Shown in pieces: positions 1 to 64,000 of a stretch of 64,000 nt of DNA. The DNA is taken from the NCBI RefSeq assembly GCF_000154705.2, contig NZ_CM002917.1, forward strand, positions 1,940,461 to 2,004,460, written 5' to 3'. The notes under the pieces are model-generated. The model was not told the DNA's origin and did no database searches. It worked only from the letters and a program-made list of their open reading frames with translations. The first letter of the stretch is position 1. Each line of letters starts with the position of its first letter. A program made the position numbers and the translations under genes. The DNA is from Hoeflea phototrophica DFL-43. Lineage in GTDB: Bacteria > Pseudomonadota > Alphaproteobacteria > Rhizobiales > Rhizobiaceae.

Positions 1-439
1 CCAGATCACGCGCCATCCGTGCCGCCATCTTCGCGCCTGAAACCGAAGCATTGCGCGCGCCGACGATGCCAACCGCGACCTGTGTCGCCAGCGCCAGATC
101 ACCGACCGCCGATATCAGCGGTGGTGCGCCATCGATACGTCTGAGCGCGGGCGGGTAGTCCGGTTCGCCAATGCCGACGAACACAGCGCCAAACCGCTCT
201 GCGGTTTCAAGCTCGCGCTCCGCCTCCTCAATGCTTGCAACCCGGATCGCACGCGCCGAACCGCCACGGCGCGACAGTTCGGGCAACTGTTCGATCGCCG
301 CATCTGCGGAGCCAAAATGGTTGATCAGATCGCGAAAGGTTGCAGGTCCGACATTGTCAGACCTGATCAGCCTGAGCCATGAGAGCCGCTGGCGGTCGGT
401 AAGGACGACACCGCGCCGTCCCTCGCCGCCGGCAGACAT
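1..439 (-). CDS. dprA: DNA processing protein DprA, N-terminal part (runs off the left edge)
   Basis: Reading leftward from the ATG at 439, the frame stays open to the window edge and gives about 146 residues. It starts [10 protein letters not shown] and continues with an N-terminal helical (SAM/HhH-like) segment containing LSWLRLIRSDNVGPATF, followed by GEPDYPPALRRIDGAPPL and the start of the Rossmann-like core (VAIVGARNAS-type motif, here VGIVGARNAS). These are DprA/Smf hallmarks. DprA loads RecA on incoming single-stranded DNA during transformation. Its start codon overlaps the stop codon of plsY (ATGA), so the two are translationally coupled. The catalytic-core remainder lies outside the window. 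Confidence 0.9.
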   Translation of the reverse strand, partial: MSAGGEGRRGVVLTDRQRLSWLRLIRSDNVGPATFRDLINHFGSADAAIEQLPELSRRGGSARAIRVASIEEAERELETAERFGAVFVGIGEPDYPPALRRIDGAPPLISAVGDLALATQVAVGIVGARNASVSGAKMAARMARDL

Positions 440-1056
440 CAGCCCTTGTCCCCGATGCGGCTTTCGGTGCCGGCCATCAGACGTCGGATGTTCTCATGGT
501 GCTTGAGAATGGTGATCAGCGACATCACCACAAACAGTGACGCGATTTCTGGCAGCCCGTAGAGATAAAGCGCAACGGGCACCGCCAAAGCTGCTGCAAG
601 AGCTGCCAGCGAAGAGAACCGGAAGATCTTTGCCATGCCAAGCCAGACCGCGGCAAACACCAGCACCATCAATGGCGCAAGGCCCAGCAGGACGCCGAGA
701 TAGGTGGCGACGCCCTTGCCGCCCTTGAACTTGAGCCAGACCGGATAGAGATGACCCAGAAAAGCACCAAGCCCGGCAATCAGCGCGGCTTCCAAGCCGA
801 TGAACTGCCGTGCGGCAACCACCGCCACCGTGCCCTTGAGCGCATCGGCAAGCAGTGTGGCTGCGGCCAGCTTCTTGTTTCCGGTCCTGAGCACATTGGT
901 TGCACCGATATTGCCCGATCCGATCTTGCGCACATCACCCAGACCCGCCATGCGGGTCAGCAGCAGGCCAAACGGGATTGAGCCGCACAGATAGCCGAAA
1001 AGCAGGGCGCCGAGCATGATGGAGGGAGGCAGGGTCCAGCTGATCAATTCAGGCAC
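439..1056 (-). CDS. plsY: Glycerol-3-phosphate acyltransferase PlsY
   Basis: Integral inner-membrane enzyme that transfers an acyl group from acyl-phosphate to glycerol-3-phosphate, the first step of phospholipid synthesis. The 205-residue length is normal for the family. Visible motifs are [11 protein letters not shown] (motif 1, near residue 47) and [18 protein letters not shown] (motif 2, near residue 101), separated by hydrophobic helices. The start is a GTG at 1056 with an AAGGAA-like ribosome site upstream. It follows the pyrC'-pyrB pair on the same strand and overlaps dprA by four bases. The order pyrB-pyrC'-plsY-dprA is familiar from rhizobia. Confidence 0.95.
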
Positions 1057-1107
1057 GACAGGGATTTCCTTGCTTCAAGCGTTGTGGCACCAGCGGAAAA
1101 AACAGCC

Positions 1108-2394
1108 TCAGGCGTGGTAAACTGTGGCACCTGCAACCAGGGTTTGCAACACCTTGCCCGTAAACCGTGCATCCTCAAACGCGCTGTTCTTGGACTTTGA
1201 TGCGATGTCATCCTTGGAAAGCACCCAAGGATATTCCGGATCAATAAGCGCGATGTCGGCGCGCGCGCCCACCTTGAGCGTGCCGGCGTCAAGCCCCAGG
1301 ATCTGGGCTGGTCGTGTCGACATCGCATCGACCAGCCGCATCAGTTCAACATCGCCTGAATGGTACAGTCTGAGCGCGGCGGCAAGCAGCGTTTCTAGCC
1401 CGATCGCGCCGTTTTCTGCATCGCCGAATGGAAGCCGCTTGGTGTCCACGTCCTGTGGATCATGTGCTGACACGATGATGTCGATTGCCCCGTCTGCAAG
1501 TGCAGCCACCATGGCCCGCCGGTCATCCTCCGTCCGGAGCGGTGGCGACAGCCGGAAGAAGGTGCGGTATTCGCCGATATCGGTTTCATTGAGCGTCAGG
1601 TGATTGATCGAGATCCCGGCTGTGACTGACAGCCCCTTGGCTTTCGCGACGCGAATGATCTCGGCGGACTCAGGCACCGAAATGCTCATCGCGTGGTAGC
1701 GTGAGCGCGTCAGAGCTGCGAGCCTTAGATCGCGTTCAAGCGGAATGATCTCGGCCTCGCGCGGAATCCCCGACAGGCCAAGCCAGCTTGCATACAAGCC
1801 CTCGTTCATCACTCCAGTGGCGCTCAAATGCCGGTCCTGTGTAGCCACTGCAACCACTGCGCCGAAATCCCTTGCATAGGTCATGGCGCGACGCATCACC
1901 GCCGGATTGCCGACCGTATGGCGGCCATTGCACAGCCACACGGCTCCGGCCTCAAGCAGCAGCCCGAACTCGGTCATCTCTTCGCCTTTGAGCCCCTTGG
2001 TCAGAGCCGCGGCTGGGTAGACATGGACGATCGCCTCGTCGCGCGCCAGCCGCTGGACGAAATCCACCAGTGCCACATCGTCGATCATCGGTTCGGTGTC
2101 GGGCATCATGATGATCGAGGTGACCCCGCCCTTGGCCGCGGCGCGGCTTGCCGAGGCGATCGTTTCGCGGTGCTCGGCGCCTGGTTCGCCGATATGCACA
2201 CAGGCATCGACGAGGCCCGGCACGGCAATCAGCCCAACGTAGTCTTCGGTTTCACAGCCTGCGGGAATGTCCTTATTGCCAACGGCAGCGCCTATCGCAG
2301 CGATCTTGCCGTCGACAATCAGGATCGAGCCGGTTTCGTCCATGCTTTGTGACGGGTCGACAATCCGCAGGTTTTGAAGGAGACGAGTGGTCAT
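1108..2394 (-). CDS. pyrC: Dihydroorotase-like protein PyrC' (probably catalytically inactive)
   Basis: A 428-residue amidohydrolase-fold protein with clear class I dihydroorotase similarity: [14 protein letters not shown] and GAIGLET are all present. The metal-site signatures are degraded. The usual HxH followed by REPG reads CVHIGEPG; the DDGRP-type carboxylate motif reads LCNGRH; the HxxHxS motif reads HAMSIS; TDHAPH reads SAHDPQ; PHHL reads INHL. Five of the six expected metal ligands appear lost. In Pseudomonas such inactive PyrC' subunits are needed to assemble aspartate transcarbamoylase. The gene overlaps the 3' end of pyrB by four bases (ATGA), which fits a PyrB partner. A catalytic dihydroorotase should be encoded elsewhere. 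Automated annotation would probably call it active. Confidence 0.88.
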
Positions 2395-3323
2395 CGCGCC
2401 AACTCCCCCTTGAGCATCAGCGTTTCCATCACGGCCATGCGCACCGCCACACCCATCTCCACCTGTTGCTCGATTACGCTTTGCGGGCCGTCCGCAATGT
2501 CGGAGGCAATCTCGACGCCGCGGTTCATCGGGCCTGGATGCATCACCAGCGCATCATCCTTGGCGAAGGCGAGCTTGTCGGCATCAAGCCCGTAGTAGCG
2601 GAAATACTCACGCACCGAGGGCACGAAGGAGCCTGCCATGCGCTCGCGCTGCAGTCTCAGCATCATCACCACGTCGGCGTCCTTGAGGCCTTCCTGCATA
2701 TTCTGGAACACCTCGACGCCCATATCGGCGATGCCCGAAGGCAGCAGCGTGGACGGTGCCACGACCCGCACCCGCGCGCCCAGTGCATTGAGCAGAAGAA
2801 TATTGGAACGCGCCACGCGCGAATGCAGCACATCGCCGCAAATGGTCACGATCAACCGGCCGACCTTGCCCTTGGCGCGGCGGATGGTCAGCGCGTCGAG
2901 CAGCGCCTGGGTCGGGTGTTCATGCGCACCGTCGCCGGCATTGATCACCGGACAGCCGACTTTCTGGGACAGCAGTGCCACGGCACCTGCGGAGGAATGG
3001 CGAACCACCAGAACGTCAGGCCGCATTGCGTTTAGCGTCATTGCGGTGTCGACCAGCGTTTCACCCTTCTTGACGCTCGAATTGGCGACCGACATGTTCA
3101 TCACGTCCGCGCCCAAGCGTTTTCCCGCCAGTTCGAACGAGGCCTGTGTCCGGGTCGAGCTCTCAAAGAACAGATTGATCTGGGTGAGACCACGAAGCGT
3201 TGTGGTCTTTTTCTCGCGTTGCCGGGAGATTTTCACGGCTTCGTCGGAGTGATCCAGCAAATAGTGGATGTCGTGTTCCGAAAGCCCTTTGATGCCGAGC
3301 AGATGACGGTGCGGAAATGACAT
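2391..3323 (-). CDS. pyrB: Aspartate carbamoyltransferase catalytic subunit
   Basis: Condenses carbamoyl phosphate and aspartate to carbamoyl aspartate in pyrimidine synthesis. The 310-residue length is typical. The carbamoyl-phosphate-binding [20 protein letters not shown] motif is near residue 55, and [12 protein letters not shown] near residue 137 matches the family. The start ATG at 3323 follows AGGATG. It is the first gene of a pyrB-pyrC'-plsY-dprA run on the minus strand and is divergent from the AidB-like gene. The four-base overlap with pyrC' supports the ATCase-PyrC' complex known from other proteobacteria. Confidence 0.96.
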
Positions 3324-3450
3324 CGGACATCCTGTGATTTACAATCTCAGGCGTTCATAGAAAGGTTCTGGGGCAGGGGCAAGGATGGCGGCGCTCGAAT
3401 TTCGCGATGTCCCCATGCAATGAGGCGCGAATCCCTGTAAGCGAGGTTGA

Positions 3451-5127
3451 ATGAGCCCGACACAGTCATCAGCCCACAAGGCCAAAAACCAAAGCCCGTC
3501 CTTTGCAGGTCACAACGCGTTTCGTTCAGATCCGTTGCTCAAGGACATCGCCGCCGACATGCCGCGTGGATTGCGCGCAGATTTCGAGACGGTGGGCAAA
3601 TACACAAGCTCCGCGGAAGCCCAGGATCTCGCCCGTATCGCCAATCGCGCGGTGCCCGAACTCAGGACCCACGACGCGTCCGGCAACCGCATCGACCAGG
3701 TGGATTTTCATCCCAGCTGGCACGCGCTGATGCGCCGTTCGGTCTCGATCGGCCTGCAGGGCTCTGTCTGGGAGGGCCGCCGCGACGAAAAAGGCGTCGC
3801 CCACCAGGCCCGCGCCATCCGCTTCTATCTGACCGCCGGGCTTGAGTGCGGACATCTTTGCCCTCTGACCATGACCAACGCCTCGATTGCGGCGATCATG
3901 GCCGCGCCGCGGATCGAGAAAAGCTGGGCGCCGCAAATCGTGTCGCGCCGTTATGATTCCAGCCACCGCCCCGCGATGCAGAAGACCGGCGTCACCATCG
4001 GCATGGGAATGACCGAGAAACAGGGCGGCACCGATGTCCGCGCCAATGAAAGCCGTGCGGTGCGCGTGGGCGAAGGGGTCTACCGGCTTGAGGGCCACAA
4101 ATGGTTCCTTTCGGCACCGATGTCGGATGCTTTCGTGATGCTGGCACGGACCGGTGGTGCGGCTTCAGGCGATACCCTGTCGGAGGAAGGCCTGAGCTGC
4201 TTTCTGGTGCCGCGCATCCTCGAGGATGGAACGCTCAATGGCCTGCGTCTGCAGCGCCTGAAGGAAAAGCTTGGAAACCGCTCCAACGCTTCTTCGGAAG
4301 TTGAGTTCTCCGACACCTACGGGTTTCTGCTTGGCGGCGAGGGGGAGGGCATCCGCACCATCCTCGACATGGTGACGCTGACACGTCTCGACTGCGCGCT
4401 GGCCTCCGCCGGCATGATGCGCGCCAGCCTGGCCGAAGCCGTGCATCATTGCCGCCACCGCCGTGTGTTTGGCGAGTTGCTGATCGATCAGCCACTGATG
4501 GCCCGTGTGCTGGCCGATCTTGCACTTGAGGTGGCAGGTGCCACGGCGCTCTCAATGAGACTGGCCCGCGCCTTCGACAATGCCCGTGACAATCCCGCTG
4601 AAGCCGCAATCGCGCGGCTGCTGACACCGGTGGTCAAGTACTGGGTCTGCAAGATCGCGCCATCGGTGCTCTACGAGATCATGGAGTGCATGGGTGGCAA
4701 TGGCTATGTCGAGGACCGCGCCATCGCCCGGCACTATCGTGAAGCACCCGTCAATGCGATCTGGGAAGGCTCGGGCAATGTGATGGCGCTCGATGTGCTC
4801 AGGGTGCTCACCCGTGGCCGCGAGCTCTGCGATGTGGCGCTCGACAGCATCAACACCGACCTTGGGGCTGCGGGGCCGCGCACTGTTGATGTGTTGCGCG
4901 CCTGCATGGCAGTGGCCGAGCGGGACGAAGGGGCAGGGCGGCTCCTGACAGAACAGATGGCCTTGGCTGCTGCGGCAGCGGAATTGACACGGCTTGGGGC
5001 CGGCCATGTGGCCGAAGCCTTTGTCGAGACCCGGCTCGGTGGCGCCTGGCGCTCGACCTATGGAATGCTCGATGCCCGTTTTGACGCGCGCCAGATCGTG
5101 GACCTTCTCTACCCGCCGGCCAGCTGA
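3451..5127 (+). CDS. AidB-like acyl-CoA dehydrogenase family flavoprotein
   Basis: 558 residues, much longer than an ordinary acyl-CoA dehydrogenase (about 380-400) but close to E. coli AidB (about 540). Family motifs are GMGMTEKQGGTDVRAN (FAD-binding middle domain, near residue 190), GHKWFLSAPMSDAF, EKLGNRSNASSEVEF, MECMGGNGYVEDRAIARHYREAP and AIWEGSGNVMALDVLR with the expected glutamate. AidB is part of the alkylation-damage (Ada) response in enterobacteria; its substrate is not settled. No ada or alkB gene is visible nearby, so the link to alkylation is by family only. The 3' end overlaps the convergent AEC transporter gene by 19 bases. Confidence 0.9.
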   Translation: MSPTQSSAHKAKNQSPSFAGHNAFRSDPLLKDIAADMPRGLRADFETVGKYTSSAEAQDLARIANRAVPELRTHDASGNRIDQVDFHPSWHALMRRSVSIGLQGSVWEGRRDEKGVAHQARAIRFYLTAGLECGHLCPLTMTNASIAAIMAAPRIEKSWAPQIVSRRYDSSHRPAMQKTGVTIGMGMTEKQGGTDVRANESRAVRVGEGVYRLEGHKWFLSAPMSDAFVMLARTGGAASGDTLSEEGLSCFLVPRILEDGTLNGLRLQRLKEKLGNRSNASSEVEFSDTYGFLLGGEGEGIRTILDMVTLTRLDCALASAGMMRASLAEAVHHCRHRRVFGELLIDQPLMARVLADLALEVAGATALSMRLARAFDNARDNPAEAAIARLLTPVVKYWVCKIAPSVLYEIMECMGGNGYVEDRAIARHYREAPVNAIWEGSGNVMALDVLRVLTRGRELCDVALDSINTDLGAAGPRTVDVLRACMAVAERDEGAGRLLTEQMALAAAAAELTRLGAGHVAEAFVETRLGGAWRSTYGMLDARFDARQIVDLLYPPAS

Positions 5128-6044
5128 GCTGCGGCCCAGAGTGCCGCCGGGATGGTGAGGAAAGACCCGGCTGTCTGCAAGGTTGCTACTGCGGCATAGA
5201 GCGGTGCATCACCGCCCATCTGCCGCGCCAGCAGATAGCCGTTCATCGCCGTGGGCACTGCTGCGCATAGTGCGAGAACGGTCACTGTCTCGCCTTCAAG
5301 ACCGAAGCCAAGCGCCAGCGCGATCATGATGATCGGAAACACCACCAGCTTGAGCGCTGTCGGCAACAGCACCGCCGGGCCGGGCCGGAGCGCGTCCGAC
5401 ACCTTCAATCCCGCACCAACCATCAGGAGCCCGAGGCCGAGCGCGGAGCGGGCGATCAGGTCGACCGCCTGTTCAAGTGGAGGATAGATCCCGAAGGGCG
5501 CAAAATTGACGGCAAGTCCAAGCAGGCAGCCGAGGATCAACGGATTGCCGACAATCCGCTTGACCAGCACGGACATGCTGCGCGCCCCGGGACTGAACCA
5601 GACCAGCATGGCAACATTGATGAGATTGAGTGGGATAATGATCACCGCCATCACCAGCGCCACAAGCGCCAGACCCTCGGGCCCGGAGATTTTATGCGCA
5701 ATTGCCAGCGCAATGAACGCGTTCCAGCGTGAAGAGGTCTGAAACACCGATGTGTAGCTCGGATCACTCAGTCCACGCAGACGCCCAAGCGGGTAGAGCA
5801 GGATCAACAACAGCGTCATCACCGCCATCGCAAGCAGCGAAACCATGGCGACTTTTCCAAGTTCAAGACCGGTAAAGTCTGCCCGTCCCAATGTCAGGAA
5901 AAGGAGTGCGGGGAACAGCACATAATACCCCAGGATTTCAAGCCCGGGCCAGACGCTCTGATCGATGACTTTTGCACGCCTGAGCGCCGCGCCAAGCAGC
6001 ACGATGAGAAAGATCGGTAAAATGCTCTCGAAGATTGGAATCAT
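5109..6044 (-). CDS. AEC (auxin efflux carrier) family transporter
   Basis: 311 residues, almost entirely hydrophobic, with about ten predicted membrane segments. It begins with the family-typical N-terminus (ESILPIFLIVLLGAALRR) and carries the two half-repeats seen in AEC/PIN-like permeases, with a second half opening at VGNPLILGCLLGLAVN. Bacterial members export or import malate, malonate and other organic anions; the substrate here cannot be read from sequence. It is convergent with the AidB-like gene and overlaps its 3' end. No regulator is adjacent. Confidence 0.85.
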   Translation of the reverse strand: MIPIFESILPIFLIVLLGAALRRAKVIDQSVWPGLEILGYYVLFPALLFLTLGRADFTGLELGKVAMVSLLAMAVMTLLLILLYPLGRLRGLSDPSYTSVFQTSSRWNAFIALAIAHKISGPEGLALVALVMAVIIIPLNLINVAMLVWFSPGARSMSVLVKRIVGNPLILGCLLGLAVNFAPFGIYPPLEQAVDLIARSALGLGLLMVGAGLKVSDALRPGPAVLLPTALKLVVFPIIMIALALGFGLEGETVTVLALCAAVPTAMNGYLLARQMGGDAPLYAAVATLQTAGSFLTIPAALWAAAQLAGG

Positions 6045-6207
6045 GGGGACAGCTGGATGAAAGGAGCTTTCTCTTAGGCCTGCCGCACTGGTTGGGCAAT
6101 GGCTCCGGCGTTAAGGTTAACAAATGGTTTACGTTGCGCCTGTGTGTCGCTGACTGCATGCTCCGGCGGAGTATGTCTTGCCATTCCAGTGTGGAAACGG
6201 ATTCCAG

Positions 6208-6798
6208 ATGAAGCCCAGTCGACTGTTTTATGCGTCTATGATGACCTTCTGGATGGTCTTCCTGTCGATGCTGGCACTGGTTTATACCTACACCCCGCAG
6301 GGTGGGCTGCAGCTTGCCGGGCTTGTCCTGTTTGCCAATACAGGCCTGATCGAACCGGCGCTGGTGGCGATGACTGCAATCGGATTTTCTGCAACAACTC
6401 AGAGCGTACTGCTTGGTCTGCTTGGCGGGTTCAATCTCGGTGCCGCCGGACTTGTTCTGTTTTCCATGCTGTTTTGCGTGTTCGGTCAGGAAGCCGAACA
6501 ACGCGATGCCAGGCCGCTTGCAGAAGGTGCTGCGGCGTGTGTGGCCGCAGCGGGTGCCGGTGCAGCCATCATTGCGTTTGCAGGCGGCGAGGCGGGCGTT
6601 CTTGTTCTTCTGCAACTGCTCGCGCTTGGCGGGGTTGCGCTGATCGCCATGGCCGTCGGTCGTTCCGAAGTGGTGGACACCCCCAGCCGTGATGAAGCCG
6701 CAGTCGGTATCGATGATGTGATCGCTGATCATGCGGCCACGCACGCAGCCTTCAGCGCCCAGATAGCCGCGCTGTCGCGCCGGGAGGTCCAGTCGTGA
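6208..6798 (+). CDS. Multi-pass membrane protein of unknown function
   Basis: About 196 residues from the ATG at 6208 (MKPSRLFYAS); an in-frame TTG ten codons upstream is less likely because a GGAAACGG stretch sits just before the ATG. The sequence shows roughly five hydrophobic segments (for example LSMLALVYTYT, LVLFSMLFCVF, AGAGAAIIAF and LLQLLALGGVALIAM) and a polar C-terminal tail. I do not recognise a family. Its stop overlaps the GTG start of the next gene (GTGA), so the pair is probably co-translated and the products may work together in the membrane. Confidence 0.75.
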   Translation: MKPSRLFYASMMTFWMVFLSMLALVYTYTPQGGLQLAGLVLFANTGLIEPALVAMTAIGFSATTQSVLLGLLGGFNLGAAGLVLFSMLFCVFGQEAEQRDARPLAEGAAACVAAAGAGAAIIAFAGGEAGVLVLLQLLALGGVALIAMAVGRSEVVDTPSRDEAAVGIDDVIADHAATHAAFSAQIAALSRREVQS

Positions 6799-7145
6799 GA
6801 ACGTTCCTGATCCTCTGGGTGACCCCGATCACGCTGCTTGGCGGCTGGTATGGCCTGTCCTATTACGACATGAACTTCGGCTACAGGATCCTGAGCCGGG
6901 ATCTGCATGACCTGGTTTTCATTATTTACGGTGATCTTCTCGGCATCAAACCCGAATCGATCCCGCCGCTGGTGCTCAAGGCCATCATCCTCGACACATT
7001 ACTGGTGCTTGGCTTCATTGTGATCAAGCGCCGCCGCAAGCAGATCTGGTCGGCAATCAAGGGATGGTTCACGCGTGACGCGAGCCATGATGTGCCGATT
7101 GACGGCATCAAGGCGCCTGACCAGGAATACCCCCGGATGTCATGA
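6795..7145 (+). CDS. Small membrane protein, DUF6105-like
   Basis: 116 residues starting at a GTG that overlaps the upstream stop. An N-terminal segment ([23 protein letters not shown]) and a second one ([17 protein letters not shown]) are hydrophobic; between them is a conserved-looking region [24 protein letters not shown], then a basic RRRRK stretch. I associate this with a Rhizobiales-restricted family (DUF6105) from memory; the function is unknown. It ends six bases inside the convergent ruvX gene. Confidence 0.75.
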
Positions 7146-7628
7146 CCTGGTCCGGGCGGCTGCGCGCAGCCCCTGGAGCCGGTCAAGCGCCCCCTGCAGG
7201 ATGAAGCTTGCCGCCGCCGAATCGATCCGTTCGGCCCGCTTCTTGCGCGACACATCCATTTCAATCAGCGCCCGTTCAGCAGCCACCGTCGACAGCCGCT
7301 CGTCCCAGAAGACGAAGGGCAGATCGGTTTTCTCGATCATGTTGCGCACGAAAGCGCGCGTGGCCTGCACCCTCGGCCCTTCGCTGCCATCCATGTTGAC
7401 CGGCAGACCGATCACCACTGCACCCACCTGGTCGCGCTTGAGCGCTGTGAGCAGGTCAATGGCGTCGAGCGTGAACTTCCGGCGCTTGATCACCGGCCTT
7501 GGAGAGGCCAGTGACCGGGACAGGTCCGAAACCGCGAGACCGATGGTCTTGGTCCCCAGATCCAGTCCGGCGATGGTCTGACCAGGCGTTAGGAACGCCT
7601 CCAGATCCTCGACTTCCATGACTGCCAT
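7140..7628 (-). CDS. ruvX: Putative pre-16S rRNA nuclease / Holliday junction resolvase YqgF
   Basis: RNase H-like nuclease family; E. coli YqgF processes the 16S rRNA 5' end. Motifs are [16 protein letters not shown] near the N-terminus (catalytic aspartate), [16 protein letters not shown], and [38 protein letters not shown] near the C-terminus (second acidic site). I chose the ATG at 7628 because an AAGGCGGAG ribosome site is nine bases upstream; TTG codons at 7637 and 7634 are alternatives. The product is about 162 residues, normal for the family. Confidence 0.95.
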
Positions 7629-7728
7629 TTTCAACAACTCCGCCTTTGCGCCACAGCCTCTGCCGGGTTAGGTTCGCACAAACCGGGTTTAGCCAAGAAA
7701 CCCGTAAAAGGCGAGGGAGCACACGCGC

Positions 7729-8436
7729 ATGAAGATCACCTGGCTCGGCCATGCAGCCTTCCGGTTGGAAACCGCCAAGGCGACCATTCTGATAGACCCG
7801 TTTTTCACGGGAAATCCCGGCTTTGCCGGCAATGACCTCAAGGACGCGGCCAAGGGCGTGACCCATATTCTCCTCACCCATGGCCATGGCGACCATGTGG
7901 GGGACACCGCGCAAATCGCCAAGGAAACCGGCGCAGTGGTGCTTGCCAATGCCGATCTGGCGACCTGGCTCGGCCAGCATCATGGTCTCGACAAGCTTGA
8001 GCCGGGCAACACCGGCGGCACGATTTCACTGGGTGGCTTTTCCACCACCTTCGTCAACGCGCTCCATTCTTCGGCGCACATCACCTCGGACGGCGTGTCG
8101 CATTCGCTGGGCAATGCCAACGGGCTGATGCTGCATTTCGAGGATGAGCCATCGTTGCTGCACATGGGCGACACCGATATCTTCTCCGACATGGCGCTGA
8201 TCAACGAGTTGCACCGCCCTGAAATCGGGCTGGTTCCGATTGGCGACCGCTTCACCATGGGCGGCGCTGTTGCGGCACTCGCCTGCCGCAGGTTCTTCTC
8301 CTTCGCCAAGGTGATCCCCTGCCATTACGGCACGTTCCCGATCATCGATCAGACCGCGGATGCCTTTGTCGAGGCGATGGAAGGGGATGCGCAAAATGTT
8401 GCCGTGCCCAAATCGGGGGAAAGCGTCGAGGCCTGA
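7729..8436 (+). CDS. UPF0173 metal-dependent hydrolase (metallo-beta-lactamase fold)
   Basis: 235 residues starting [15 protein letters not shown], the usual opening of the UPF0173 group. The metal site HGHGDHVGD is near residue 48, a further metal ligand region is [12 protein letters not shown], and the C-terminal histidine is in [11 protein letters not shown]. The reaction is unknown; family members are cytosolic hydrolases. It lies upstream of gatC on the same strand with a 99-base gap, so co-transcription with gatCA is possible. Confidence 0.92.
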
Positions 8437-8535
8437 CCGCCGGGCTTTGCGACAAAACCCCGGCTCCACAGTTGCGTGGCCCGCCGCCCACCGCTATAGC
8501 GGGGCCAATCGTTCAAACCACCCGATGAGGACCTG

Positions 8536-8823
8536 ATGTCCGTAGATCTTGCCACCGTCAAACGCGTTGCGCACCTGGCCCGCATTGCTGTCTCCGAAGA
8601 GGAAGCCGCGCGCATGGAAGGCGAACTCAACGTCATCCTCGGCTTTGTCGAGCAACTGTCCGAAGTCGATGTCGATGGCGTCGAGCCGATGACCTCGGTG
8701 ATGCCCATGGCGATGAAGAAGCGCGAAGACGTCGTCACCGACGGCTCCAAGGCTGAGGACATTGTCGCCAATGCGCCCGAGACGACCGACAGTTTCTTCA
8801 TGGTGCCGAAGGTGGTCGAGTAA
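8536..8823 (+). CDS. gatC: Asp-tRNA(Asn)/Glu-tRNA(Gln) amidotransferase subunit C
   Basis: 95 residues, the standard GatC size, with [20 protein letters not shown] at the start, PMTSVMPM in the centre and the family-typical ending [19 protein letters not shown] (here [16 protein letters not shown]). GatC is the belt that stabilises GatA-GatB, the complex that converts misacylated Glu-tRNA(Gln) to Gln-tRNA(Gln). A GNAT gene separates it from gatA; gatB lies about 6.6 kb downstream beyond a mobile-element insertion. Confidence 0.96.
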
Positions 8824-8827
8824 GCAA

Positions 8828-9310
8828 ATGGCTGTCTCAATCGCCATTGAAAGTCCGCTTCAGGACGAGGTGAAGACGCTGGTTGAAGCGCTGGATGCGC
8901 ATCTGGCGCCGCTGGCACCTGCTGAGTTCAATTTCGGCCTCGATATTGACGAGATGGCCGCCAGCGATACCACCGTCTTTGTTGCGCGCAATGGGGATGG
9001 TCTTGCTGTGGGCGTTGGTGCGCTCAAGGACATTGGCCTTTTTCAAAGTCAGCACCTGGGCGAGATCAAGCGCATGTACACCGATCCCGCCGTGCGCGGG
9101 CAGCGCATCGGTGTGAAACTGCTGGACGCCATCGAAACCCGTGCCAGGGCGCTTGGTATCGAGCGGCTTGTGCTTGAGACCGGTGTTGGCGAGGGACTTG
9201 CCGCCGCCGTCCGCCTTTATCAGAACCACGGCTTCACCGAGTGTGGTGTCGTGCTTGATTATCCCGAATCCGATTATTCCCGGTTCTTTGAAAAGAAGTT
9301 GTCCGCATGA
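8828..9310 (+). CDS. GNAT-family N-acetyltransferase between gatC and gatA
   Basis: 160 residues from the ATG at 8828, four bases after the gatC stop. The acetyl-CoA-binding segment is [28 protein letters not shown] (R/Q-x-x-G-x-G/A-like, here [10 protein letters not shown]), followed by [27 protein letters not shown]. The stop overlaps the gatA start (ATGA), so it is translationally coupled to the amidotransferase genes. The substrate is unknown. The insertion of a GNAT gene in the gatC-gatA gap is, to my knowledge, common in rhizobia, so it may acetylate a small molecule rather than be a Gat partner. Confidence 0.88.
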
Positions 9311-10788
9311 GTGACCTGACCCGCCTGACCATCGCCGAAGCCCGCGACGAGATGAACAAGGGCGCGCTTTCAAGCGCCGATCTGACCGACGCCTACCTGG
9401 CCGCGATCGAAGCCGCCAACAAGGCGCTCAATGCCTATGTGACGGTGACCGGCGACAAGGCCCGCGACATGGCGAAGGCCTCCGACGCTCGCCGCGCTGC
9501 AGGAACCGTTGGCGCGCTCGAGGGCATTCCGCTTGGCATCAAGGACCTGTTCGGCACCGAAGGTGAGCACACCCAGGCTTGCTCTCACGTGCTTGACGGT
9601 TTCAAGCCGCGCTACGAGTCCACAGTCACCGCCAATCTCTGGGCCGATGGCGCGGTGATGCTGGGCAAGTTGAACATGGACGAGTTCGCCATGGGCTCGT
9701 CGAATGAGACTTCCTATTACGGCCCGGTGATCAACCCGTGGCGCGCAGAAGGCTCCAATTCCGACCTGGTTCCCGGCGGTTCGTCGGGCGGTTCGGCTGC
9801 TGCTGTCTCGGCGATGCTGTGTGCCGGCGCGACTGCCACCGACACCGGCGGCTCGATCCGTCAGCCCGCAGCCTTCACCGGTACAGTCGGCATCAAGCCA
9901 ACCTATGGCCGCTGCTCGCGTTGGGGCGTGGTTGCATTTGCCTCCTCGCTCGATCAGGCTGGCCCGATTGCCCGCGATGTGCGCGATGCGGCGATCCTGC
10001 TCAAGTCGATGGCCTCGGTTGACGACAAGGACACCACTTCGGTTGATCTGCCGGTGCCTGATTACGAAGCCGCGCTCGGCGGTTCCGTCAGGGGCCTGAA
10101 GATCGGCATCCCGCGCGAATACCGCATGGACGGCATGCCCGCCGAGATCGACGCGCTCTGGCAGCAGGGGATTGCCTGGCTTAAGGATGCGGGCGCCGAG
10201 ATCGTCGATATCGAGCTGCCGCACACCAAATACGCGCTGCCCGCCTATTACATCGTTGCCCCCGCCGAAGCCTCGTCGAACCTGGCGCGCTATGATGGCG
10301 TGCGTTACGGCCTGCGCGTGCCCGGCAAGGACATCGCCGACATGTATGAGAAAACCCGCGCCGAAGGCTTTGGCCAGGAGGTCAAGCGCCGCATCATGAT
10401 CGGCACCTATGTGCTTTCGGCCGGCTATTATGACGCCTATTACCTGCGCGCCCAGAAGGTCCGCACCTTGATCAAACGGGATTTCGAGCTGGCCTTCAAC
10501 GCCGGTGTCGATGCCATCCTGACGCCCGCCACGCCGTCCTCGGCCTTCGCAATCGGCGACGAGGAACTGGCCGCAGATCCGGTCAAGATGTATCTCAATG
10601 ACGTCTTCACCGTCACCGTCAACATGGCAGGCCTCCCGGGCATCGCCGTGCCTGCCGGCCTCGACCCCAAGGGCCTGCCCCTCGGCCTGCAGCTGATCGG
10701 CCGCCCCTTCGAGGAAGAAACCCTGTTCAAGACCGCCCACGTGATCGAACAGGCGGCTGGAAGGTTCGAGCCGAAGCGGTGGTGGTGA
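9307..10788 (+). CDS. gatA: Asp-tRNA(Asn)/Glu-tRNA(Gln) amidotransferase subunit A
   Basis: 493 residues of the amidase-signature family. [17 protein letters not shown] carries the catalytic lysine; the glycine/serine-rich signature [20 protein letters not shown] followed by SAAAVS carries the catalytic serines, with the [12 protein letters not shown] segment after it. GatA releases ammonia from glutamine for the GatB-bound tRNA. It is the third gene of a tightly coupled gatC-GNAT-gatA unit. Just 13 bases downstream begins, on the other strand, the tail of an AT-rich foreign gene, so this is the left boundary of an insertion. Confidence 0.97.
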
Positions 10789-10801
10789 ATGAGTCTATGT
10801 A

Positions 10802-12039
10802 TTAAATCTCTGTAATGATGGGGTTATGCAGAGACTTTGTTGGAAATATGCCGCGCGTCTTCAGCTTTTCTAGGTCGTCGTAGTAGGGGTTTGGTTGAAT
10901 TTTAAAATTTTCGCCAAAAATAAATCTGCGGAGGCAAGAGGCGGTTATGTAATCAATATCAACAGTAGGGTCAAATCCATAGGTTTTAATGTAATCTTTG
11001 TATATTGAAGAATCGTATATGTCCGGACATGCTCCGTGCACAAATAGATTGCGTATCAAAATTATTTGATCTAAGCGATTCTCGTCAATTATTTGTCCTA
11101 TATTATTCATAATGCCGGTTTTTATTTTAAATCCAGTTGGTCCTGATCCTTGCCCAAATAGAGCATCTATCGCCATGAAATTGAATGGAACTCTTTCATT
11201 GTCTGACCTAAACCAACCATAGTAGAAATATTCGAGAGATTTTCTTGTTCGCCTGTCGGGTTTGGTGTCACTGGATATTAAGCCGTCGATTTTTCCCAGC
11301 CAGTAATGATCTTCGGTTTCGATGTTTATTTGATATCCCAATTGAGGTGCATGCTCAGTGGATGTCGACCAGCTAAGATCTTCAGCAATTCCATGGGTTA
11401 AGAAGCCGTTCGGAGGCTGAGCGATTGTTTTCTGCGTTCGCTCAGTTCGTCCCAAACGAAGAGAAACCGCAGCCATGACAATTCGTTTGTGTTTCTGGGC
11501 TACTTCAGTAAATGGCGCGCTAAAGCCGACCCAGCCGTCAACAGTCTGATCGTTTATCGAATTGGCAATAACACCGTCTTCGCGACCATGATCAACCTCT
11601 TCTTCATTTAGGATGTAGAACTCATCACCATGATACGGGCTTGAGACATTTAAGCAGGATACTGGAAAAGAGTAGGTTTTCGGAGGCGGGCCGTTGAAAA
11701 TTCGACAGCCTATTGAGCCGACGAATTTCGTAAGATCATCGGAATTGAAGCTATCAAAATAGCAATTATCTCTCTCAAGATGATGCCTTTTTGAAACAAA
11801 ATCGTAGATTTCATTGCAAAATACTTCGTCTATGAAGCTGTCAATCGTTGAAATTGGCACTGCGTCGAATATTCGATTCTGCTTTTCACGAAGAAATAGG
11901 GAGGCCAATATTAGTGACGATGGTTCTGAGTAAATTGGAAGTTCAAATCTCATTGGTGGGGTTTTTGCGAAGTGGCTTGTGCGGTCACTGTTGCGATTGC
12001 TTCTTGTTGGTCCAGACTCATAAAAATATGATTTCAAAA
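10802..12039 (-). pseudogene. Main body of an unknown AT-rich gene with HEPN-like motif, 5' end cut off by an IS
   Basis: The open frame encodes about 410 residues and is visibly richer in A and T than everything around it, a sign of recent transfer. I do not recognise the overall family. Near residue 350 of the reconstructed protein is IIDENRLDQIILIRNLFVHG, which contains R-N-x-x-x-H as in HEPN-domain ribonucleases. The gene is separated from its first 12 codons by the IS5-family insertion at 12040. Joining 14120-14088, one CTAG and 12039-10802 restores a 1275-base frame of 424 residues. A shortened protein could still start at the ATG at 11953 (MRFELPIY). It is convergent with gatA. Confidence 0.7.
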
Positions 12040-12042
12040 CTA

Positions 12043-12055
12043 GGGCCTGTGGACA
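12043..12055. repeat. Left terminal inverted repeat of the IS5-family element
   Basis: Thirteen bases, GGGCCTGTGGACA, match the complement of 14072-14084 exactly. The three bases outside (CTA) also match, because of the palindromic CTAG target. Confidence 0.9.
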
Positions 12056-12056
12056 A

Positions 12057-12555
12057 TCATCTTGACGCAATCAGGGTCGCGGCAAGGTTCCAACTGGCTG
12101 TGTAGCTACAGTCCGTTTTGTCATAGCGTGTTGCTATGCCTCTGAATTCCTTGATCTTCGCGAAGTAGTTTTCAACCAGATGCCGCCACTTGTAGGCTTC
12201 GACATCGTAGTCACGCTGTTGCTTTCGGTTTGATTTCGGTGGGATCACGGCGCTTGCGCCACGCTCATCCAACTCCTCTAGAAGCCAGTTCGCGTCGAAT
12301 GCTTTATCCGCCATTAGCGCGCCGAAGGAGACATCCCGGATCAGCGGCGCAACGCCTTTCATGTCGTGCGCATGACCCGGCAGCAGCAGAAAGCGGACCA
12401 AGTTGCCAAGAGCATCGACGAGTGCAACGATTTTGGTCGTCAGGCCGCCGCGTGAGCGCCCGATGGCCTGAGCCTGAGTCCCCCTTTTGCGCCAGCTGCC
12501 TTCTGGTGAACCTGAACAATGGTGCCGTCGATGAGCGCATATTCGAGGTCGGGGT
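12057..12555 (-). pseudogene. IS5-family transposase, C-terminal part
   Basis: Reading leftward: DLEYALIDGTIVQVHQKAAGAKG with the first catalytic aspartate, then a change to the -1 frame at an A AAA GGG run near 12484-12492, then TQAQAIGRSRGGLTTKIVAL, FLLLPGHAHDMKG, LMADKAFDANWL (second aspartate) and HLVENYFAKIKEFRGIATRYDK (catalytic glutamate region). The -1 shift on A/G runs is a known expression mode of this IS subgroup, so I read it as programmed rather than as a mutation. The frame ends at 12057, close to the left inverted repeat. Confidence 0.88.
12552..12555. repeat. Target-site duplication GGGT (left copy)
   Basis: GGGT immediately outside the left end of the IS3-family element; the same four bases sit outside the right end at 13753-13756. 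Deleting the element and one copy restores the IS5 transposase frame, which confirms the assignment. Confidence 0.9.
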
Positions 12556-12594
12556 GGTAATCCCCCCGTTTTTAACGGGGCTCGGCGGTAGAAT

Positions 12595-13422
12595 TCACGC
12601 GGCCATTTTGAGTTTCTGTGCGGGAGTTATGCCGCCGATGCCCATATTGGGCCGTTCGTTGTTATAGGTCCATAGCCATTGCGTGGCGAACTCCTGTGCC
12701 TCCTCGATGCTTTCGATGATGTATTGGTCGAGCCATTCATGCCGGACTGTGCGGTTGTAGCGCTCGACATAGGCATTTTGCTGCGGCTTGCCGGGCTGAA
12801 TGTGGCTCAACGCGATGCCTTGTGTTTCGGCCCACTCCATCAGTTTACCACTGACATATTCGGGGCCGTTATCGACTCGTATCGACATCGGTTTGCCGCG
12901 CCATTCGATGATCTGGTTCAGACTGCGGATGACGCGCTCGGCGGGAAGCGAGAAATCCACTTCGATGCCGAGCCCTTCGCGGTTGAAGTCGTCAAGGACA
13001 TTCAACAGCCGGAACTGCCTTCCATCCTCCAGACGGTCCGCCATGAAGTCCATGGACCAGACCAGGTTTGGCTGATCCGGGACGGCCAGTGCATCCGGTT
13101 TGTCCCGCTTCAAACGCTTACGCGGCTTGATCCGCAGGTTCAGTTCCAGTTTGCGGTAGATGCGATAGACACGCTTGTGGTTCCAACGATGTCCCTGGAC
13201 GTTGCGCAGATACAGGAAGCACAGGCCAAAACCCCAGGTCTTCTTGGCCCTCGTCAGTCCGATCAGGAGATCGGCAATATGCTCATTCTCGTCGTTCAGC
13301 TTTGCACTGTAACGATAACAGGTCTCGCTGACCTCGAAGGTGCGGCAGGCAAGCGCAATACTCACCCCTCGCAACGCCACTGCTTTCCCGGCCATCTCCC
13401 GGCGTTGAGATGGCCGCGTCAT
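12595..13422 (-). CDS. IS3-family transposase OrfB (expressed as OrfAB by -1 frameshift)
   Basis: About 275 residues in the -1 frame relative to orfA, joined through the A7 slippery run. The retroviral-integrase-type DDE triad is visible: aspartate in [16 protein letters not shown], aspartate in [13 protein letters not shown], and glutamate in [18 protein letters not shown]. The C-terminus [20 protein letters not shown] is the usual IS3 ending. No internal stops are present, so the element appears functional. It cuts and pastes or copies the element through the inverted repeats at 12556 and 13752. Confidence 0.94.
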
Positions 13423-13682
13423 TTTTTTCCAAGAGCCTCTTTCAGAAGTTCGGCCTGCATGCTCATCTCGGCATACATTTTCTTCAGCCGGCGGTTCTCG
13501 TCTTCCAGAGCCTTCATCTGGCTGATCATCGAGGCGTCCATGCCGCCGTACTTGGCCCGCCATTTGTAAAATGAGGCCGTGCTCATCCCATGCTCCCGGC
13601 ACAACTCTGGCACCGGGACGCCGCCTTCTGCCTGGCGCAGGATCGCCAGGATTTGTGGTTCGCTAAATCTGCTCGTCTTCAT
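13419..13682 (-). CDS. IS3-family transposase OrfA
   Basis: About 87 residues from [11 protein letters not shown]; the start at 13682 has an AGGAG site just upstream, and an earlier start at 13700 is possible. The helix-turn-helix region [34 protein letters not shown] and the leucine-zipper-like [26 protein letters not shown] are characteristic of IS407-group OrfA. The frame ends LGKK-stop directly on a run of seven A residues (13422-13428), the site of -1 frameshifting into orfB. Confidence 0.93.
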
Positions 13683-13752
13683 CGAAATCTCCTCGATCAT
13701 ATTGCCGAGAAAATTCTACTTTTGAAGCCCGTTATTTTGAGGGGGGATTACC

Positions 13753-13756
13753 GGGT
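13753..13756. repeat. Target-site duplication GGGT (right copy)
   Basis: Partner of the GGGT at 12552-12555. Confidence 0.9.
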
Positions 13757-14015
13757 CACCGCTCATGGCTTTGAAAAGATCCTCGAATACTCCCGCCTTC
13801 GCCCAGCGGCGAAACCGCCGAAACTGACTGTTCCAATTCCCGAAAGCTGGCGGCAGGTCGCGCCATGGTGAGCCGGTCCGAACGCGCCAAAAAACTGATT
13901 CAAGAAACAGCCGATTGTCTCTTGCCGTGGCTCCCGCATCGCTGGCCTTTCCACGCAAATGCGGCTCAAGTCGCTGCCATACATCATCCGTCACCACAAA
14001 GCGCTGCTCGTTCAT
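13753..14015 (-). pseudogene. IS5-family transposase, N-terminal part
   Basis: Starts MNEQRFVVTDDVWQRLEPHL and contains the FWRVRTGSPWRDLPPAFGNW segment typical of IS427-type transposases (DUF4096-like N-terminal domain). The frame runs through FEDLFKAMSGDP and then enters the IS3-family element at 13752. Removing that element and one GGGT joins this frame exactly to DLEYALIDGT in the C-terminal part, so the transposase was intact before the second insertion. Confidence 0.9.
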
Positions 14016-14071
14016 TCAAACCTCCGTTTGGAAAGTTTGAATCAGAAATCAAACCCGATGGGAATCCTGAA

Positions 14072-14084
14072 TGTCCACAGGCCC
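14072..14084. repeat. Right terminal inverted repeat of the IS5-family element
   Basis: Exact complement of 12043-12055; followed outward by TAG of the duplicated CTAG target. Confidence 0.9.
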
Positions 14085-14087
14085 TAG

Positions 14088-14120
14088 TTCAGAGAATTCC
14101 CTGACATTCTCGCTTGTCAT
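14088..14120 (-). pseudogene. Detached 5' end of the HEPN-motif gene
   Basis: Reading leftward from an ATG at 14120, codons MTSENVREFSE continue without interruption into the body at 12039 once the IS5-family element and one copy of the CTAG target are removed. An AGAGG ribosome-site-like stretch lies 11 bases upstream of this ATG. The exact frame match on both sides of the insertion is the evidence that this was the original start. Confidence 0.65.
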
Positions 14121-14334
14121 AGTGATTTACACCTCTGTTGGCTCAGAAAGAGATACACATTTCTATTGGAAATAGGAGACAAAATATAACCTGAGGTGGA
14201 AAAGCGCGGCAGCAAGTGACGTGCCTTTTGGACAAAATGCTCCGGGAAAGACTTGATCGCCAGCTAGAATACCACGACAGTTGGGCCATGTAGCGCGCGT
14301 TTTGGCGTGACGATGAACTTACGGAGCGGTCTGA

Positions 14335-14868
14335 ATGCTCTCAATTCGGCCTGCCAATTCCGCGGAAGCCCAGGATCTCGCCAGGATCGGCCTCGCTGCC
14401 TGGGAAAAGGCGATCCGCTTGTGGGGCGAGGATGCCGAGCGGCTGCGCGAGAATGCCAAAGAGGCCTATTTCGATTTCTGCACCCGATGCTGGCCCGACA
14501 TTCTGGTTGCCGAATGGGACGGGGATCTCGCCGGTTGGGGCGCCTGTGAAAAGGCCGATGATTTCATCACCGATCTGTGGGTGCTGCCAGAGTTTCAGGG
14601 GCATGGCATGGGCACAGCACTGCTGGAAAAGATTGAGGAGGGAATCAGAGACCGTGGTTTTGCCACAGCCCGCCTCGACACCCATGCCCGCAACGCGGGT
14701 GCCATCAAGCTGTTCAAACGCTTCGGCTATCGGGTGAAATCCTATTTCGTCACCTATTCAGAACCACTCGATGAGGACATCGACAAGGTCGAGATGATCA
14801 AGGAGTTCGAGCCCGGCGCCATTGCTTCGGAACAGGGCTCTGAAGAGGATGGCACCTACAGCCTGTGA
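14335..14868 (+). CDS. GNAT-family N-acetyltransferase
   Basis: 177 residues. The acetyl-CoA site is TDLWVLPEFQGHGMGTALLEKIEEGI (Q/R-x-x-G-x-G/A), followed by ARLDTHARNAGAIKLFKRFGYRVKSYFVTYSEPL. The acidic C-terminal tail after residue 140 is unusual but not informative. The substrate is unknown. It is the first native gene on the right side of the IS/HEPN insertion, upstream of and convergent with the DUF6455 gene. A 24-base stretch (14359-14382) is identical to one in the AidB-like gene, coding SAEAQDLAR in both. Confidence 0.85.
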   Translation: MLSIRPANSAEAQDLARIGLAAWEKAIRLWGEDAERLRENAKEAYFDFCTRCWPDILVAEWDGDLAGWGACEKADDFITDLWVLPEFQGHGMGTALLEKIEEGIRDRGFATARLDTHARNAGAIKLFKRFGYRVKSYFVTYSEPLDEDIDKVEMIKEFEPGAIASEQGSEEDGTYSL

Positions 14869-14876
14869 TATGAGCC

Positions 14877-14909
14877 AAAAAAACCCGGTGACGGCGAAGC
14901 CGTCCCGGG
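14877..14909 (-). terminator. Intrinsic terminator for the DUF6455 gene
   Basis: An 11-bp stem (14884-14895 with 14899-14909, one bulged base) with a GAA loop; read on the minus strand it is followed by seven T residues (14883-14877). The T-run marks it as the terminator of the minus-strand gene at 14956-15237. Confidence 0.8.
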
Positions 14910-14955
14910 AATGTCAGTTGGGCAAAGATCACTTTGCCTGGAGGGAGGGTTGAAG

Positions 14956-15237
14956 TCAGGCTGCGGGTGACTTGGCGTTGATTTTCTCGATCACCCGCTC
15001 GAAAAGGTCATGGTTCTTGCAGAAATAGGGCGCTTCGCTGGGGCTGATCTCGGTGTTGAGCCATTGCTGGCACGAATCGGGTTTTTCGCAGCTCAGGCAG
15101 CGATTGGCGGCACGGCGCAACACGCCGGCATGGTCGGGCATCTGATGCATCTCTTCGCTCACGCCCAACTTGTCCATCATGTCGTCCATCAAGTCTGCCC
15201 GGTTGGTCAGACGGCTGAAGATATTCAAAACGCTCAT
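14956..15237 (-). CDS. DUF6455 family protein
   Basis: 93 residues from MSVLNIFSRL; I chose this ATG at 15237 because AAGGGAG lies just before it, although the frame is open 23 codons further. The protein carries a cysteine-rich core: RRAANRCLSCEKPDSCQQWLNTEISPSEAPYFCKN, four cysteines in a spacing that could bind a metal. The DUF6455 assignment is from memory of the CxxC...C...FC pattern in alphaproteobacterial proteins. Function is unknown. The gene lies between a GNAT and gatB, on the opposite strand. Confidence 0.8.
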   Translation of the reverse strand: MSVLNIFSRLTNRADLMDDMMDKLGVSEEMHQMPDHAGVLRRAANRCLSCEKPDSCQQWLNTEISPSEAPYFCKNHDLFERVIEKINAKSPAA

Positions 15238-15416
15238 GATCCACTCCCTTTTGATCTCAACGGAAGAATCGCACGCGCCGCTCAACCCTGCCTTGATCTG
15301 GGTCAATTGCGCTATTTGACCGTCACAATGGTCAGACAGGAGCTCAAAGCCTTGCAGTCGGGACGGCTTTGTTCTACCCGACAGTGAGCTGATCCTTGTA
15401 AGAAAATGAGCCTGCC

Positions 15417-16922
15417 ATGAGCCTCGTCGACACCCGCACTCCTGACCCGAAGCGCCTGATTTCCGGCGCCACTGGTGATTGGGAAATCATCATAGGCCTG
15501 GAAGTCCATGCCCAGGTCACAAGCAATTCGAAATTGTTTTCGGGCGCCTCGACCCATTTTGGCAATGCCGCCAATTCCAATGTCAGCCTCGTCGATGCGG
15601 CGATGCCCGGCATGCTGCCGGTGATCAACCAGGAATGTGTGGCCCAGGCCGTGCGCACCGGGCTTGGTCTCAAGGCCCAGATCAACAACCGTTCGGTGTT
15701 TGATCGCAAAAACTATTTCTACCCGGATCTGCCGCAGGGCTACCAGATCTCCCAGTTCAAGGACCCGATTGTCGGAGAGGGCAAGATCATCATCTCCGTC
15801 GGACCGGACCGCCAGGGCCAGTTCGAGGATATCGAGATCGGCATTGAGCGGCTGCATCTCGAGCAGGATGCCGGCAAGTCGATGCACGACCAGCATCCGT
15901 CGATGTCCTATGTCGATCTCAACCGCTCGGGCGTCGCCCTGATGGAGATCGTCTCCAAGCCGGACATGCGCTCGGCCGACGAGGCCAAGGCCTATGTCAC
16001 CAAGCTGCGCTCGATCCTGCGTTATCTCGGCACCTGCGACGGCAACATGGACGAGGGCTCGATGCGCGCCGATGTCAACGTGTCTGTCCGCAAGCCCGGC
16101 GGCGAATTTGGAACACGCTGCGAAATCAAGAACGTCAACTCGATCCGCTTCGTTGGTCAGGCAATTGAGTCCGAAGCCCGCCGCCAGATCGCCATCATCG
16201 AGGACGGCGGAACCATCGATCAGGAAACCCGTCTGTTCGATCCGGCCAAGGGTGAGACCCGGTCGATGCGCTCCAAGGAAGATGCGCATGACTACCGCTA
16301 CTTTCCTGATCCCGATCTGTTGCCGCTCGAGTTTGATGACGCGTTTGTCGAGAGCTTGAAGGCCGATCTTCCGGAACTGCCCGATGACAAGAAAGCGCGC
16401 TTTGTCGCCGACATGGGCCTGAGCGTCTACGACGCGTCGATCCTTGTCTCGGAGAAGGCGATCGCTGACTACTTCGAGGAAGTGGCCAGGGGGCGCGACG
16501 GCAAAATGGCAGCCAACTGGGTCATCAACGACCTCTTGGGCGCCTTGAACAAATCCGGCAAAGCCATTGAAGAGACTCCGGTTTCCCCCGCCCAACTTGG
16601 CGCAATCATTGACATGATCAAGGACGGGACCATCTCCGGCAAGATCGCCAAGGACCTCTTCGAGATCATCTGGGAAGAGGGCGGAGATCCGGCCGATGTG
16701 GTCGAAAAGCGCGGCATGAAGCAGGTCACCGACACCGGCGCCATCGAAAAGGCTGTCGACGAGGTTATCGCCGCCAATCCCGATCAGGTCGCCAAGGCCC
16801 AGGCCAAGCCCGCGCTCGCAGGCTGGTTCGTCGGCCAGGTCATGAAGGCCACCGGCGGCAAGGCCAACCCGAAGGCCGTGCAGGACCTGGTCAAGGCCAA
16901 GCTCGGCATCGTGGACGAGTAG
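15417..16922 (+). CDS. gatB: Asp-tRNA(Asn)/Glu-tRNA(Gln) amidotransferase subunit B
   Basis: 501 residues. The N-terminal kinase-like domain shows [58 protein letters not shown] and the PATCase-type [20 protein letters not shown]; the C-terminal YqeY/GatB tRNA-binding domain ends [16 protein letters not shown]. GatB phosphorylates the Glu-tRNA(Gln) carboxylate and receives ammonia from GatA. It is separated from gatCA by the mobile insertion and two small genes. A GNAT gene follows after ten bases. Confidence 0.97.
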
Positions 16923-16932
16923 GCCGGACCCG

Positions 16933-17430
16933 ATGTTCTTCGTCCGCTCCGCCTCCGCACGCGACATCGCGGCCATCCGTGAAGTGCTGGCGGAAACCTG
17001 GCGGGCGACCTATGCGCCGTTCTATGGGGCGGCGAAGGTCGAGGAAATTATCGCCGACTGGCATTCAGAAGCAGCGGTCAAGGCCAATCTGGCGCGGCCT
17101 GATGGCGAGTTCCTGGTTGCCGATGATGGCAAGATGATTGGCGGCATGGCCTTTGCCAGCCATGCATCAGGCACCCACATCGTCTCCCTGCACCAGCTCT
17201 ATGTGCGGCCAGAATGCCAGGGGGTGGGCATTGGCCGCGATCTCTTTGCCGAGATCGAGACCTGTTTCCCGGGCGCCCAAAGCCTCACGCTCGAAGTCGA
17301 TCCCGGCAACGAACCGGCGATCGCGTTTTATCAGGCGCACGGGATGAAAGAGACCGGCCGCACCGGCAATTGCGGCAAGGATCAGTCGGGTATTCCGGCC
17401 CTGATCATGACCAAGCCGCTCACCGGGTGA
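16933..17430 (+). CDS. GNAT-family N-acetyltransferase downstream of gatB
   Basis: 165 residues, starting ten bases after the gatB stop and so probably in the same transcript. Acetyl-CoA-binding segment: LHQLYVRPECQGVGIGRDLFAEIE; then SLTLEVDPGNEPAIAFYQAHGMKETG. The fold and length match small-molecule or ribosomal-protein acetyltransferases; nothing more specific can be said. It is convergent with a secreted-protein gene. Confidence 0.87.
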   Translation: MFFVRSASARDIAAIREVLAETWRATYAPFYGAAKVEEIIADWHSEAAVKANLARPDGEFLVADDGKMIGGMAFASHASGTHIVSLHQLYVRPECQGVGIGRDLFAEIETCFPGAQSLTLEVDPGNEPAIAFYQAHGMKETGRTGNCGKDQSGIPALIMTKPLTG

Positions 17431-17440
17431 TCCGGACTGC

Positions 17441-17893
17441 TCAATTCGCTTCAAGCTCCTGGCCCCGGTCATCCCAGAACCGCACGGCTGAGCATTCGAT
17501 CAGAAAGTCTCTGCGCTCCCGGTCACAGGCCACAGCGACGGCGGCCATCAGCGCCTCCTTGCTGTCCCACCCGCAAAGATATTCGTGCCAATGCGGGCCT
17601 TCCCGGTGCTGGACGAACAGGTCCGCTGACCATCCTGCCGGATAGCACCACTTCACCCTCAGGCAATCTTGCTCCATGGCACCGCCCTCGACGCATTTGG
17701 CCCGCGCGCAGGCAAGTGTCTTGTCAGTGCTTTGTCCGGTGCACACACCGGAGGACTGTTCGGGCGCCTCGGCAAAAGCGATGCCGATTGGCCCGTCCTG
17801 TGCCGACGCCGGGCTGGCCAACTGCGTTGAAACCAAGCACGTCAGACTTGCCGCAATGGCAACCGTTCTCAAGGATATCATTGTCTTCCCCAT
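17441..17893 (-). CDS. Small cysteine-rich secreted protein of unknown function
   Basis: 150 residues with a signal peptide (basic start, hydrophobic AIAASLTCLVSTQLA, then SPASAQ cleavage-like site near residue 32). The mature part has seven cysteines: VCTGQS, ACARAKCVEGG, DCLRVKWCYPAGWS, LCGWDS, ACDRE and ECSAV. These could form disulfides in the periplasm. Tryptophans and a GWS motif recur. I recognise no family. An alternative start is the methionine four codons in (17881). Confidence 0.65.
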   Translation of the reverse strand: MGKTMISLRTVAIAASLTCLVSTQLASPASAQDGPIGIAFAEAPEQSSGVCTGQSTDKTLACARAKCVEGGAMEQDCLRVKWCYPAGWSADLFVQHREGPHWHEYLCGWDSKEALMAAVAVACDRERRDFLIECSAVRFWDDRGQELEAN

Positions 17894-18052
17894 GTATTTG
17901 CGATCAGAAACGGCATCATGACAATAAGCAGCTGCTCAGAACAGTCCTTTGCCATAGACGGTTGAGATCAATGTCCTGTGCCTGTTCGCTGGCTGCTGTG
18001 TGGAGGACCGCACGCAAGCACCCGGTTCAGCCAGAGTAAGGAGTTTCAATTC

Positions 18053-18517
18053 ATGTCAACCAACATCCAGATCCGTCAGGCCGAGCCCGAAGATGTCGCC
18101 GCGATCGCGGTCATGTTCGCCCAGGACGCGCTCGGTGGCCATGGCGACAGCGCCGATCCGGCTGATCTGCCACTCTATCTCGAGGCGTTTGATCGTATTG
18201 CGGCAAGCCCAAATGACACGCTTTATGTGGCGGTCATGGAGGGCGAGGTGGTCGGCACCTTCCAGACAACGCTGATCACGTCTCTGACTGGCAAGGGCGC
18301 CAGCAATCTGACGGTGGAAGCCGTGCACACCAGAATGGATATGCGCGGCGCGGGCATCGGCGAGGCGATGATCCGCCACGCGGTTGAAGAGGGGCGGGCG
18401 CAGGGTGTCCGGCTCGTTCAATTGATGTCGAACGCAAGCCGCACAGATGCGCACCGGTTTTACCAGCGGCTCGGCTTCAGCCAGAGCCATCTGGGCTTCA
18501 AGATGAAATTGCGCTGA
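18053..18517 (+). CDS. GNAT-family N-acetyltransferase
   Basis: 154 residues from MSTNIQIRQAEPED; an AAGGAG ribosome site lies ten bases upstream, so the longer open frame from 17978 is not used. Acetyl-CoA site: VEAVHTRMDMRGAGIGEAMIRHAVEEGR, followed by LVQLMSNASRTDAHRFYQRLGF, the usual motif B. The mid region VGTFQTTLITSLTGKGASN is characteristic of one small GNAT clade. It lies upstream of the NDUFA12 gene. Confidence 0.87.
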   Translation: MSTNIQIRQAEPEDVAAIAVMFAQDALGGHGDSADPADLPLYLEAFDRIAASPNDTLYVAVMEGEVVGTFQTTLITSLTGKGASNLTVEAVHTRMDMRGAGIGEAMIRHAVEEGRAQGVRLVQLMSNASRTDAHRFYQRLGFSQSHLGFKMKLR

Positions 18518-18619
18518 GCATGAGTGCCCGCACCACTGGACATCATGGCTTCTGCGGGCCATAAGCAGGCAAGCACCGGCACACATGGCTGCCGGCGGGT
18601 TCCGGCACGAGAGGCTTTC

Positions 18620-19018
18620 ATGAAGACGTTACTGCTTCAGATTTTCACCTGGTGGAGCGGCCAGACCATCGGTGTTCGATTCCACACCTGGCGGAACGGC
18701 GAGCGCGTCGGCGAAGACGCGATGGGCAATGTCTACTATCAGGGCGGCAAGGATTCCGAAGGCCGCACACGGCGCTGGGTGATCTACAACGGTCCCTCCG
18801 AGCCATCGATGATTCCGCCCGGCTGGCATGGCTGGATGCATCACCGCACCGATGTGGCGCCGCCGTCCGAGACCTATGCTGCAAAGCCCTGGGAAAAGCC
18901 GCATCAGGAGAACCTGACCGGTACCGGGCGTGCCTACCGTCCAAAGGGCTCCATCCTCAATCAGGGTGCCCGCCCGACGGTCACCGGCGATTATGATGCC
19001 TGGACCCCTAAATCCTGA
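18620..19018 (+). CDS. NADH:ubiquinone oxidoreductase accessory subunit NDUFA12 (B17.2-like)
   Basis: 132 residues from MKTLLLQIFTWWSGQTIG; a GAGAGG site sits before the ATG. The conserved block is GVRFHTWRNGERVGEDAMGNVYYQ, then RRWVIYNGPSEPSMIPPGWHGWMHHRTDVAP, which is the NDUFA12 family signature. This alphaproteobacterial subunit is homologous to a mitochondrial complex I accessory subunit and sits at the peripheral arm. It is followed by a DUF2155 gene, and the pair is conserved near aat-accC-accB in rhizobia. Confidence 0.93.
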   Translation: MKTLLLQIFTWWSGQTIGVRFHTWRNGERVGEDAMGNVYYQGGKDSEGRTRRWVIYNGPSEPSMIPPGWHGWMHHRTDVAPPSETYAAKPWEKPHQENLTGTGRAYRPKGSILNQGARPTVTGDYDAWTPKS

Positions 19019-19150
19019 CATTCGTCAGTTTTCCGGCCCAGCCGCGCCACAATTGCATGGTTAACGCTTCATTGACGGCGGTGAACTAGTCTCGCTGCCC
19101 AAGATGTGCCGTGGCCTTCCGGGGCGCGGGCGATGTGACGAGTGAAGCAG

Positions 19151-19588
19151 ATGACATTCAAAATGATGAGTTTGGCCAGGGCTTCGTTTGCGCTGGTCAT
19201 CGTAGCAACGGCCAGCGTTGTCGGCCTCGCGCAGGCTTCAGCGGCGCGGATCGAGAACCCGGTTGCGGTGTTTTCCGGGATCGACAAGATCACCGGTCGG
19301 ATCACTACATTCGACGTCTATGTCGGAGAGACCGTTCAGTTCGGCGCGCTTCAGGTGACGCCAAAGGTTTGCTACAGCCGCGACGAGAGCGAAGCGCCAA
19401 AGACCACCACCTTTGTTGAGGTCGACGAAATCACGCTCGACCGCAAGATAAGGCGGCTGTTCACCGGTTGGATGTTCGCCGACTCACCTGGCCTCAACGC
19501 GGTCGATCACGCCGTCTATGATGTCTGGCTCAAGGAATGCAAGTTGCAATCCGATGTGCCGCCTCCGGCGCCTGAAGCCACCAACTAA
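19151..19588 (+). CDS. DUF2155 domain-containing exported protein
   Basis: About 145 residues with an N-terminal signal sequence (SLARASFALVIVATASVVGLAQASA). The mature part contains KITGRITTFDVYVGETVQFGALQVTPKVCYSR and RRLFTGWMFADSPGLNAVDHAVYDVWLKEC, the core of the DUF2155 family. A GTG at 19142 is an alternative start. Function is unknown; it is found in many alphaproteobacteria next to complex I accessory NDUFA12 and aat, and in this window it is convergent with aat. Confidence 0.9.
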   Translation: MTFKMMSLARASFALVIVATASVVGLAQASAARIENPVAVFSGIDKITGRITTFDVYVGETVQFGALQVTPKVCYSRDESEAPKTTTFVEVDEITLDRKIRRLFTGWMFADSPGLNAVDHAVYDVWLKECKLQSDVPPPAPEATN

Positions 19589-19699
19589 GCTATTGTCGGC
19601 TCCCTTCAAACACTGACAGCTTGCATTGCACATTCAGGTGAGTGCGCGGTGTTGCTGTTTGGTCTGTGGCAGGGGTGGCGAGCTTTGCGATAGTTGTTT

Positions 19700-20320
19700 T
19701 CACGGCTGACAATCAAAAACGATATCCTCGCCTTCGAGCGCCTTCGCCAGCATCACAGCATACTCTTCGCGCGGCACATCGATGACGCCGAAGCGCTGGA
19801 GATGCTCGGTGGTGAACTGTGTATCAAGCAGAACAAATCCACGCATCCTGAGCCGCTCAACCAGATGGACGAGGCAGATTTTCGATGCATCCGTGGCGCG
19901 GCTGAACATGCTTTCGCCAAAGAACGCCCGGCGCAGCGAGACACCGTAAAGCCCGCCCACGAGCTTTTCTCCCTGCCAGGCTTCCACCGAATGGGCATGG
20001 CCGAGCCGGTGCAGGCTGCCATAGAGCTCGGTAATGGTGGAGTTGATCCACGTCGATGGCCGGTTTGCCACGCTTTCGGCGCAGCGCGCTATCACCTCGT
20101 CAAAGGCCGTGTTGACCCGGATCTCGTAGGGTGACTGGCGGATGGTTCGCTGAAGCCGCCGGGGCACGTGGAACTGGTCAATCGGCAGCACTCCGCGCAG
20201 CTCCGGCTCAACCCAGAACAACTCCGGATCATCGGCTGAATCCGCCATCGGAAACAGACCTGAGGCATAGGCGCGCAGAAGCAGATCCGGCGTGATATGA
20301 AGGTGCGAGCCACGCGCCAT
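19700..20320 (-). CDS. aat: Leucyl/phenylalanyl-tRNA-protein transferase
   Basis: 206 residues. Motifs are [78 protein letters not shown] and [15 protein letters not shown], the full L/F transferase pattern. The enzyme adds Leu or Phe to N-terminal basic residues and so marks proteins for ClpS-ClpAP degradation. It follows accC on the minus strand after a 37-base gap. Confidence 0.96.
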
Positions 20321-20357
20321 GGCTTAGCGTTTCGCTCTGGCGTTGATGCCGATGCCG

Positions 20358-21709
20358 TTACTTCCCTGCGGCTTTTGCAGCGAGGAATTTTTCCAGCCAG
20401 TGAATGTCGTAGTCCCCATTGGCGATGTCCGGGTTGGCGAGCAACTCGCGAAACAGCGGGATCGTTGTGTTGATGCCGTCGACGACAAACTCATCAAGCG
20501 CACGGCGAAGCCGCATCATGCATTCAACACGCGTCCGCCCGTGCACGATCAGCTTTCCGATCAGGCTGTCGTAATAGGGTGGGATCTGTAGCCCTGATAC
20601 ACGCCCGAATCCACTCGCACACCCAAGCCGCCTGGCGGGTGGTAGTGGGTGATGGTGCCGGGTGAGGGCACAAAAGTGTTGGCGTCTTCCGCATTGATCC
20701 GGCATTCGATGGCGTGACCATGGAAACGGATTTCATCCTGGGTCACCGAAAGCCCGGCGCCGGACGCGACGCGGATCTGTTCATTGACCAGGTCAATCCC
20801 GGTGATCGCCTCCGTCACGGGGTGCTCGACCTGAAGCCGCGTGTTCATTTCGATGAAGTAGAACTTGCCGTCCTCATAGAGGAATTCGACGGTGCCTGCG
20901 CCGCGGTACCGCAGCTTGCGCATGGCGCTGGCGCAGATTTCGCCGATTTCCATGCGCTGGTCTTCATTCAGCGAGGGTGAATTGGCCTCTTCCCAGACCT
21001 TCTGGTGACGCCGCTGCAGTGAACAGTCACGCTCGCCAAGATGCACCGCGTTGCCTTCGCCATCGCCAAGCACCTGGATTTCGATATGGCGCGGGCGTCC
21101 GAGATATTTCTCGATATAGACTGCCGCATTGCCGAAGGCGGCACCGGCTTCCGAACGGGCGGTGGACAGAGCGAGCGAAAGCTCTTCTTCGTTGTTGGCA
21201 ACCTTCATGCCACGGCCACCGCCGCCGGCTGTTGCCTTGATGATCACCGGAAAGCCGATGTCCTTGGCAACTCGGGCAGCTTCTTCATCGGTGGTGATTT
21301 CGCCCTCGGAGCCCGGCACGACCGGGATTCCAAGCTCTTCGGCGGTCTTTTTCGCAGTGATCTTGTCGCCCATGATCCGGATGTGATCGGCGGTTGGGCC
21401 AATGAACGTAATGCCGTGAGCGTCAAGAATGTCCGCGAATTTGGCGTTTTCCGACAGGAAACCATAGCCTGGATGTACAGCGTCCGCGCCGGTGATCTCG
21501 CAAGCCGCAACAATCTGATGAATGTTAAGATAGCTGTCACGGGAGGGCGGCGGTCCGATGCACACGCTCTCATCGGCAAGACGCACATGCATGGCGTCCT
21601 GATCGGCGGTGGAGTGCACTGCCACAGTCTGAATGCCGAGTTCCTTGCAGGCGCGCAGCACGCGAAGTGCAATCTCGCCCCGATTTGCAATCAGAACCTT
21701 GGTGAACAT
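20358..21709 (-). pseudogene. accC: Acetyl-CoA carboxylase biotin carboxylase subunit, split by a one-base frameshift
   Basis: From [20 protein letters not shown], all biotin carboxylase motifs appear: [29 protein letters not shown] (glycine-rich ATP loop), [33 protein letters not shown] and [12 protein letters not shown]. At about 20585 the frame shifts: [11 protein letters not shown] is followed by [12 protein letters not shown], whereas the family sequence [16 protein letters not shown] resumes one frame over and continues to the normal C-terminus at 20358. Restoring one base between 20585 and 20586 gives about 450 residues, the usual length. accC is essential in bacteria, so a sequencing error is likely; a real disruption would need a second copy. 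The methionine at 21721 is an alternative start. Confidence 0.92.
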
Positions 21710-21721
21710 GGGCCCACTCAC

Positions 21722-22192
21722 TTACTCGATCACGATCATCGGTTCTGCGAATTCCACCGGATGGCCATCGCCAACCAGAACACTGGTCACCTTGCCGCTG
21801 CGCGGCGAGGGGATCTGGTTCATGGTCTTCATCGCTTCGATGATCAAAATGGTCTGACCTTCCTTCACTGTCTGGCCGACCTCGACGAAGGGCTTGGCGT
21901 CCGGAGCGGGTGCCAGATAGACCGTTCCCACCATCGGAGCCGTCACAGCATTGACTGATGGCGCTGCCGGCGCAGCTTCTGCCGGTGCCGCAGCAACAGG
22001 CGCGGGGGCTGCAGCTTGTGGAGCAGGTGCCTGGGCAATGGGCGCATGAATGGTCTGGGGTGTTCCGGCCCGGCTTACGCGGACCCGAAGATCATCTTGC
22101 TCGATCTCGATCTCGGTGAGATCGGTCTCGTTGAGAATGTTGGCCAGATCCCGGATCAGATCCTGGTCGATCGACGGTTTGCGTGTTGCCAT
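21722..22192 (-). CDS. accB: Acetyl-CoA carboxylase biotin carboxyl carrier protein
   Basis: 156 residues. An N-terminal domain (DLIRDLANILNETDLTEIEIEQDDLRVRVSR) is joined by an alanine/proline-rich linker (about residues 48-80) to the C-terminal biotinyl domain, which carries EAMKTMN with the lysine to be biotinylated. It supplies biotin for fatty-acid precursor synthesis together with accC immediately downstream. In rhizobia aroQ usually sits between accB and the DsbA-like gene; here that gap (22193-22454) has no aroQ. Confidence 0.96.
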   Translation of the reverse strand: MATRKPSIDQDLIRDLANILNETDLTEIEIEQDDLRVRVSRAGTPQTIHAPIAQAPAPQAAAPAPVAAAPAEAAPAAPSVNAVTAPMVGTVYLAPAPDAKPFVEVGQTVKEGQTILIIEAMKTMNQIPSPRSGKVTSVLVGDGHPVEFAEPMIVIE

Positions 22193-22454
22193 CGGACATT
22201 TGCCTCGTTTGTTGTTGGTGCGATACAGCGCAGGATGGCGTATCGCAGTTTTACGGTCCCTTTACAGCCCCACGCGGCCCGATGACAAGCCCGACATGGG
22301 GCGCATGAGCGGCGAAGCCGTTGCTTTTTCACCAATATGGGGTGATTTTTGCCTTTGCGGCAGTCATACACCGCTGCGTGGAGGCGGGGGAAGGCTTTTG
22401 CAGCGGCTCGTTGCTTGTCCACAAGCCAATCGCTGTGAATGGTGATCTTTCAGC

Positions 22455-23255
22455 TTAGCACACGGTGCTTTGGCATTGCCGCATATTGTTGATCTTGGCC
22501 AAAAGCGTGTCCGAGCCAACCGCGCCGAACACGGTTTCATCGCCGATTACGAAAGAAGGCGTGCCGGAAATGCCAAGCGCATCGGCGAGCGTGTAGGCCT
22601 TGCGGATCGAGTCCCCAATCGCAGGGTCTGCAATGCCCGCCCGCAGCGCTTCCTCTTCGACGCCGTATTCCAGGGCCAGCTCAATGGCCAACGCCTCGGT
22701 CGCACGCACATCGGCACCCAGAAGTGCCATGTGATAGTCGCCATACTGTTCCGGTGCGAGTTTGCGGAATGCCATGCTGACCTGATGGGCGGCAAGTGAG
22801 TCTGGCCCAAGGATCGGGAATTCCTTCAGCACAACCCGGACGTTGTTGTCTGCTTCCAGGATCTTGACGACATCCTCCATCGCGCGTTTGCAGAAGCCGC
22901 AATTGTAGTCAAAGAACTCGACAAGGGTGATGTCGCCGTTCGGATTGCCGATAGTCATGTCTTCCGGCGCGTTGAAAATTGCTTCCCGGTTTTCATCAAT
23001 TGCCGCCAGGGCGAGTTTCTGGGCTTCCTCGTCACGCTTGGCTTGCAGCACCTGCTGCACTTCCTCGATGAGTTCCGGATTGGCGAGAAGATATTCGCGC
23101 ACCAAAGGCCCGACTTCTTCCTTTGCAAGACCGGCCTGTTGCTGCACAGGTTCAACGACATTGGACGCCTTGCCGGCAAAAAAAGCCGCGCCTGCAGCAG
23201 CCGCCACGCCCACTGCAACGAGAGCGAAAAGTCCGGTGCGGTTGCGATTTTCCAT
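22455..23255 (-). CDS. DsbA-family thiol:disulfide oxidoreductase
   Basis: 266 residues with an N-terminal membrane anchor or uncleaved signal (FALVAVGVAAAAGAAFFAG). A coiled-coil-prone region follows (EEVGPLVREYLLANPELIEEV). The thioredoxin fold starts near residue 105; CGFC is at 119-122 and the cis-proline is in GISGTPSFVIG. The CxxC and membrane anchor fit a periplasmic disulfide oxidoreductase. It precedes accB in the minus-strand order M48-DsbA-accB-accC-aat. AAGGAACC lies before the ATG. Confidence 0.92.
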   Translation of the reverse strand: MENRNRTGLFALVAVGVAAAAGAAFFAGKASNVVEPVQQQAGLAKEEVGPLVREYLLANPELIEEVQQVLQAKRDEEAQKLALAAIDENREAIFNAPEDMTIGNPNGDITLVEFFDYNCGFCKRAMEDVVKILEADNNVRVVLKEFPILGPDSLAAHQVSMAFRKLAPEQYGDYHMALLGADVRATEALAIELALEYGVEEEALRAGIADPAIGDSIRKAYTLADALGISGTPSFVIGDETVFGAVGSDTLLAKINNMRQCQSTVC

Positions 23256-23312
23256 GAAGATGGTTCCTTTTGCGAAGTCTGGTGCGGTGCGTCCGCCCCA
23301 TGCAGATGTTGT

Positions 23313-24725
23313 CTACTTGCCGACGGTTAAAATGTCACTGGCACGAATTGCACCGGGCGACCCCTTGGGCAGTCTCTGCAGCGCGCGGGCTGCAAAAACC
23401 TGGGCGTCACGGGTGTTGCCTGCGCGGAAATTGCCTTCTGCCATCACCAGCTCTGCATTGCCGACGTCGCCTGCGATGCCATAGGCCTGCGACAGGTGCC
23501 GGTATGCATTGAAATTGTCAGGTTCAGCCTGGATCGCCGCGCGCAGCTCGTCAATCGCACGGTTCATGTTGCCCGGCTTACCGGAGCTCACCAGAGCGAA
23601 ACCGAGCCGCGCCCGGATCAACGGCGATTTGGAGCGGTCGAGCTTCGCCGCCGTGCCGAAAGCCTTGATAGCCTCGTCATTTTTGCGCAGTTTCAGCAGT
23701 ACTTCGCCGCGGAATTCATGAAAATAGGCGTTGTTTGGTTGCTCGCGGATCAGCGCATCCATCTTTTGGAGTGACGCGGCCGAATTGCCGGCGAGGTCCG
23801 TGGCTATGGCTTCACCATAACGCGCGGCCAGCGAAACGCGGTCGTTTGGGAAAAGGCGCGCGACCGCCTGGGCGCCGCCGGTATAGGCTGCGATCTTGGC
23901 GCGCATCAGATTGTGGCGCCTTTGCAATGGTATGGGGTCCGTTGCGTCATAGTGGCGGCTCTTGCGTGCAAGTTCCTCAAGCAGCGCAATGCGCTCACGC
24001 GGCAGCGGGTGGCTGACCTGGTATTGGTCGACCTGAACGCCTGACAATGAAAGGCTTTGCGAAAAACGCTGGAACGTTGTCAGCATTCCGCGGATCGACT
24101 GGCCGGTGGCGTCAAGATAACGCGCTGCGGCCTGGTCGGCGTTCATCTCTTCCGAGCGCCGGTAGCTGAGCAGGCTGCGTTGAGCCAGGCCCGGGGTTGC
24201 GGTGATCAGCGCTCCACCAGCCCGCGCTCCGCCGGAATTTCCCGAGATGCTGCCCGCCGCGATCGCACCGGCGCCAAGCAGGCCGCCAACGATAGCCATT
24301 GTCCGCGCTGCGGCGATCTGTTCGCGCAGGCGTTGCTGATGGCCCCCGGCCAGGTGCCCAGCCTCGTGGGCGAGCACGCCGATGATCTCATTGGGAACCA
24401 CCGCCTGCATCAGCGCGCCGGTGTTGACGAAGATTCGCTGGCCGTCGACAAAGGCGTTGAAGCTGCGGTCATTGACCAGCACAATCTGTACCCGGCTCGC
24501 CTTGAGCCCGGCTGCCTGCAGCACTGGCTTGGCGTAGTCCTTGAGCAATGTTTCAATCTCTGCGTCGCGTACCACCGCCACGCGTCCCTGTGCATTGGCG
24601 GGCACCAAGACAGAAACCGCAACGAGAGCAGCAAGACAACCGCTTGCAACGCGCTTGAGCGTGCCGGGTCGGCGCTGCCGTTCAGAGTTTTCGGTTTGGA
24701 ACAATTGCAGGCTGGTCTTGGCCAT
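23313..24725 (-). CDS. M48 family metalloprotease with TPR-like repeats
   Basis: 470 residues. A signal-like segment (GCLAALVAVSVLVPANAQG, near residue 30-47) follows a polar N-terminus. The M48 zinc site HEAGH is at 120-124 (VLAHEAGHLAGGHQQR), with the third ligand region in SYRRSEEMNADQAAARYLDATG. The C-terminal half is helical and repeat-like (AALRALFPNDRVSLAARYGEA-like units, DKMDALIREQPNNAYFHEFRGEVLLKLRKND), as in BepA-type periplasmic proteases that handle outer-membrane assembly intermediates. The start at 24725 has no strong ribosome site. Confidence 0.9.
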   Translation of the reverse strand: MAKTSLQLFQTENSERQRRPGTLKRVASGCLAALVAVSVLVPANAQGRVAVVRDAEIETLLKDYAKPVLQAAGLKASRVQIVLVNDRSFNAFVDGQRIFVNTGALMQAVVPNEIIGVLAHEAGHLAGGHQQRLREQIAAARTMAIVGGLLGAGAIAAGSISGNSGGARAGGALITATPGLAQRSLLSYRRSEEMNADQAAARYLDATGQSIRGMLTTFQRFSQSLSLSGVQVDQYQVSHPLPRERIALLEELARKSRHYDATDPIPLQRRHNLMRAKIAAYTGGAQAVARLFPNDRVSLAARYGEAIATDLAGNSAASLQKMDALIREQPNNAYFHEFRGEVLLKLRKNDEAIKAFGTAAKLDRSKSPLIRARLGFALVSSGKPGNMNRAIDELRAAIQAEPDNFNAYRHLSQAYGIAGDVGNAELVMAEGNFRAGNTRDAQVFAARALQRLPKGSPGAIRASDILTVGK

Positions 24726-24892
24726 TGATCAGATTTTTCTCCACATGCGGGTGAAAGGTAATGGCAAAGCCCGGAAATGCAATCGCACAATCCGGTCAAA
24801 AGGCCATGGTGCCGCACTTGTGAAGGCCACGACATTCAGGCATTTGTGCGGCCAAGCCACCAAAGTCAAATGCAAGCCCCGGAGCAGCCACA

Positions 24893-26053
24893 GTGACACT
24901 GACGCGTAAGCCATCGGTTGAACCCTTCCACGCCATGGATGTCCTGGCGGAAGCGACCCGCCTGAAGGCGCAGGGCAGGGACGTGATCTCCATGGCCGTC
25001 GGTCAGCCCGCGCATCCCGCACCGCGCGCTGCGCGCCAAGCAGCAGCGCGGGCACTCGAACATGGCCGCCTTGGCTATACAGACGCGCTCGGCATTCAAA
25101 GCCTCAAGCAGGCGATCGCCGCGCGCTATGCCAGGAGCTATGGTGTCGATGTCGATCCGTCGCGGGTCGCGGTCACCACCGGTTCGTCGGCCGGCTTCAA
25201 CCTGGCTTTTCTGCAACTCTTCAATCCCGGGGACGTGGTGGCCATCACCCGGCCGGGCTACCCGGCCTATCGCAACATTCTCTCGGCTTTGGGACTCAAG
25301 GTGCTGGAGATCCCGGTCGGGCCCGAGACCGGCCATGCGTTGACGCCAGAGGCCATCGAGCGCGCTGAGGCTGAGGCGGGTGACCGCGCAGCCGGCGTGC
25401 TGATAGCAAGTCCTGCCAACCCCACAGGAGCGGTCCACAGCCGTGACGCAATCGCCCGGCTTGATGCCTGGTGCGCTGACCGCAGCGTGGCTTTCATCTC
25501 CGACGAAATCTACCACGGGCTGACCTGGAGCGGGGAGGAGACAACCGCGTTGTCCGTGTCCGACAACGCGGTGATCATCAATTCATTCTCGAAGTATTTC
25601 TGCATGACCGGCTGGCGCATCGGCTGGATGATCCTGCCCGAAGACCTGATCAGGCCAGTCGAGTGCCTGGCCCAGAGCCTCTATATCAGTGCGCCGGAAC
25701 TCTCCCAGATCGCCGCCGAAGCGGCACTGTCGGCAACTGAGGAGATGGACGCGGTGTGCCGGGGTTACCAGCGCAACCGCGCGCTTCTGGGCAAACGCCT
25801 GCCGGAACTGGGGCTGCCCTTCGCGGCTCCCATGGACGGTGCATTTTATGCCTGGGTGGATGTTTCGGCCCACACAAATGATTCCATGGCCTTTGCCCGC
25901 CAGATGCTTGCCGAGATCCATGTGGCGGCGACACCCGGCCGCGATTTTGATCCTGTCGATGGTGCACGGTTCATGCGGTTTTCCTATGCGGGAAGCCATG
26001 ACGAGATGGAAACCGCGCTCGATCGCATCGAAACCTGGTTTGCAAAGCGGTGA
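24893..26053 (+). CDS. PLP-dependent class I/II aminotransferase
   Basis: 386 residues. VGQPAHPAPRAARQAAARAL is the class I/II opening; NPTGAVHS and FISDEIYHGLTWSG are PLP-contacting motifs; INSFSKYFCMTGWRIGWM contains the Schiff-base lysine, and the C-terminal arginine lies in ARFMRFSYAG. The specificity is not evident from sequence; related enzymes act on aspartate or aromatic amino acids. A GNAT gene follows with its GTG overlapping the stop codon (GTGA), so the two are coupled. Confidence 0.9.
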   Translation: MTLTRKPSVEPFHAMDVLAEATRLKAQGRDVISMAVGQPAHPAPRAARQAAARALEHGRLGYTDALGIQSLKQAIAARYARSYGVDVDPSRVAVTTGSSAGFNLAFLQLFNPGDVVAITRPGYPAYRNILSALGLKVLEIPVGPETGHALTPEAIERAEAEAGDRAAGVLIASPANPTGAVHSRDAIARLDAWCADRSVAFISDEIYHGLTWSGEETTALSVSDNAVIINSFSKYFCMTGWRIGWMILPEDLIRPVECLAQSLYISAPELSQIAAEAALSATEEMDAVCRGYQRNRALLGKRLPELGLPFAAPMDGAFYAWVDVSAHTNDSMAFARQMLAEIHVAATPGRDFDPVDGARFMRFSYAGSHDEMETALDRIETWFAKR

Positions 26054-26625
26054 AGGACGGCAAAAAGGCACAGGAGAGCGCGGATTCGCGGGACGTGGTC
26101 GAGTTTGAAATCCTGACCAAACGAACCCGCATGCGGCGCCATTCCATTGCCGACTTTGATCACTCTGCTGCGCTCTGGAGCGATCCGGATGTGGTCCGCT
26201 ACATCTCCGGAAAACCCTCGACGCGGGCCGAATCCTGGTCGCGGCTGTTGCGCTACATTGGCCATTGGCAGGCACTGTCTTTCGGATACTGGGTGGTCGA
26301 GGACCGCCTAACCGGGCAGTTTCTGGGGGAGGTCGGTCTGGCGGACTACAAACGCGACATGACGCCGTCACTCGAACCTTGGCCCGAGATTGGATGGGTG
26401 CTGGCCACCCATGCGCATGGGCGTGGTCTTGCGAGCGAGGCCGTTGCTGCTGTGCTTGAGTGGAGCGACACCAATCTGGCTGCAGAGCGAACCGTGTGCA
26501 TCATTGATCCCAAGCACCCCGCATCGCTGCGCGTTGCGGCCAAGAACGGCTTCGTTGAACGTTGCACTGGTGAGATTGGCGGCAGCCCTGTTGTGGTCAT
26601 GGAGCGGTTGAAGTCAGCAATCTGA
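26050..26625 (+). CDS. GNAT-family N-acetyltransferase, RimJ/RimL-like
   Basis: 191 residues from a GTG overlapping the aminotransferase stop. The pattern LTKRTRMRRHSIADFDHSAALWSDPDVVRYI, then FGYWVVEDRLTGQFLGEVGLADY and EIGWVLATHAHGRGLASEAVAAVLEWSD, is that of the RimJ/RimL subgroup, whose members acetylate protein N-termini or small molecules. The aminotransferase-GNAT coupling suggests that amino acid product and acetyl transfer act in one pathway; that is inference. Confidence 0.86.
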   Translation: MKDGKKAQESADSRDVVEFEILTKRTRMRRHSIADFDHSAALWSDPDVVRYISGKPSTRAESWSRLLRYIGHWQALSFGYWVVEDRLTGQFLGEVGLADYKRDMTPSLEPWPEIGWVLATHAHGRGLASEAVAAVLEWSDTNLAAERTVCIIDPKHPASLRVAAKNGFVERCTGEIGGSPVVVMERLKSAI

Positions 26626-26665
26626 CCACAACAAAAACACCTTTCTTTAAGTCCCCAAACGAAAA

Positions 26666-26685
26666 CGGCCGCCCTTCGGCGGCCG
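26666..26685 (-). terminator. Intrinsic terminator of rne (shared gap with the GNAT gene)
   Basis: Perfect 8-bp stem, CGGCCGCC and GGCGGCCG, around a CTTC loop. On the minus strand the stem is followed by a T-rich stretch (TTTTCGTTT), so it serves rne; on the plus strand there is no T-run, although the hairpin may also slow the GNAT transcript. Confidence 0.75.
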
Positions 26686-26709
26686 CTTCAATTTCAAATG
26701 GTGCTGGGC

Positions 26710-29709
26710 TTAGAAGAAGCCGCGCTTTTGCCACCAGCCGCCCTTCTTGGGCTTTTCAGCCTCTTCAGGCTTCTCGGATGACGATGTCACAACCGGTTCG
26801 CTTGCGATTGCGCCAAGATCGGTGCGGTTGCGCCGGTCTTCTTCCGGCTTTCCGGTTTCCGCATCATCAGCCACAACTGCAGCCTCGGTCACCACAGGCG
26901 CCGCGGCAGCGGTTTCAGCTTCGACAGGCGCGGCATCACCGGCAGCCTCGGCAGTGTCATCACCGGCTTCGGCGGCTTTTGCCGCTTCATCAGCTGCTAT
27001 CTGTGCCTTGGTGCGCCGCCGTTTGCGGGCCGGTTTCTTTTCGGCTTCCGGCTCTGGCTCAGCCTGGACCGCTTCGGTGACCGGGCCTGCATCAGATGAC
27101 GTTTCGGCAGGGTGCTCGATTGCAGCCGTTGCCTCTGGTGAAGGGGCATCTGTCTCGGGCGCCGAATCTGCATCGGATGCTGTGTCACCGTCGGTCGCAG
27201 CATCGCTGCCCGCCTGGGTTTCATCCTCGCGGTTGCGGCGGCCACCGCGCTTGCCGCGGCGGCGGCGTTTGCCGCGGCGCTCGCCATCGCCATCCGACGC
27301 GCTGTCAGCCTGATTGCCATTGTTCGAGCTTTCATCGTCGTCATCACCGTCATCGGATGCTGTTTCATCCGAAGAAGCGGCGCGCTCGTCACCATTGCCG
27401 TTTTCACCCTCGGACTTGCGTCCGCCACGCCGGCGCCGGCGGCGGCGCTTGCGGCCCGTACCGTCTTCATTGCGCTCCTCGCCACGTGCATCCTGTGCTT
27501 CCGAGGCGTCACCGTTCTCTTCGGCTTCCTCGGCATCATCCACGGGGATTTCCGGATCGTCGTCGTCTTCAGGGTAGGCTGGAGAGCTGACGGTAATATG
27601 GTCGATATTGACCGGCTTTTCGACCGCAGCCCCCCGATCGATGGCGAAATGGTTGGCGCCCACGGTTTCGTCGGCTGAGAAGCTGATCGAGACGCCAAAC
27701 ATGTTCTCAAGTCCGACAACCGTGTCACGCTTGTGATTGAGCATGTAGAGCGCGGTGTCGCCGGTGGTGCGCACGATAATGTCATGCGTGGTGTTCTTGA
27801 GCAGATGTTCCTCGACACCGCGCAACACATGCAGAGCAACCGAGGACTGCGACCGGATATGACCGTTGCCGCCGCAGGTCGGACAGACCTGCATGGTGCT
27901 TTCGAGCACCGATGCCCGGATGCGCTGGCGCGACATTTCCAGAAGCCCGAAATGAGAAATCCGGCCGACCTGAATTCGGGCGCGATCGTTTTTCAGGCAA
28001 TCCTTCATCCGCTTTTCAACCGCACGATTGTTGCGGTTTTCTTCCATGTCGATGAAGTCGATCACGATCAGACCGGCCAGGTCACGCAGGCGAAGCTGGC
28101 GTGCAACCTCATCTGCGGCTTCCAGATTGGTCTGCAGCGCCGTGTCTTCGATCGAGTGTTCACGGGTCGAGCGGCCGGAGTTCACATCGATCGCAACCAG
28201 CGCTTCGGTCTGGTTGATGATGATGTAGCCACCGGATTTCAGCGTCACCTGCGGCTGCAGCATCCGGTCAAGCTGTGCCTCGATACCGGAGCGGGCAAAG
28301 ATCGGATGAAGATCGCGGTAAGGCTGAACCACCTTGGCGTGGCTCGGCATCAGCATTTTCATGAAATCCTTGGCTTCCCGGTAGCCTTCTTCCCCGGAAA
28401 CAACGATCTCGGAAATGTCCTTGTTGTAGAGGTCGCGGATCGACCGCTTGATCAGGCTGCCTTCCTCATAGACCAGGCTTGGCGCTGTTGATTGCAGCGT
28501 CAGATTGCGCACGTTCTCCCAAAGACGCATCAGGTATTCGAAGTCACGCTTGACCTCGACCTTGGTGCGATTTGCACCGGCGGTGCGCAGGATCACGCCC
28601 ATGCCCTGCGGAACTTCCAGTTCGCGCGCGATTTCCTTGAGGCGCTTGCGGTCGGGCAGGTTGGTGATTTTGCGCGAAATGCCGCCGCCGCGTGCGGTGT
28701 TGGGCATCAGCACCGAATAGCGACCGGCGAGCGACAGATAAGTGGTCAGCGCAGCACCCTTGTTGCCACGTTCTTCCTTGACCACCTGGACAAGAAGGAT
28801 CTGGCGCCGCTTGATGACTTCCTGAATGCGATACTGCTTGCGCGGCTTGCGCTGCGGACGTGCCGGCAGCTCTTCCTGAGCATCTTCGGAGCCAACCGAC
28901 TCCACGTCGTCATCCTCGGAGCCGCCATTGTCGTCCGAGCTCGAACCGTCATCGTCGTTGCGGCTCTTGCGGCGGCGGCGCGGCGCTGGTTCCGAAATTT
29001 CGTCGGCCTCGACATCGGCGGCCATCTCGGTCGGCTTGTCGTCGCCCTTGCTGCCGGAACTCTGATCCCCGGCGCTTTCGCCGCTGTCGTCACTGGCGGC
29101 CTCGACAGCATCCGCGGCACTCTCCGCTTCGGTGCCACCGGTTTCGGCGTCAGGCGAAGCATCTGCTTCGCTTGCCGCAGCTTCGCCAGCTACAGCCGTG
29201 GTTTCTTCGGTGTCGGTGTTTGCCGTCTCATCGGTGTTCTTCTTGCCGCGCCGGCTGCGCCGTGGCCGTGATTTCGACCCTTCTGCGTCGTCACCAGATT
29301 CTGATTCGTCCTTGGCCTTCGCCTTGTCCTTGTCTTGCGACTTGGATCTGGACTGGCGCTTTGGCTTGGGTTTGGCCACTTCCGGCTCATCGGAGTTGTC
29401 GAAGTCGGGGTCATTGGCCGCGTCTTCTGCTTCAGCCTGAAGCAGCGCCTGCCGGTCTGCGAGAGGGATCTGGTAATAATCGGGGTGGATTTCGGAAAAA
29501 GCCAGAAATCCGTGACGGTTGCCGCCGTAATCGACAAAGGCTGCCTGCAGCGAGGGTTCCACGCGGGTGACCTTGGCCAGGTAAATGTTGCCACGCAGCT
29601 GTTTCTTGTGCTGCGATTCGAAGTCGAATTCCTCTATGCGGTTTCCACGAACGACAACGACGCGAGTCTCCTCGGGATGGGAGGCGTCGATAAGCATTTT
29701 TTCTGCCAT
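26710..29709 (-). CDS. rne: Ribonuclease E
   Basis: About 999 residues from MAEKMLIDASHPEETRVVV; the ATG at 29709 fits the family start better than the open frame at 29730. The S1 domain (GNIYLAKVTRVEPSLQAAFVDYG) is split by a long acidic and basic low-complexity insertion (about residues 100-290). The catalytic part follows: RGGGISRKITN, AIDVNSGRSTREHSIEDTALQTNLEAADE, VIDFIDMEENRN, then the zinc-link CPTCGGNGH. The C-terminal half is a disordered, highly charged scaffold for the degradosome, ending KKGGWWQKRGFF as in rhizobial homologues. It is divergent from the amidase gene. Confidence 0.97.
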   Translation of the reverse strand: MAEKMLIDASHPEETRVVVVRGNRIEEFDFESQHKKQLRGNIYLAKVTRVEPSLQAAFVDYGGNRHGFLAFSEIHPDYYQIPLADRQALLQAEAEDAANDPDFDNSDEPEVAKPKPKRQSRSKSQDKDKAKAKDESESGDDAEGSKSRPRRSRRGKKNTDETANTDTEETTAVAGEAAASEADASPDAETGGTEAESAADAVEAASDDSGESAGDQSSGSKGDDKPTEMAADVEADEISEPAPRRRRKSRNDDDGSSSDDNGGSEDDDVESVGSEDAQEELPARPQRKPRKQYRIQEVIKRRQILLVQVVKEERGNKGAALTTYLSLAGRYSVLMPNTARGGGISRKITNLPDRKRLKEIARELEVPQGMGVILRTAGANRTKVEVKRDFEYLMRLWENVRNLTLQSTAPSLVYEEGSLIKRSIRDLYNKDISEIVVSGEEGYREAKDFMKMLMPSHAKVVQPYRDLHPIFARSGIEAQLDRMLQPQVTLKSGGYIIINQTEALVAIDVNSGRSTREHSIEDTALQTNLEAADEVARQLRLRDLAGLIVIDFIDMEENRNNRAVEKRMKDCLKNDRARIQVGRISHFGLLEMSRQRIRASVLESTMQVCPTCGGNGHIRSQSSVALHVLRGVEEHLLKNTTHDIIVRTTGDTALYMLNHKRDTVVGLENMFGVSISFSADETVGANHFAIDRGAAVEKPVNIDHITVSSPAYPEDDDDPEIPVDDAEEAEENGDASEAQDARGEERNEDGTGRKRRRRRRRGGRKSEGENGNGDERAASSDETASDDGDDDDESSNNGNQADSASDGDGERRGKRRRRGKRGGRRNREDETQAGSDAATDGDTASDADSAPETDAPSPEATAAIEHPAETSSDAGPVTEAVQAEPEPEAEKKPARKRRRTKAQIAADEAAKAAEAGDDTAEAAGDAAPVEAETAAAAPVVTEAAVVADDAETGKPEEDRRNRTDLGAIASEPVVTSSSEKPEEAEKPKKGGWWQKRGFF

Positions 29710-30514
29710 TGAGTATGAGCTCCTCGGCACGCACGCAGTAGCAAGCCCCTAAGCCCCGGAAATCGGTGCAGGGGAGAGCGATCGTGGCATGTGCCGGATG
29801 AAAGAGAATCCGGAGCTTGGACTTGGTCGATGCATGGCGGGGCTAAATCCGGGGCGCAAGACGCCTCGGGCCTGTTCACACTGTCGGTAATCCGTTTTTG
29901 CACCATAAGAGCCGGCCGGAAATTCATTTTCGTATAGTCCTTGCGGACCGATGGAAGTCCCGTTGGGGACGAGCGGCTGAATTGCCGCAAAGGTTGTGGC
30001 GGAAAATCAATCTCCGCCGGGTTTGATCAGTTTCGCAGCCGTTTCGCGAAGAAGGGTTTTTCTGCCTCGCCGCATTTTCGGCCATATTGCCTTTGATGAG
30101 CGCACCTACGGATTCCAACAAAGGAGTCTGAGTCGATGGCTCCCGGGAAGGGTTTCAAAGGACGACGGATGATCCGCGCTTCTGGCGCCGTGGACCCGTT
30201 CTAGGGCGGCAGCCGGAGGGGTGACGGATCTATCCCGTCAAAACACTTTCCCGATTAACGCTTTTATGAGGTGCTGACCTGTCTGGCAAGCTCAAAACGT
30301 TTCTTCCCTTAGGGAGGGCTTTTGCAAGGCGAAATGCATGTTCCGCTAGGGAAGCGGCATCAATTTCGGCCTGGAACCCACATGGTAAACGCATGTTAAC
30401 CATGTTGCGTGAGGATTGCTGGGGTATAAAGCCGCGAATCGCACCGGTTAGGGGTTGCGGGCAGCGGCAAGGCTGTCCAAACCCAAGCAACCGTCGAACA
30501 ACAAGGTCAGACAA
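29710..30514. other. 805-bp intergenic region between rne and the amidase gene
   Basis: No coding signal that I can support on either strand; the scattered short frames lack ribosome sites and homology. RNase E messages in other bacteria have long regulated leaders, so this region probably holds the rne 5' UTR together with the divergent amidase promoter. The stretch is less GC-rich than the flanking genes near 30240-30450. I could not name promoter hexamers with confidence. Confidence 0.4.
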
Positions 30515-31768
30515 GTGCTAGGTGCTGCAAGAATCAGGCAGATCGCAGGGAAGGTTGCAGCAGTCGCCCGGCCGGCCGGTTGCGCATGCCTGATACTTGT
30601 GATGCTGGCGCCCGCCGCGCGGTCCAACCCGGCCGCGGGCCCGGCCACCGATCAGGTGCTGGTTGCCGTAGCCGCGCGGGTCGTTGGTGATGAAAACCGG
30701 GTTCGTGTGGTGCTGGAGTTCCAGCAGGAACCGGTTTTTGCAATTCGCTATCTTACGGCGCCTGACCGGGCGGTCATCGAGCTGCCTGAAACCGTTTTTG
30801 CCTTCGAAAAATCTGCCCTGACAGGCCGTGGTCTGGTGTCCGAGGTGCGCTACGGCGCGGCGGGCGCGGGCAGGGCGCGCATTGTGCTGGATCTGAGCAA
30901 ACCTGCCCGTCTCGAACTCGCGCAGACCGCGGAGGAGGCCTCCGGTGCGCTTCACCGTCTCGTCTTTGATGCTGTAACGGTTGATGAGGGCGTGTTTCAG
31001 GACCAGGTCGCAGAGACAGTCTGGACACCGCTTGATGGCGGCGAGATTGAGCAGGTCAGGGCCGGCGATGCGTCCGACACGCTCAACATTGTCATCGATC
31101 CCGGTCATGGGGGCATTGACGGTGGGGCCGAAGGGCCGGCTGGCACAATGGAGAAAAACGTCACGCTGGCCTTTGCCGAAGCCTTCAAGGAGGCGTTGGA
31201 GGCCGAAGGCGGAATCCGTGCGAGTTTGACCCGAACCGAAGACAAGTTTCTGTCCCTGTCGGCGCGGGTGCGCATGGCCCGCGATGCCGATGCTGATCTT
31301 CTTTTGTCGTTGCATGCAGATTCCATTCGCATCAAGAGCCTGCGCGGCGCGACGGTCTACACACTCTCCGACAAGGCGTCTGACGCCATGGCCCAGGCGC
31401 TTGCGGATCAGGAGAATGCCGCAGAGGAAATCGTCGGTGCCAAGCTCGACGGTGCGGCTGAAGGCGTCGCGGCAATTCTGGTTGATCTGGCCAGAACCGA
31501 AACCCGGGTTTTCTCCACAGGTCTGGCGCAACAGGTCATCAATTCCTTCGAAGGCCAGGTCAGGCTTATCAACAATCCCCACCGCCATGCCGGTTTTCGC
31601 GTCCTGCAAGCGCCTGATGTGCCATCAGTGCTTGTCGAACTGGGCTATCTTTCCAACCGTGATGACGAAGAAATGCTAAATGATGAGGATTGGCAGAAAA
31701 AGACCGCAGAACTTCTGGCCCAATCGGTTGTAAAATACCGGCAGACCATATTGGCGGGCCGGAAATGA
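30515..31768 (+). CDS. N-acetylmuramoyl-L-alanine amidase (AMIN plus Amidase_3)
   Basis: About 417 residues from a GTG at 30515 with AAGG upstream; a TTG at 30455 in the same frame is the other candidate. A hydrophobic export segment (AGCACLILVMLAPAARS) is followed by an AMIN-like domain (RVVLEFQQEPVFAIRYLTAPDRAVIELPE). The catalytic domain has VIDPGHGGIDGGAEG, a glutamate in the TMEKNVTLAF region, SLHADS, and VLVELGYLSN, the zinc-ligand and catalytic-acid set of Amidase_3. It cleaves peptide side chains from septal peptidoglycan in the periplasm. PBP1A follows 235 bases downstream. Confidence 0.94.
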   Translation: MLGAARIRQIAGKVAAVARPAGCACLILVMLAPAARSNPAAGPATDQVLVAVAARVVGDENRVRVVLEFQQEPVFAIRYLTAPDRAVIELPETVFAFEKSALTGRGLVSEVRYGAAGAGRARIVLDLSKPARLELAQTAEEASGALHRLVFDAVTVDEGVFQDQVAETVWTPLDGGEIEQVRAGDASDTLNIVIDPGHGGIDGGAEGPAGTMEKNVTLAFAEAFKEALEAEGGIRASLTRTEDKFLSLSARVRMARDADADLLLSLHADSIRIKSLRGATVYTLSDKASDAMAQALADQENAAEEIVGAKLDGAAEGVAAILVDLARTETRVFSTGLAQQVINSFEGQVRLINNPHRHAGFRVLQAPDVPSVLVELGYLSNRDDEEMLNDEDWQKKTAELLAQSVVKYRQTILAGRK

Positions 31769-32003
31769 TCGCTTTAATGTCAAAGTCGCGGTCGGCTGCG
31801 CTCACGGAGTGTGGTAGATTGGCCACGATAGGCTTGGCAAATCAGGCGGCGGTGCTGAAGCCCGATTTAGGCCCTATTCTCCGCACATTGTCCGGGCTAA
31901 CCGGTTTCCATATGCTTGTGGGGCAAGCCGTAGTGGCGCGCCCATTGACTTCGCAGCAGTCCCGAATTGTCGGGCCAACAAGAACACAAACGGCAGCTGA
32001 TTG

Positions 32004-34454
32004 ATGATACGACTGATTGGATACTTCTTTGGAATCGGGACCGTGATGTTTCTCATCGTGGCTGCAGGTGTCGCCTGGTACATCGGCGATGTCTCGAAGG
32101 ATCTGCCGGATTACGAAGTGCTCAACAGCTACGAGCCTCCGGTGACCACGAGGGTACATGCCGCCTCTGGTGAACTTATGGCGGAGTATGCGCGCGAAAG
32201 ACGGCTGTTTCTGCCAATTCAGGCCATTCCCGACCGGGTGAAAGCGGCATTCTTGTCGGCTGAAGACAAGAACTTCTATCGCCACCCGGGCGTTGATCCG
32301 GTGGGCCTTACGCGCGCAGTCATCAACAACATCCGGACCGGCGCCCGTCAGGGTGCTTCCACGATCACCCAGCAGGTCGCCAAGAACTTCTTGCTCTCCT
32401 CAGATCAGACCTATGAGCGCAAGATCAAGGAGGCGATCCTCTCATTCCGGATCGAGCAGGCCTATTCCAAGGATCGGATTCTGGAGCTTTATCTCAACGA
32501 AATCTTCTTCGGTCTCAATTCCTACGGCATCGCCGGAGCCGCGCTCACCTATTTCAACAAATCGGTCAACGAGCTGACCATCGCAGAGACAGCCTATCTT
32601 GCAGCCCTTCCTAAGGCGCCAAACAATTATCATCCGTTCCGCCACACCGAGCGCGCTATCGAGCGCCGCAACTGGGTGATCGACCGGATGGTCGAGAACG
32701 GCTATGTCAGTTCCGAAGACGGTGCAGAGGCCAAGGCTCAGCCGCTTGATGTGGCTCCGCGGCGTGGTGGTTCCTATCTCTTTGCTTCGGAGTATTTCGC
32801 CGAGGAAGTGCGTCGAGAAATGATCGACCGCTATGGCAATGACGCGCTGTATGAGGGCGGGTTGTCTGTCCGCACCACGCTTGACCCGAAGCTTCAGGCG
32901 CTGGCACGCAAGGCCTTGCACAAGGGCCTGATCAATTATGACGAGCGCCGTGGTTTCCGCGGTCCGGTGGCGAAGCTGGATATGAGTACGGACTGGGGCG
33001 AACAACTTGCCGAAGTCGATGGCTTGCGCGACGTACCGGAATGGACGGTCGCCGTGGTTCTCTCCGCAACTGATGGTGCCGTTGATGTCGGCCTCCGTCC
33101 TGGCCGGGAAGCCAGCGGTGCAGTTGCTGCCGACCGCCCGACCGGAACCATTCTTGCCGAAGACATGAAATGGGGGTTCCGCCTCAACATTGCCGGAGAT
33201 GACCGCCGCAATGTGAAATCCGCCGCCGAGGTGCTCAACCCGGGCGATGTGGTGTATGTTGAAACGATCGAGGTCGACGGCGAGCAGCGTCTCCGCCTTC
33301 GTCAGCCTCCTAAAGTGCAAGGCGCGCTTGTCGCCATGGACCCGCACACCGGCCGTGTGCTGGCGATGGTGGGCGGCTTTTCCTTCGCTCAGTCCGAGTT
33401 CAATCGCGCCACCCAGGCCCAACGTCAGCCCGGTTCTTCCTTCAAGCCGTTCGTCTATGCAGCGGCGCTCGACAATGGCTATACGCCGGCCTCGGTGGTT
33501 CTCGATGCACCCGTCGAGATCGTCTCCGGCGGCGAATTGTGGCGGCCCAAGAATTATGGCGGCGGTTCCGCCGGTCCATCGACATTGCGCCTGGGCATTG
33601 AACGCTCGCGCAACCTGATGACCGTACGCCTGGCGCAGGACATGGGTATGAACCTGGTCGCTGAATATGCCGAACGGTTCGGCATTTATAACAATATGCT
33701 GCCGGTGCTGGCGATGTCGCTTGGTTCGGGTGAAACCACAGTGATGCGGATGGTGTCGGCCTACTCGGTGCTGGCAAACGGCGGCAAACAGATCAAGCCG
33801 TCGCTGATCGACCGCATCCAGGATCGCTATGGCAAGACCATTTTCAAACACGAAGAGCGGACATGCGATGCCTGTGTGGCAACGGCCTGGCTGTCACAGG
33901 AAGAGCCCGAGGTTGTCGATACACGGGAACAGGTGCTCGATCCCATGACCTCCTACCAGATCACCTCGATGATGGAAGGCGTGGTGACCCGTGGTACGGC
34001 TGCGAGCAAGGTCAATCTCGACCGGCCGACTGCTGGCAAGACCGGTACCACCAATGAGGAAAAGGATGCCTGGTTCGTCGGCTACACTGCTGATCTGGTG
34101 GCCGGCGTCTTCATCGGCTTCGACACGCCGACCCCGATGGGCCGTGGCTCGACCGGCGGCGCGCTGGCAGCACCGGTGTTCAACGAGTTTATGCAGGCTG
34201 CCCTTGAGGGCACCCGCCCGGCTGATTTCCGCGTGCCTGAAGGCATGAAGCTGATTGCGATCAACCGCAAGACAGGCATGCAGGCGTTCCCCGGAGAGGC
34301 TGACGTGATCATGGAAGCATTCAAGCCGGGCACCGGACCGTCGGATGTCTATTCTGTGATCGGGCTTGATGATTACCCCATTGGCGAGGCCATCACCAAC
34401 ATTTCGCCACAGGCCAACCAGGCTGTGGTCAATGGCGTCGGCGGGCTTTATTGA
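32004..34454 (+). CDS. mrcA: Penicillin-binding protein 1A
   Basis: About 816 residues from the ATG at 32004 (the codon before is an in-frame TTG). An N-terminal membrane anchor (LIGYFFGIGTVMFLIVAAGVAWYI) precedes the glycosyltransferase domain with SAEDKNFYRHPGVDP and GASTITQQVAKNFLLS. An OB-like region intervenes. The transpeptidase domain has the SxxK motif in PGSSFKPF, SRN in IERSRNLMTV, and KTGTTNEEKDAWFVGYT. It makes and cross-links peptidoglycan in the inner membrane. The amidase-PBP1A-prfB order is familiar from rhizobia. Confidence 0.96.
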   Translation: MIRLIGYFFGIGTVMFLIVAAGVAWYIGDVSKDLPDYEVLNSYEPPVTTRVHAASGELMAEYARERRLFLPIQAIPDRVKAAFLSAEDKNFYRHPGVDPVGLTRAVINNIRTGARQGASTITQQVAKNFLLSSDQTYERKIKEAILSFRIEQAYSKDRILELYLNEIFFGLNSYGIAGAALTYFNKSVNELTIAETAYLAALPKAPNNYHPFRHTERAIERRNWVIDRMVENGYVSSEDGAEAKAQPLDVAPRRGGSYLFASEYFAEEVRREMIDRYGNDALYEGGLSVRTTLDPKLQALARKALHKGLINYDERRGFRGPVAKLDMSTDWGEQLAEVDGLRDVPEWTVAVVLSATDGAVDVGLRPGREASGAVAADRPTGTILAEDMKWGFRLNIAGDDRRNVKSAAEVLNPGDVVYVETIEVDGEQRLRLRQPPKVQGALVAMDPHTGRVLAMVGGFSFAQSEFNRATQAQRQPGSSFKPFVYAAALDNGYTPASVVLDAPVEIVSGGELWRPKNYGGGSAGPSTLRLGIERSRNLMTVRLAQDMGMNLVAEYAERFGIYNNMLPVLAMSLGSGETTVMRMVSAYSVLANGGKQIKPSLIDRIQDRYGKTIFKHEERTCDACVATAWLSQEEPEVVDTREQVLDPMTSYQITSMMEGVVTRGTAASKVNLDRPTAGKTGTTNEEKDAWFVGYTADLVAGVFIGFDTPTPMGRGSTGGALAAPVFNEFMQAALEGTRPADFRVPEGMKLIAINRKTGMQAFPGEADVIMEAFKPGTGPSDVYSVIGLDDYPIGEAITNISPQANQAVVNGVGGLY

Positions 34455-34573
34455 GCCCAGGCGAGGCCTCCATCAGACCCAATCTGACGGCTTTACATCA
34501 CCGGATACCACCCTTATGGTCCGCCCGCTTTGGCTCATCGCTCAGGCGATTCAATCAGACGGAAACTTGATCA

Positions 34574-35702
34574 ATGCGTGCAGAAACCCAGGTCGTTGTC
34601 GACGAAATCAAGCAGGCCGTAAGCCTGCTGAGGAGGCATCTTTGACTGGGATCCTGCTCTAAAACGTCTCGAATGGCTCAACGCCAAGGCTGAAGACGCG
34701 TCGATCTGGGATGATCCGCAGGAAGCTCAGAAACTGATGCGCGAGCGCCAGCAGCTTGAGGATTCCATCAATGGCCTCAAGCGCACGGAAGCACAACTCT
34801 CTGACAACCTCGAGCTCATTGAAATGGGTGAGGAAGAGGGTGACAGCGACATCGTGCGCGAGGCCGAGGCTGCGCTTAAGGAATTGCGCGCAGATGTGAC
34901 CAAGCAACAGATCGAATCGCTGCTGTCAGGCGAGGCCGACGCCAACGATACCTATCTCGAAGTACACTCCGGCGCCGGCGGCACCGAAAGCCAGGACTGG
35001 GCCAACATGCTGTTGCGCATGTACACCCGCTGGGCCGAGCGAAGCGGCATGAAGGTCGAGCTGCTCGAAATCCATGATGGTGAAGAGGCCGGGATAAAAT
35101 CCGCCACGCTCCTGATAAAGGGCCACAACGCCTATGGCTGGCTCAAGACCGAATCCGGTGTCCACCGTCTGGTTCGGATCTCGCCCTATGACAGCCAGGC
35201 GCGCCGTCACACCTCGTTTTCAAGCATCTGGACCTATCCGGTGATTGACGATTCGATTGATGTCGATATCAACGAGAGCGAGTGCCGCATCGACACCTAC
35301 CGCGCATCGGGCGCCGGCGGGCAGCACGTCAACACCACCGATTCAGCAGTCCGCATCACCCATATACCGACAGGCATTGTGGTGCAGTGCCAGCAGGAAC
35401 GTTCACAGCACAAGAACCGGGCCAAGGCCTGGGACATGCTGCGTGCCCGTATCTACGAGGCCGAGCTGAAAAAGCGCGAAGAGGCGGCCAACGACGAGGC
35501 GGCTTCAAAAACCGAAATCGGCTGGGGACACCAGATCCGGTCCTATGTTCTGCAGCCCTACCAGCTGGTCAAGGATCTGCGCACAGGCACCGAAAGCACC
35601 AGCCCGCAGGATGTGCTGGACGGTAAGCTCGATCCCTTCATGGAAGCAGCGCTGGCCCAGCGCGTCTATGGCGGCGGTGAAGAGGTTGCCGATATCGACT
35701 GA
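34574..35702 (+). CDS. prfB: Peptide chain release factor 2 (programmed +1 frameshift)
   Basis: The 0 frame runs from the ATG at 34574 through 23 codons to an in-frame TGA at 34643; the rest is in the +1 frame from 34644 to 35702, for a joined length of about 375 residues. GGQ for peptidyl-tRNA hydrolysis is in [13 protein letters not shown]. The stop-recognition SPF motif appears as SPY in [20 protein letters not shown]2 reads UAA and UGA. Missing the shift would produce a false 321-residue start downstream. Confidence 0.96.
34631..34645 (+). promoter_or_regulatory. Programmed +1 frameshift site in prfB
   Basis: An internal Shine-Dalgarno AGGAGG at 34631-34636 is followed by CAT CTT TGA C. 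Slippage of CTT to the overlapping TTT at the poor-context UGA lets RF2 set its own level: scarce RF2 means more frameshifting. The arrangement is the classical bacterial prfB autoregulatory element. Confidence 0.93.
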
Positions 35703-35723
35703 ACGCTGAGGGCCTGAAGTGGT

Positions 35724-36260
35724 CTAGTTACTCGATCTCTCCACCACGATGTCGCCGAATTCGTCGACGAACAAGGCCCAGGTCTCCGGTTCTGCCATGG
35801 TCGGATCGGTTTTGAGATAGATGAAGGCGGACAGTCCCGGCTGCCTTGCAGTCCCGGTGGAATCTTCAGGCCGGATATCGGTGACATAGGCACCCAAGGC
35901 GTTGATCTCCTCAAGGCCGGTCGACAACGCCAATTGCGGGCCGCCGGGCGTCAGCTCGATCTGCTGAAGCTCAACCAGTGAACGGTTGTCTTCGCCGCGA
36001 ATGGCGACCAGGCGGTAGTAGCCACGTCGTGTGGTGGTTGGCGCTGTTTCGGTGGTGCTGTCGGCTTGCCCGGATGCCTCTCCGCCGGCATCGCCTTGCG
36101 GTGCCACCGCCTCTTCCCAAAAGCCGCCGCTGGTAACGAACAGAACCCGCTCGTTGAGGCCCTGGGCAATGCCGCCGGTATCCTGGGCGAGGGCGGGTGC
36201 CGTCGCGCCAGTAAGCAGGGCAGTAAGGACAAACAGAACTTTCGGTGCAGGCAAGGGCAT
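35724..36260 (-). CDS. Conserved exported protein of unknown function
   Basis: 178 residues with a clear signal peptide (LFVLTALLTGATAPALAQ, cleavage near residue 26). The mature part begins with LNERVLFVTSGGFWEE, then a Thr/Ala-rich linker (about residues 55-78) and a compact C-terminal region (RRGYYRLVAIRGEDNRSLVELQQIELTP ... WALFVDEFGDIVVER). I recall similar proteins only from rhizobia. It is convergent with prfB; nadK lies just upstream on the same strand. Confidence 0.75.
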   Translation of the reverse strand: MPLPAPKVLFVLTALLTGATAPALAQDTGGIAQGLNERVLFVTSGGFWEEAVAPQGDAGGEASGQADSTTETAPTTTRRGYYRLVAIRGEDNRSLVELQQIELTPGGPQLALSTGLEEINALGAYVTDIRPEDSTGTARQPGLSAFIYLKTDPTMAEPETWALFVDEFGDIVVERSSN

Positions 36261-36291
36261 GATGGATACCTCGCGGGACAGGTTAGACCGT

Positions 36292-37056
36292 TCAGTAGAG
36301 GAATTGTTCGGCCAGAATACGGTCGTTCCATGAATGGCTGGAATCGGTGAGGATCCGGGCCGTCAGCTCCTTGGATTCAGCGACCTCGACCCGGGTGACC
36401 GATTTGACTTCGTTGTGATCGGCAACAGCGTTGACCGGCCGCTTCTCGGGTTCCAGCACATCCATTGTCACGGTGACCTTGTTGGGCAGCAGCGCGCCGC
36501 GCCAGCGCCGCGGCCGGAACGGGCTGACCGGCGTCAGCGCCAGCAATTGCGCATCAAGCGGCAGGATCGGGCCATGGGCCGAGAGATTGTAGGCGGTCGA
36601 GCCTGCCGGTGTCGCCACCATGATCCCGTCACAGATCAATTCTTCCATCCGTTCCTGGCCATCAATGGAAAGGCGCAGCTTGGCTGCCTGATAGCTTTGC
36701 CTGAGCAAAGAGACTTCATTGATCGCCAGTGCCGAATGTGTCGCCCCATGCGCATCCGTGGCGGTCATCTCGAGTGGACGAATGATGTTTTCCACTGCCG
36801 CATCAATACGATCAGAGAGATCCACATCGGAGTAATCATTCATCAGGAAACCAATGGAACCTCGGTTCATGCCGTAGACCAGGCGGCCGGTGTTCATCTC
36901 GTCATGCAGAGTCTGCAGCATGAACCCATCGCCGCCCAGAGCCACGATCACGTCGGCCTCGTCGTGGCGCGCATTGCCGTAAAGCGCTGCAAGATGCTGG
37001 GCTGCTGCCTGTGCGTCCGGTGTGTTGGAGGCGATAAAACTGTATTTCCGTACCAT
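36292..37056 (-). CDS. nadK: NAD kinase
   Basis: About 254 residues from MVRKYSFIASNTPDAQAA; an open frame continues 11 codons upstream to 37089. GGDG, the NAD(H)-kinase nucleotide motif, is in VIVALGGDGFMLQTLH near residue 42, and NEVSLLRQ, DGIMVATPAGSTAYNLSAHGPIL and SPFRPRRWRG follow as in the family. It phosphorylates NAD to NADP. It sits downstream of nothing on the minus strand; the upstream gap (37057-37315) separates it from a divergent restriction-endonuclease remnant. Confidence 0.93.
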   Translation of the reverse strand: MVRKYSFIASNTPDAQAAAQHLAALYGNARHDEADVIVALGGDGFMLQTLHDEMNTGRLVYGMNRGSIGFLMNDYSDVDLSDRIDAAVENIIRPLEMTATDAHGATHSALAINEVSLLRQSYQAAKLRLSIDGQERMEELICDGIMVATPAGSTAYNLSAHGPILPLDAQLLALTPVSPFRPRRWRGALLPNKVTVTMDVLEPEKRPVNAVADHNEVKSVTRVEVAESKELTARILTDSSHSWNDRILAEQFLY

Positions 37057-37315
37057 GAATTGGACCTGCTCCCGCTCAGGGTCAGACAATGGCGATTGCG
37101 GCGGGCCGTTGCAAGTGCTCCGTCCTGTTGAGGTGCGAGGATGTGCCAGCCGGTGTCGCTCACCTGTCGGGTAGACAGTTCAAGCCAGAGGCTCTGCCTG
37201 TTGTTGGACTTAGCGCGCGATTGGCGGGCTTTGGGGATCGCGGCCGAGCAGCAACGGTCCTGTTACCAGGGCGAGGGGAACCACATTGTAAAGTGCGTTC
37301 ATCGGCGCACCGGCC

Positions 37316-38184
37316 ATGATCGAGCCGGGCGCGATCCCGGTAGACGCTGGCACGGTCTTCAAATTTATCCACGAAATTAAGACGGGGGATTATGTGATTT
37401 ATCCATCCAAGTCGGATCGGATGATTAACATTGGTCAGTTCATGGGGGAGCATGTTTATGTCCCTGAAGACCCCGATGAATATGCCAACCGCCAGAAAGT
37501 GAAATGGCTGGGCCATTTCCCCCGGAATGATTTCAGCCAGAGCGCACTCAATGAAATTGGATCATTTCTGACGTTGTTTCGAGTCAAGCGCCATACGGCC
37601 GAGTTCCTCTCCAAAAATGGGGTAGAGCGAGGCACCATCGAGGATGCCGTGCCCATCGAAAGCGCAATTGAGATGGCAGACGAGACAGAAGACGACGATA
37701 CCGCAACAGTGTCCGTTTCACGTCAGGCGGAGGAGACGACTGAGGACTTTATTGTTCGCCGCATCATGGGCAGCTCGACGGCTACCAGTTAGAGGCGCTT
37801 GTCGCCCACATTATGGAATGCATGGGCTACACCGCTAGGGTAACCCAGAAATCTGGTGATGGTGGCGTGGATGTGATCGCACATCTCGATGCTCTCGGCT
37901 TTCAACCTCCTATCATCAGAATCCAACGCAAGCGCACAACCAGCCAGCATGGCATCGGTGAGGTCAATCAGTTGCTTGGAACTTTGGGGGAGGGTGAATT
38001 CGGCCTATTCGTATCGCTCGGACCAATTAGTCGTGCAGCCAAAGGTCTTGAACGTAATCGATCCAAGTTGCGACTCACTGACAGCGAGGCTTTCGTGGAC
38101 ATGATCCTCGAAAACTACGGCAAACTCTCGCCACGCTACAGGGCCATTGTGCCGCTAAAGCAAATCTACGTCCCTGATCTCTAA
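37316..38184 (+). pseudogene. Broken restriction endonuclease of the Mrr-like type
   Basis: The first frame (37316-37792) has the N-terminal-domain block GAIPVDAGTVFKFIHEIKTGDYVIYPSK and GQFMGEHVYVPEDPDEYANRQKVKWLGHFPRNDFS. The second frame (through 37813-38184) holds the Mrr catalytic domain: GYQLEALVAHIMECMGYTARVTQKSGDGGVDVIAHLDALG, with the catalytic D-x-x-x-Q/K pattern altered to IRIQRKR. They join if one C is restored at about 37772 (GGCCAG for GGCAG). The usual first 70 or so residues are absent upstream, so the gene is both truncated and frameshifted. It lies between nadK and tRNA-Thr, a remnant of a defence gene. Confidence 0.8.
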
Positions 38185-38344
38185 AGGAGCTGATGCCCGA
38201 TCCTGGCGGTTTCGAACAGAAAAAGCGTGTTTCGACAGAATCTGTGGAAAGAGCAAGAAAGATTCATGGTGCCCTCAGGGTGTCCCTGAATCAAAAATAC
38301 CGCATTTTCCGAAGCCAGAAAACGCAGCGATTTCAATGAAAGAA

Positions 38345-38420
<76 letters not shown>

Positions 38421-38546
38421 AGCGGGATGCGGATAGCACATTCTCCGCTGCTGTAAAGTGAAAACCGCGCCAAATGTGTCCGCGGCGGATTATTGTGAAC
38501 TGCGCCGCCGCGCAGACGCCTTCAACGTTGCACTTGCGCCTTTGGG

Positions 38547-39449
38547 TCAGGCCTGATCCTGGCGGTTGAGGTATTGCTGCGCCGCATAGAGCGCAATTGC
38601 GGTGGCGTTGGAGACATTGAGCGATTTGATCGCGCCGGGCATGTCGAGCCGGGTGAGAACATCGACCGTTTCGCGGGTCTTCTGCCGCAAACCCTTGCCC
38701 TCCGCGCCCAGCACCATCGCGATGCGCGCGCCCTTCAGACCGGCTTCGATGGGCGAGGGGCCCTCCGAATCAAGCCCCACGGTGGTAAAGCCCTGCGCCT
38801 TGATGTCCTCGATGGCGCTTGCCAGGTTTCGCACCTCGATATGATCGATCATCTCCAGCGCACCCGAGGCGGCTTTCGCCAGTACACCCGATTCCTGAGG
38901 GCTGTGGCGTTGGGTGGTGACAAGCGCACCGGCACCGAAGGCCACCGCCGAGCGCATGATCGCGCCGACATTGTGCGGATCGGTGACCTGATCGAGAATC
39001 ACCACTAGCGTCGCGTCGCCGAGATCGGTGAGGGGGCGTGCCGACAGCGGCCTGGCCTCCAGCAGCACACCCTGATGCACCGCATCGTCGCCCAGAAGCC
39101 GGTCGATCTCCTGCGGGGCAACGAGTTCGACGGGGAAGGGCAGCTCCGCATCTTCCGCGATCTCGAGCCGCATCAGCGCGTTGCGCGTGGCTTTCAGCGA
39201 TGTGATCTGCCGTGCGGGATTGTCGAGGGCTGCGCGCACCGTGTGCAGGCCATAGAGATAGACGCTCTCAGCCGCTCCGCGCTCGGCATAAAGCGCGCCC
39301 TTGCGTGCCGGTAGATCGCGTTTTCCGCGCGGCTGGACCGGGGGCAGGCCTTCGCGTTCGCGCTTCGCGTCGCGGTGTGACCGCCGCAATTTGGCATAGT
39401 GGGTGTCGCGGTTGGAGCCGGTTGCGCCGGCGTCATCATCTTTGCTCAT
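38547..39449 (-). CDS. rlmB: 23S rRNA (guanosine(2251)-2'-O)-methyltransferase
   Basis: About 300 residues from MSKDDDAGATG. A charged N-terminal extension (residues 1-55) precedes the L30e-like substrate-binding domain (VYLYGLHTVRAALDNP). The SPOUT motifs follow: DQVTDPHNVGAIMRSAVAFG (motif 1), MVLGAEGKGLRQKT (motif 2), SLNVSNATAIALY (motif 3). It methylates G2251 in the peptidyl-transferase P loop; a TrmH-family member with other specificity is possible. The gene is divergent from tRNA-Tyr. Confidence 0.92.
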   Translation of the reverse strand: MSKDDDAGATGSNRDTHYAKLRRSHRDAKREREGLPPVQPRGKRDLPARKGALYAERGAAESVYLYGLHTVRAALDNPARQITSLKATRNALMRLEIAEDAELPFPVELVAPQEIDRLLGDDAVHQGVLLEARPLSARPLTDLGDATLVVILDQVTDPHNVGAIMRSAVAFGAGALVTTQRHSPQESGVLAKAASGALEMIDHIEVRNLASAIEDIKAQGFTTVGLDSEGPSPIEAGLKGARIAMVLGAEGKGLRQKTRETVDVLTRLDMPGAIKSLNVSNATAIALYAAQQYLNRQDQA

Positions 39450-39744
39450 GGCGCGCTTATACGCCAATTGTGCGCTTGCGCAATCTGGCGCTGTTCAAGC
39501 GATCACCGCGTCTGCTTTTAAAGCCATTGCAGTTGTCCGCAATCGCACAGTCTTATCAACCCGGCAGGTCCGTGTCTGATCTTTGCCAGAGGTGTTCGAT
39601 TTTATCCTGATCCGTGTTGACAGGTTGTCCGTGCCCCGTCATAACGCCGACCGCGGACGGGGCGATTGTATCGATTGCCCAAGCCGTGCTGCCCGACAGA
39701 ATTCGGGTTGTCCAACTTGGATGCACGACCCTGGCGGCTGGTCA

Positions 39745-39829
39745 GGAGGAATGCCCGAGTGGTTAAAGGGGACGGACTGTAAATCCGTTGGCTTCGCCTA
39801 CGTTGGTTCAAATCCAACTTCCTCCACCA
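39745..39829 (+). tRNA. tRNA-Tyr (anticodon GTA)
   Basis: 85 nucleotides with CCA encoded and a long variable arm, as expected for class II bacterial tRNA-Tyr. Acceptor GGAGGAA pairs with TTCCTCC; anticodon loop CTGTAAA gives GTA; T loop GGTTCAAATCC. It stands 19 bases upstream of tRNA-Gly, probably in one transcript. Confidence 0.97.
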
Positions 39830-39848
39830 CCGCCGGCGGGTCGTGAAT

Positions 39849-39922
39849 GCGGGTATAGCTCAATGGTAGAGCAGCAGCCTTCCAAGCTGAATATGCGGGT
39901 TCGATTCCCGCTACCCGCTCCA
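39849..39922 (+). tRNA. tRNA-Gly (anticodon TCC)
   Basis: 74 nucleotides with CCA encoded. Acceptor GCGGGTA pairs with TACCCGC; anticodon loop CTTCCAA gives TCC; T loop GGTTCGATTCC. In many rhizobia tRNA-Tyr, tRNA-Gly and tuf are neighbours (tyrT-glyT-tuf); here tuf lies about 16 kb away, so the pair has been separated from it, an inference. Confidence 0.97.
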
Positions 39923-40218
39923 ATGATTTCGATTAATCCCATTAGGCTATGAATTTACTGGTGTCGCGCCCCGTGGGCTTGGGTTGCATTGGATGGCAAA
40001 TGGATCGCAAATCGAGGGAAAAGCTGTGGATAGCCGTCCATCAAATGTGAACTGTTTCGGCCCCATCAAACATGCAGCCGGTTGCTCACACAAGGAAATC
40101 CATCCTTTAAGAAGGGTATCTCGATTTCAAGGCTTATTGAGCCACTGACCGCGGGTTTGACACGGCGGCATTGCCCCCATGTTCGCAGGGAAGGCAGAAA
40201 AATCATAAGACAAGCGCC

Positions 40219-40238
40219 GTGCGTCCAATTGGACGCAC
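40219..40238. repeat. Perfect 20-bp palindrome
   Basis: Arms GTGCGTCCAA and TTGGACGCAC are exact complements around the centre. The core TCCAATTGGA resembles the neighbouring palindrome core CTCAATTGAG. No T-run follows, so a terminator is not indicated; a protein-binding site is possible. Confidence 0.75.
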
Positions 40239-40259
40239 AAAGGTTGCTCGAACATTTTA

Positions 40260-40303
40260 ATCTGATGCATGCCGCACTCAATTGAGTGCACCATGCATCA
40301 GAT
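40260..40303. repeat. 44-bp near-perfect palindrome
   Basis: An inner perfect 16-bp palindrome (40274-40289, GCACTCAA/TTGAGTGC) is enclosed by 12-bp arms, ATCTGATGCATG at 40260-40271 and its complement at 40292-40303, with two unpaired bases on each side. As RNA it would form one long hairpin; as DNA, a cruciform or operator. No T-run follows. Confidence 0.8.
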
Positions 40304-40563
40304 CAGCTGGACTACAGGCAAGACTAAATTCGTGCCCAGATCTGCACTGCCGCAAGCCAGCTCCGAGCCCATGCCTTAAGTGATGGAGCCGTGCTGCGTG
40401 GGCTTGCAGCGTAAGAGATGCGACCGGGGCCAAACAATCTGTGTCGCAATGAGGCGGTCATACCGGGCGTTCATGCAGGTCGAAGCATTGATAAGTGGCA
40501 GAATGAGCAGGATGCAGGCTTTGCGGACGTTTGCAGTCCTGCAATCTGGGGGACCCAACGGCT

Positions 40564-41859
40564 TCAGGCAGATGAAGCTATGCCCGCCTGCGCAATGCGA
40601 AGCCTTGCTGTAAACGTTCCGGCGCCTTGCTCGAACACGATGTCCCCGTCATGTGCCTTGGCCACCTGATCGACGATAGCAAGGCCGAGGCCCGTACCCT
40701 CGCCAGCGCGCGCGGAGCTGCCTCTGGCAAACGGACGCATGAGATACCTGGCCTGTTCCGGGGAGAAGCCGCTTCCTGAATCCAGCACGTCGATCAGGAG
40801 CTGTCCGTCTAGAACTCTTGCGCTTACGGTGATCGGGGCTTTTCCGTATCTCAACGCATTTGTCAGAACGTTCTCGACAGCCCGAAGCATGGCCGCCTCC
40901 TTGACATGAACCACGGCATCCGCCGGTGCATCAAGCGCAATGGTGCCGGGCCTGGTGCATGCGGCAATGGCCTGCTGCAACAGGGGCCGCAACCGAACCG
41001 CCCGCGTCTCCTCGGCTTCAAACCCGCGGGCTAAATCAAGAAACTGCCCCAACATGCTTTCAATCCGGATCACATTGCGCTCCGCGCCGGCAATGAGCTC
41101 GGCGTCGGCATCTTTCACCATTGCCAGGGTCAGCCGGACCTTTGTAAGAGGCGTGCGCAGGTCATGGCTGACACCGGCCAGCATCATGGCCCGGTCGGCC
41201 TCTGCAGCCTGCAACCGCTCCGACATGTCGGTCAGGGCACGGGACACCGCGGCGATTTCGCGGGGGCGCTCGATCGCGCTGCCATAGACGCCGGACGGAT
41301 TGGGCATGCGACCCACCGTTTCCTCCAGGCGCCTCAGCGGCAGGGCAATCCATCTTTGAAGCGCGATACCGCCGGCAAGTGCGGCAAGCAAGGCGATCCC
41401 GGACGCGACCATGAGACCTGCAACCGGATCAGCGGCAGGCAAGGTTCTAAGCGACACCCAGTAAGGTTGATCTGCCGTAACCATGCGGGCCCAGACACGG
41501 CCCTCGGCATCGACGAGAACGTTGGGCGCCGAGATTCCGTGCTGGTCCGACAGAACGCGCAGAAAGTAGCGCGAGAACAAACTGCGCAGCTGGTTTGCGT
41601 CATCCGGTGCGGTCTCGGCGACCAGAACATCAGGCGCTTCATCCGCGCGCAGGGCCTCGGCGAAGTGGATCTGTTGAAACGGGTCCATCTGCGCAAAGGA
41701 AAGCTCGAGATTCCGGATCGTCTGTGCCGTGTCTGCGGCCGAGCGTTCGATCTGGGGCCGCAGGACGAGGCCGGAAATCAGAACCAGCGACACCAGAAGC
41801 GCACCGAGAATAGCCGCGGCGAGAACCGCGATGTTCTGCTTTAGAAGAGAATCAAGCAC
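40564..41859 (-). CDS. Sensor histidine kinase, EnvZ-like
   Basis: 431 residues from a GTG overlapping the response-regulator gene by eight bases. A membrane helix (AVLAAAILGALLVSLVLISGLV), a periplasmic sensor region of about 110 residues, a second helix (MVASGIALLAALAGGIAL), then HAMP-like linker. The phosphoacceptor is in MLAGVSHDLRTPLTKVRLTL, and the ATPase has NALRYGKAPI (N box), DSGSGFSPEQ (G1) and GEGTGLGLAIVDQVAKAHDG (G2). It phosphorylates the adjacent OmpR-type regulator. The periplasmic ligand is unknown; the adjacent EF-hand proteins suggest an ion, which is speculation. Confidence 0.93.
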   Translation of the reverse strand: MLDSLLKQNIAVLAAAILGALLVSLVLISGLVLRPQIERSAADTAQTIRNLELSFAQMDPFQQIHFAEALRADEAPDVLVAETAPDDANQLRSLFSRYFLRVLSDQHGISAPNVLVDAEGRVWARMVTADQPYWVSLRTLPAADPVAGLMVASGIALLAALAGGIALQRWIALPLRRLEETVGRMPNPSGVYGSAIERPREIAAVSRALTDMSERLQAAEADRAMMLAGVSHDLRTPLTKVRLTLAMVKDADAELIAGAERNVIRIESMLGQFLDLARGFEAEETRAVRLRPLLQQAIAACTRPGTIALDAPADAVVHVKEAAMLRAVENVLTNALRYGKAPITVSARVLDGQLLIDVLDSGSGFSPEQARYLMRPFARGSSARAGEGTGLGLAIVDQVAKAHDGDIVFEQGAGTFTARLRIAQAGIASSA

Positions 41860-42559
41860 CGTCGGACACCAGAACGTAGCCCACGCCCCAGACCGTCTTG
41901 ATCAACCCGGCGTCATCGGCCCGGTCGCCGAGCGCACGCCGCAGCCGCGCGATCTGGACATCCACCGCGCGGTCGGTGACCTCGGCGTCGCGCCCCAGCG
42001 CGCGTTCGATCAGCTGGGCCCGGCTGAGCGGGCGTCCGCGGCTGCGCACCATTGCAGCCAGCAGGGCAAACTCGCGGCTGGAGAGTTTTAGCGATGCGCC
42101 GTCACGCGTGACCATTCGGGTCGAGAAATTGATCTCGAGAGGACCGATCGTCACGGTGTCGTCCGTCGGCACGTCCCGCATGCCACGGGTGCGCCGCAGC
42201 ACTGCCGACAGACGCGCCACCAGTTCGCGGGGCTCAAAGGGCTTGGCCAGATAATCGTCCGCGCCGGTTTCGAGACCGACAATACGGTCGATGGGGTCGC
42301 CCCGTGCCGTAAGCATGATGATCGGCGTCTGATCCCCCGCCGCACGAAGGCGTCTGCAGATGGCCAGCCCGTCTTCGCCCGACATCATGAGATCAAGAAC
42401 GATAGCATCCGCGGGGCTCCGCGACAGTTCACGATCAAGCGCTGTGCCGCCGTCGACGGCCCGGGTCTCGAATCCATGCTCGGAAAGGAACCGGCGCAGC
42501 AGAGTGCGGAGTTCCGGATCGTCGTCCACGACGATTACCCTGTCTGATTTGACGTTCAT
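41852..42559 (-). CDS. OmpR-family response regulator
   Basis: 235 residues. The receiver has DDD near residue 12, the phosphorylated aspartate in DAIVLDLMMSGEDG, the switch threonine in IIMLTARGDP and the lysine in DDYLAKPFEPREL. The winged-helix effector carries the OmpR-type block SSREFALLAAMVRSRGRPLSRAQLIERALGRDAEVTDRAVDVQIARLRRALGD. It precedes the kinase gene on the minus strand and is divergent from the SH3-domain gene, so the 185-bp gap between them is a likely operator region. Confidence 0.95.
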   Translation of the reverse strand: MNVKSDRVIVVDDDPELRTLLRRFLSEHGFETRAVDGGTALDRELSRSPADAIVLDLMMSGEDGLAICRRLRAAGDQTPIIMLTARGDPIDRIVGLETGADDYLAKPFEPRELVARLSAVLRRTRGMRDVPTDDTVTIGPLEINFSTRMVTRDGASLKLSSREFALLAAMVRSRGRPLSRAQLIERALGRDAEVTDRAVDVQIARLRRALGDRADDAGLIKTVWGVGYVLVSDGA

Positions 42560-42643
42560 GATATCGACCGTGTCACGGTTCCATTTTCTTGCACAAGATC
42601 AATTTGTTTCAAAGCATGACAGACTTAATCCCTTGAAACACTT

Positions 42644-42680
42644 TGTCACATCTTACTCGGATTTCGTAACACCAGTGACA
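42644..42680. promoter_or_regulatory. Candidate response-regulator operator
   Basis: The divergent gap contains GTAACA at 42666 and GTGACA at 42675 (nine-base spacing) and an inverted TGTCAC at 42644. Direct repeats of this kind, about one helical turn apart, are typical OmpR-family sites. This is pattern recognition only; no binding data. Confidence 0.35.
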
Positions 42681-42744
42681 TTCCGCTCCTGCAAATCGCT
42701 GCCCATGAGACGAACAATTCGGGTCGTCAGATATGGAGTGAATC

Positions 42745-43425
42745 ATGCTGAAAAGACTATTTGTATTTCTGGCCCTTGCGATGGTCTGGGCAACGACCGC
42801 CTCAGCCTCCACCGTCGCGGTGTCGACGGCAAACGTCAACCTGCGTGCGGGCCCCGCAACGAGCTATCCGGTGGTTACTGTCGTGCCGCAGGGTGCCCGC
42901 ATCGTGACCCATGGCTGCGTTGCCGACTACAGGTGGTGCGATGTGGCCTTCGGCATCTATCGGGGCTGGGTGTCCGCCAGCTACATCCAGGTGATCTACA
43001 AGGGCGGCCCGGTCGTGCTGTCTTCTGCTGTCGCGCCAGCCGTCGGCGTAACCGTGGTGACCTATGGCCGCGTCTATTGGGACACCTACTATGTAGCCCA
43101 GCCCTGGTACCGGTCCTGGACGACCTATTACCGGCCCTATGCTCCCGTGGCAGCCCCGCGGGTGACTTCACACAGCCGCAGCGCGACATGTGTTGATGGC
43201 AACTGCACGGGGACGCGGCAGGCGACCGGAATCTACGGCGGATCGACGAGCCAGACCCGCAATTGCGCGGGCGGTGAGTGCAGCGCGACACGCCAGACTG
43301 TGGGGCCATACGGCAACTCTGCCTCCCGGGTCCGTAGCTGCAGCGCTGGCGACCGCAGTTGCAACATGACACGGACCGGCCCACGCGGTGGCACGGCGAC
43401 CGGTACCCGCAGCTTCAGCCGTTGA
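42745..43425 (+). CDS. Exported SH3-domain protein with cysteine-rich tail repeats
   Basis: 226 residues. A signal peptide (LFVFLALAMVWATTASA) precedes a bacterial SH3 domain (STANVNLRAGPATSYPVVTVVPQGARIVTHGCVADYRWCDVAF GIYRGWV). A tyrosine-rich stretch (YWDTYYVAQPWYRSWTTYYRPY) leads to a C-terminal array of three repeats with the pattern C-x-G-x-C-x-x-T-R-Q-x-x-G-x-Y-G. SH3b domains often bind cell-wall peptides. It is the first gene after the response regulator operator region, divergent from it. Confidence 0.85.
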   Translation: MLKRLFVFLALAMVWATTASASTVAVSTANVNLRAGPATSYPVVTVVPQGARIVTHGCVADYRWCDVAFGIYRGWVSASYIQVIYKGGPVVLSSAVAPAVGVTVVTYGRVYWDTYYVAQPWYRSWTTYYRPYAPVAAPRVTSHSRSATCVDGNCTGTRQATGIYGGSTSQTRNCAGGECSATRQTVGPYGNSASRVRSCSAGDRSCNMTRTGPRGGTATGTRSFSR

Positions 43426-43489
43426 TCTGCAATGCGGCTGCGATCAGCGGCCGCAAAGGCGAAGATTTTTTCCCGTAAAGGAGACGACC

Positions 43490-43921
43490 TTGTTCAGACC
43501 CATCATCACGGCCCTCCTGCTGTCAGCTGGCGCCTGTCCGGCCTTCGCACAGGCGCAGGAACCGGCGCAGGAACCGGCAAAACACCTGGCCCGGCTGCTG
43601 CTGGTCAATTTCGACCGGATCGATGCCAATACAGACGGCATCATATCGCGCGGGGAGTACCAAAACGTTCAGATCGTGCGATGGCCGCAGATCGACCTCA
43701 ACGGGGACGGCTTCCTGAGCGAAGACGATTTCCCCCGCTTCGCCGCCCACCGCGTACGGACGCAATTGGCGAAGATCACCTATCTCGACACCGACAGTGA
43801 CGGCCGGATCAGCCAGGGCGAATTCCTCAATGGACCGCCGTTGCTGTTCCAACGCGCCGACCGCAACGGCGATGACGCTTTGACCCGGTCCGAATTGGAG
43901 GCTGCAAGAAACCAGGACTGA
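43490..43921 (+). CDS. Exported EF-hand protein with four calcium-binding loops
   Basis: About 143 residues from a TTG at 43490, chosen because AAGGAG stands six bases before it and the N-terminus then reads as a signal peptide (FRPIITALLLSAGACPAFA). Four EF-hand loops follow: DANTDGIISRGEY, DLNGDGFLSEDDF, DTDSDGRISQGEF and DRNGDDALTRSEL; the first three have all ligand positions, the last is weaker. Probably a periplasmic calcium-binding protein. The frame can be extended upstream to 43388. Confidence 0.85.
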   Translation: MFRPIITALLLSAGACPAFAQAQEPAQEPAKHLARLLLVNFDRIDANTDGIISRGEYQNVQIVRWPQIDLNGDGFLSEDDFPRFAAHRVRTQLAKITYLDTDSDGRISQGEFLNGPPLLFQRADRNGDDALTRSELEAARNQD

Positions 43922-44006
43922 GATCAGTCATTTACCAGGAATGACAAGCCTGAGGGCGGTTCCTGCTGCCTTTTCCATCATCACACGCAAGAAGGATCAT
44001 ACGGAT

Positions 44007-44321
44007 ATGAAAAAGAACCCCATCGCGGCACTGGCTTGTTCCATTGCCTTTATCTTGCCGCTGTCCGCCGCCCAGGCTCAATCCATGTCTGATGCGGACA
44101 AACAGAAAATGGCTGATAACGTTGTCCAGGCCGATGCCAATGGCGACGCGGCGCTCACGCGCGGCGAGTTTGACTTGCTTCTGCAGCTCAACGCACAGGA
44201 CAACCTTGGCAGAGCAGCGCAGGTCATCAGGCTTGGACGCCAGGCCATGATCTTCACTCGGATTGACGGCGACGGAAACGGCCTTGTGACCCGGCAAGAG
44301 TTGCAAGCACTCGCACAATGA
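44007..44321 (+). CDS. Exported EF-hand protein with two calcium-binding loops
   Basis: About 104 residues from MKKNPIAALACS; AAGGA lies before this ATG. Signal peptide (IAALACSIAFILPLSAAQAQ) then two EF-hand loops, DANGDAALTRGEFD and DGDGNGLVTRQEL, both with the D-x-D/N-x-D/N pattern. The stop overlaps the start of the HlyD-like gene (ATGA), which ties this calcium-binding protein to the exporter operon. Confidence 0.86.
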   Translation: MKKNPIAALACSIAFILPLSAAQAQSMSDADKQKMADNVVQADANGDAALTRGEFDLLLQLNAQDNLGRAAQVIRLGRQAMIFTRIDGDGNGLVTRQELQALAQ

Positions 44322-45577
44322 AAACAAACGATCAACACGCCGGACAAGCGGCTGAAAGCAATCCCTTGCCACTGCTCGACAATGGCAAGGACCCGTCTTC
44401 ATCGAAGCGGTCGCCCAGCCGGCAGACAGGTTGGCCGCTGAGGATTCTGGTGTTTCTTCTGGTTCTGTTGTTTGGCGGGGTCGTCGGGCTCTATTTCCAG
44501 GGCCCAGCCTTGCGGACGATATTTGACTGGACCGCACTCGAACCCGGCGCTGGTGCCCGGCAGCCGATCGCGCTTCCCGTTGAACGCGTGCCATCTCTCG
44601 AGCGTGTTGCAGCAATGGCAACCGGCGATGTCGTCGCTCTGGGGCGCTTGCAGCCTTCCGGCGGTGTCGTCTCGGTGGCGCTTCCTCAGGGCGCAGGCGA
44701 CGCGCGTCTCGATCAGCTTCTTGTCACCGAGGGCGAAATCGTCGCGGAAGGGGATGTCCTGGCGGTGCTCGACAGCCTCCAACTCTATGAATCCGCACTG
44801 ACAAGCGCCGAGAGCACGCTCGCGATCCGGCGGGCAGCGTTGGCCCAGACCCGGGTGCAGGTCGCGGCAACCCAAGCCGAGCTTCGCGCGCAAATCCGTG
44901 GCGCAGAGGCGACCCTCTCGGCTTCCGAACGCGAACTGGCGCGTGTGAGAAGCCTGATAGAACGGGGCGTTGCAACCCAGGCGACCCTCGAAGCCGCCAT
45001 CCAAGCCAACGATAACGCCCAAGCCGATCTCGACCGCTTGCAAGCATCGCAGCTGCGCTATCAACCCGGGCCTGACGGCGAACAGGTGGATATTGCCTTG
45101 GCGTCCGCCGATCTCGCTGCGGCCAAAGCCGCGGTGGAGCAGGCTCGCAGTGATCTTGACCGTGCCCGGGTTTTCGCACCGCGGGACGGGACCATAGTCG
45201 AGGTGGCGGCGCGCACCGGCGAACGTCCACCCTCAGACGGTCTTCTGCAAATGGGCGACACCGCGCAGATGGAGGCCGAACTCGAGGTGTTCCAGATCAT
45301 GGCGCCCCGGATTGCCGTCGGGCAGGACGTGTCGCTTGTCTCCGGGGTGCTGGGGGCAGAACCGCTCACAGGAAAAGTCGCACGTATCGGCACGCTCGTC
45401 GGAAGACAGAGCGTGACAGCGGAAGACCCGGCGGCAAACACCGATGCGCGTGTGGTTCTCGTCAAAGTCACGCTGGACGAAGCGTCGAGCATTCGGGCCG
45501 CGCGTTTCATAAACCTTGAAGTCGTGGCCCGGATCTCTGTCGCCGAAGGCGCTCCGGCAGAAGGCCCGGAACAATGA
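44318..45577 (+). CDS. HlyD/DevB-family membrane-fusion (adaptor) protein
   Basis: 419 residues. A single N-terminal membrane segment (LRILVFLLVLLFGGVVGLYF), then the lipoyl-like half-motif (GRLQPSGGVVSVALPQGAG, LLVTEGEIVAEGDVLAVLD), a long helical hairpin (about residues 160-265, heptad-rich), and beta-barrel/membrane-proximal parts (VFAPRDGTIVEVAARTGERPPSDGLLQMGD). It bridges the inner-membrane ABC permease to an outer-membrane channel (TolC-like, not in the window). It is coupled to the permease by an ATGA overlap. Confidence 0.9.
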   Translation: MKTNDQHAGQAAESNPLPLLDNGKDPSSSKRSPSRQTGWPLRILVFLLVLLFGGVVGLYFQGPALRTIFDWTALEPGAGARQPIALPVERVPSLERVAAMATGDVVALGRLQPSGGVVSVALPQGAGDARLDQLLVTEGEIVAEGDVLAVLDSLQLYESALTSAESTLAIRRAALAQTRVQVAATQAELRAQIRGAEATLSASERELARVRSLIERGVATQATLEAAIQANDNAQADLDRLQASQLRYQPGPDGEQVDIALASADLAAAKAAVEQARSDLDRARVFAPRDGTIVEVAARTGERPPSDGLLQMGDTAQMEAELEVFQIMAPRIAVGQDVSLVSGVLGAEPLTGKVARIGTLVGRQSVTAEDPAANTDARVVLVKVTLDEASSIRAARFINLEVVARISVAEGAPAEGPEQ

Positions 45578-46752
45578 CTGCCTTCCTGACCCGGCTGCTT
45601 GGAAGATTGCCGATCGGATACCTTCAGCTCATGCATCATCCTGGCCGTCTGCTTGCCGCATTGGCCGGTGTGGCCTTCGCCAACGTGCTGGTCTTTGTCC
45701 AGCTGGGTCTGGCCGGATCGATGGCCGAATCCGTCGCCATCCCATACAGGCTGTTTCAACCAAATCTGCTCATTCTGTCGCCGGCTGATTCCGAGACGCT
45801 GTCCGATGCGGCCACACTCCCCCGGCAAAGGCTGTTTCAGGCGCTGGTACATCCGGATGTAACCGATGGCACACCGATTTACATGGGCCGCTCGACCTGG
45901 ATCTCGGGACATGATGCATCCTCGTCGATCCAGTTCTTCGGCCTTGCTCCCGAAGCGACGGCTTTCTTTGACGAGGCGCTGGCAGCACCGCTGATAAGTC
46001 TGTCGCTGTCTGACACGGCACTTGTCGACACGCTGACACGATTTGTCGACATGCGCAGCTTTGCCGAATCGCGTCCCGAAGCGCCAGTGTCCTTCGAGAT
46101 ACAGAACCGCCAGCTTGGGGCGATCGGAACCGTGTCCATTGGCGGTGGATTTGGGGGTGACGGCGTCTTTCTGATGTCCGACCAGACCTTCTTCCATCTG
46201 TTTCCGCAGCGCAGTTCCGCAACGCCGAGCCACATCCTGCTCGCTCTGGCCCCGGGCGCTGATCCAGGGCGGGTCGCTGCGGAACTGGCACAACTCTATC
46301 CGCCCGATTCGGTCCGGATCCGCCCGATCATCGGGGCCATGGACCAGGAAGTCCGCTATCAGATGACGGAACGTCCGACCGGCCTTATCTTTGCTTTCGG
46401 GGTAGCGATCGGGATCGTCGTCGGGATTGTCATTGCGTACCAAGTGCTGTCAGCCGACGTCGCCGATCACATCCGCGAATACGCCACCTTCAAGGCCATG
46501 GGTTTCCGGCAGGGCTTTTTTGTCGGGATCATCCTCGAAGAGGCGATATTCCTCGCTGCGATCGGCTTCTGGCCGGGACTGGCGTTTTCGTTGCTGTTCT
46601 ACGAAACACTGGCTTACCTCACGAACATTCCGATCTTCATGACAACAGAGCGTGCGGTCGCGGTCTTCATCGGCACCATCATCGCCTGCGCCGTCTCAGG
46701 CATGCTGGCCATGCGCAAACTTGCCGCCGCCGAACCCGCCGATTTGTTTTGA
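45574..46752 (+). CDS. DevC-type ABC transporter permease
   Basis: 392 residues. Starts MTAFLTRLLGRLPIGYLQLMHHPGRLLAALAGVAFANVLVFVQLGL, the DevC/FtsX-like opening with one helix, then a large periplasmic domain (about residues 70-270) and three C-terminal helices (LIFAFGVAIGIVVGIVIAYQVLSAD and following). DevBCA systems export glycolipids in cyanobacteria and are MacB-related. The cargo here is unknown. Confidence 0.9.
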   Translation: MTAFLTRLLGRLPIGYLQLMHHPGRLLAALAGVAFANVLVFVQLGLAGSMAESVAIPYRLFQPNLLILSPADSETLSDAATLPRQRLFQALVHPDVTDGTPIYMGRSTWISGHDASSSIQFFGLAPEATAFFDEALAAPLISLSLSDTALVDTLTRFVDMRSFAESRPEAPVSFEIQNRQLGAIGTVSIGGGFGGDGVFLMSDQTFFHLFPQRSSATPSHILLALAPGADPGRVAAELAQLYPPDSVRIRPIIGAMDQEVRYQMTERPTGLIFAFGVAIGIVVGIVIAYQVLSADVADHIREYATFKAMGFRQGFFVGIILEEAIFLAAIGFWPGLAFSLLFYETLAYLTNIPIFMTTERAVAVFIGTIIACAVSGMLAMRKLAAAEPADLF

Positions 46753-46759
46753 GGACGCC

Positions 46760-47488
46760 ATGACCGACACTGCGATTGATGTGAGAAGTCTCGATCACTA
46801 CTTCGGCGAGGGAGAAGCCCGAAAACAGGCTTTGTTCGATGTAAACCTGTCGGTTCGACGCGGATCGCTGACCATTCTGATGGGGCCGTCAGGCTCCGGA
46901 AAAACCACGCTTCTGACACTCATGGGTTGTTTGCGTGAGGTTCATCGCGGGAGCATCCGGTTGTTGGAACGGGAGCTGTTTCAGTCCGACGAGATCACCC
47001 GGATCGACATGCGCCGGCGTCTCGGCTTCATCTTCCAGGCCCGCAATTTGCATGACAGCCTGACGGCGCGGCAGAACGTGATGATGGGCTTGCAGGTCCA
47101 CGGTCGCGGCGCTCCCAAAACACATGCCCTTGCAGCGGATCACATCCTGGACCTCCTGGGGTTGGGCGAGCGTCTTGACTATCTTCCAGGCAACCTGTCG
47201 GGCGGGCAGAAGCAGCGGGTGGCCATCGCGCGTGCTCTCGTCTCGAACCCCGACATCATCTTCGCCGACGAGCCGACCGCGGCGCTCGACAAGGAGAGTG
47301 GTCGGACGGTGGTGGAAATGCTCAAGGCGCTTGGCAGGGAACGGGGAGCAACAACGGTCATGGTCACCCACGACAACCGAATTCTCGAACTGGCCGATCG
47401 CGTGGTGACGCTGGAAGACGGCCGGATCGTCAAGGACGTGGCGGGTTCGGGGATTCAGACATTGGCCGTTCCTGCCATGCCCGGATGA
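46760..47488 (+). CDS. DevA-type ABC transporter ATP-binding protein
   Basis: 242 residues from MTDTAIDVRSLDHYFGEGE. Walker A GPSGSGKT, signature LSGGQKQRVAIARAL, Walker B IIFADEPTAALD and switch histidine MVTHD are all present, in the FtsE/LolD/MacB subgroup. It closes the EF-hand-HlyD-DevC-DevA operon, eight bases after devC. Probably powers export or mechanotransmission from the periplasm. Confidence 0.93.
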   Translation: MTDTAIDVRSLDHYFGEGEARKQALFDVNLSVRRGSLTILMGPSGSGKTTLLTLMGCLREVHRGSIRLLERELFQSDEITRIDMRRRLGFIFQARNLHDSLTARQNVMMGLQVHGRGAPKTHALAADHILDLLGLGERLDYLPGNLSGGQKQRVAIARALVSNPDIIFADEPTAALDKESGRTVVEMLKALGRERGATTVMVTHDNRILELADRVVTLEDGRIVKDVAGSGIQTLAVPAMPG

Positions 47489-47921
47489 TCATAGCCCCAA
47501 CGTGCGGCAATGATTGCGGTCACAGCTGATGGCTTGATACACAATTCCGATTTCGCTCATGAAAGGCTCATCAGCGGCAGCAACCGCACGAGATGTTACT
47601 CCCGAAAGTTCCGGATCGGAGCGATCCAAAGACGGGAAGCACTTCGGATTCAACGCTGCACGACCAGACCTTTTGGGGATGACCGGCTGTCAGGCGATTA
47701 TCGTCTCGGGACAGGCCGGATCCCAATGTCTTTTCCCCCTGTTGTTCCGGGTCCAGACATGTCCTGCTCGGGTACCTCAACCTTGGTTGGCCGGATTGAG
47801 GAGTTTTCCGGCGCGGCGATCGCGGCGCTGGACCTGGCGGCTGCCAGCGTGCAGGAAGGGGCTATCACTTTGCCGATCTAGGCGACAATCTGACGAGCTT
47901 TGTAAAAGGGTATGAGGCCGG
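47489..47921 (+). other. 433-bp gap, possibly with a worn coding remnant
   Basis: No intact gene. Around 47790-47920 two adjacent frames give protein-like stretches: EEFSGAAIAALDLAAASVQEG, then after a frame change GYHFADLGDNLTSFVKGYEAG ending at 47918. They could be the C-terminus of a lost gene broken by frameshift. The rest shows no signal I can support. Confidence 0.3.
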
Positions 47922-49049
47922 ATGAGCATAAAGCCCGATATACTGGTGATTGGCGGCGGCATCGCCGGAATCAGTGCAGGAGCAAGGCTGGCTTCTGATG
48001 CGAGCGTAACAGTTCTGGAAGCCGAACCGGTGATCGGTCATCATTCCTCCGGGCGCTCGGCAGCCATTTTCATCCGCAATTACGGCAATGCGACGTTGCG
48101 CGCACTCAATGCCGCATCCGCACCGTTTCTGGCAGAGCCCGACGGGGTTTGTGATTCAAGCCTGCTCTCTCCACGCGGCGAACTTCTGCTGGCAACGGAA
48201 GATGATCTTTCGAAATTCAACGACTATCTTAATGGCAGCGACGGGCTGGAACGAGTGTCCCCGGCACAGGCGCTTGAGCTGGTGCCGATCCTGCGCGAAG
48301 AGGCCATTGCCGCAGCAGCGATTGAATGGGATGCACAGGACATCGATGTTGATCGCATGCTGCAGGGCTTTGCCCGCAAGGTCCGCGGCCATGGTGGCAA
48401 AATTGTCACCGGCGCGGCGGTCAGCTCCATTTCCCGCGACAATGGTCTCTGGTCGGTGGTCACGCCGGCTGGCGAATTTGCTGCGCCGGTGGTGATCAAT
48501 GCCGCGGGCGGTTGGGCAGACGCAGTGGCGAAACTGGCAGGCGTTCGAGCTCTTGGTTTGTCCGCTTTGCGTCGATCCGCGGTGCTGATCCCGGCGCCCG
48601 ACGGGCAGGTCATTGACCGCTGGCCGCTGTTCGCCAATGCGGGCGACCAATGGTACGCCAAGCCCGAAGCTGGCAAGCTGATGATTTCGCCAGCCGATGA
48701 AGATCCCGTCGAGCCGCATGACGTGTGGGCCGATGACATGGTCGTCGCTGAGGGCCTTCACCGCTTCGAGCAGGCCGTGACCATTCCGGTCGCCCGGGTT
48801 GAGCATTCCTGGGCGGGCATGCGCACCTTTGCCCCCGACAGGACTCCCGTGGTCGGTTTTGCACCGGAGTCCGAGGGTTTCTTCTGGCTTGCAGGGCAGG
48901 GCGGCTATGGCATGCAGACCGCACCGGCGCTGTCGCAACTGGCAGCTGATTTGTGTCTGGGGCGTCTATCGCCGTTGGGCAAGATCGTAATAGAAGCGCT
49001 CAGCCCCGGGCGGCCAGCTCTGAATTTTCAACAAGGACAAGACACATGA
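47922..49049 (+). CDS. FAD-dependent D-amino-acid dehydrogenase, D-arginine-dehydrogenase-like
   Basis: 375 residues, the same length as Pseudomonas D-arginine dehydrogenase (DauA), and alike throughout. FAD motif VIGGGIAGISAGARLA; HSSGRSAA (FAD loop); LLSPRGELLL with the glutamate that corresponds to DauA Glu87, which holds the guanidinium group; RRSAVLIPAP and EHSWAGMRTFAPD with the carboxylate-binding arginines; FFWLAGQGGYGMQT. DauA His48 is isoleucine here. These alignments are from memory. The imine product is likely handed to RidA, whose start overlaps this stop (ATGA). Confidence 0.85.
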   Translation: MSIKPDILVIGGGIAGISAGARLASDASVTVLEAEPVIGHHSSGRSAAIFIRNYGNATLRALNAASAPFLAEPDGVCDSSLLSPRGELLLATEDDLSKFNDYLNGSDGLERVSPAQALELVPILREEAIAAAAIEWDAQDIDVDRMLQGFARKVRGHGGKIVTGAAVSSISRDNGLWSVVTPAGEFAAPVVINAAGGWADAVAKLAGVRALGLSALRRSAVLIPAPDGQVIDRWPLFANAGDQWYAKPEAGKLMISPADEDPVEPHDVWADDMVVAEGLHRFEQAVTIPVARVEHSWAGMRTFAPDRTPVVGFAPESEGFFWLAGQGGYGMQTAPALSQLAADLCLGRLSPLGKIVIEALSPGRPALNFQQGQDT

Positions 49050-49393
49050 GTGACATCAAACGCATTGAAACCGGCACACGCATGAGCCAGGCCGTTGTCC
49101 ATGGCGGCGTTGTGTATCTGGCTGGTCAGGTCGGCACTGCCGGCGCCAGCGTCACAGTGCAGACCCAGGACATCCTGGCCAATATCGAACGTCTGCTGGC
49201 CGAAGCCGGCTCGGACAAGAAAAAGATCCTGCAGGCCACCATCTGGATGGCATCCATGGACGATTTTGCAGAGATGAATGCTGTCTGGGATGCATGGGTG
49301 GCCCCAGGCCACGCGCCGGCCCGCGCTGCCGGTGAATCCAAACTGGCAACGCTGGATTACAAGGTCGAAATCATCTGCGTCGCAGCTCTCTAA
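49046..49393 (+). CDS. ridA: RidA family reactive-imine deaminase
   Basis: 115 residues from MSDIKRIETGTRM, coupled to the flavoprotein by ATGA. Motifs: YLAGQVG, QTQDILANIERLLAEAGSDKKKILQATIWMASMDDFAEMNAVWD, and ARAAGESKLATLDYKVEIICVAA. In RidA the active-site arginine follows the GxAPARxxxxxxxL pattern, here GHAPARAAGESKL. It hydrolyses imines released by PLP or flavin enzymes. Pairing with a D-amino-acid dehydrogenase that makes an imine is biochemically logical. Confidence 0.9.
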   Translation: MSDIKRIETGTRMSQAVVHGGVVYLAGQVGTAGASVTVQTQDILANIERLLAEAGSDKKKILQATIWMASMDDFAEMNAVWDAWVAPGHAPARAAGESKLATLDYKVEIICVAAL

Positions 49394-49456
49394 CGCAGAC
49401 GGATGTCTCGGACGACGGTTAGGCCGGATCGGGCATTGCACTGATATGGCCATTTT

Positions 49457-49486
49457 ACGGCTGCCATCACATTGGCAGCCGTTTTT
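49457..49486 (+). terminator. Intrinsic terminator after ridA
   Basis: A perfect 10-bp stem (ACGGCTGCCA at 49457-49466 with its complement at 49473-49482), loop TCACAT, followed by a T-run. It ends the dehydrogenase-ridA transcript ahead of the LysR gene. Confidence 0.88.
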
Positions 49487-49615
49487 GGTATTTGACCCCG
49501 CGGGAAAATAGCGCTCACTGTTTGATGACCTCTATGGAGTTTCGCTGCCGATTTTGCACAATGGCTGGCTTGAGACCTCGAGACGTCCACGCAACCAACC
49601 CTACGGGCCCGCCTC

Positions 49616-50515
49616 ATGAAACTCTCCCGGACCGATTTGACCGCGCTGCGGGTGTTCGATGCGGTCGCGCGCAATCGCGGCTTTGCTCAGGCGCAGGTCG
49701 AAACCGGGCTGAGCCTGTCCTCGATCTCCAATCACATTGCAGCGCTGGAAGAACGGCTGGGGGTTCGGCTTTGCGATCGCGGCCGGTCAGGTTTCATGCT
49801 GACCCAAAAGGGGCAATATGTGCTTGATGCGGCGCGCACATTGTTCACCTCGATGGACGAATTCACCGGGGCCATGGACAATCTGCGCGATCAGCTGGTC
49901 GGCAATCTGAGGATCGGCATTGTCGATGCGATCTCCACTGACCCGGTGATGCGGCTGCCCGATGCGCTGGCGCGGTTCAAGTCGAGCGCCGCCGCCGTCA
50001 CCATCGAGATCTTCGAGGACACCCCGAACGTGCTGCAGGAACGGGTTCGCACCGGCGATCTGCATCTGGGCATCGGCAGCTTCGCCTTCAAATCCGGCGG
50101 CATCAAATACCAACCGCTTTACAGCGAAACCCATGGCGTCTTCTGCTCGGACCTGCATCCGCTCTATGAGCGTGACGACGTGGATATTTCGCCCGAAGAA
50201 GTGCGCAACTGGCCGGTGGTCAGCCGCGGCTACTGGCGTGATGATATCCTGCTGCAGCTGGGCTTCAACAATGTCACGGCGACCAGCTACCAGATCGAGC
50301 CGCAATTGATCCTGATTCTGTCTGGGCGATATCTGGGCTTTTTGCCCAATCACTATGCAGAACAATGGACAAAAACCGGAAGGTTGCGCCAGATCTGCCC
50401 CGATGTGCTGCATTACGCTTGTGAATTCGATCTGATCCAGCGCCAGTCAGCCCCTAAATCCCGAGTGGTATCACGCTTTGCTGCAGAGGTTCTCGCTGCC
50501 CACGGGGTCGAATAG
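49616..50515 (+). CDS. LysR-family transcriptional regulator
   Basis: 299 residues. The helix-turn-helix is GFAQAQVETGLSLSSISNHIAALEERLGVRLCDR near residue 21-55, preceded by TALRVFDAVARN. The C-terminal part is a type 2 periplasmic-binding-like effector domain. It stands between the dehydrogenase-ridA pair and the ureohydrolase, all on the plus strand, and probably controls one or both; the effector is unknown. It is preceded by a terminator at 49457. Confidence 0.92.
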   Translation: MKLSRTDLTALRVFDAVARNRGFAQAQVETGLSLSSISNHIAALEERLGVRLCDRGRSGFMLTQKGQYVLDAARTLFTSMDEFTGAMDNLRDQLVGNLRIGIVDAISTDPVMRLPDALARFKSSAAAVTIEIFEDTPNVLQERVRTGDLHLGIGSFAFKSGGIKYQPLYSETHGVFCSDLHPLYERDDVDISPEEVRNWPVVSRGYWRDDILLQLGFNNVTATSYQIEPQLILILSGRYLGFLPNHYAEQWTKTGRLRQICPDVLHYACEFDLIQRQSAPKSRVVSRFAAEVLAAHGVE

Positions 50516-50618
50516 GATACATTTGAGTTTCCAAAACTGAACTTGGGAACTTAAGGCTCCCTGCGTTTCTCAATGCCTGCTTATATCTCCCAATCTTGGT
50601 TCAGGGGACGGGACGGGC

Positions 50619-51614
50619 GTGAGCAAAACCTTCAATCAACCACTTGGCGGAAACGAAATGCCGCGCTTTGGCGGCCCGTCGACGATGATGCGGCTTCCTG
50701 CGGCTGAGACCTGCGAAGGCCTTGATGCCTGCTTCATCGGTGTGCCGATGGACATTGGCGCTTCCAACCGTCCGGGCACCCGTTTCGGGCCGCGCCAGAT
50801 CCGCGCCGAAAGCGCCATGATCCGCCCCTACAACATGGCCACTGGCGCAGCCCCCTTTGATTGCATCGAGGTGGCGGACATCGGCGATGTGGCGATCAAC
50901 ACCTTCAATCTTCAAGCCTCGGTCGACATCATTGCCGCGCGTTATGCCGGGATCTTTGCCACCGGTTGCATCCCGCTGACACTTGGCGGCGACCACACCA
51001 TCACCTGGCCGATCCTGAAGGCTGCCAGTGACCATCATGGGCCGGTGGCGCTGATCCACATTGACGCCCACGCCGACATCAATGATGACATGTTTGGCGA
51101 GAAGATCGCCCATGGCACTCCGTTCCGCAGGGCGCATGAAGCCGGCGCGCTGATCAATGACAAGGTGTTCCAGATCGGGCTGCGCGGCTCCGGCTATTCC
51201 GCCGACGACTTCAACTGGTCGCGCGACAAGGGCTTCACCGTGGTGCCCGCGGAGCATTGCTGGCACCGCTCGCTGGCGCCGCTGATGGACGTTGTGCGCG
51301 AGCGCATTGGCGACGCACCTGTCTACCTGACCTTTGACATCGACAGCCTCGATCCGGGCCTTGCGCCCGGAACAGGCACCCAGGAGATGGGCGGACTCAC
51401 CTCCATCCAGGCGCTGGAGATCGTGCGCGGCTGCGCCGGGCTGAACCTGATCGGTTGTGATCTGGTGGAAGTCTCTCCGCCCTATGATCCGGGCGGCACC
51501 ACGGCGCTGCTGGCCTCCAACATCCTCTACGAAATGCTCTGCGTGCTGCCAAAAGTCGACCGGCATCGCAGGGAGAACGTCCCGACCGATCCCTTGCATG
51601 AAAGGATATTCTGA
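50619..51614 (+). CDS. Agmatinase/guanidinobutyrase-family ureohydrolase
   Basis: 331 residues from a GTG at 50619 (AGGGGA upstream). The binuclear manganese ligands are GGDHTITWP, IHIDAHADIND and FDIDSLDPG, with SPPYDPGGTTALLASNILYE at the C-terminus. The family splits agmatine, guanidinobutyrate, guanidinopropionate or guanidine itself, releasing urea or related products. Specificity cannot be read directly; context (D-arginine-dehydrogenase-like enzyme upstream, polyamine-type importer downstream) favours a guanidino acid or agmatine. The next gene starts right after the stop. Confidence 0.9.
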   Translation: MSKTFNQPLGGNEMPRFGGPSTMMRLPAAETCEGLDACFIGVPMDIGASNRPGTRFGPRQIRAESAMIRPYNMATGAAPFDCIEVADIGDVAINTFNLQASVDIIAARYAGIFATGCIPLTLGGDHTITWPILKAASDHHGPVALIHIDAHADINDDMFGEKIAHGTPFRRAHEAGALINDKVFQIGLRGSGYSADDFNWSRDKGFTVVPAEHCWHRSLAPLMDVVRERIGDAPVYLTFDIDSLDPGLAPGTGTQEMGGLTSIQALEIVRGCAGLNLIGCDLVEVSPPYDPGGTTALLASNILYEMLCVLPKVDRHRRENVPTDPLHERIF

Positions 51615-51615
51615 C

Positions 51616-52659
51616 ATGAACAAACTGAAGTCATCCGTATCAATCGTGGCCATGACGCTGCTTGGCATCGTTGGCGCCAATGCCCAGGAAATCAATGCGC
51701 TGGTCTGGTGTGATCACACTGACCCGGCCTTCCTCGAGCCGTTCACCGAGTCCACCGGCATCAAGGTCAATATCCGCGAATATGAGGGCACCGGTACGGC
51801 GCTGGCGCTGCTGGAGCAGTCAAGTGCGGGCGATTGGGACGTCTTCGTGGTCGACACCACCGACGTCAAGCGCGTCGCCGAGCGCGGCCTGCTCGCACCG
51901 CTCGATCCGGCGGACTATCCGCTGGCAGACGTGTTCCCCGAAGTGCAGCTTACCGATTATCACCAGATCGATGGCGTGACCTACGCGGTGCCGGAAAAGT
52001 TCGGATACAACGCCATCGCCTTCGATTCCAGCAAAGTCAGCCTTGAACAGGCGCGTGACATCGAAACGCTGTTCAGCGCCGATCAGAAGGGCAACCTGAT
52101 CATTTATGATTACTATCTTCCGATCATCTCGCAGCTTGCGCTAACCATCGGCAAGGAACCCTCGCAGCTGACAGTGGAAGATCTGCCCGCGATTGGCGAG
52201 AAGCTCGAAGCCATTCGTGAAAACTCCGCCCTGCTGGGTGACGTGGTGACCTCGCAGACGGCCCTTGCCACGGGCCAGGCCGGCATTCTGGTCGGCGGCG
52301 GTGAATATGCGGTGGCAGGACTTCAGGCTGAGCAGCCGAACCTCGATTGGGTGCTCCCCGATATCGGCGGCATTCGCTGGCAGCAGGCCGTTGGCGTCAT
52401 GGCAGACTCGGAAAACAAGGACGATGCCAAGAAGTTCATCCAGTACATTCTATCGCCCGAAGGTCAGGCGCGTCTTGCCACATCGTCCTGCTACTGGGGC
52501 ATGCCGGCCAACTCCAAGGCTGCGCTGACCGACGAGCAGAAGACCCGGCTGCGCTGGGACGAACAGCCCGGCTTCCTGGCAAAATCCTATCCTTACTATT
52601 CTCCGACCGAGGAGATGGATCAGGCCATGCAGGACCTCTGGGCCGAGAAGATCCAGTAG
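51616..52659 (+). CDS. ABC transporter periplasmic substrate-binding protein, PotD/PotF-like
   Basis: 347 residues from MNKLKSSVSIVAMTLLGIVGANAQ (signal peptide); the longer open frame from 51457 is not used. The mature protein has the extracellular solute-binding fold of the spermidine/putrescine group: INALVWCDHTDPAFLEPFTESTGIKVNIREYEGTGTALALLEQ, and GIRWQQAVGVMADSENKDDAKKFIQYILSPEGQARLA. It delivers a small cation-like compound to the permeases downstream. The gene starts one base after the ureohydrolase stop. Confidence 0.9.
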   Translation: MNKLKSSVSIVAMTLLGIVGANAQEINALVWCDHTDPAFLEPFTESTGIKVNIREYEGTGTALALLEQSSAGDWDVFVVDTTDVKRVAERGLLAPLDPADYPLADVFPEVQLTDYHQIDGVTYAVPEKFGYNAIAFDSSKVSLEQARDIETLFSADQKGNLIIYDYYLPIISQLALTIGKEPSQLTVEDLPAIGEKLEAIRENSALLGDVVTSQTALATGQAGILVGGGEYAVAGLQAEQPNLDWVLPDIGGIRWQQAVGVMADSENKDDAKKFIQYILSPEGQARLATSSCYWGMPANSKAALTDEQKTRLRWDEQPGFLAKSYPYYSPTEEMDQAMQDLWAEKIQ

Positions 52660-52665
52660 GCCGGA

Positions 52666-53550
52666 ATGAAAACTGCGGTCACCGTATCTCCGGAGACAAT
52701 GGCGGCGCGGCGAGAGCGCAGGCAGGGCCTGCTTCTCGTCGCGCCGGCAGCGCTATGGACGTTCGCGTTCTTTCTGATACCGACCCTGTCGATCTTCTGG
52801 CTTTCACTTTTCAAGAAATCCGGCGGCCGGGTTGGCGACGAGATGACGCTCGCCAACTACGAACGCTTCGTCTCCCAGGGCTATTTCCGGGAATCGCTGT
52901 TCAATTCACTTGAGCTGACGGCCATCGTCGCGGTGCTGTCGATCCTGCTGGCCTATCCGTTGGCCGCAACAATCGCCTTCCGTGTCGCACCGCGCTACCG
53001 GCGTCTGTGCCTGATGCTGGCGGTGCTGCCGTTCTGGACCTCTTATGTGGTGCGCTCCTACGCCTGGCTTCTGGTGCTGGCGCCCAACGGTGTCGTCAAC
53101 CGCACACTGCTCGCGGCAGGGCTTGTCTCCGAGCCGCTGACGCTGTCGTTCACGCAGGGGGCAACGGTGCTCGGCTTCGTGCATTTCTTCACCATGCTGG
53201 GCACGCTGACGATTTATGCCAGCCTTGCCCGCATCAATCCCAAGCTGATCCTGGCCGCGCGCGATCTTGGCGCCAGCCAGTGGCAGACCTTCTGGCGGGT
53301 GATCTTTCCGCTTTCCATACCCGGCGTCGTCGCCGGTGTTTTTCTCATTGTCGTGATCACCATTGGTGATTATGTGACGCCCCAGATCCTGGGTGGAAGC
53401 AACCAGCTCGTCCTGCCGCAGACCATCATCATGCAGATCCAGCGCCGCGCCGACATTCCCATGGCCGCAGCACTGTCTGTTATCATGATGCTGGTGGTGG
53501 GGCTTGCCTATCTCGCAATGGCGCGCAAACTGACGGCGGAACGGTCATGA
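52666..53550 (+). CDS. ABC transporter permease, PotB-like
   Basis: 294 residues, with an N-terminal helix (LLLVAPAALWTFAFFLIPTLSIFWLSLF) and about five more. The EAA loop region is INPKLILAARDLGASQWQTFWRVIFPLSIPG, which docks the ATPase. It pairs with the next permease and overlaps its start by four bases (ATGA). Confidence 0.92.
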   Translation: MKTAVTVSPETMAARRERRQGLLLVAPAALWTFAFFLIPTLSIFWLSLFKKSGGRVGDEMTLANYERFVSQGYFRESLFNSLELTAIVAVLSILLAYPLAATIAFRVAPRYRRLCLMLAVLPFWTSYVVRSYAWLLVLAPNGVVNRTLLAAGLVSEPLTLSFTQGATVLGFVHFFTMLGTLTIYASLARINPKLILAARDLGASQWQTFWRVIFPLSIPGVVAGVFLIVVITIGDYVTPQILGGSNQLVLPQTIIMQIQRRADIPMAAALSVIMMLVVGLAYLAMARKLTAERS

Positions 53551-54335
53551 CCGGCAGGCTGGCATCGACCTCGATCACCGTCGCCATCATCGTTATTGCG
53601 CTGGTGTTCATCTATCTGCCGGTCGGCACGCTGGTGCTGTTCTCGCTGCATGACGGCCGGGTGCCGGTGCCACCGTTCCAGGGCCCGACTCTGGAGTGGT
53701 ACGGCCGCATTCTCGACAATCCGCGGATCATGTCGGCAACGCTCAGTTCCGTCATCATTGGGCTTGTTTCCTCGGTGATCTCGGTGGCTCTGGCCCTGCT
53801 CGCGGGCTGGGGGCTTGCCCGTCACCGGGTGCCTGGACGGAAGATGGTCGAGGCGCTTTTGATGATGCCGCTCGCAGTCTCCTATCTGATTGTGGGTGTC
53901 GGCCTGATGGTCAGCTTTTCCGCCTACATCCCCAAATCGGTGGGCTTCGTGCTGATCGGCCATGTGGTGCTCAATCTGCCGCTCGCCTTCGCCATTCTCT
54001 ATGTGCAGTTCGACACGGCCCAGGCGCGGCTGGAAGCTGCCGCTCGGGATCTTGGCGCGTCCGAAGCCCAGGTGTTTTTCCGCGTCACGCTGCCATCGCT
54101 GAAGATCCCGATCATTGCAGCCTTTGCCTTGTGTTTCACCTTTTCCTGGGACGAGTTCATCGTTGCCTTCCTGCTGTCAGGCTTTGACCCGACCCTGCCG
54201 GTGGTGATCTGGGGGCTGTTGCGCACCGGACTTGATCCGCAGACCAATGCCGCTGGAACGCTGGTTTTCCTGGTCTCTGTCTGCTTCGCGCTGGTGGTCG
54301 AGCTGTTCCTGCTGAGAAAGAAACCGAATGACTAA
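53547..54335 (+). CDS. ABC transporter permease, PotC-like
   Basis: 262 residues, six membrane segments. EAA loop: RLEAAARDLGASEAQVFFRVTLPSLKIPI. It forms the heterodimeric channel with the preceding permease. Its 3' end overlaps the ATPase gene by eight bases. Confidence 0.92.
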   Translation: MTGRLASTSITVAIIVIALVFIYLPVGTLVLFSLHDGRVPVPPFQGPTLEWYGRILDNPRIMSATLSSVIIGLVSSVISVALALLAGWGLARHRVPGRKMVEALLMMPLAVSYLIVGVGLMVSFSAYIPKSVGFVLIGHVVLNLPLAFAILYVQFDTAQARLEAAARDLGASEAQVFFRVTLPSLKIPIIAAFALCFTFSWDEFIVAFLLSGFDPTLPVVIWGLLRTGLDPQTNAAGTLVFLVSVCFALVVELFLLRKKPND

Positions 54336-55359
54336 GACCGCGAACCTGTCGCTCAGGGCGCTTTCCAAGCTGTTCGATGACACAATCGCGGTGCGCGACC
54401 TGTCGCTCGAGATCCCGGCGTCGAGCTATGTGGTGCTGCTGGGCCCCTCCGGCTCAGGCAAGACAACGCTTCTGTCGATGCTGGGCGGCTTCACCGCGCC
54501 CACGGCCGGCACCATATGTCTCGATGATGACGACATCACCATGATGCAACCGGCGCAGCGGCCGACGGCAACCGTGTTTCAGGACTACGCCCTGTTTCCG
54601 CATCTGAGCATCGGCGACAACGTGGGGTTCGGCCTGAGCGTGCGCAAGGTCGCAAAGGCCGAGATCACCCGCCGGGTGGCCGAGGCTCTGGACATGGTTG
54701 GGCTCAAGGGCTTTGAAAAGCGGAAGATTTCGGAAGCCTCTGGCGGTCAGCGCCAGCGCATCGCGCTTGCCCGCGCGCTGGTGACGGATCCCGCGATCCT
54801 GCTGCTTGATGAGCCGCTGGGTGCGCTTGATCTCAATCTCCGCCGGCAAATGCAGGACGAGCTTCGCGCGCTGCAGAAGCGCGAGCGCAGGACTTTCGTC
54901 CATGTCACCCACGACCAGGAAGAAGCCATGGCGATCGCTGACACGATTGTCATCATGAAGGATGGCGTGATCGAGGATGTAGGCCCGCCGCAACAGGTCT
55001 ATTCCCATCCGCGCAGCCGGTTCTCAGCGCAATTCATGGGCGAAAGCAACATCATCGACGCCTACATTGCCAACGGGATGGCCGATACCCCCCTGGGCCG
55101 TTTCCCGGTTGCGGGCAAGGGAACCGCAGGCGTGGCGATGCGGCCTGAAAACCTGACAGTGACGGCGGGCGAGGGGACCGTTTCCCTCGGTATGGCCGAG
55201 CTGGAGGATGTGGTGTTTCAGGGCAGTTTTGTCAGGCTGTCTGCCCGAATCGGAAATGTGGCGATCAGGCTTCGCGTTTCCCCGGCCGATATCGCCGGTT
55301 CCGACAAAACGGTCGAAGTGTTTCTCAAACCGGGCGGTGCGGCCGCGCTTCAATCCTAG
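54328..55359 (+). CDS. ABC transporter ATP-binding protein, PotA-like
   Basis: 343 residues. Walker A GPSGSGKTT, Q loop VFQDYALFPHL, signature EASGGQRQRIALARAL (usual first leucine of LSGGQ replaced by alanine), Walker B LLDEPLGALDL, H loop HVTHDQEEAM. A C-terminal TOBE-type regulatory domain starts near residue 235. It completes the SBP-permease-permease-ATPase importer. Confidence 0.94.
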   Translation: MTKTANLSLRALSKLFDDTIAVRDLSLEIPASSYVVLLGPSGSGKTTLLSMLGGFTAPTAGTICLDDDDITMMQPAQRPTATVFQDYALFPHLSIGDNVGFGLSVRKVAKAEITRRVAEALDMVGLKGFEKRKISEASGGQRQRIALARALVTDPAILLLDEPLGALDLNLRRQMQDELRALQKRERRTFVHVTHDQEEAMAIADTIVIMKDGVIEDVGPPQQVYSHPRSRFSAQFMGESNIIDAYIANGMADTPLGRFPVAGKGTAGVAMRPENLTVTAGEGTVSLGMAELEDVVFQGSFVRLSARIGNVAIRLRVSPADIAGSDKTVEVFLKPGGAAALQS

Positions 55360-55368
55360 GAGAAGGGC

Positions 55369-56097
55369 ATGATCAGCGAGAAGGACTGGTACGAGACCAT
55401 CCCGTTTGCGGATGGCATCACACTGATCCATGAGCCCTGGATGCCATTCTTTTTCCGCTGCAACATGTGGCACATCCGAGGCCGTGACCGCGACCTGCTG
55501 GTCGATACCGGACTTGGTGCGTTCCCGTTGCGGCGCAATGTGCCGATCCTCAATGAAAGGCCTGTCCTGTGTGTGTCGAGCCACACGCATTTCGACCACA
55601 TCGGAATGACCGCTGAATTCGAGGAGCGCCTCGTTCATCCGCTTGAGGCGGACATTCTGGCCGATCCGAGGAATGACGCCACGCTGTTTGAATATTATGC
55701 GCATGACGGCCGCGATGCGGAGCTGTTCATCGCGCCGCCTGAAGGATGGGATGCGCAGAGCTACAGCATCAAGCCCGCGCCTGCGACCGGCCTGCTCGAG
55801 CATGGTCAGCGGATAGACCTTGGTGACCGGTCCTTCGAGGTCCTGCACACGCCCGGCCATTCGCCGGGACACATTTCCTTGTGGGAGGAGGCGACCGGAA
55901 CCCTCATCGCCCAGGATGTGATCTATGACGGGGCGCTGGTGACCGATTGCGATGGCGCGGATATGGCCGATTACCGCCGCTCCATGAAAATGCTGTCGGA
56001 ATATCAGCCAAGGATCGTCCATGGCGGCCATTTTCCCAGTTTCGGCGCGGTCCGGTTTCACCAGTTGATCGCCGAATTCCTGCACGAGGCGGGTTAG
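55369..56097 (+). CDS. Metallo-beta-lactamase-fold hydrolase in the importer operon
   Basis: 242 residues, nine bases after the ATPase gene. Metal motif SSHTHFDHIGM, later HTPGHSPGHISLWEE (histidine ligand) and IAQDVIYDG (aspartate ligand), and the C-terminal VHGGHF. Glyoxalase-II/lactonase-like fold; the substrate is unknown. As the last gene of the importer operon it probably acts on the imported compound or one of its breakdown products, such as an ester, lactone or thioester. Confidence 0.85.
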   Translation: MISEKDWYETIPFADGITLIHEPWMPFFFRCNMWHIRGRDRDLLVDTGLGAFPLRRNVPILNERPVLCVSSHTHFDHIGMTAEFEERLVHPLEADILADPRNDATLFEYYAHDGRDAELFIAPPEGWDAQSYSIKPAPATGLLEHGQRIDLGDRSFEVLHTPGHSPGHISLWEEATGTLIAQDVIYDGALVTDCDGADMADYRRSMKMLSEYQPRIVHGGHFPSFGAVRFHQLIAEFLHEAG

Positions 56098-56420
56098 GGG
56101 CCGGAAGAGCGGATCTTCAGTTTCTGTGTGTGGACTCCGAAAAGCGCTGATACCTTTTTCTGCCCCGGGAGTGTGCTTCGTCCCTTTGCGGAGAATCAAA
56201 ACATCGAAGCCAAATGGTTGCCCAGCCGGAAAATCTGATTTCCAAGGCTGCTCCGTCAAACAGATCTTCAGTGAAAGTAGGGTTTTGCTGCTTTTGGCAG
56301 CCCAACATTACCCCTTGCGAAACCGGGGCGAAAGCCTTATGTCGCGTTGACTTCTCGCGGGACCCGGACCAAACGCCTCCGGTTCCACTGTCTGCCAACA
56401 GGATTACAGGATACAGGACG
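56098..56420 (+). promoter_or_regulatory. 323-bp 5' region of tuf
   Basis: No gene is supported. It must contain the tuf promoter and leader. A ribosome site AGGA lies ahead of the ATG at 56421. A stretch resembling rhizobial vegetative promoters (CTTGCG near 56317, then TATGTC about 18 bases on) is visible but weak. Confidence 0.4.
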
Positions 56421-57596
56421 ATGGCAAAGGGTAAGTTCGAGCGCAATAAGCCGCACGTAAACATCGGCACGATTGGTCACGTTGACCACGGCAAGACGTC
56501 TCTGACGGCTGCGATCACCAAGTACTTTGGAGATTTCAAGGCCTATGACCAGATTGACGCTGCACCCGAAGAGAAGGCCCGCGGCATCACCATTTCGACC
56601 GCGCACGTCGAGTATGAGACCGAAGGCCGTCACTACGCCCACGTCGACTGCCCCGGCCACGCTGACTATGTGAAGAACATGATCACCGGTGCGGCTCAGA
56701 TGGATGGCGCGATCCTGGTTGTTTCGGCTGCTGACGGCCCGATGCCCCAGACCCGCGAGCACATCCTGCTTGCCCGCCAGGTTGGCGTGCCTTCGCTGGT
56801 GGTGTTCCTCAACAAGGTCGACCAGGTCGACGACGAGGAGCTTCTCGAGCTGGTGGAGATGGAAGTTCGCGAACTTCTGTCGTCCTACGACTTCCCGGGC
56901 GACGACATTCCGATCATCAAGGGCTCTGCTCTGGTTGCGCTCAACGATGGCGACAAGGCCCAGGGTGAAGACGCGATCCGTGCTCTGATGGCTGCGGTTG
57001 ACGAGTACATCCCGACCCCTGAGCGTCCGATCGACCAGCCGTTCCTGATGCCGATCGAAGACGTGTTCTCGATCTCGGGCCGCGGTACTGTTGTGACCGG
57101 CCGTGTCGAGCGTGGCATTGTCAAGGTTGGCGAAGAAATCGAAATCGTCGGCATCCGCGACACCAAGAAGACGGTTTGCACGGGCGTTGAAATGTTCCGC
57201 AAGCTGCTCGACCAGGGCCAGGCCGGCGACAACATCGGCGCGCTTCTGCGTGGCGTTGACCGTGAAGGCGTTGAGCGCGGTCAGGTTCTCTGCAAGCCTG
57301 GTTCGGTCAAGCCGCACACCAAGTTCAAGGCAGAAGCCTACATTCTGACCAAGGAAGAGGGCGGTCGTCACACACCGTTCTTCACCAACTACCGTCCGCA
57401 GTTTTACTTCCGCACGACCGACGTGACGGGTGTTGTGACACTGCCGGAAGGCACCGAAATGGTGATGCCGGGCGACAATATCTCGGCTGACGTGACGCTG
57501 ATCGTGCCGATCGCGATGGAAGAGAAGCTGCGCTTCGCCATCCGCGAAGGCGGCCGCACCGTCGGCGCCGGCATCGTCGCTTCGATCATCGAGTAA
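56421..57596 (+). CDS. tuf: Elongation factor Tu
   Basis: 391 residues from [16 protein letters not shown]; this ATG is in the same frame as an open extension to 56214 that is not coding. G1 GHVDHGKT, G3 DCPGHADY and G4 NKVDQVDD define the GTPase. It delivers aminoacyl-tRNA to the ribosome. It is followed by tRNA-Trp and secE, the usual second tuf copy position in rhizobia. The last 11 codons are repeated downstream (see the 117-bp duplication). Confidence 0.98.
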
Positions 57597-57650
57597 TCGA
57601 TGAACGCTGCGCCGGTGGCGCAAGCTGCCGACGGCACTTTGGGACAATGC

Positions 57651-57672
57651 AAAACGCGCTTCGGCGCGTTTT
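57651..57672 (+). terminator. tuf intrinsic terminator, first copy
   Basis: Perfect 9-bp stem AAAACGCGC/GCGCGTTTT with a TTCG tetraloop; the A and T arms serve as the T-run in both directions. Confidence 0.9.
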
Positions 57673-57767
57673 GTTTTGGCGGCGCCGGCATCGTCGCTTC
57701 GATCATCGAGTAATCGATGAACGCTGCGCCGGTGGCGCAAGCTGCCGACGGCACTTTGGGACAATGC

Positions 57768-57789
57768 AAAACGCGCTTCGGCGCGTTTT
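57768..57789 (+). terminator. tuf intrinsic terminator, second copy
   Basis: Identical to the hairpin at 57651-57672, 117 bases downstream; gives tuf two terminators in series before tRNA-Trp. Confidence 0.9.
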
Positions 57790-58048
57790 GTTGTTTGAAA
57801 GGCTGACTTCCGGGTGGCGTGGAATGATGTTCGCAACTGCAATGCATCGCCGCCCAAAAGAAAAATCCGCCATCGATCCCATTGCGGCAACTTCTCTGTT
57901 GCATTCACATCGCGTTTGACGCTATCAGAGCCGCCACCGGGCAATTGCATCGCCTGCGGTAAAGGCGCCAACATGGTGCGCACCGTGGACATGCAGTCAA
58001 AGGAAATCGAGCGGACAATGCGTGCCTGATTCCGGTACGCCACGCTCT

Positions 58049-58124
58049 AGGGGTATAGCTCAGTTGGTAGAGCGACGGTCTCCAAAACCGTAGGTCGCAG
58101 GTTCGAGTCCTGCTGCCCCTGCCA
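58049..58124 (+). tRNA. tRNA-Trp (anticodon CCA)
   Basis: 76 nucleotides, CCA encoded. Acceptor AGGGGTA with TGCCCCT, D arm GCTCAGTTGGTAGAGC, anticodon loop CTCCAAA (CCA), T arm GGTTCGAGTCC. It stands between tuf and secE as in most alphaproteobacteria. Confidence 0.97.
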
Positions 58125-58230
58125 GTCCGCCTGGACTTGGGTTCCGGTTTTATCGATCACAAGACATGGGCACCCAGGGGCAAGGTTCGGGCCAGATTGC
58201 CCTATGAAAGCAAAAAAGCCCTTCTTCCCT

Positions 58231-58259
58231 CTTGTGGATTCGAGAATCGGTCTTTATGT
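58231..58259 (+). promoter_or_regulatory. Candidate promoter of the secE-nusG transcript
   Basis: CTTGTG, 17-base spacer, TTATGT at 58231-58259, reminiscent of the CTTGAC/TATAAT-like vegetative consensus of rhizobia. The prediction is weak and unconfirmed. Confidence 0.35.
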
Positions 58260-58330
58260 AGGCTGCAACAGACACGCGGTGCGTGGAGCTGGGAGACCGG
58301 CTTTACGCGCCGTATAAGCGTGGACAGACA

Positions 58331-58531
58331 ATGGCATCCAAGACAAATCCGTTTACTTTCATCCAGCAGGTTCGCTCTGAAACTGCAAAAGTCAAGTGGC
58401 CGTCGCGTCGCGAAACCTCGATCTCAACGGTCATGGTTCTCGTGATGGTACTGCTTGCCTCGATTTTCTTTTTCGCCGCAGACCAGGCATTGGGATGGGT
58501 GATTTCGCTCATCCTGAACATTGGCGCTTGA
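58331..58531 (+). CDS. secE: Preprotein translocase subunit SecE
   Basis: 66 residues from [17 protein letters not shown]; the conserved [17 protein letters not shown] block and one membrane helix ([20 protein letters not shown]) identify the single-helix SecE. It braces SecY in the translocon. nusG follows after 13 bases. The ATG at 58331 fits; an extension to 58283 in the same frame is not used. Confidence 0.95.
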
Positions 58532-58544
58532 GGCGGGGAACAAG

Positions 58545-59075
58545 ATGACAGCACGCTGGTATATCGTTCACGCCTATTCGAACTTCGAAAAGAAGGTCGC
58601 GGATTCTATCGAGGAGCAGGCGCGCCAGAAAGGCCTTAGCCATCTGTTCGAGAAGATCCTTGTTCCGGTTGAGAAGGTTGTTGAAGTGCGCCGCGGCCGC
58701 AAGGTTGACGCAGAGCGCAAGTTCTTCCCGGGTTACGTGATGGTTCGCGCGGACCTTACCGATGAGGCGTTCCACCTTATCAAGAACACGCCGAAGGTTA
58801 CGGGATTTCTGGGCAGTGATTCAAAGCCCGTTCCGATTCCGGATTCGGAAGCCGAGCGCATCCTGACCCAGGTTCAGGAAGGCGTCGAGCGGCCCAAGCC
58901 CTCGATCGCTTTTGAAATCGGCGAGCAGGTGCGTGTGTCCGATGGGCCGTTTGCTTCGTTCAATGGCACGGTTCAGGAAGTCGATGAGGAGCGTTCGCGC
59001 CTCAAGGTCGAGGTTTCCATCTTTGGCCGGGCAACCCCGGTCGAGCTTGAATACGGTCAGGTCGAGAAGGTCTGA
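58545..59075 (+). CDS. nusG: Transcription termination/antitermination protein NusG
   Basis: 176 residues from [25 protein letters not shown] domain with [23 protein letters not shown], then the KOW domain [40 protein letters not shown]. It couples RNA polymerase with ribosomes or Rho. It is co-transcribed with secE. Confidence 0.97.
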
Positions 59076-59276
59076 TATAAAATCGCCCCGCTTGCGCAAT
59101 CTTTGGTGATGGCGCGGGCGGGCTTTTGCAGTGCCGGGTTTTCGGCGCCGCAATCCGCGTGGGAGGTGCCCGGACTTTTGCCGGTCCGTCAAGCCGCACC
59201 ACGCAACCGCAGCCGCCGGGCTTGCCCGGCATGAAGGCGGCGACAGACCGTCGCCACAACGAAAGGCAGAGAGAAT

Positions 59277-59705
59277 ATGGCTAAGAAAGTTGCAGGCCAG
59301 CTCAAGCTGCAGGTTCCGGCCGGATCGGCGACTCCGTCGCCCCCGATTGGCCCGGCACTTGGTCAGCGCGGCATCAACATCATGGAATTCTGCAAGGCGT
59401 TCAATGCCGCCACGCAGGAAATGGAAAAAGGGATGCCGATCCCGGTCACCATCACCTATTATCAGGATAAGTCCTTCACATTCGCAATGAAGCAGCCTCC
59501 GGTCAGCTTCCTGCTCAAGAAGGAAGCCAAGCTGAAGTCCGGCTCGAAAGCGCCTGGCAAGGAAAAGGCTGGCTCGATCACCCGCGACCAGGTTCGCGCG
59601 ATCGCTGAAACCAAGATGAAAGACCTTAACGCAGCCGATATCGACGGCGCGATGGCAATGGTTGAGGGTTCCGCCCGCTCCATGGGCCTGGAAGTGACGG
59701 GATAA
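59277..59705 (+). CDS. rplK: 50S ribosomal protein L11
   Basis: 142 residues: [34 protein letters not shown], then [11 protein letters not shown] and the RNA-binding C-terminus with [20 protein letters not shown]. It forms the stalk base that the L10-L12 stalk joins. AAGGCAGAGAGAAT provides the ribosome site before the ATG at 59277. Confidence 0.98.
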
Positions 59706-59709
59706 GACC

Positions 59710-60408
59710 ATGGCCAAGATTGCAAAACGTATGCAGAAGGTCAGCGAAGGTGTTGACCGCAACAAGCACTACCCGCTCGGCGAAGCTGTTTCGCTGATCA
59801 AGGAACGCGCAGTCGCCAAGTTCGACGAGACCATTGAAGTCTCGATGAACCTCGGTGTCGATCCGCGTCACGCCGACCAGATGGTTCGCGGCGTTGTCAA
59901 CCTGCCCAACGGCACAGGCCGTACCGTTCGCGTTGGCGTCTTCGCCCGTGGCGATAAGGCTGACGAAGCCCGTGCTGCTGGCGCCGATGTCGTTGGTGCT
60001 GAAGACCTGGTCGAAATCGTCCAGGCCGGCAACATCGATTTTGACCGTTGCATCGCAACGCCGGATATGATGCCGCTCGTCGGCCGTCTCGGCAAGGTGC
60101 TCGGCCCGCGCGGCATGATGCCAAACCCGAAGGTGGGTACGGTGACCATGGATGTTGCGGCTGCGGTCAATGCATCCAAGGGTGGCGCTGTTGAGTTCCG
60201 CGTTGAGAAGGCTGGCATCGTCCATGCTGGTATCGGCAAGGCCTCTTTCGGCGCCGACAAGATCGAAGAAAACATCCGCGCATTTGCAGATGCCGTGATC
60301 AAGGCCAAGCCGGCCGGCGCCAAGGGCAACTATGTCAAGCGCGTGGCGATTTCCTCGACCATGGGCCCTGGCGTCAAGATTGATCCGGCTACGCTCAGCG
60401 TCGCCTGA
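59710..60408 (+). CDS. rplA: 50S ribosomal protein L1
   Basis: 232 residues, four bases after rpl[56 protein letters not shown] motif (here [16 protein letters not shown]) and [21 protein letters not shown] are L1 hallmarks. L1 binds 23S rRNA at the E site and in E. coli represses its own operon. Confidence 0.98.
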
Positions 60409-60420
60409 TAAACAAGTTTA

Positions 60421-60447
60421 GAAAACCGGTGCATCGCTCCGGTTTTC
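60421..60447 (+). terminator. Hairpin after rplA
   Basis: 9-bp stem GAAAACCGG/CCGGTTTTC with nine-base loop, 13 bases after the rplA stop; T-rich on the distal arm. It may be a partial terminator or attenuator before rplJ. Confidence 0.75.
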
Positions 60448-60754
60448 GTCAGTTTTCGGCTTTCGGGCCGAAAAGGTCCGGGACCAAATCCCGGGCTCCC
60501 TGTCCGAGACTGCAGGTGGCGAGTTCTAACCGGCTCGCCTTAATCCAAAGCCTGCATGAGACGGGTAAGATCCGTTTTCGGGGTGAATGCCCCAACGGTT
60601 CGAACCTCGCTTGCCTTGTGCCGCATCCGTTTTTCGGTTTCGGCGTAAGGGGACAGGATCCTCAAGCGTCGCTTGCGGGTTCGATGAGAATCCCTGGCGG
60701 CAAAGGCAAACCCGGCAGGTGGTGCATGCATCGCCTGCCAACTGGAGAAACGCA
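60448..60754 (+). promoter_or_regulatory. rplJ-rplL leader, probable L10 autoregulatory region
   Basis: A 307-base non-coding stretch precedes rplJ. In proteobacteria the L10-L12 complex binds a structured rplJ leader and blocks its translation; position and length fit that element. The GGATCC/ATGAG-rich segment near 60650-60700 could be part of the structure. No gene is supported in the stretch. Confidence 0.6.
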
Positions 60755-61273
60755 GTGGATAGAGCGGAAAAACGCGAATTCGTCGCGGAACTGAACGGTG
60801 TTTTCACCAACGCCGGTTCGGTTGTCGTGGCCCACTACGCCGGTCTTACGGTTGCGCAAATGAACGACCTTCGGTCGCGCATGCGCACAGCCGGAGGCAC
60901 CGTCAAGGTCGCGAAGAACCGCCTTGCCAAGATCGCTCTTCAGGGCACGGAGTCAGAAGGGGCCGCAAGCCTCTTCGAAGGTCAGACGCTAATCGCATAT
61001 TGCGAAGATCCTGTGACTGCTCCGAAGATCGCCGTCGAGTTCGCCAAGGTCAGCGACAAGCTGGTCATCCTTGGTGGCGCGATGGGGGCAACAACACTCG
61101 ACGCCGATGGAGTCAAGGCTCTCGCCACGATGCCATCGATCGACGAGCTCCGCGCAAAGATTGTTGGCATGATTCAGACGCCAGCAACGCGCATTGCCCA
61201 GATCGTCAACGCACCCGCGGGTGCGGTGGCACGCGTCATCGGCGCGCATGCCCGGAAGGACGAAGCCGCATAA
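60755..61273 (+). CDS. rplJ: 50S ribosomal protein L10
   Basis: 172 residues from a GTG at 60755 (GGAG nine bases before it); the longer open frame from 60587 crosses the leader and is not used. [33 protein letters not shown] opens the protein, and the C-terminal helix that binds L12 dimers follows. It is stalk base and feedback regulator with rplL, 60 bases downstream. Confidence 0.97.
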
Positions 61274-61333
61274 GGCGGACCTTCGCTGTGAATAGTTCAA
61301 AACCGGTTCGAACCGAATACAAGGAAGTGAAAA

Positions 61334-61711
61334 ATGGCTGATCTCGCCAAAATCGTGGAAGACCTTTCCAACCTTACCGTCCTGGAAGCCGCTGAGCTGT
61401 CCAAGATGCTCGAAGAAAAGTGGGGCGTTTCCGCCGCTGCACCAGTGGCTGTTGCTGCTGCTGGCGGTGGTGCTGCTCCTGCTGAAGCCGCAGAAGAAAA
61501 GACTGAATTTGACGTGATCCTCGCCGAAGCCGGCGCAAACAAGATCAACGTCATCAAGGAAGTCCGCAGCATCACAGGTCTCGGCCTGAAGGAAGCCAAG
61601 GACCTCGTTGAAGCCGCTCCTAAGGCTGTCAAGGAAGGCATCTCCAAGGGCGAAGCTGAAGACCTCAAGAAGAAGCTTGAAGACGCCGGCGCCAAGGTCG
61701 AAGTCAAGTAA
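61334..61711 (+). CDS. rplL: 50S ribosomal protein L7/L12
   Basis: 125 residues: N-terminal dimerisation [31 protein letters not shown], alanine-rich hinge, and C-terminal [45 protein letters not shown], the factor-binding domain. Multiple copies form the stalk. Confidence 0.98.
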
Positions 61712-61772
61712 GTTGCTTTTTGTCCGGGGGCGGGCAGGTCTCGCCCCCGGTCACTTTCTGACGATGAACGTA

Positions 61773-61805
61773 TTACCCAAAGGCCCGAAAACGGCCTTTG
61801 GGTAA
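61773..61805 (+). terminator. Strong hairpin between rplL and rpoB
   Basis: A perfect 13-bp stem (TTACCCAAAGGCC and its complement) with a seven-base loop, not followed by T-run. In E. coli a partial terminator and RNase III cleavage site lie here; this hairpin probably attenuates or processes the transcript before rpoB. Confidence 0.7.
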
Positions 61806-61967
61806 TGGGTTCTTCAAGAGGATGGTTTCGAACCAGACCGCAAGGCACTCCGGCCGCGCCGTCCTGGTTCAGAAACGAGATTGAACGAGTTCATTTATAT
61901 GACGGAGTCGCTTGGCCAGCGGCGATCGTCTGTTGCAGGCCCGGATGCAGATTGACAAGGAGCGACG

Positions 61968-64000
61968 ATGGCTCAGACCCTTTCCTTCAATGGTCGTAGG
62001 CGCGTACGCAAGATCTTCGGTAAAATCCCGGAAGTGGCAGAGATGCCGAACCTCATCGAGGTTCAGAAGGCATCTTATGACCAGTTTCTGATGGTGGAGG
62101 AGCCGCAGGGCGGCCGCACCGACGAAGGATTGCAGGCAGTTTTCAAATCGGTTTTTCCGATTTCCGACTTTTCCGGCAGCGCAATGCTGGAATTCGTGTC
62201 CTATGAGTTCGAACATCCAAAGTTCGATGTTGAGGAATGCCGCCAGCGTGATCTGACCTATTCGGCGCCGCTCAAGGTGACACTTCGCCTGATCGTGTTT
62301 GATATCGACGAGGACACAGGCGCCAAGTCGATCAAGGACATCAAGGAGCAGAACGTCTACATGGGCGACATGCCGCTCATGACCGACAACGGCACCTTCA
62401 TCGTCAACGGCACCGAGCGCGTTATCGTTTCGCAGATGCACCGGTCGCCTGGCGTGTTCTTCGACCACGACAAGGGCAAGAGCCATTCCTCGGGCAAGCT
62501 GCTGTTTGCGGCCCGCGTGATCCCTTATCGCGGTTCCTGGCTCGACATCGAGTTTGACGCCAAGGACATTGTCCACGCCCGTATCGACCGTCGCCGCAAG
62601 ATCCCGGTGTCGTCGCTGCTGATGGCTCTCGGCATGGATGCCGAAGAGATCCTGTCGACCTTCTACACCCATTCGGTCTACAGCCGTGACGGTGAGGGCT
62701 GGCGGATTCCGTTCCAGCCTGAAACCCTCAAGGGCCAGAAGACAATCGTCGACATGATCGACGCTGATTCGAACGAAGTCGTCGTTGAGGCCGGCAAGAA
62801 GCTGACCCCGCGTCTGCTGCGCCAGCTCACCGAAAAGGGCGTCAAGTCGATCAAGGCAACGGATGAGGACCTGTATGGTTCCTATCTCGCTGAGGACATC
62901 GTCAATCCCGAAACAGGTGAGGTCTTCCTCGAAGCCGGGGACGAGATTGACGAAAAGACCCTTCCGGTGCTTGCCGAGGCGGGTCTTGATGAGATTCCGG
63001 TGCTCGACATCGATCACATCAATGTCGGTGCCTATATCCGCAACACCCTTGCTGCCGATAAGAACGAGAGCCGCCAGGACGCGCTGTTCGATATCTACCG
63101 TGTGATGCGTCCAGGCGAGCCGCCCACCATGGAATCGGCGGAAGCCATGTTCCAGTCGCTGTTCTTCGATTCCGAGCGCTACGACCTTTCGGCCGTTGGC
63201 CGGGTCAAGATGAACATGCGCCTTGATCTCGATGCCGAGGACACGGTGCGGGTTCTGCGCAAGGACGACATCCTTGCCGTCGTCAAGACTCTCGTCTCGC
63301 TGCGTGATGGCAAGGGCGAAATCGACGACATCGACAACCTCGGCAACCGCCGGGTTCGTTCCGTCGGCGAACTGATGGAAAACCAGTATCGTCTTGGTCT
63401 GCTGCGCATGGAGCGCGCCATCAAGGAGCGCATGTCGTCGATCGAGATCGACACTGTCATGCCGCAGGACCTGATCAACGCCAAGCCCGCGGCCGCTGCC
63501 GTGCGCGAATTCTTCGGCTCGTCGCAGCTGTCGCAGTTCATGGACCAGGTCAATCCGCTCTCCGAGATCACCCACAAGCGCCGTCTTTCGGCACTTGGAC
63601 CGGGCGGTCTGACCCGTGAACGCGCTGGCTTCGAGGTCCGTGACGTTCACCCGACACACTATGGCCGTATCTGCCCGATCGAAACGCCGGAAGGCCCGAA
63701 CATCGGTCTGATCAACTCGCTGGCCACCTTTGCCCGGGTCAACAAGTACGGCTTCATCGAAAGCCCGTACCGGAAGATCAAGGACGGCAAGGTCACTGAG
63801 GAAGTGGTCTACCTGTCGGCTATGGAAGAGGCGAAGTATCACGTTGCCCAGGCCAATGCGGAGCTGAGCGAAGACGGCTCTCTCGTCGACGAATTCATCG
63901 TCAGCCGCCATGCCGGCGACGTGATGATGACGCCGCGTGAGAACATCGATCTGATGGACGTGTCACCGCGTCAGCTGGTCTCGGTGGCTGCTGCCTTGAT
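61968..64000 (+). CDS. rpoB: DNA-directed RNA polymerase subunit beta, N-terminal half (truncated by the window end)
   Basis: The frame opens at the ATG at 61968 behind AAGGAG and stays open for about 677 residues to the edge. Landmarks: [38 protein letters not shown], the rifampicin pocket [20 protein letters not shown] followed by [21 protein letters not shown], then [20 protein letters not shown]. The rifampicin-contacting D, H and S are all wild type. A long antisense open frame over this gene is a codon-bias shadow. Confidence 0.98.

Follow-up and report, generated by a model that had tools for sequence, protein, structure and literature searches.

Two abutting gene units, a predicted guanidino-acid uptake and hydrolysis unit and a D-amino-acid dehydrogenase–Rid2 pair, in Hoeflea phototrophica

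The dauBAR operon of Pseudomonas aeruginosa converts D-arginine into L-arginine. The active-site set of its flavoprotein DauA is given in PMC11193025 as H48, Y53, E87, R222, E246, Y249, and R305, and according to the Figure 7 legend of PMC5619798, Rid accelerates hydrolysis to 2-ketoarginine and DauB converts 2-ketoarginine into L-arginine; the same source describes PSPTO_0102 and PA5083 as Rid2 proteins shown to be active on iminoarginine. For GbuA, it is reported that GbuR regulates gbuA (PMC10926688), that Arg72 could reach the substrate carboxylate, and that a related human enzyme accepts guanidino acids, arginine less well, and agmatine not at all (PMC9772407).

We analyzed a 64,000-nt window of the H. 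phototrophica DFL-43 genome, and all coordinates below are positions in this window. The locus holds nine co-directional genes with open frames, and their positions, their Pfam families, and the ATGA overlap between the D-amino-acid dehydrogenase (DAO) and Rid genes agree with an initial annotation, which had read them as a single uptake-and-breakdown island for D-arginine-like compounds. The features are as follows.

47818..47921, + strand: 3' remnant of an acetylpolyamine-deacetylase-like (Hist_deacetyl) gene (BLASTN and codon identity)
47922..49049, + strand: DauA-like FAD D-amino-acid dehydrogenase, DAO (Pfam, solved-relative search, active-site residues)
49046..49393, + strand: Rid2-type imine deaminase (Pfam; ATGA overlap with DAO verified)
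49457..49482, + strand: predicted intrinsic terminator between the two units (10-pair stem and T-run, folding z)
49616..50515, + strand: LysR regulator, GbuR-like by position (Pfam, relatives' loci)
50531..50546, no strand: candidate LysR operator CCAA-N8-TTGG (compensating change in relative L031)
50619..51614, + strand: guanidinobutyrase-type ureohydrolase (GbuA), GTG start (score order, identity to P. aeruginosa GbuA)
51616..52659, + strand: periplasmic solute-binding protein (SBP), PotD-related by sequence, with a non-PotD pocket (Pfam, residues)
52666..53550, + strand: ABC permease, PotB-like (NCBIfam, Pfam)
53547..54335, + strand: ABC permease, PotC-like (NCBIfam, Pfam)
54328..55359, + strand: ABC ATPase, PotA-like (NCBIfam, Pfam)
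55369..56097, + strand: MBL-fold hydrolase with a complete metal site, the proposed unmasking hydrolase (Pfam, alignment, fold search)

As read from the sequence, the "island" is two abutting transcription units, and a single unit is not borne out because a terminator-like hairpin lies between the halves and the halves have separate neighborhoods in relatives. The hairpin has a 10-pair stem followed by a T-run, the longest stem among 11 such sites in the region (7.8 expected), and a folding z of −4.14, with 0 of 200 shuffles as low. Just upstream of DAO, a BLASTN match starting at 47818 covers the deacetylase–DAO junction of a same-genus relative (L153), and the last 21 deacetylase codons (47860–47922) are 86% identical; a full deacetylase ortholog was sought in the genome and not found (best other match, 36%). 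In same-genus relatives DAO–Rid is part of another cluster; relatives of DAO lie either close to HutF-like genes or within a deacetylase/BKACE cluster, and the pair appears to be what is left of the end of an ABC–aminotransferase–BKACE–deacetylase–DAO–Rid cluster. The comparison of synteny that had been suggested as a check on the single island thus went against it. None of 103 gbu loci has a window-type DAO next to gbuA, no DAO above 52% identity occurs in any of the 26 other gbuA-bearing genomes of the family, and a guanidino enzyme was found in 0 of 12 DAO-centered control loci; counting against the separation, 12 of the 26 genomes have a more distant DauA-family protein (41%–52%). Purifying selection acts on genes in both halves (dN/dS 0.05–0.14 versus the nearest relatives, ratios that are rough because dS is 0.8–1.4). 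A sigma-70 promoter scan gave matches at chance level. Control by a guanidine riboswitch was considered and rejected, since an Rfam search of 44000–58600 returned nothing beyond one tRNA and two sub-threshold matches. A simple insertion of the region between the efflux genes and tufA was also considered and rejected: the efflux genes are preserved in relative G013 (84%) with no DAO or gbu gene behind them, and this does not demonstrate an empty site because the 20 kb fetched there did not yield tuf either.

The explanation that we favor, with somewhat better than even confidence, is that a LysR–gbuA–ABC importer–MBL unit for guanidino acids abuts a separate DAO–Rid2 pair. The most likely role of the gbuA unit is to take up a guanidino compound and split it into urea and GABA; that of the DAO–Rid2 unit is probably the oxidation of basic D-amino acids. 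The sequence itself shows what the genes are, the terminator-like hairpin, the separate neighborhoods, the recurrence of the gbuA unit, and the presence of AruI in the genome. We infer the substrates, the regulation, and the MBL step as follows: the GbuR-like LysR would activate gbuA and the downstream genes from the lysR–gbuA gap; the importer would take up a guanidino acid, either as such or masked as an amide, ester, or lactam, and the cytoplasmic MBL enzyme would hydrolyze the masked form; and GbuA would convert 4-guanidinobutyrate, perhaps also taurocyamine-like guanidino acids, to urea and GABA. In the other unit, the imine that DAO would form by oxidizing a basic D-amino acid would be hydrolyzed by Rid2 to a 2-keto acid. 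If the DAO substrate is D-arginine, 2-ketoarginine could reach GbuA through a distant AruI, so that the two halves could be linked in metabolism and yet belong to different operons.

The ureohydrolase had been placed between agmatinase and guanidinobutyrase; the guanidino substrate class stands, and the sequence identifies the protein as a guanidinobutyrase, not an agmatinase. It matches PF00491 at 306 bits, has the metal motifs GGDH, DAHAD, and xFDID at 123, 149, and 238, and scores 492 bits to 3nio, 288 to guanidinopropionase (GpuA), and ≤183 to agmatinases. It shares 218 of 315 aligned residues (69.2%) with P. aeruginosa GbuA, including Arg72 (the carboxylate cap) and Met161, which we take to be the specificity residue of GbuA. 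An agmatinase identity was rejected because of the score order and these residues; the NCBIfam agmatinase model TIGR01230 nevertheless passes (210 bits, cut-off 174). The LysR protein is 87% identical to that of L031, 45% to that of Roseibium L041, and 36%–39% to those encoded divergently from gbu in Acinetobacter and Herbaspirillum. A LysR site had been expected near 50550, and the candidate operator at 50531..50546 lies close by; it reads GCAA-N8-TTGC, a compensating change, at the matching place in L031, and a search for it in this form in L041, L173, and L165 gave no match.

The importer had been called PotDBCA-like, which holds for its four-part make-up and not for its binding pocket: no NCBIfam Pot model cut-off is reached, and Asp168, Glu171, Trp229, and Asp257 of PotD, at positions that we take to bind the amine, are missing in 21 of 21 cassette SBPs. 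These SBPs keep Trp34 and Trp255 and have in common a nearly identical alternative set of pocket residues. The order LysR–Gbu–ABC–MBL recurs in L031 (78%–89% identity), L041, L113, and L173; Gbu accompanies the same ABC and MBL genes in L034, L048, L050, L053, L056, L128–L130, and L169–L172; and in L165 an ADI/DDAH-family gene takes the place of Gbu ahead of the same ABC–MBL genes. In a sample of 51 loci that were drawn on MBL alone and have a called MBL (L201, with none called, was dropped from these counts), 7 of 10 loci that carry the ABC cassette have a guanidino enzyme within eight genes, compared with 3 of 41 that lack it. For this comparison the guanidino query set was partly picked after the loci were seen, and one genus accounts for four of the seven positives; the Gbu query alone gives 6 of 10 and 1 of 41. 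Counting against the association, the cassette also occurs without a scored guanidino enzyme within eight genes (L111, L112, and L114), and the MBL gene and the window-type SBP are absent from 77 and 93 of the 103 gbu loci, respectively. It should be noted that GC-rich loci were read with a codon-usage gene caller, the first ORF caller having lost real genes to antisense ORFs there, and that for the AT-richer Psychrobacter loci, on which the codon-usage caller fails, the first caller was used together with six-frame searches.

We consider it unlikely that the importer serves a polyamine, agmatine, or an alcohol- or aldehyde-forming compound, with the MBL enzyme an esterase or thioesterase of that pathway and GbuA one of several downstream plug-ins. 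The PotABCD architecture would fit, as would the cassettes that lack Gbu and have ALDH and ADH genes following MBL (L114; plasmid loci as annotated) and the remoter MBL kin, whose neighbors look like enoyl-CoA hydratase and acyl-CoA ligase genes (by reading, with no family call); the loss of the four PotD residues and the recurrent pairing with guanidino enzymes, including the Gbu replacement in L165, argue against it. This alternative overlaps with the two-unit explanation on GbuA itself. In the plasmid loci opened, an annotated aldehyde dehydrogenase lies behind MBL in five of six and an annotated agmatinase nearby in one. The plasmid records label the relatives as spermidine/putrescine transporter, MBL hydrolase, and, in one record, agmatinase.

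The dehydrogenase had been described as DauA-like with the equivalent of Glu87, and this is what we find: DauA is its best solved relative (283 bits), five of the seven active-site residues are kept (Y53, E87, R222, Y249, and R305), and H48I and E246D depart from the full set. Glu87, guanidinium-binding in DauA, is present in the window DAO; of the 12 relatives compared, 5 have it as well and 7 have Leu, Val, or Ile in its place. Its partner, labeled RidA at first, is Rid2-like by sequence, closer to PSPTO_0102 and PA5083 (102 and 81 bits) than to E. coli YjgF (35 bits); the first two are among its nearest Rid relatives of solved structure, and NMB1025 ties with the top score at 102 bits. That the pair acts on basic D-amino acids is plausible, given that Glu87 is kept and that Rid2 relatives act on iminoarginine. 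Rid does not substitute for DauB, as had been supposed, since the one speeds formation of 2-ketoarginine and the other makes L-arginine (PMC5619798, Figure 7 legend). The decarboxylase that seemed missing is encoded ∼0.79 Mb away, as an AruI 2-ketoarginine decarboxylase (NF005712, 725.5 bits, cut-off 500). An aminotransferase gene overlaps aruI, with no equivalog model passed (the AruH question), eight aldehyde dehydrogenases in the genome match at 36%–43% (the KauB question), and a single GABA transaminase query scored nothing at 1e-80 in the genome.

In other lineages, Psychrobacter loci L083, L092, and L096 combine a DAO-family dehydrogenase and Rid2 with LysR and Gbu–AruI, L137 has the order Gbu–AruI–ALDH–two genes–DadA–racemase–Rid2, and L139, L142, and L144 have DadA, a racemase, and Gbu; the control gave 0 adjacent pairs in 46 loci, a contrast that favors gbu loci because the nitrilase, racemase, and dehydrogenase queries were drawn from them. 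The DadA-type dehydrogenases beside gbuA are non-orthologous to the window DAO. These convergent neighborhoods, together with Glu87, the Rid2 type, and AruI, lend continued support to D-arginine chemistry. They also favor a distinctly unlikely alternative, a single D-arginine pathway running from the importer through DAO and Rid (2-ketoarginine) and AruI plus an aldehyde dehydrogenase elsewhere (4-guanidinobutyrate) to GbuA. Against such a pathway stand the terminator, the DAO counts in the 103 gbu loci and 26 family genomes, the loss of His48, and the deacetylase/BKACE and HutF-like settings of DAO relatives, as well as the importer–MBL loci L031, L034, L041, L048, L050, L053, L056, and L128–L130, in none of which a DAO-family gene was scored.

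The last gene of the proposed gbuA unit encodes a protein with the fold and HxHxDH, H, D, H metal site of MBL-fold metallohydrolases; in 21 sequences H72, H74, D76, H164, D183, and H221 are invariant and H77 nearly so, and in a fold search for function many MBL families tie. The MBL gene accompanies importers beside gbuA, either the ABC cassette or, in Psychrobacter, an unrelated NCS1 permease with a nitrilase (15 of 15 MBL-bearing gbu loci). In a tree (L050, L056, and L117 omitted for length; L166 and L199 cut), gbu-linked MBLs cluster, with 7 label changes versus a shuffled mean of 18.7, a contrast inflated by near-copies. A tentative possibility is that the enzyme represents a new hydrolase for unmasking guanidino acids, travelling with the ABC importer (non-PotD pocket) or the NCS1 permease and feeding GbuA; its substrate might then be a guanidinobutyrate derivative resembling an N-amidino-pyrrolidinone, an amide, or an ester, and its activity that of a lactamase, amidase, or esterase. 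Literature searches found no description of such a route for taking up masked guanidino acids. That the enzyme hitchhikes as a housekeeping hydrolase and takes no part in guanidino metabolism would agree with its absence from most gbu loci and its fit to many families, and is very improbable given its company with unrelated transporter types, its purifying selection (dN/dS 0.081, rough at dS 0.8–1.4), and its clustering in the tree.

If the two-unit explanation is true, a set of such alphaproteobacterial transporters carries guanidino compounds instead of polyamines, and a so far unassigned MBL clade gains a testable substrate class; more generally, neighboring genes read as a tidy pathway can be two units of different origin.

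Compared with known systems, the locus is a new arrangement of known parts that includes one unassigned metal enzyme, the MBL hydrolase. DAO has Y53, E87, R222, Y249, and R305 in common with P. aeruginosa DauA, its nearest solved relative, and differs in having Ile for H48, Asp for E246, and an overlapping Rid2 partner; none of the nine genes is a dauB. Pairs of the dguABC type (we take PA5083 to be DguB) likewise join a D-amino-acid dehydrogenase flavoprotein to a Rid2 partner, whereas the pair here has no binding protein or regulator of its own and has a broken deacetylase gene upstream. The importer has the SBP–permease–permease–ATPase arrangement of E. coli PotABCD, with the pocket residues of the SBP replaced. 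Finally, as in P. aeruginosa gbuA–gbuR of the arginine transaminase/dehydrogenase pathway, a guanidinobutyrase, 69.2% identical and with Arg72 and Met161, adjoins a LysR gene; here, in contrast, the LysR gene is co-directional, an ABC importer and an MBL enzyme are added behind gbuA, and AruI and an aminotransferase are encoded 0.79 Mb away.

The stretch 47922-56097 is occupied by nine genes, all in the same direction, flanked by efflux-type ABC genes on one side and tufA on the other (both names by reading):

47922-49049, DauA-like FAD D-amino-acid dehydrogenase (DAO)
49046-49393, Rid protein (Ribonuc_L-PSP)
49616-50515, LysR
50619-51614, ureohydrolase (Gbu)
after Gbu, a solute-binding protein (SBP), two permeases and an ATPase
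55369-56097, MBL-fold hydrolase (closest named protein record from Hoeflea, 95%)

Presence, direction and families (by Pfam) are as the initial annotation had them, as is the ATGA overlap at the DAO/Rid junction. An exact 113-nt tandem duplication (57563-57675 and 57680-57792) spans the tufA 3' end and the sequence behind it.

The single uptake-and-breakdown island proposed for these genes does not hold up: they are two units, DAO-Rid and LysR-gbuA-SBP-permeases-ATPase-MBL. A terminator-like hairpin with ten pairs and a T-run (49457-49482; folding z -4.14) lies between Rid and LysR. Nucleotide homology to a same-genus locus starts at 47818, continues across DAO and Rid and ends at 49386; the order there is ABC genes, class III aminotransferase, BKACE, histone-deacetylase-family gene, DAO, Rid, and upstream of the window's DAO, at 47860-47922, a deacetylase-like gene persists as its final 21 codons. 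Positions 47818-47921 are the broken 3' end of that gene, a remnant of a cluster complete in same-genus genomes, and no full ortholog was found in the window's own genome (best other match, 36%). Among 12 DAO-centred loci, the deacetylase gene precedes DAO in 6 and a called Rid adjoins DAO in 9. Synteny in relatives thus speaks against one island, with DAO-Rid in the deacetylase cluster of the same-genus locus and a Nitratireductor MAG locus (L031) carrying the complete second unit, where homology to the window covers lysR and not DAO-Rid. Across 103 non-duplicate gbu loci (80 from GTDB and 23 of 26 family loci), the window's DAO was found in 0, the MBL in 26, the SBP cassette in 10 and the 2-ketoarginine decarboxylase AruI in 33; in the 80 GTDB loci, DAO was found in none and Rid in three. 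Of the 26 other gbuA-bearing family genomes, 12 encode a DauA-family protein matching at 1e-40 or better (the best 52% identical), and none of the eight closest DAO relatives (57-83%) is among the 27 genomes with true gbuA, five of the eight genomes (G014, G002, G079, G081, G030) being shown as covered by the family gbuA search.

The ureohydrolase, loosely typed before as agmatinase/guanidinobutyrase, is on sequence comparison a guanidinobutyrase. Its scores against solved structures are 492 bits for Pseudomonas aeruginosa GbuA (218 of 315 aligned residues identical, 69.2%), 288 for guanidinopropionase, 233 for proclavaminate amidinohydrolase and at most 183 for agmatinases. The three metal motifs are present, and Arg72 and Met161, the latter a specificity residue, are retained. 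It also passes the broad NCBIfam agmatinase model (210 bits, cut-off 174), probably the source of agmatinase names on such genes. According to PMC9772407, Arg72 forms a cap over the neighbouring active site, where it could reach the carboxylate of the substrate, and a related human enzyme accepts guanidino acids, works less well on arginine and does not use agmatine. Matches at 1e-60 or better occur in 182 of 297 genomes of the window's family; in 27 of these, its own included, identity is at least 69%, the other rows listed being at or below 48%. A close gbu (84%) in another genome of the genus lies near GABA-transaminase-like and aldehyde-dehydrogenase-like genes, without the ABC-MBL cassette within its 20 kb.

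The LysR protein shares 87% identity with its counterpart in L031 and 45% with that in Roseibium, whose gene is transcribed divergently from gbu. The search for LysR sites yielded a candidate dyad in the lysR-gbu gap, CCAA-N8-TTGG, which is GCAA-N8-TTGC at the same place in L031 and is thus kept by a double change. The core of the dyad, CAA-N8-TTG, is present 26 times across the 64-kb window, was not found in the corresponding gaps of three other loci (L041, L173, L165), and occurs once, elsewhere in the gap, in a fourth (L113). An Rfam search found no riboswitch.

SBP, permeases, ATPase and MBL are kept together except in one genus (L169-L172), where a TetR-like gene separates MBL from the divergently oriented ABC genes; Gbu, MBL, ABC, aminotransferase and ADI/DDAH-like matches cluster there. 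Wherever an MBL lies beside gbu among the 103 loci, an importer is there too: 10 loci have the window-type ABC, 15 an NCS1 permease together with a nitrilase, and L141 a polar-amino-acid-type ABC (by reading). One locus (L049) has an NCS1 match but no MBL. Of the 103 gbu loci, 17 contain a nitrilase (15 of these also MBL), against 0 of 58 control loci, the queries having come from gbu loci. Psychrobacter gbu loci have either all three of NCS1 permease, nitrilase and MBL (L084 and 14 others) or none of them, and where read the three sit between gbu and aruI. An ADI/DDAH-family gene takes Gbu's place ahead of the same ABC-MBL in L165, and in L116 and L187 MBL adjoins an ADI-like and an agmatine-deiminase-like gene, both of which fall short of NCBIfam cut-offs.

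In 52 loci sampled by MBL alone (MBL called in 51), a guanidino enzyme lies within eight genes in 7 of the 10 that have the ABC cassette and in 3 of the 41 that lack it (Fisher p 1e-4), although some of the query enzymes had been chosen from the same loci and four of the positives belong to a single genus; with Gbu as sole query the counts are 6/10 and 1/41. Three cassette loci (L111, L112, L114) with no guanidino enzyme scored within eight genes count against the link, as do plasmid loci (6 opened of 19 found), where an annotated aldehyde dehydrogenase follows MBL in 5/6 and an annotated agmatinase is nearby in 1/6. Allophanate hydrolase, cytosine deaminase and amidohydrolase, annotated upstream of the cassette on a Rhizobium sp. 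ACO-34A plasmid, look nitrogen-scavenging. The MBL structure is predicted with confidence (pLDDT 96.3) but ties with many MBL families in fold comparison.

Like DauA, DAO keeps Y53, E87, R222, Y249 and R305, and unlike it has Asp for E246 and Ile for H48 (residue roles from PMC11193025); the position of E87, the Glu87 equivalent initially pointed out, is Glu in 5/6 DAO relatives with the deacetylase neighbour and 0/6 without. The Rid, initially called RidA, is nearer Rid2, scoring 102 bits each with PSPTO_0102 and NMB1025, 81 with PA5083 and 35 with Escherichia coli YjgF. Both PSPTO_0102 and PA5083 belong to Rid2 and deaminate iminoarginine, an activity that was not significant in members of RidA and Rid1 (PMC5619798). 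The retained DauA residues and the closeness to these proteins make it plausible that DAO-Rid would oxidise basic D-amino acids, D-arginine included.

A wide search found some DAO-family gene in 11 of the 103 gbu loci, Rid in 5, an adjacent DAO-Rid pair in 4 and a racemase in 4, versus 1, 0 and 0 for the first three in 46 control loci, its queries being partly drawn from these gbu loci, which favours them over controls. These dehydrogenases are not close to that of the window, whose best score in the 103 loci is 35 bits; those in L137 and L144 pass the model for DadA-type D-amino acid dehydrogenases, and the one in L083 does not. In rhizobial L137 the order is Gbu-AruI-ALDH-two genes-DadA-racemase-Rid2, and in Psychrobacter L083 and L092 (L096 by search) dehydrogenase-Rid2 adjoins LysR|Gbu-AruI. 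Adjoining DadA and Rid2 in L137 (17479-19263), a 595-residue protein appears to be a racemase-ureohydrolase fusion: one part resembles ornithine racemase (397 bits, cut-off 480), and residues 414-564, towards the C terminus, match the arginase family (PF00491); racemases are also present in L139, L142 and L144. The middle-step decarboxylase, rightly noted as missing from the locus, is encoded in the same genome: AruI (725 bits, cut-off 500) overlaps an aminotransferase gene ~0.79 Mb away. With D-amino-acid dehydrogenase/Rid2 near gbu elsewhere, this makes a metabolic link between the two units possible. The one-pathway D-arginine reading is partly supported: the chemistry (E87, Rid2-like Rid, AruI, convergent gbu neighbourhoods) is plausible, but unity fails on the hairpin and the absence of this DAO from the 103 gbu loci.

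The likeliest reading is a guanidino-acid uptake and hydrolysis unit with a putative MBL step, beside a distinct DAO-Rid2 pair which might or might not supply it; rival readings overlap, and their odds do not add to one. A limited literature search found no report tying an MBL enzyme or ABC importer to guanidinobutyrase. The ureohydrolase is like P. aeruginosa GbuA, and the cassette SBPs are unlike E. coli PotD: aligned with E. coli PotD and PotF, 21 of 21 are missing the amine-binding Asp168, Glu171, Trp229 and Asp257 of PotD and have in common a nearly identical alternative residue set.
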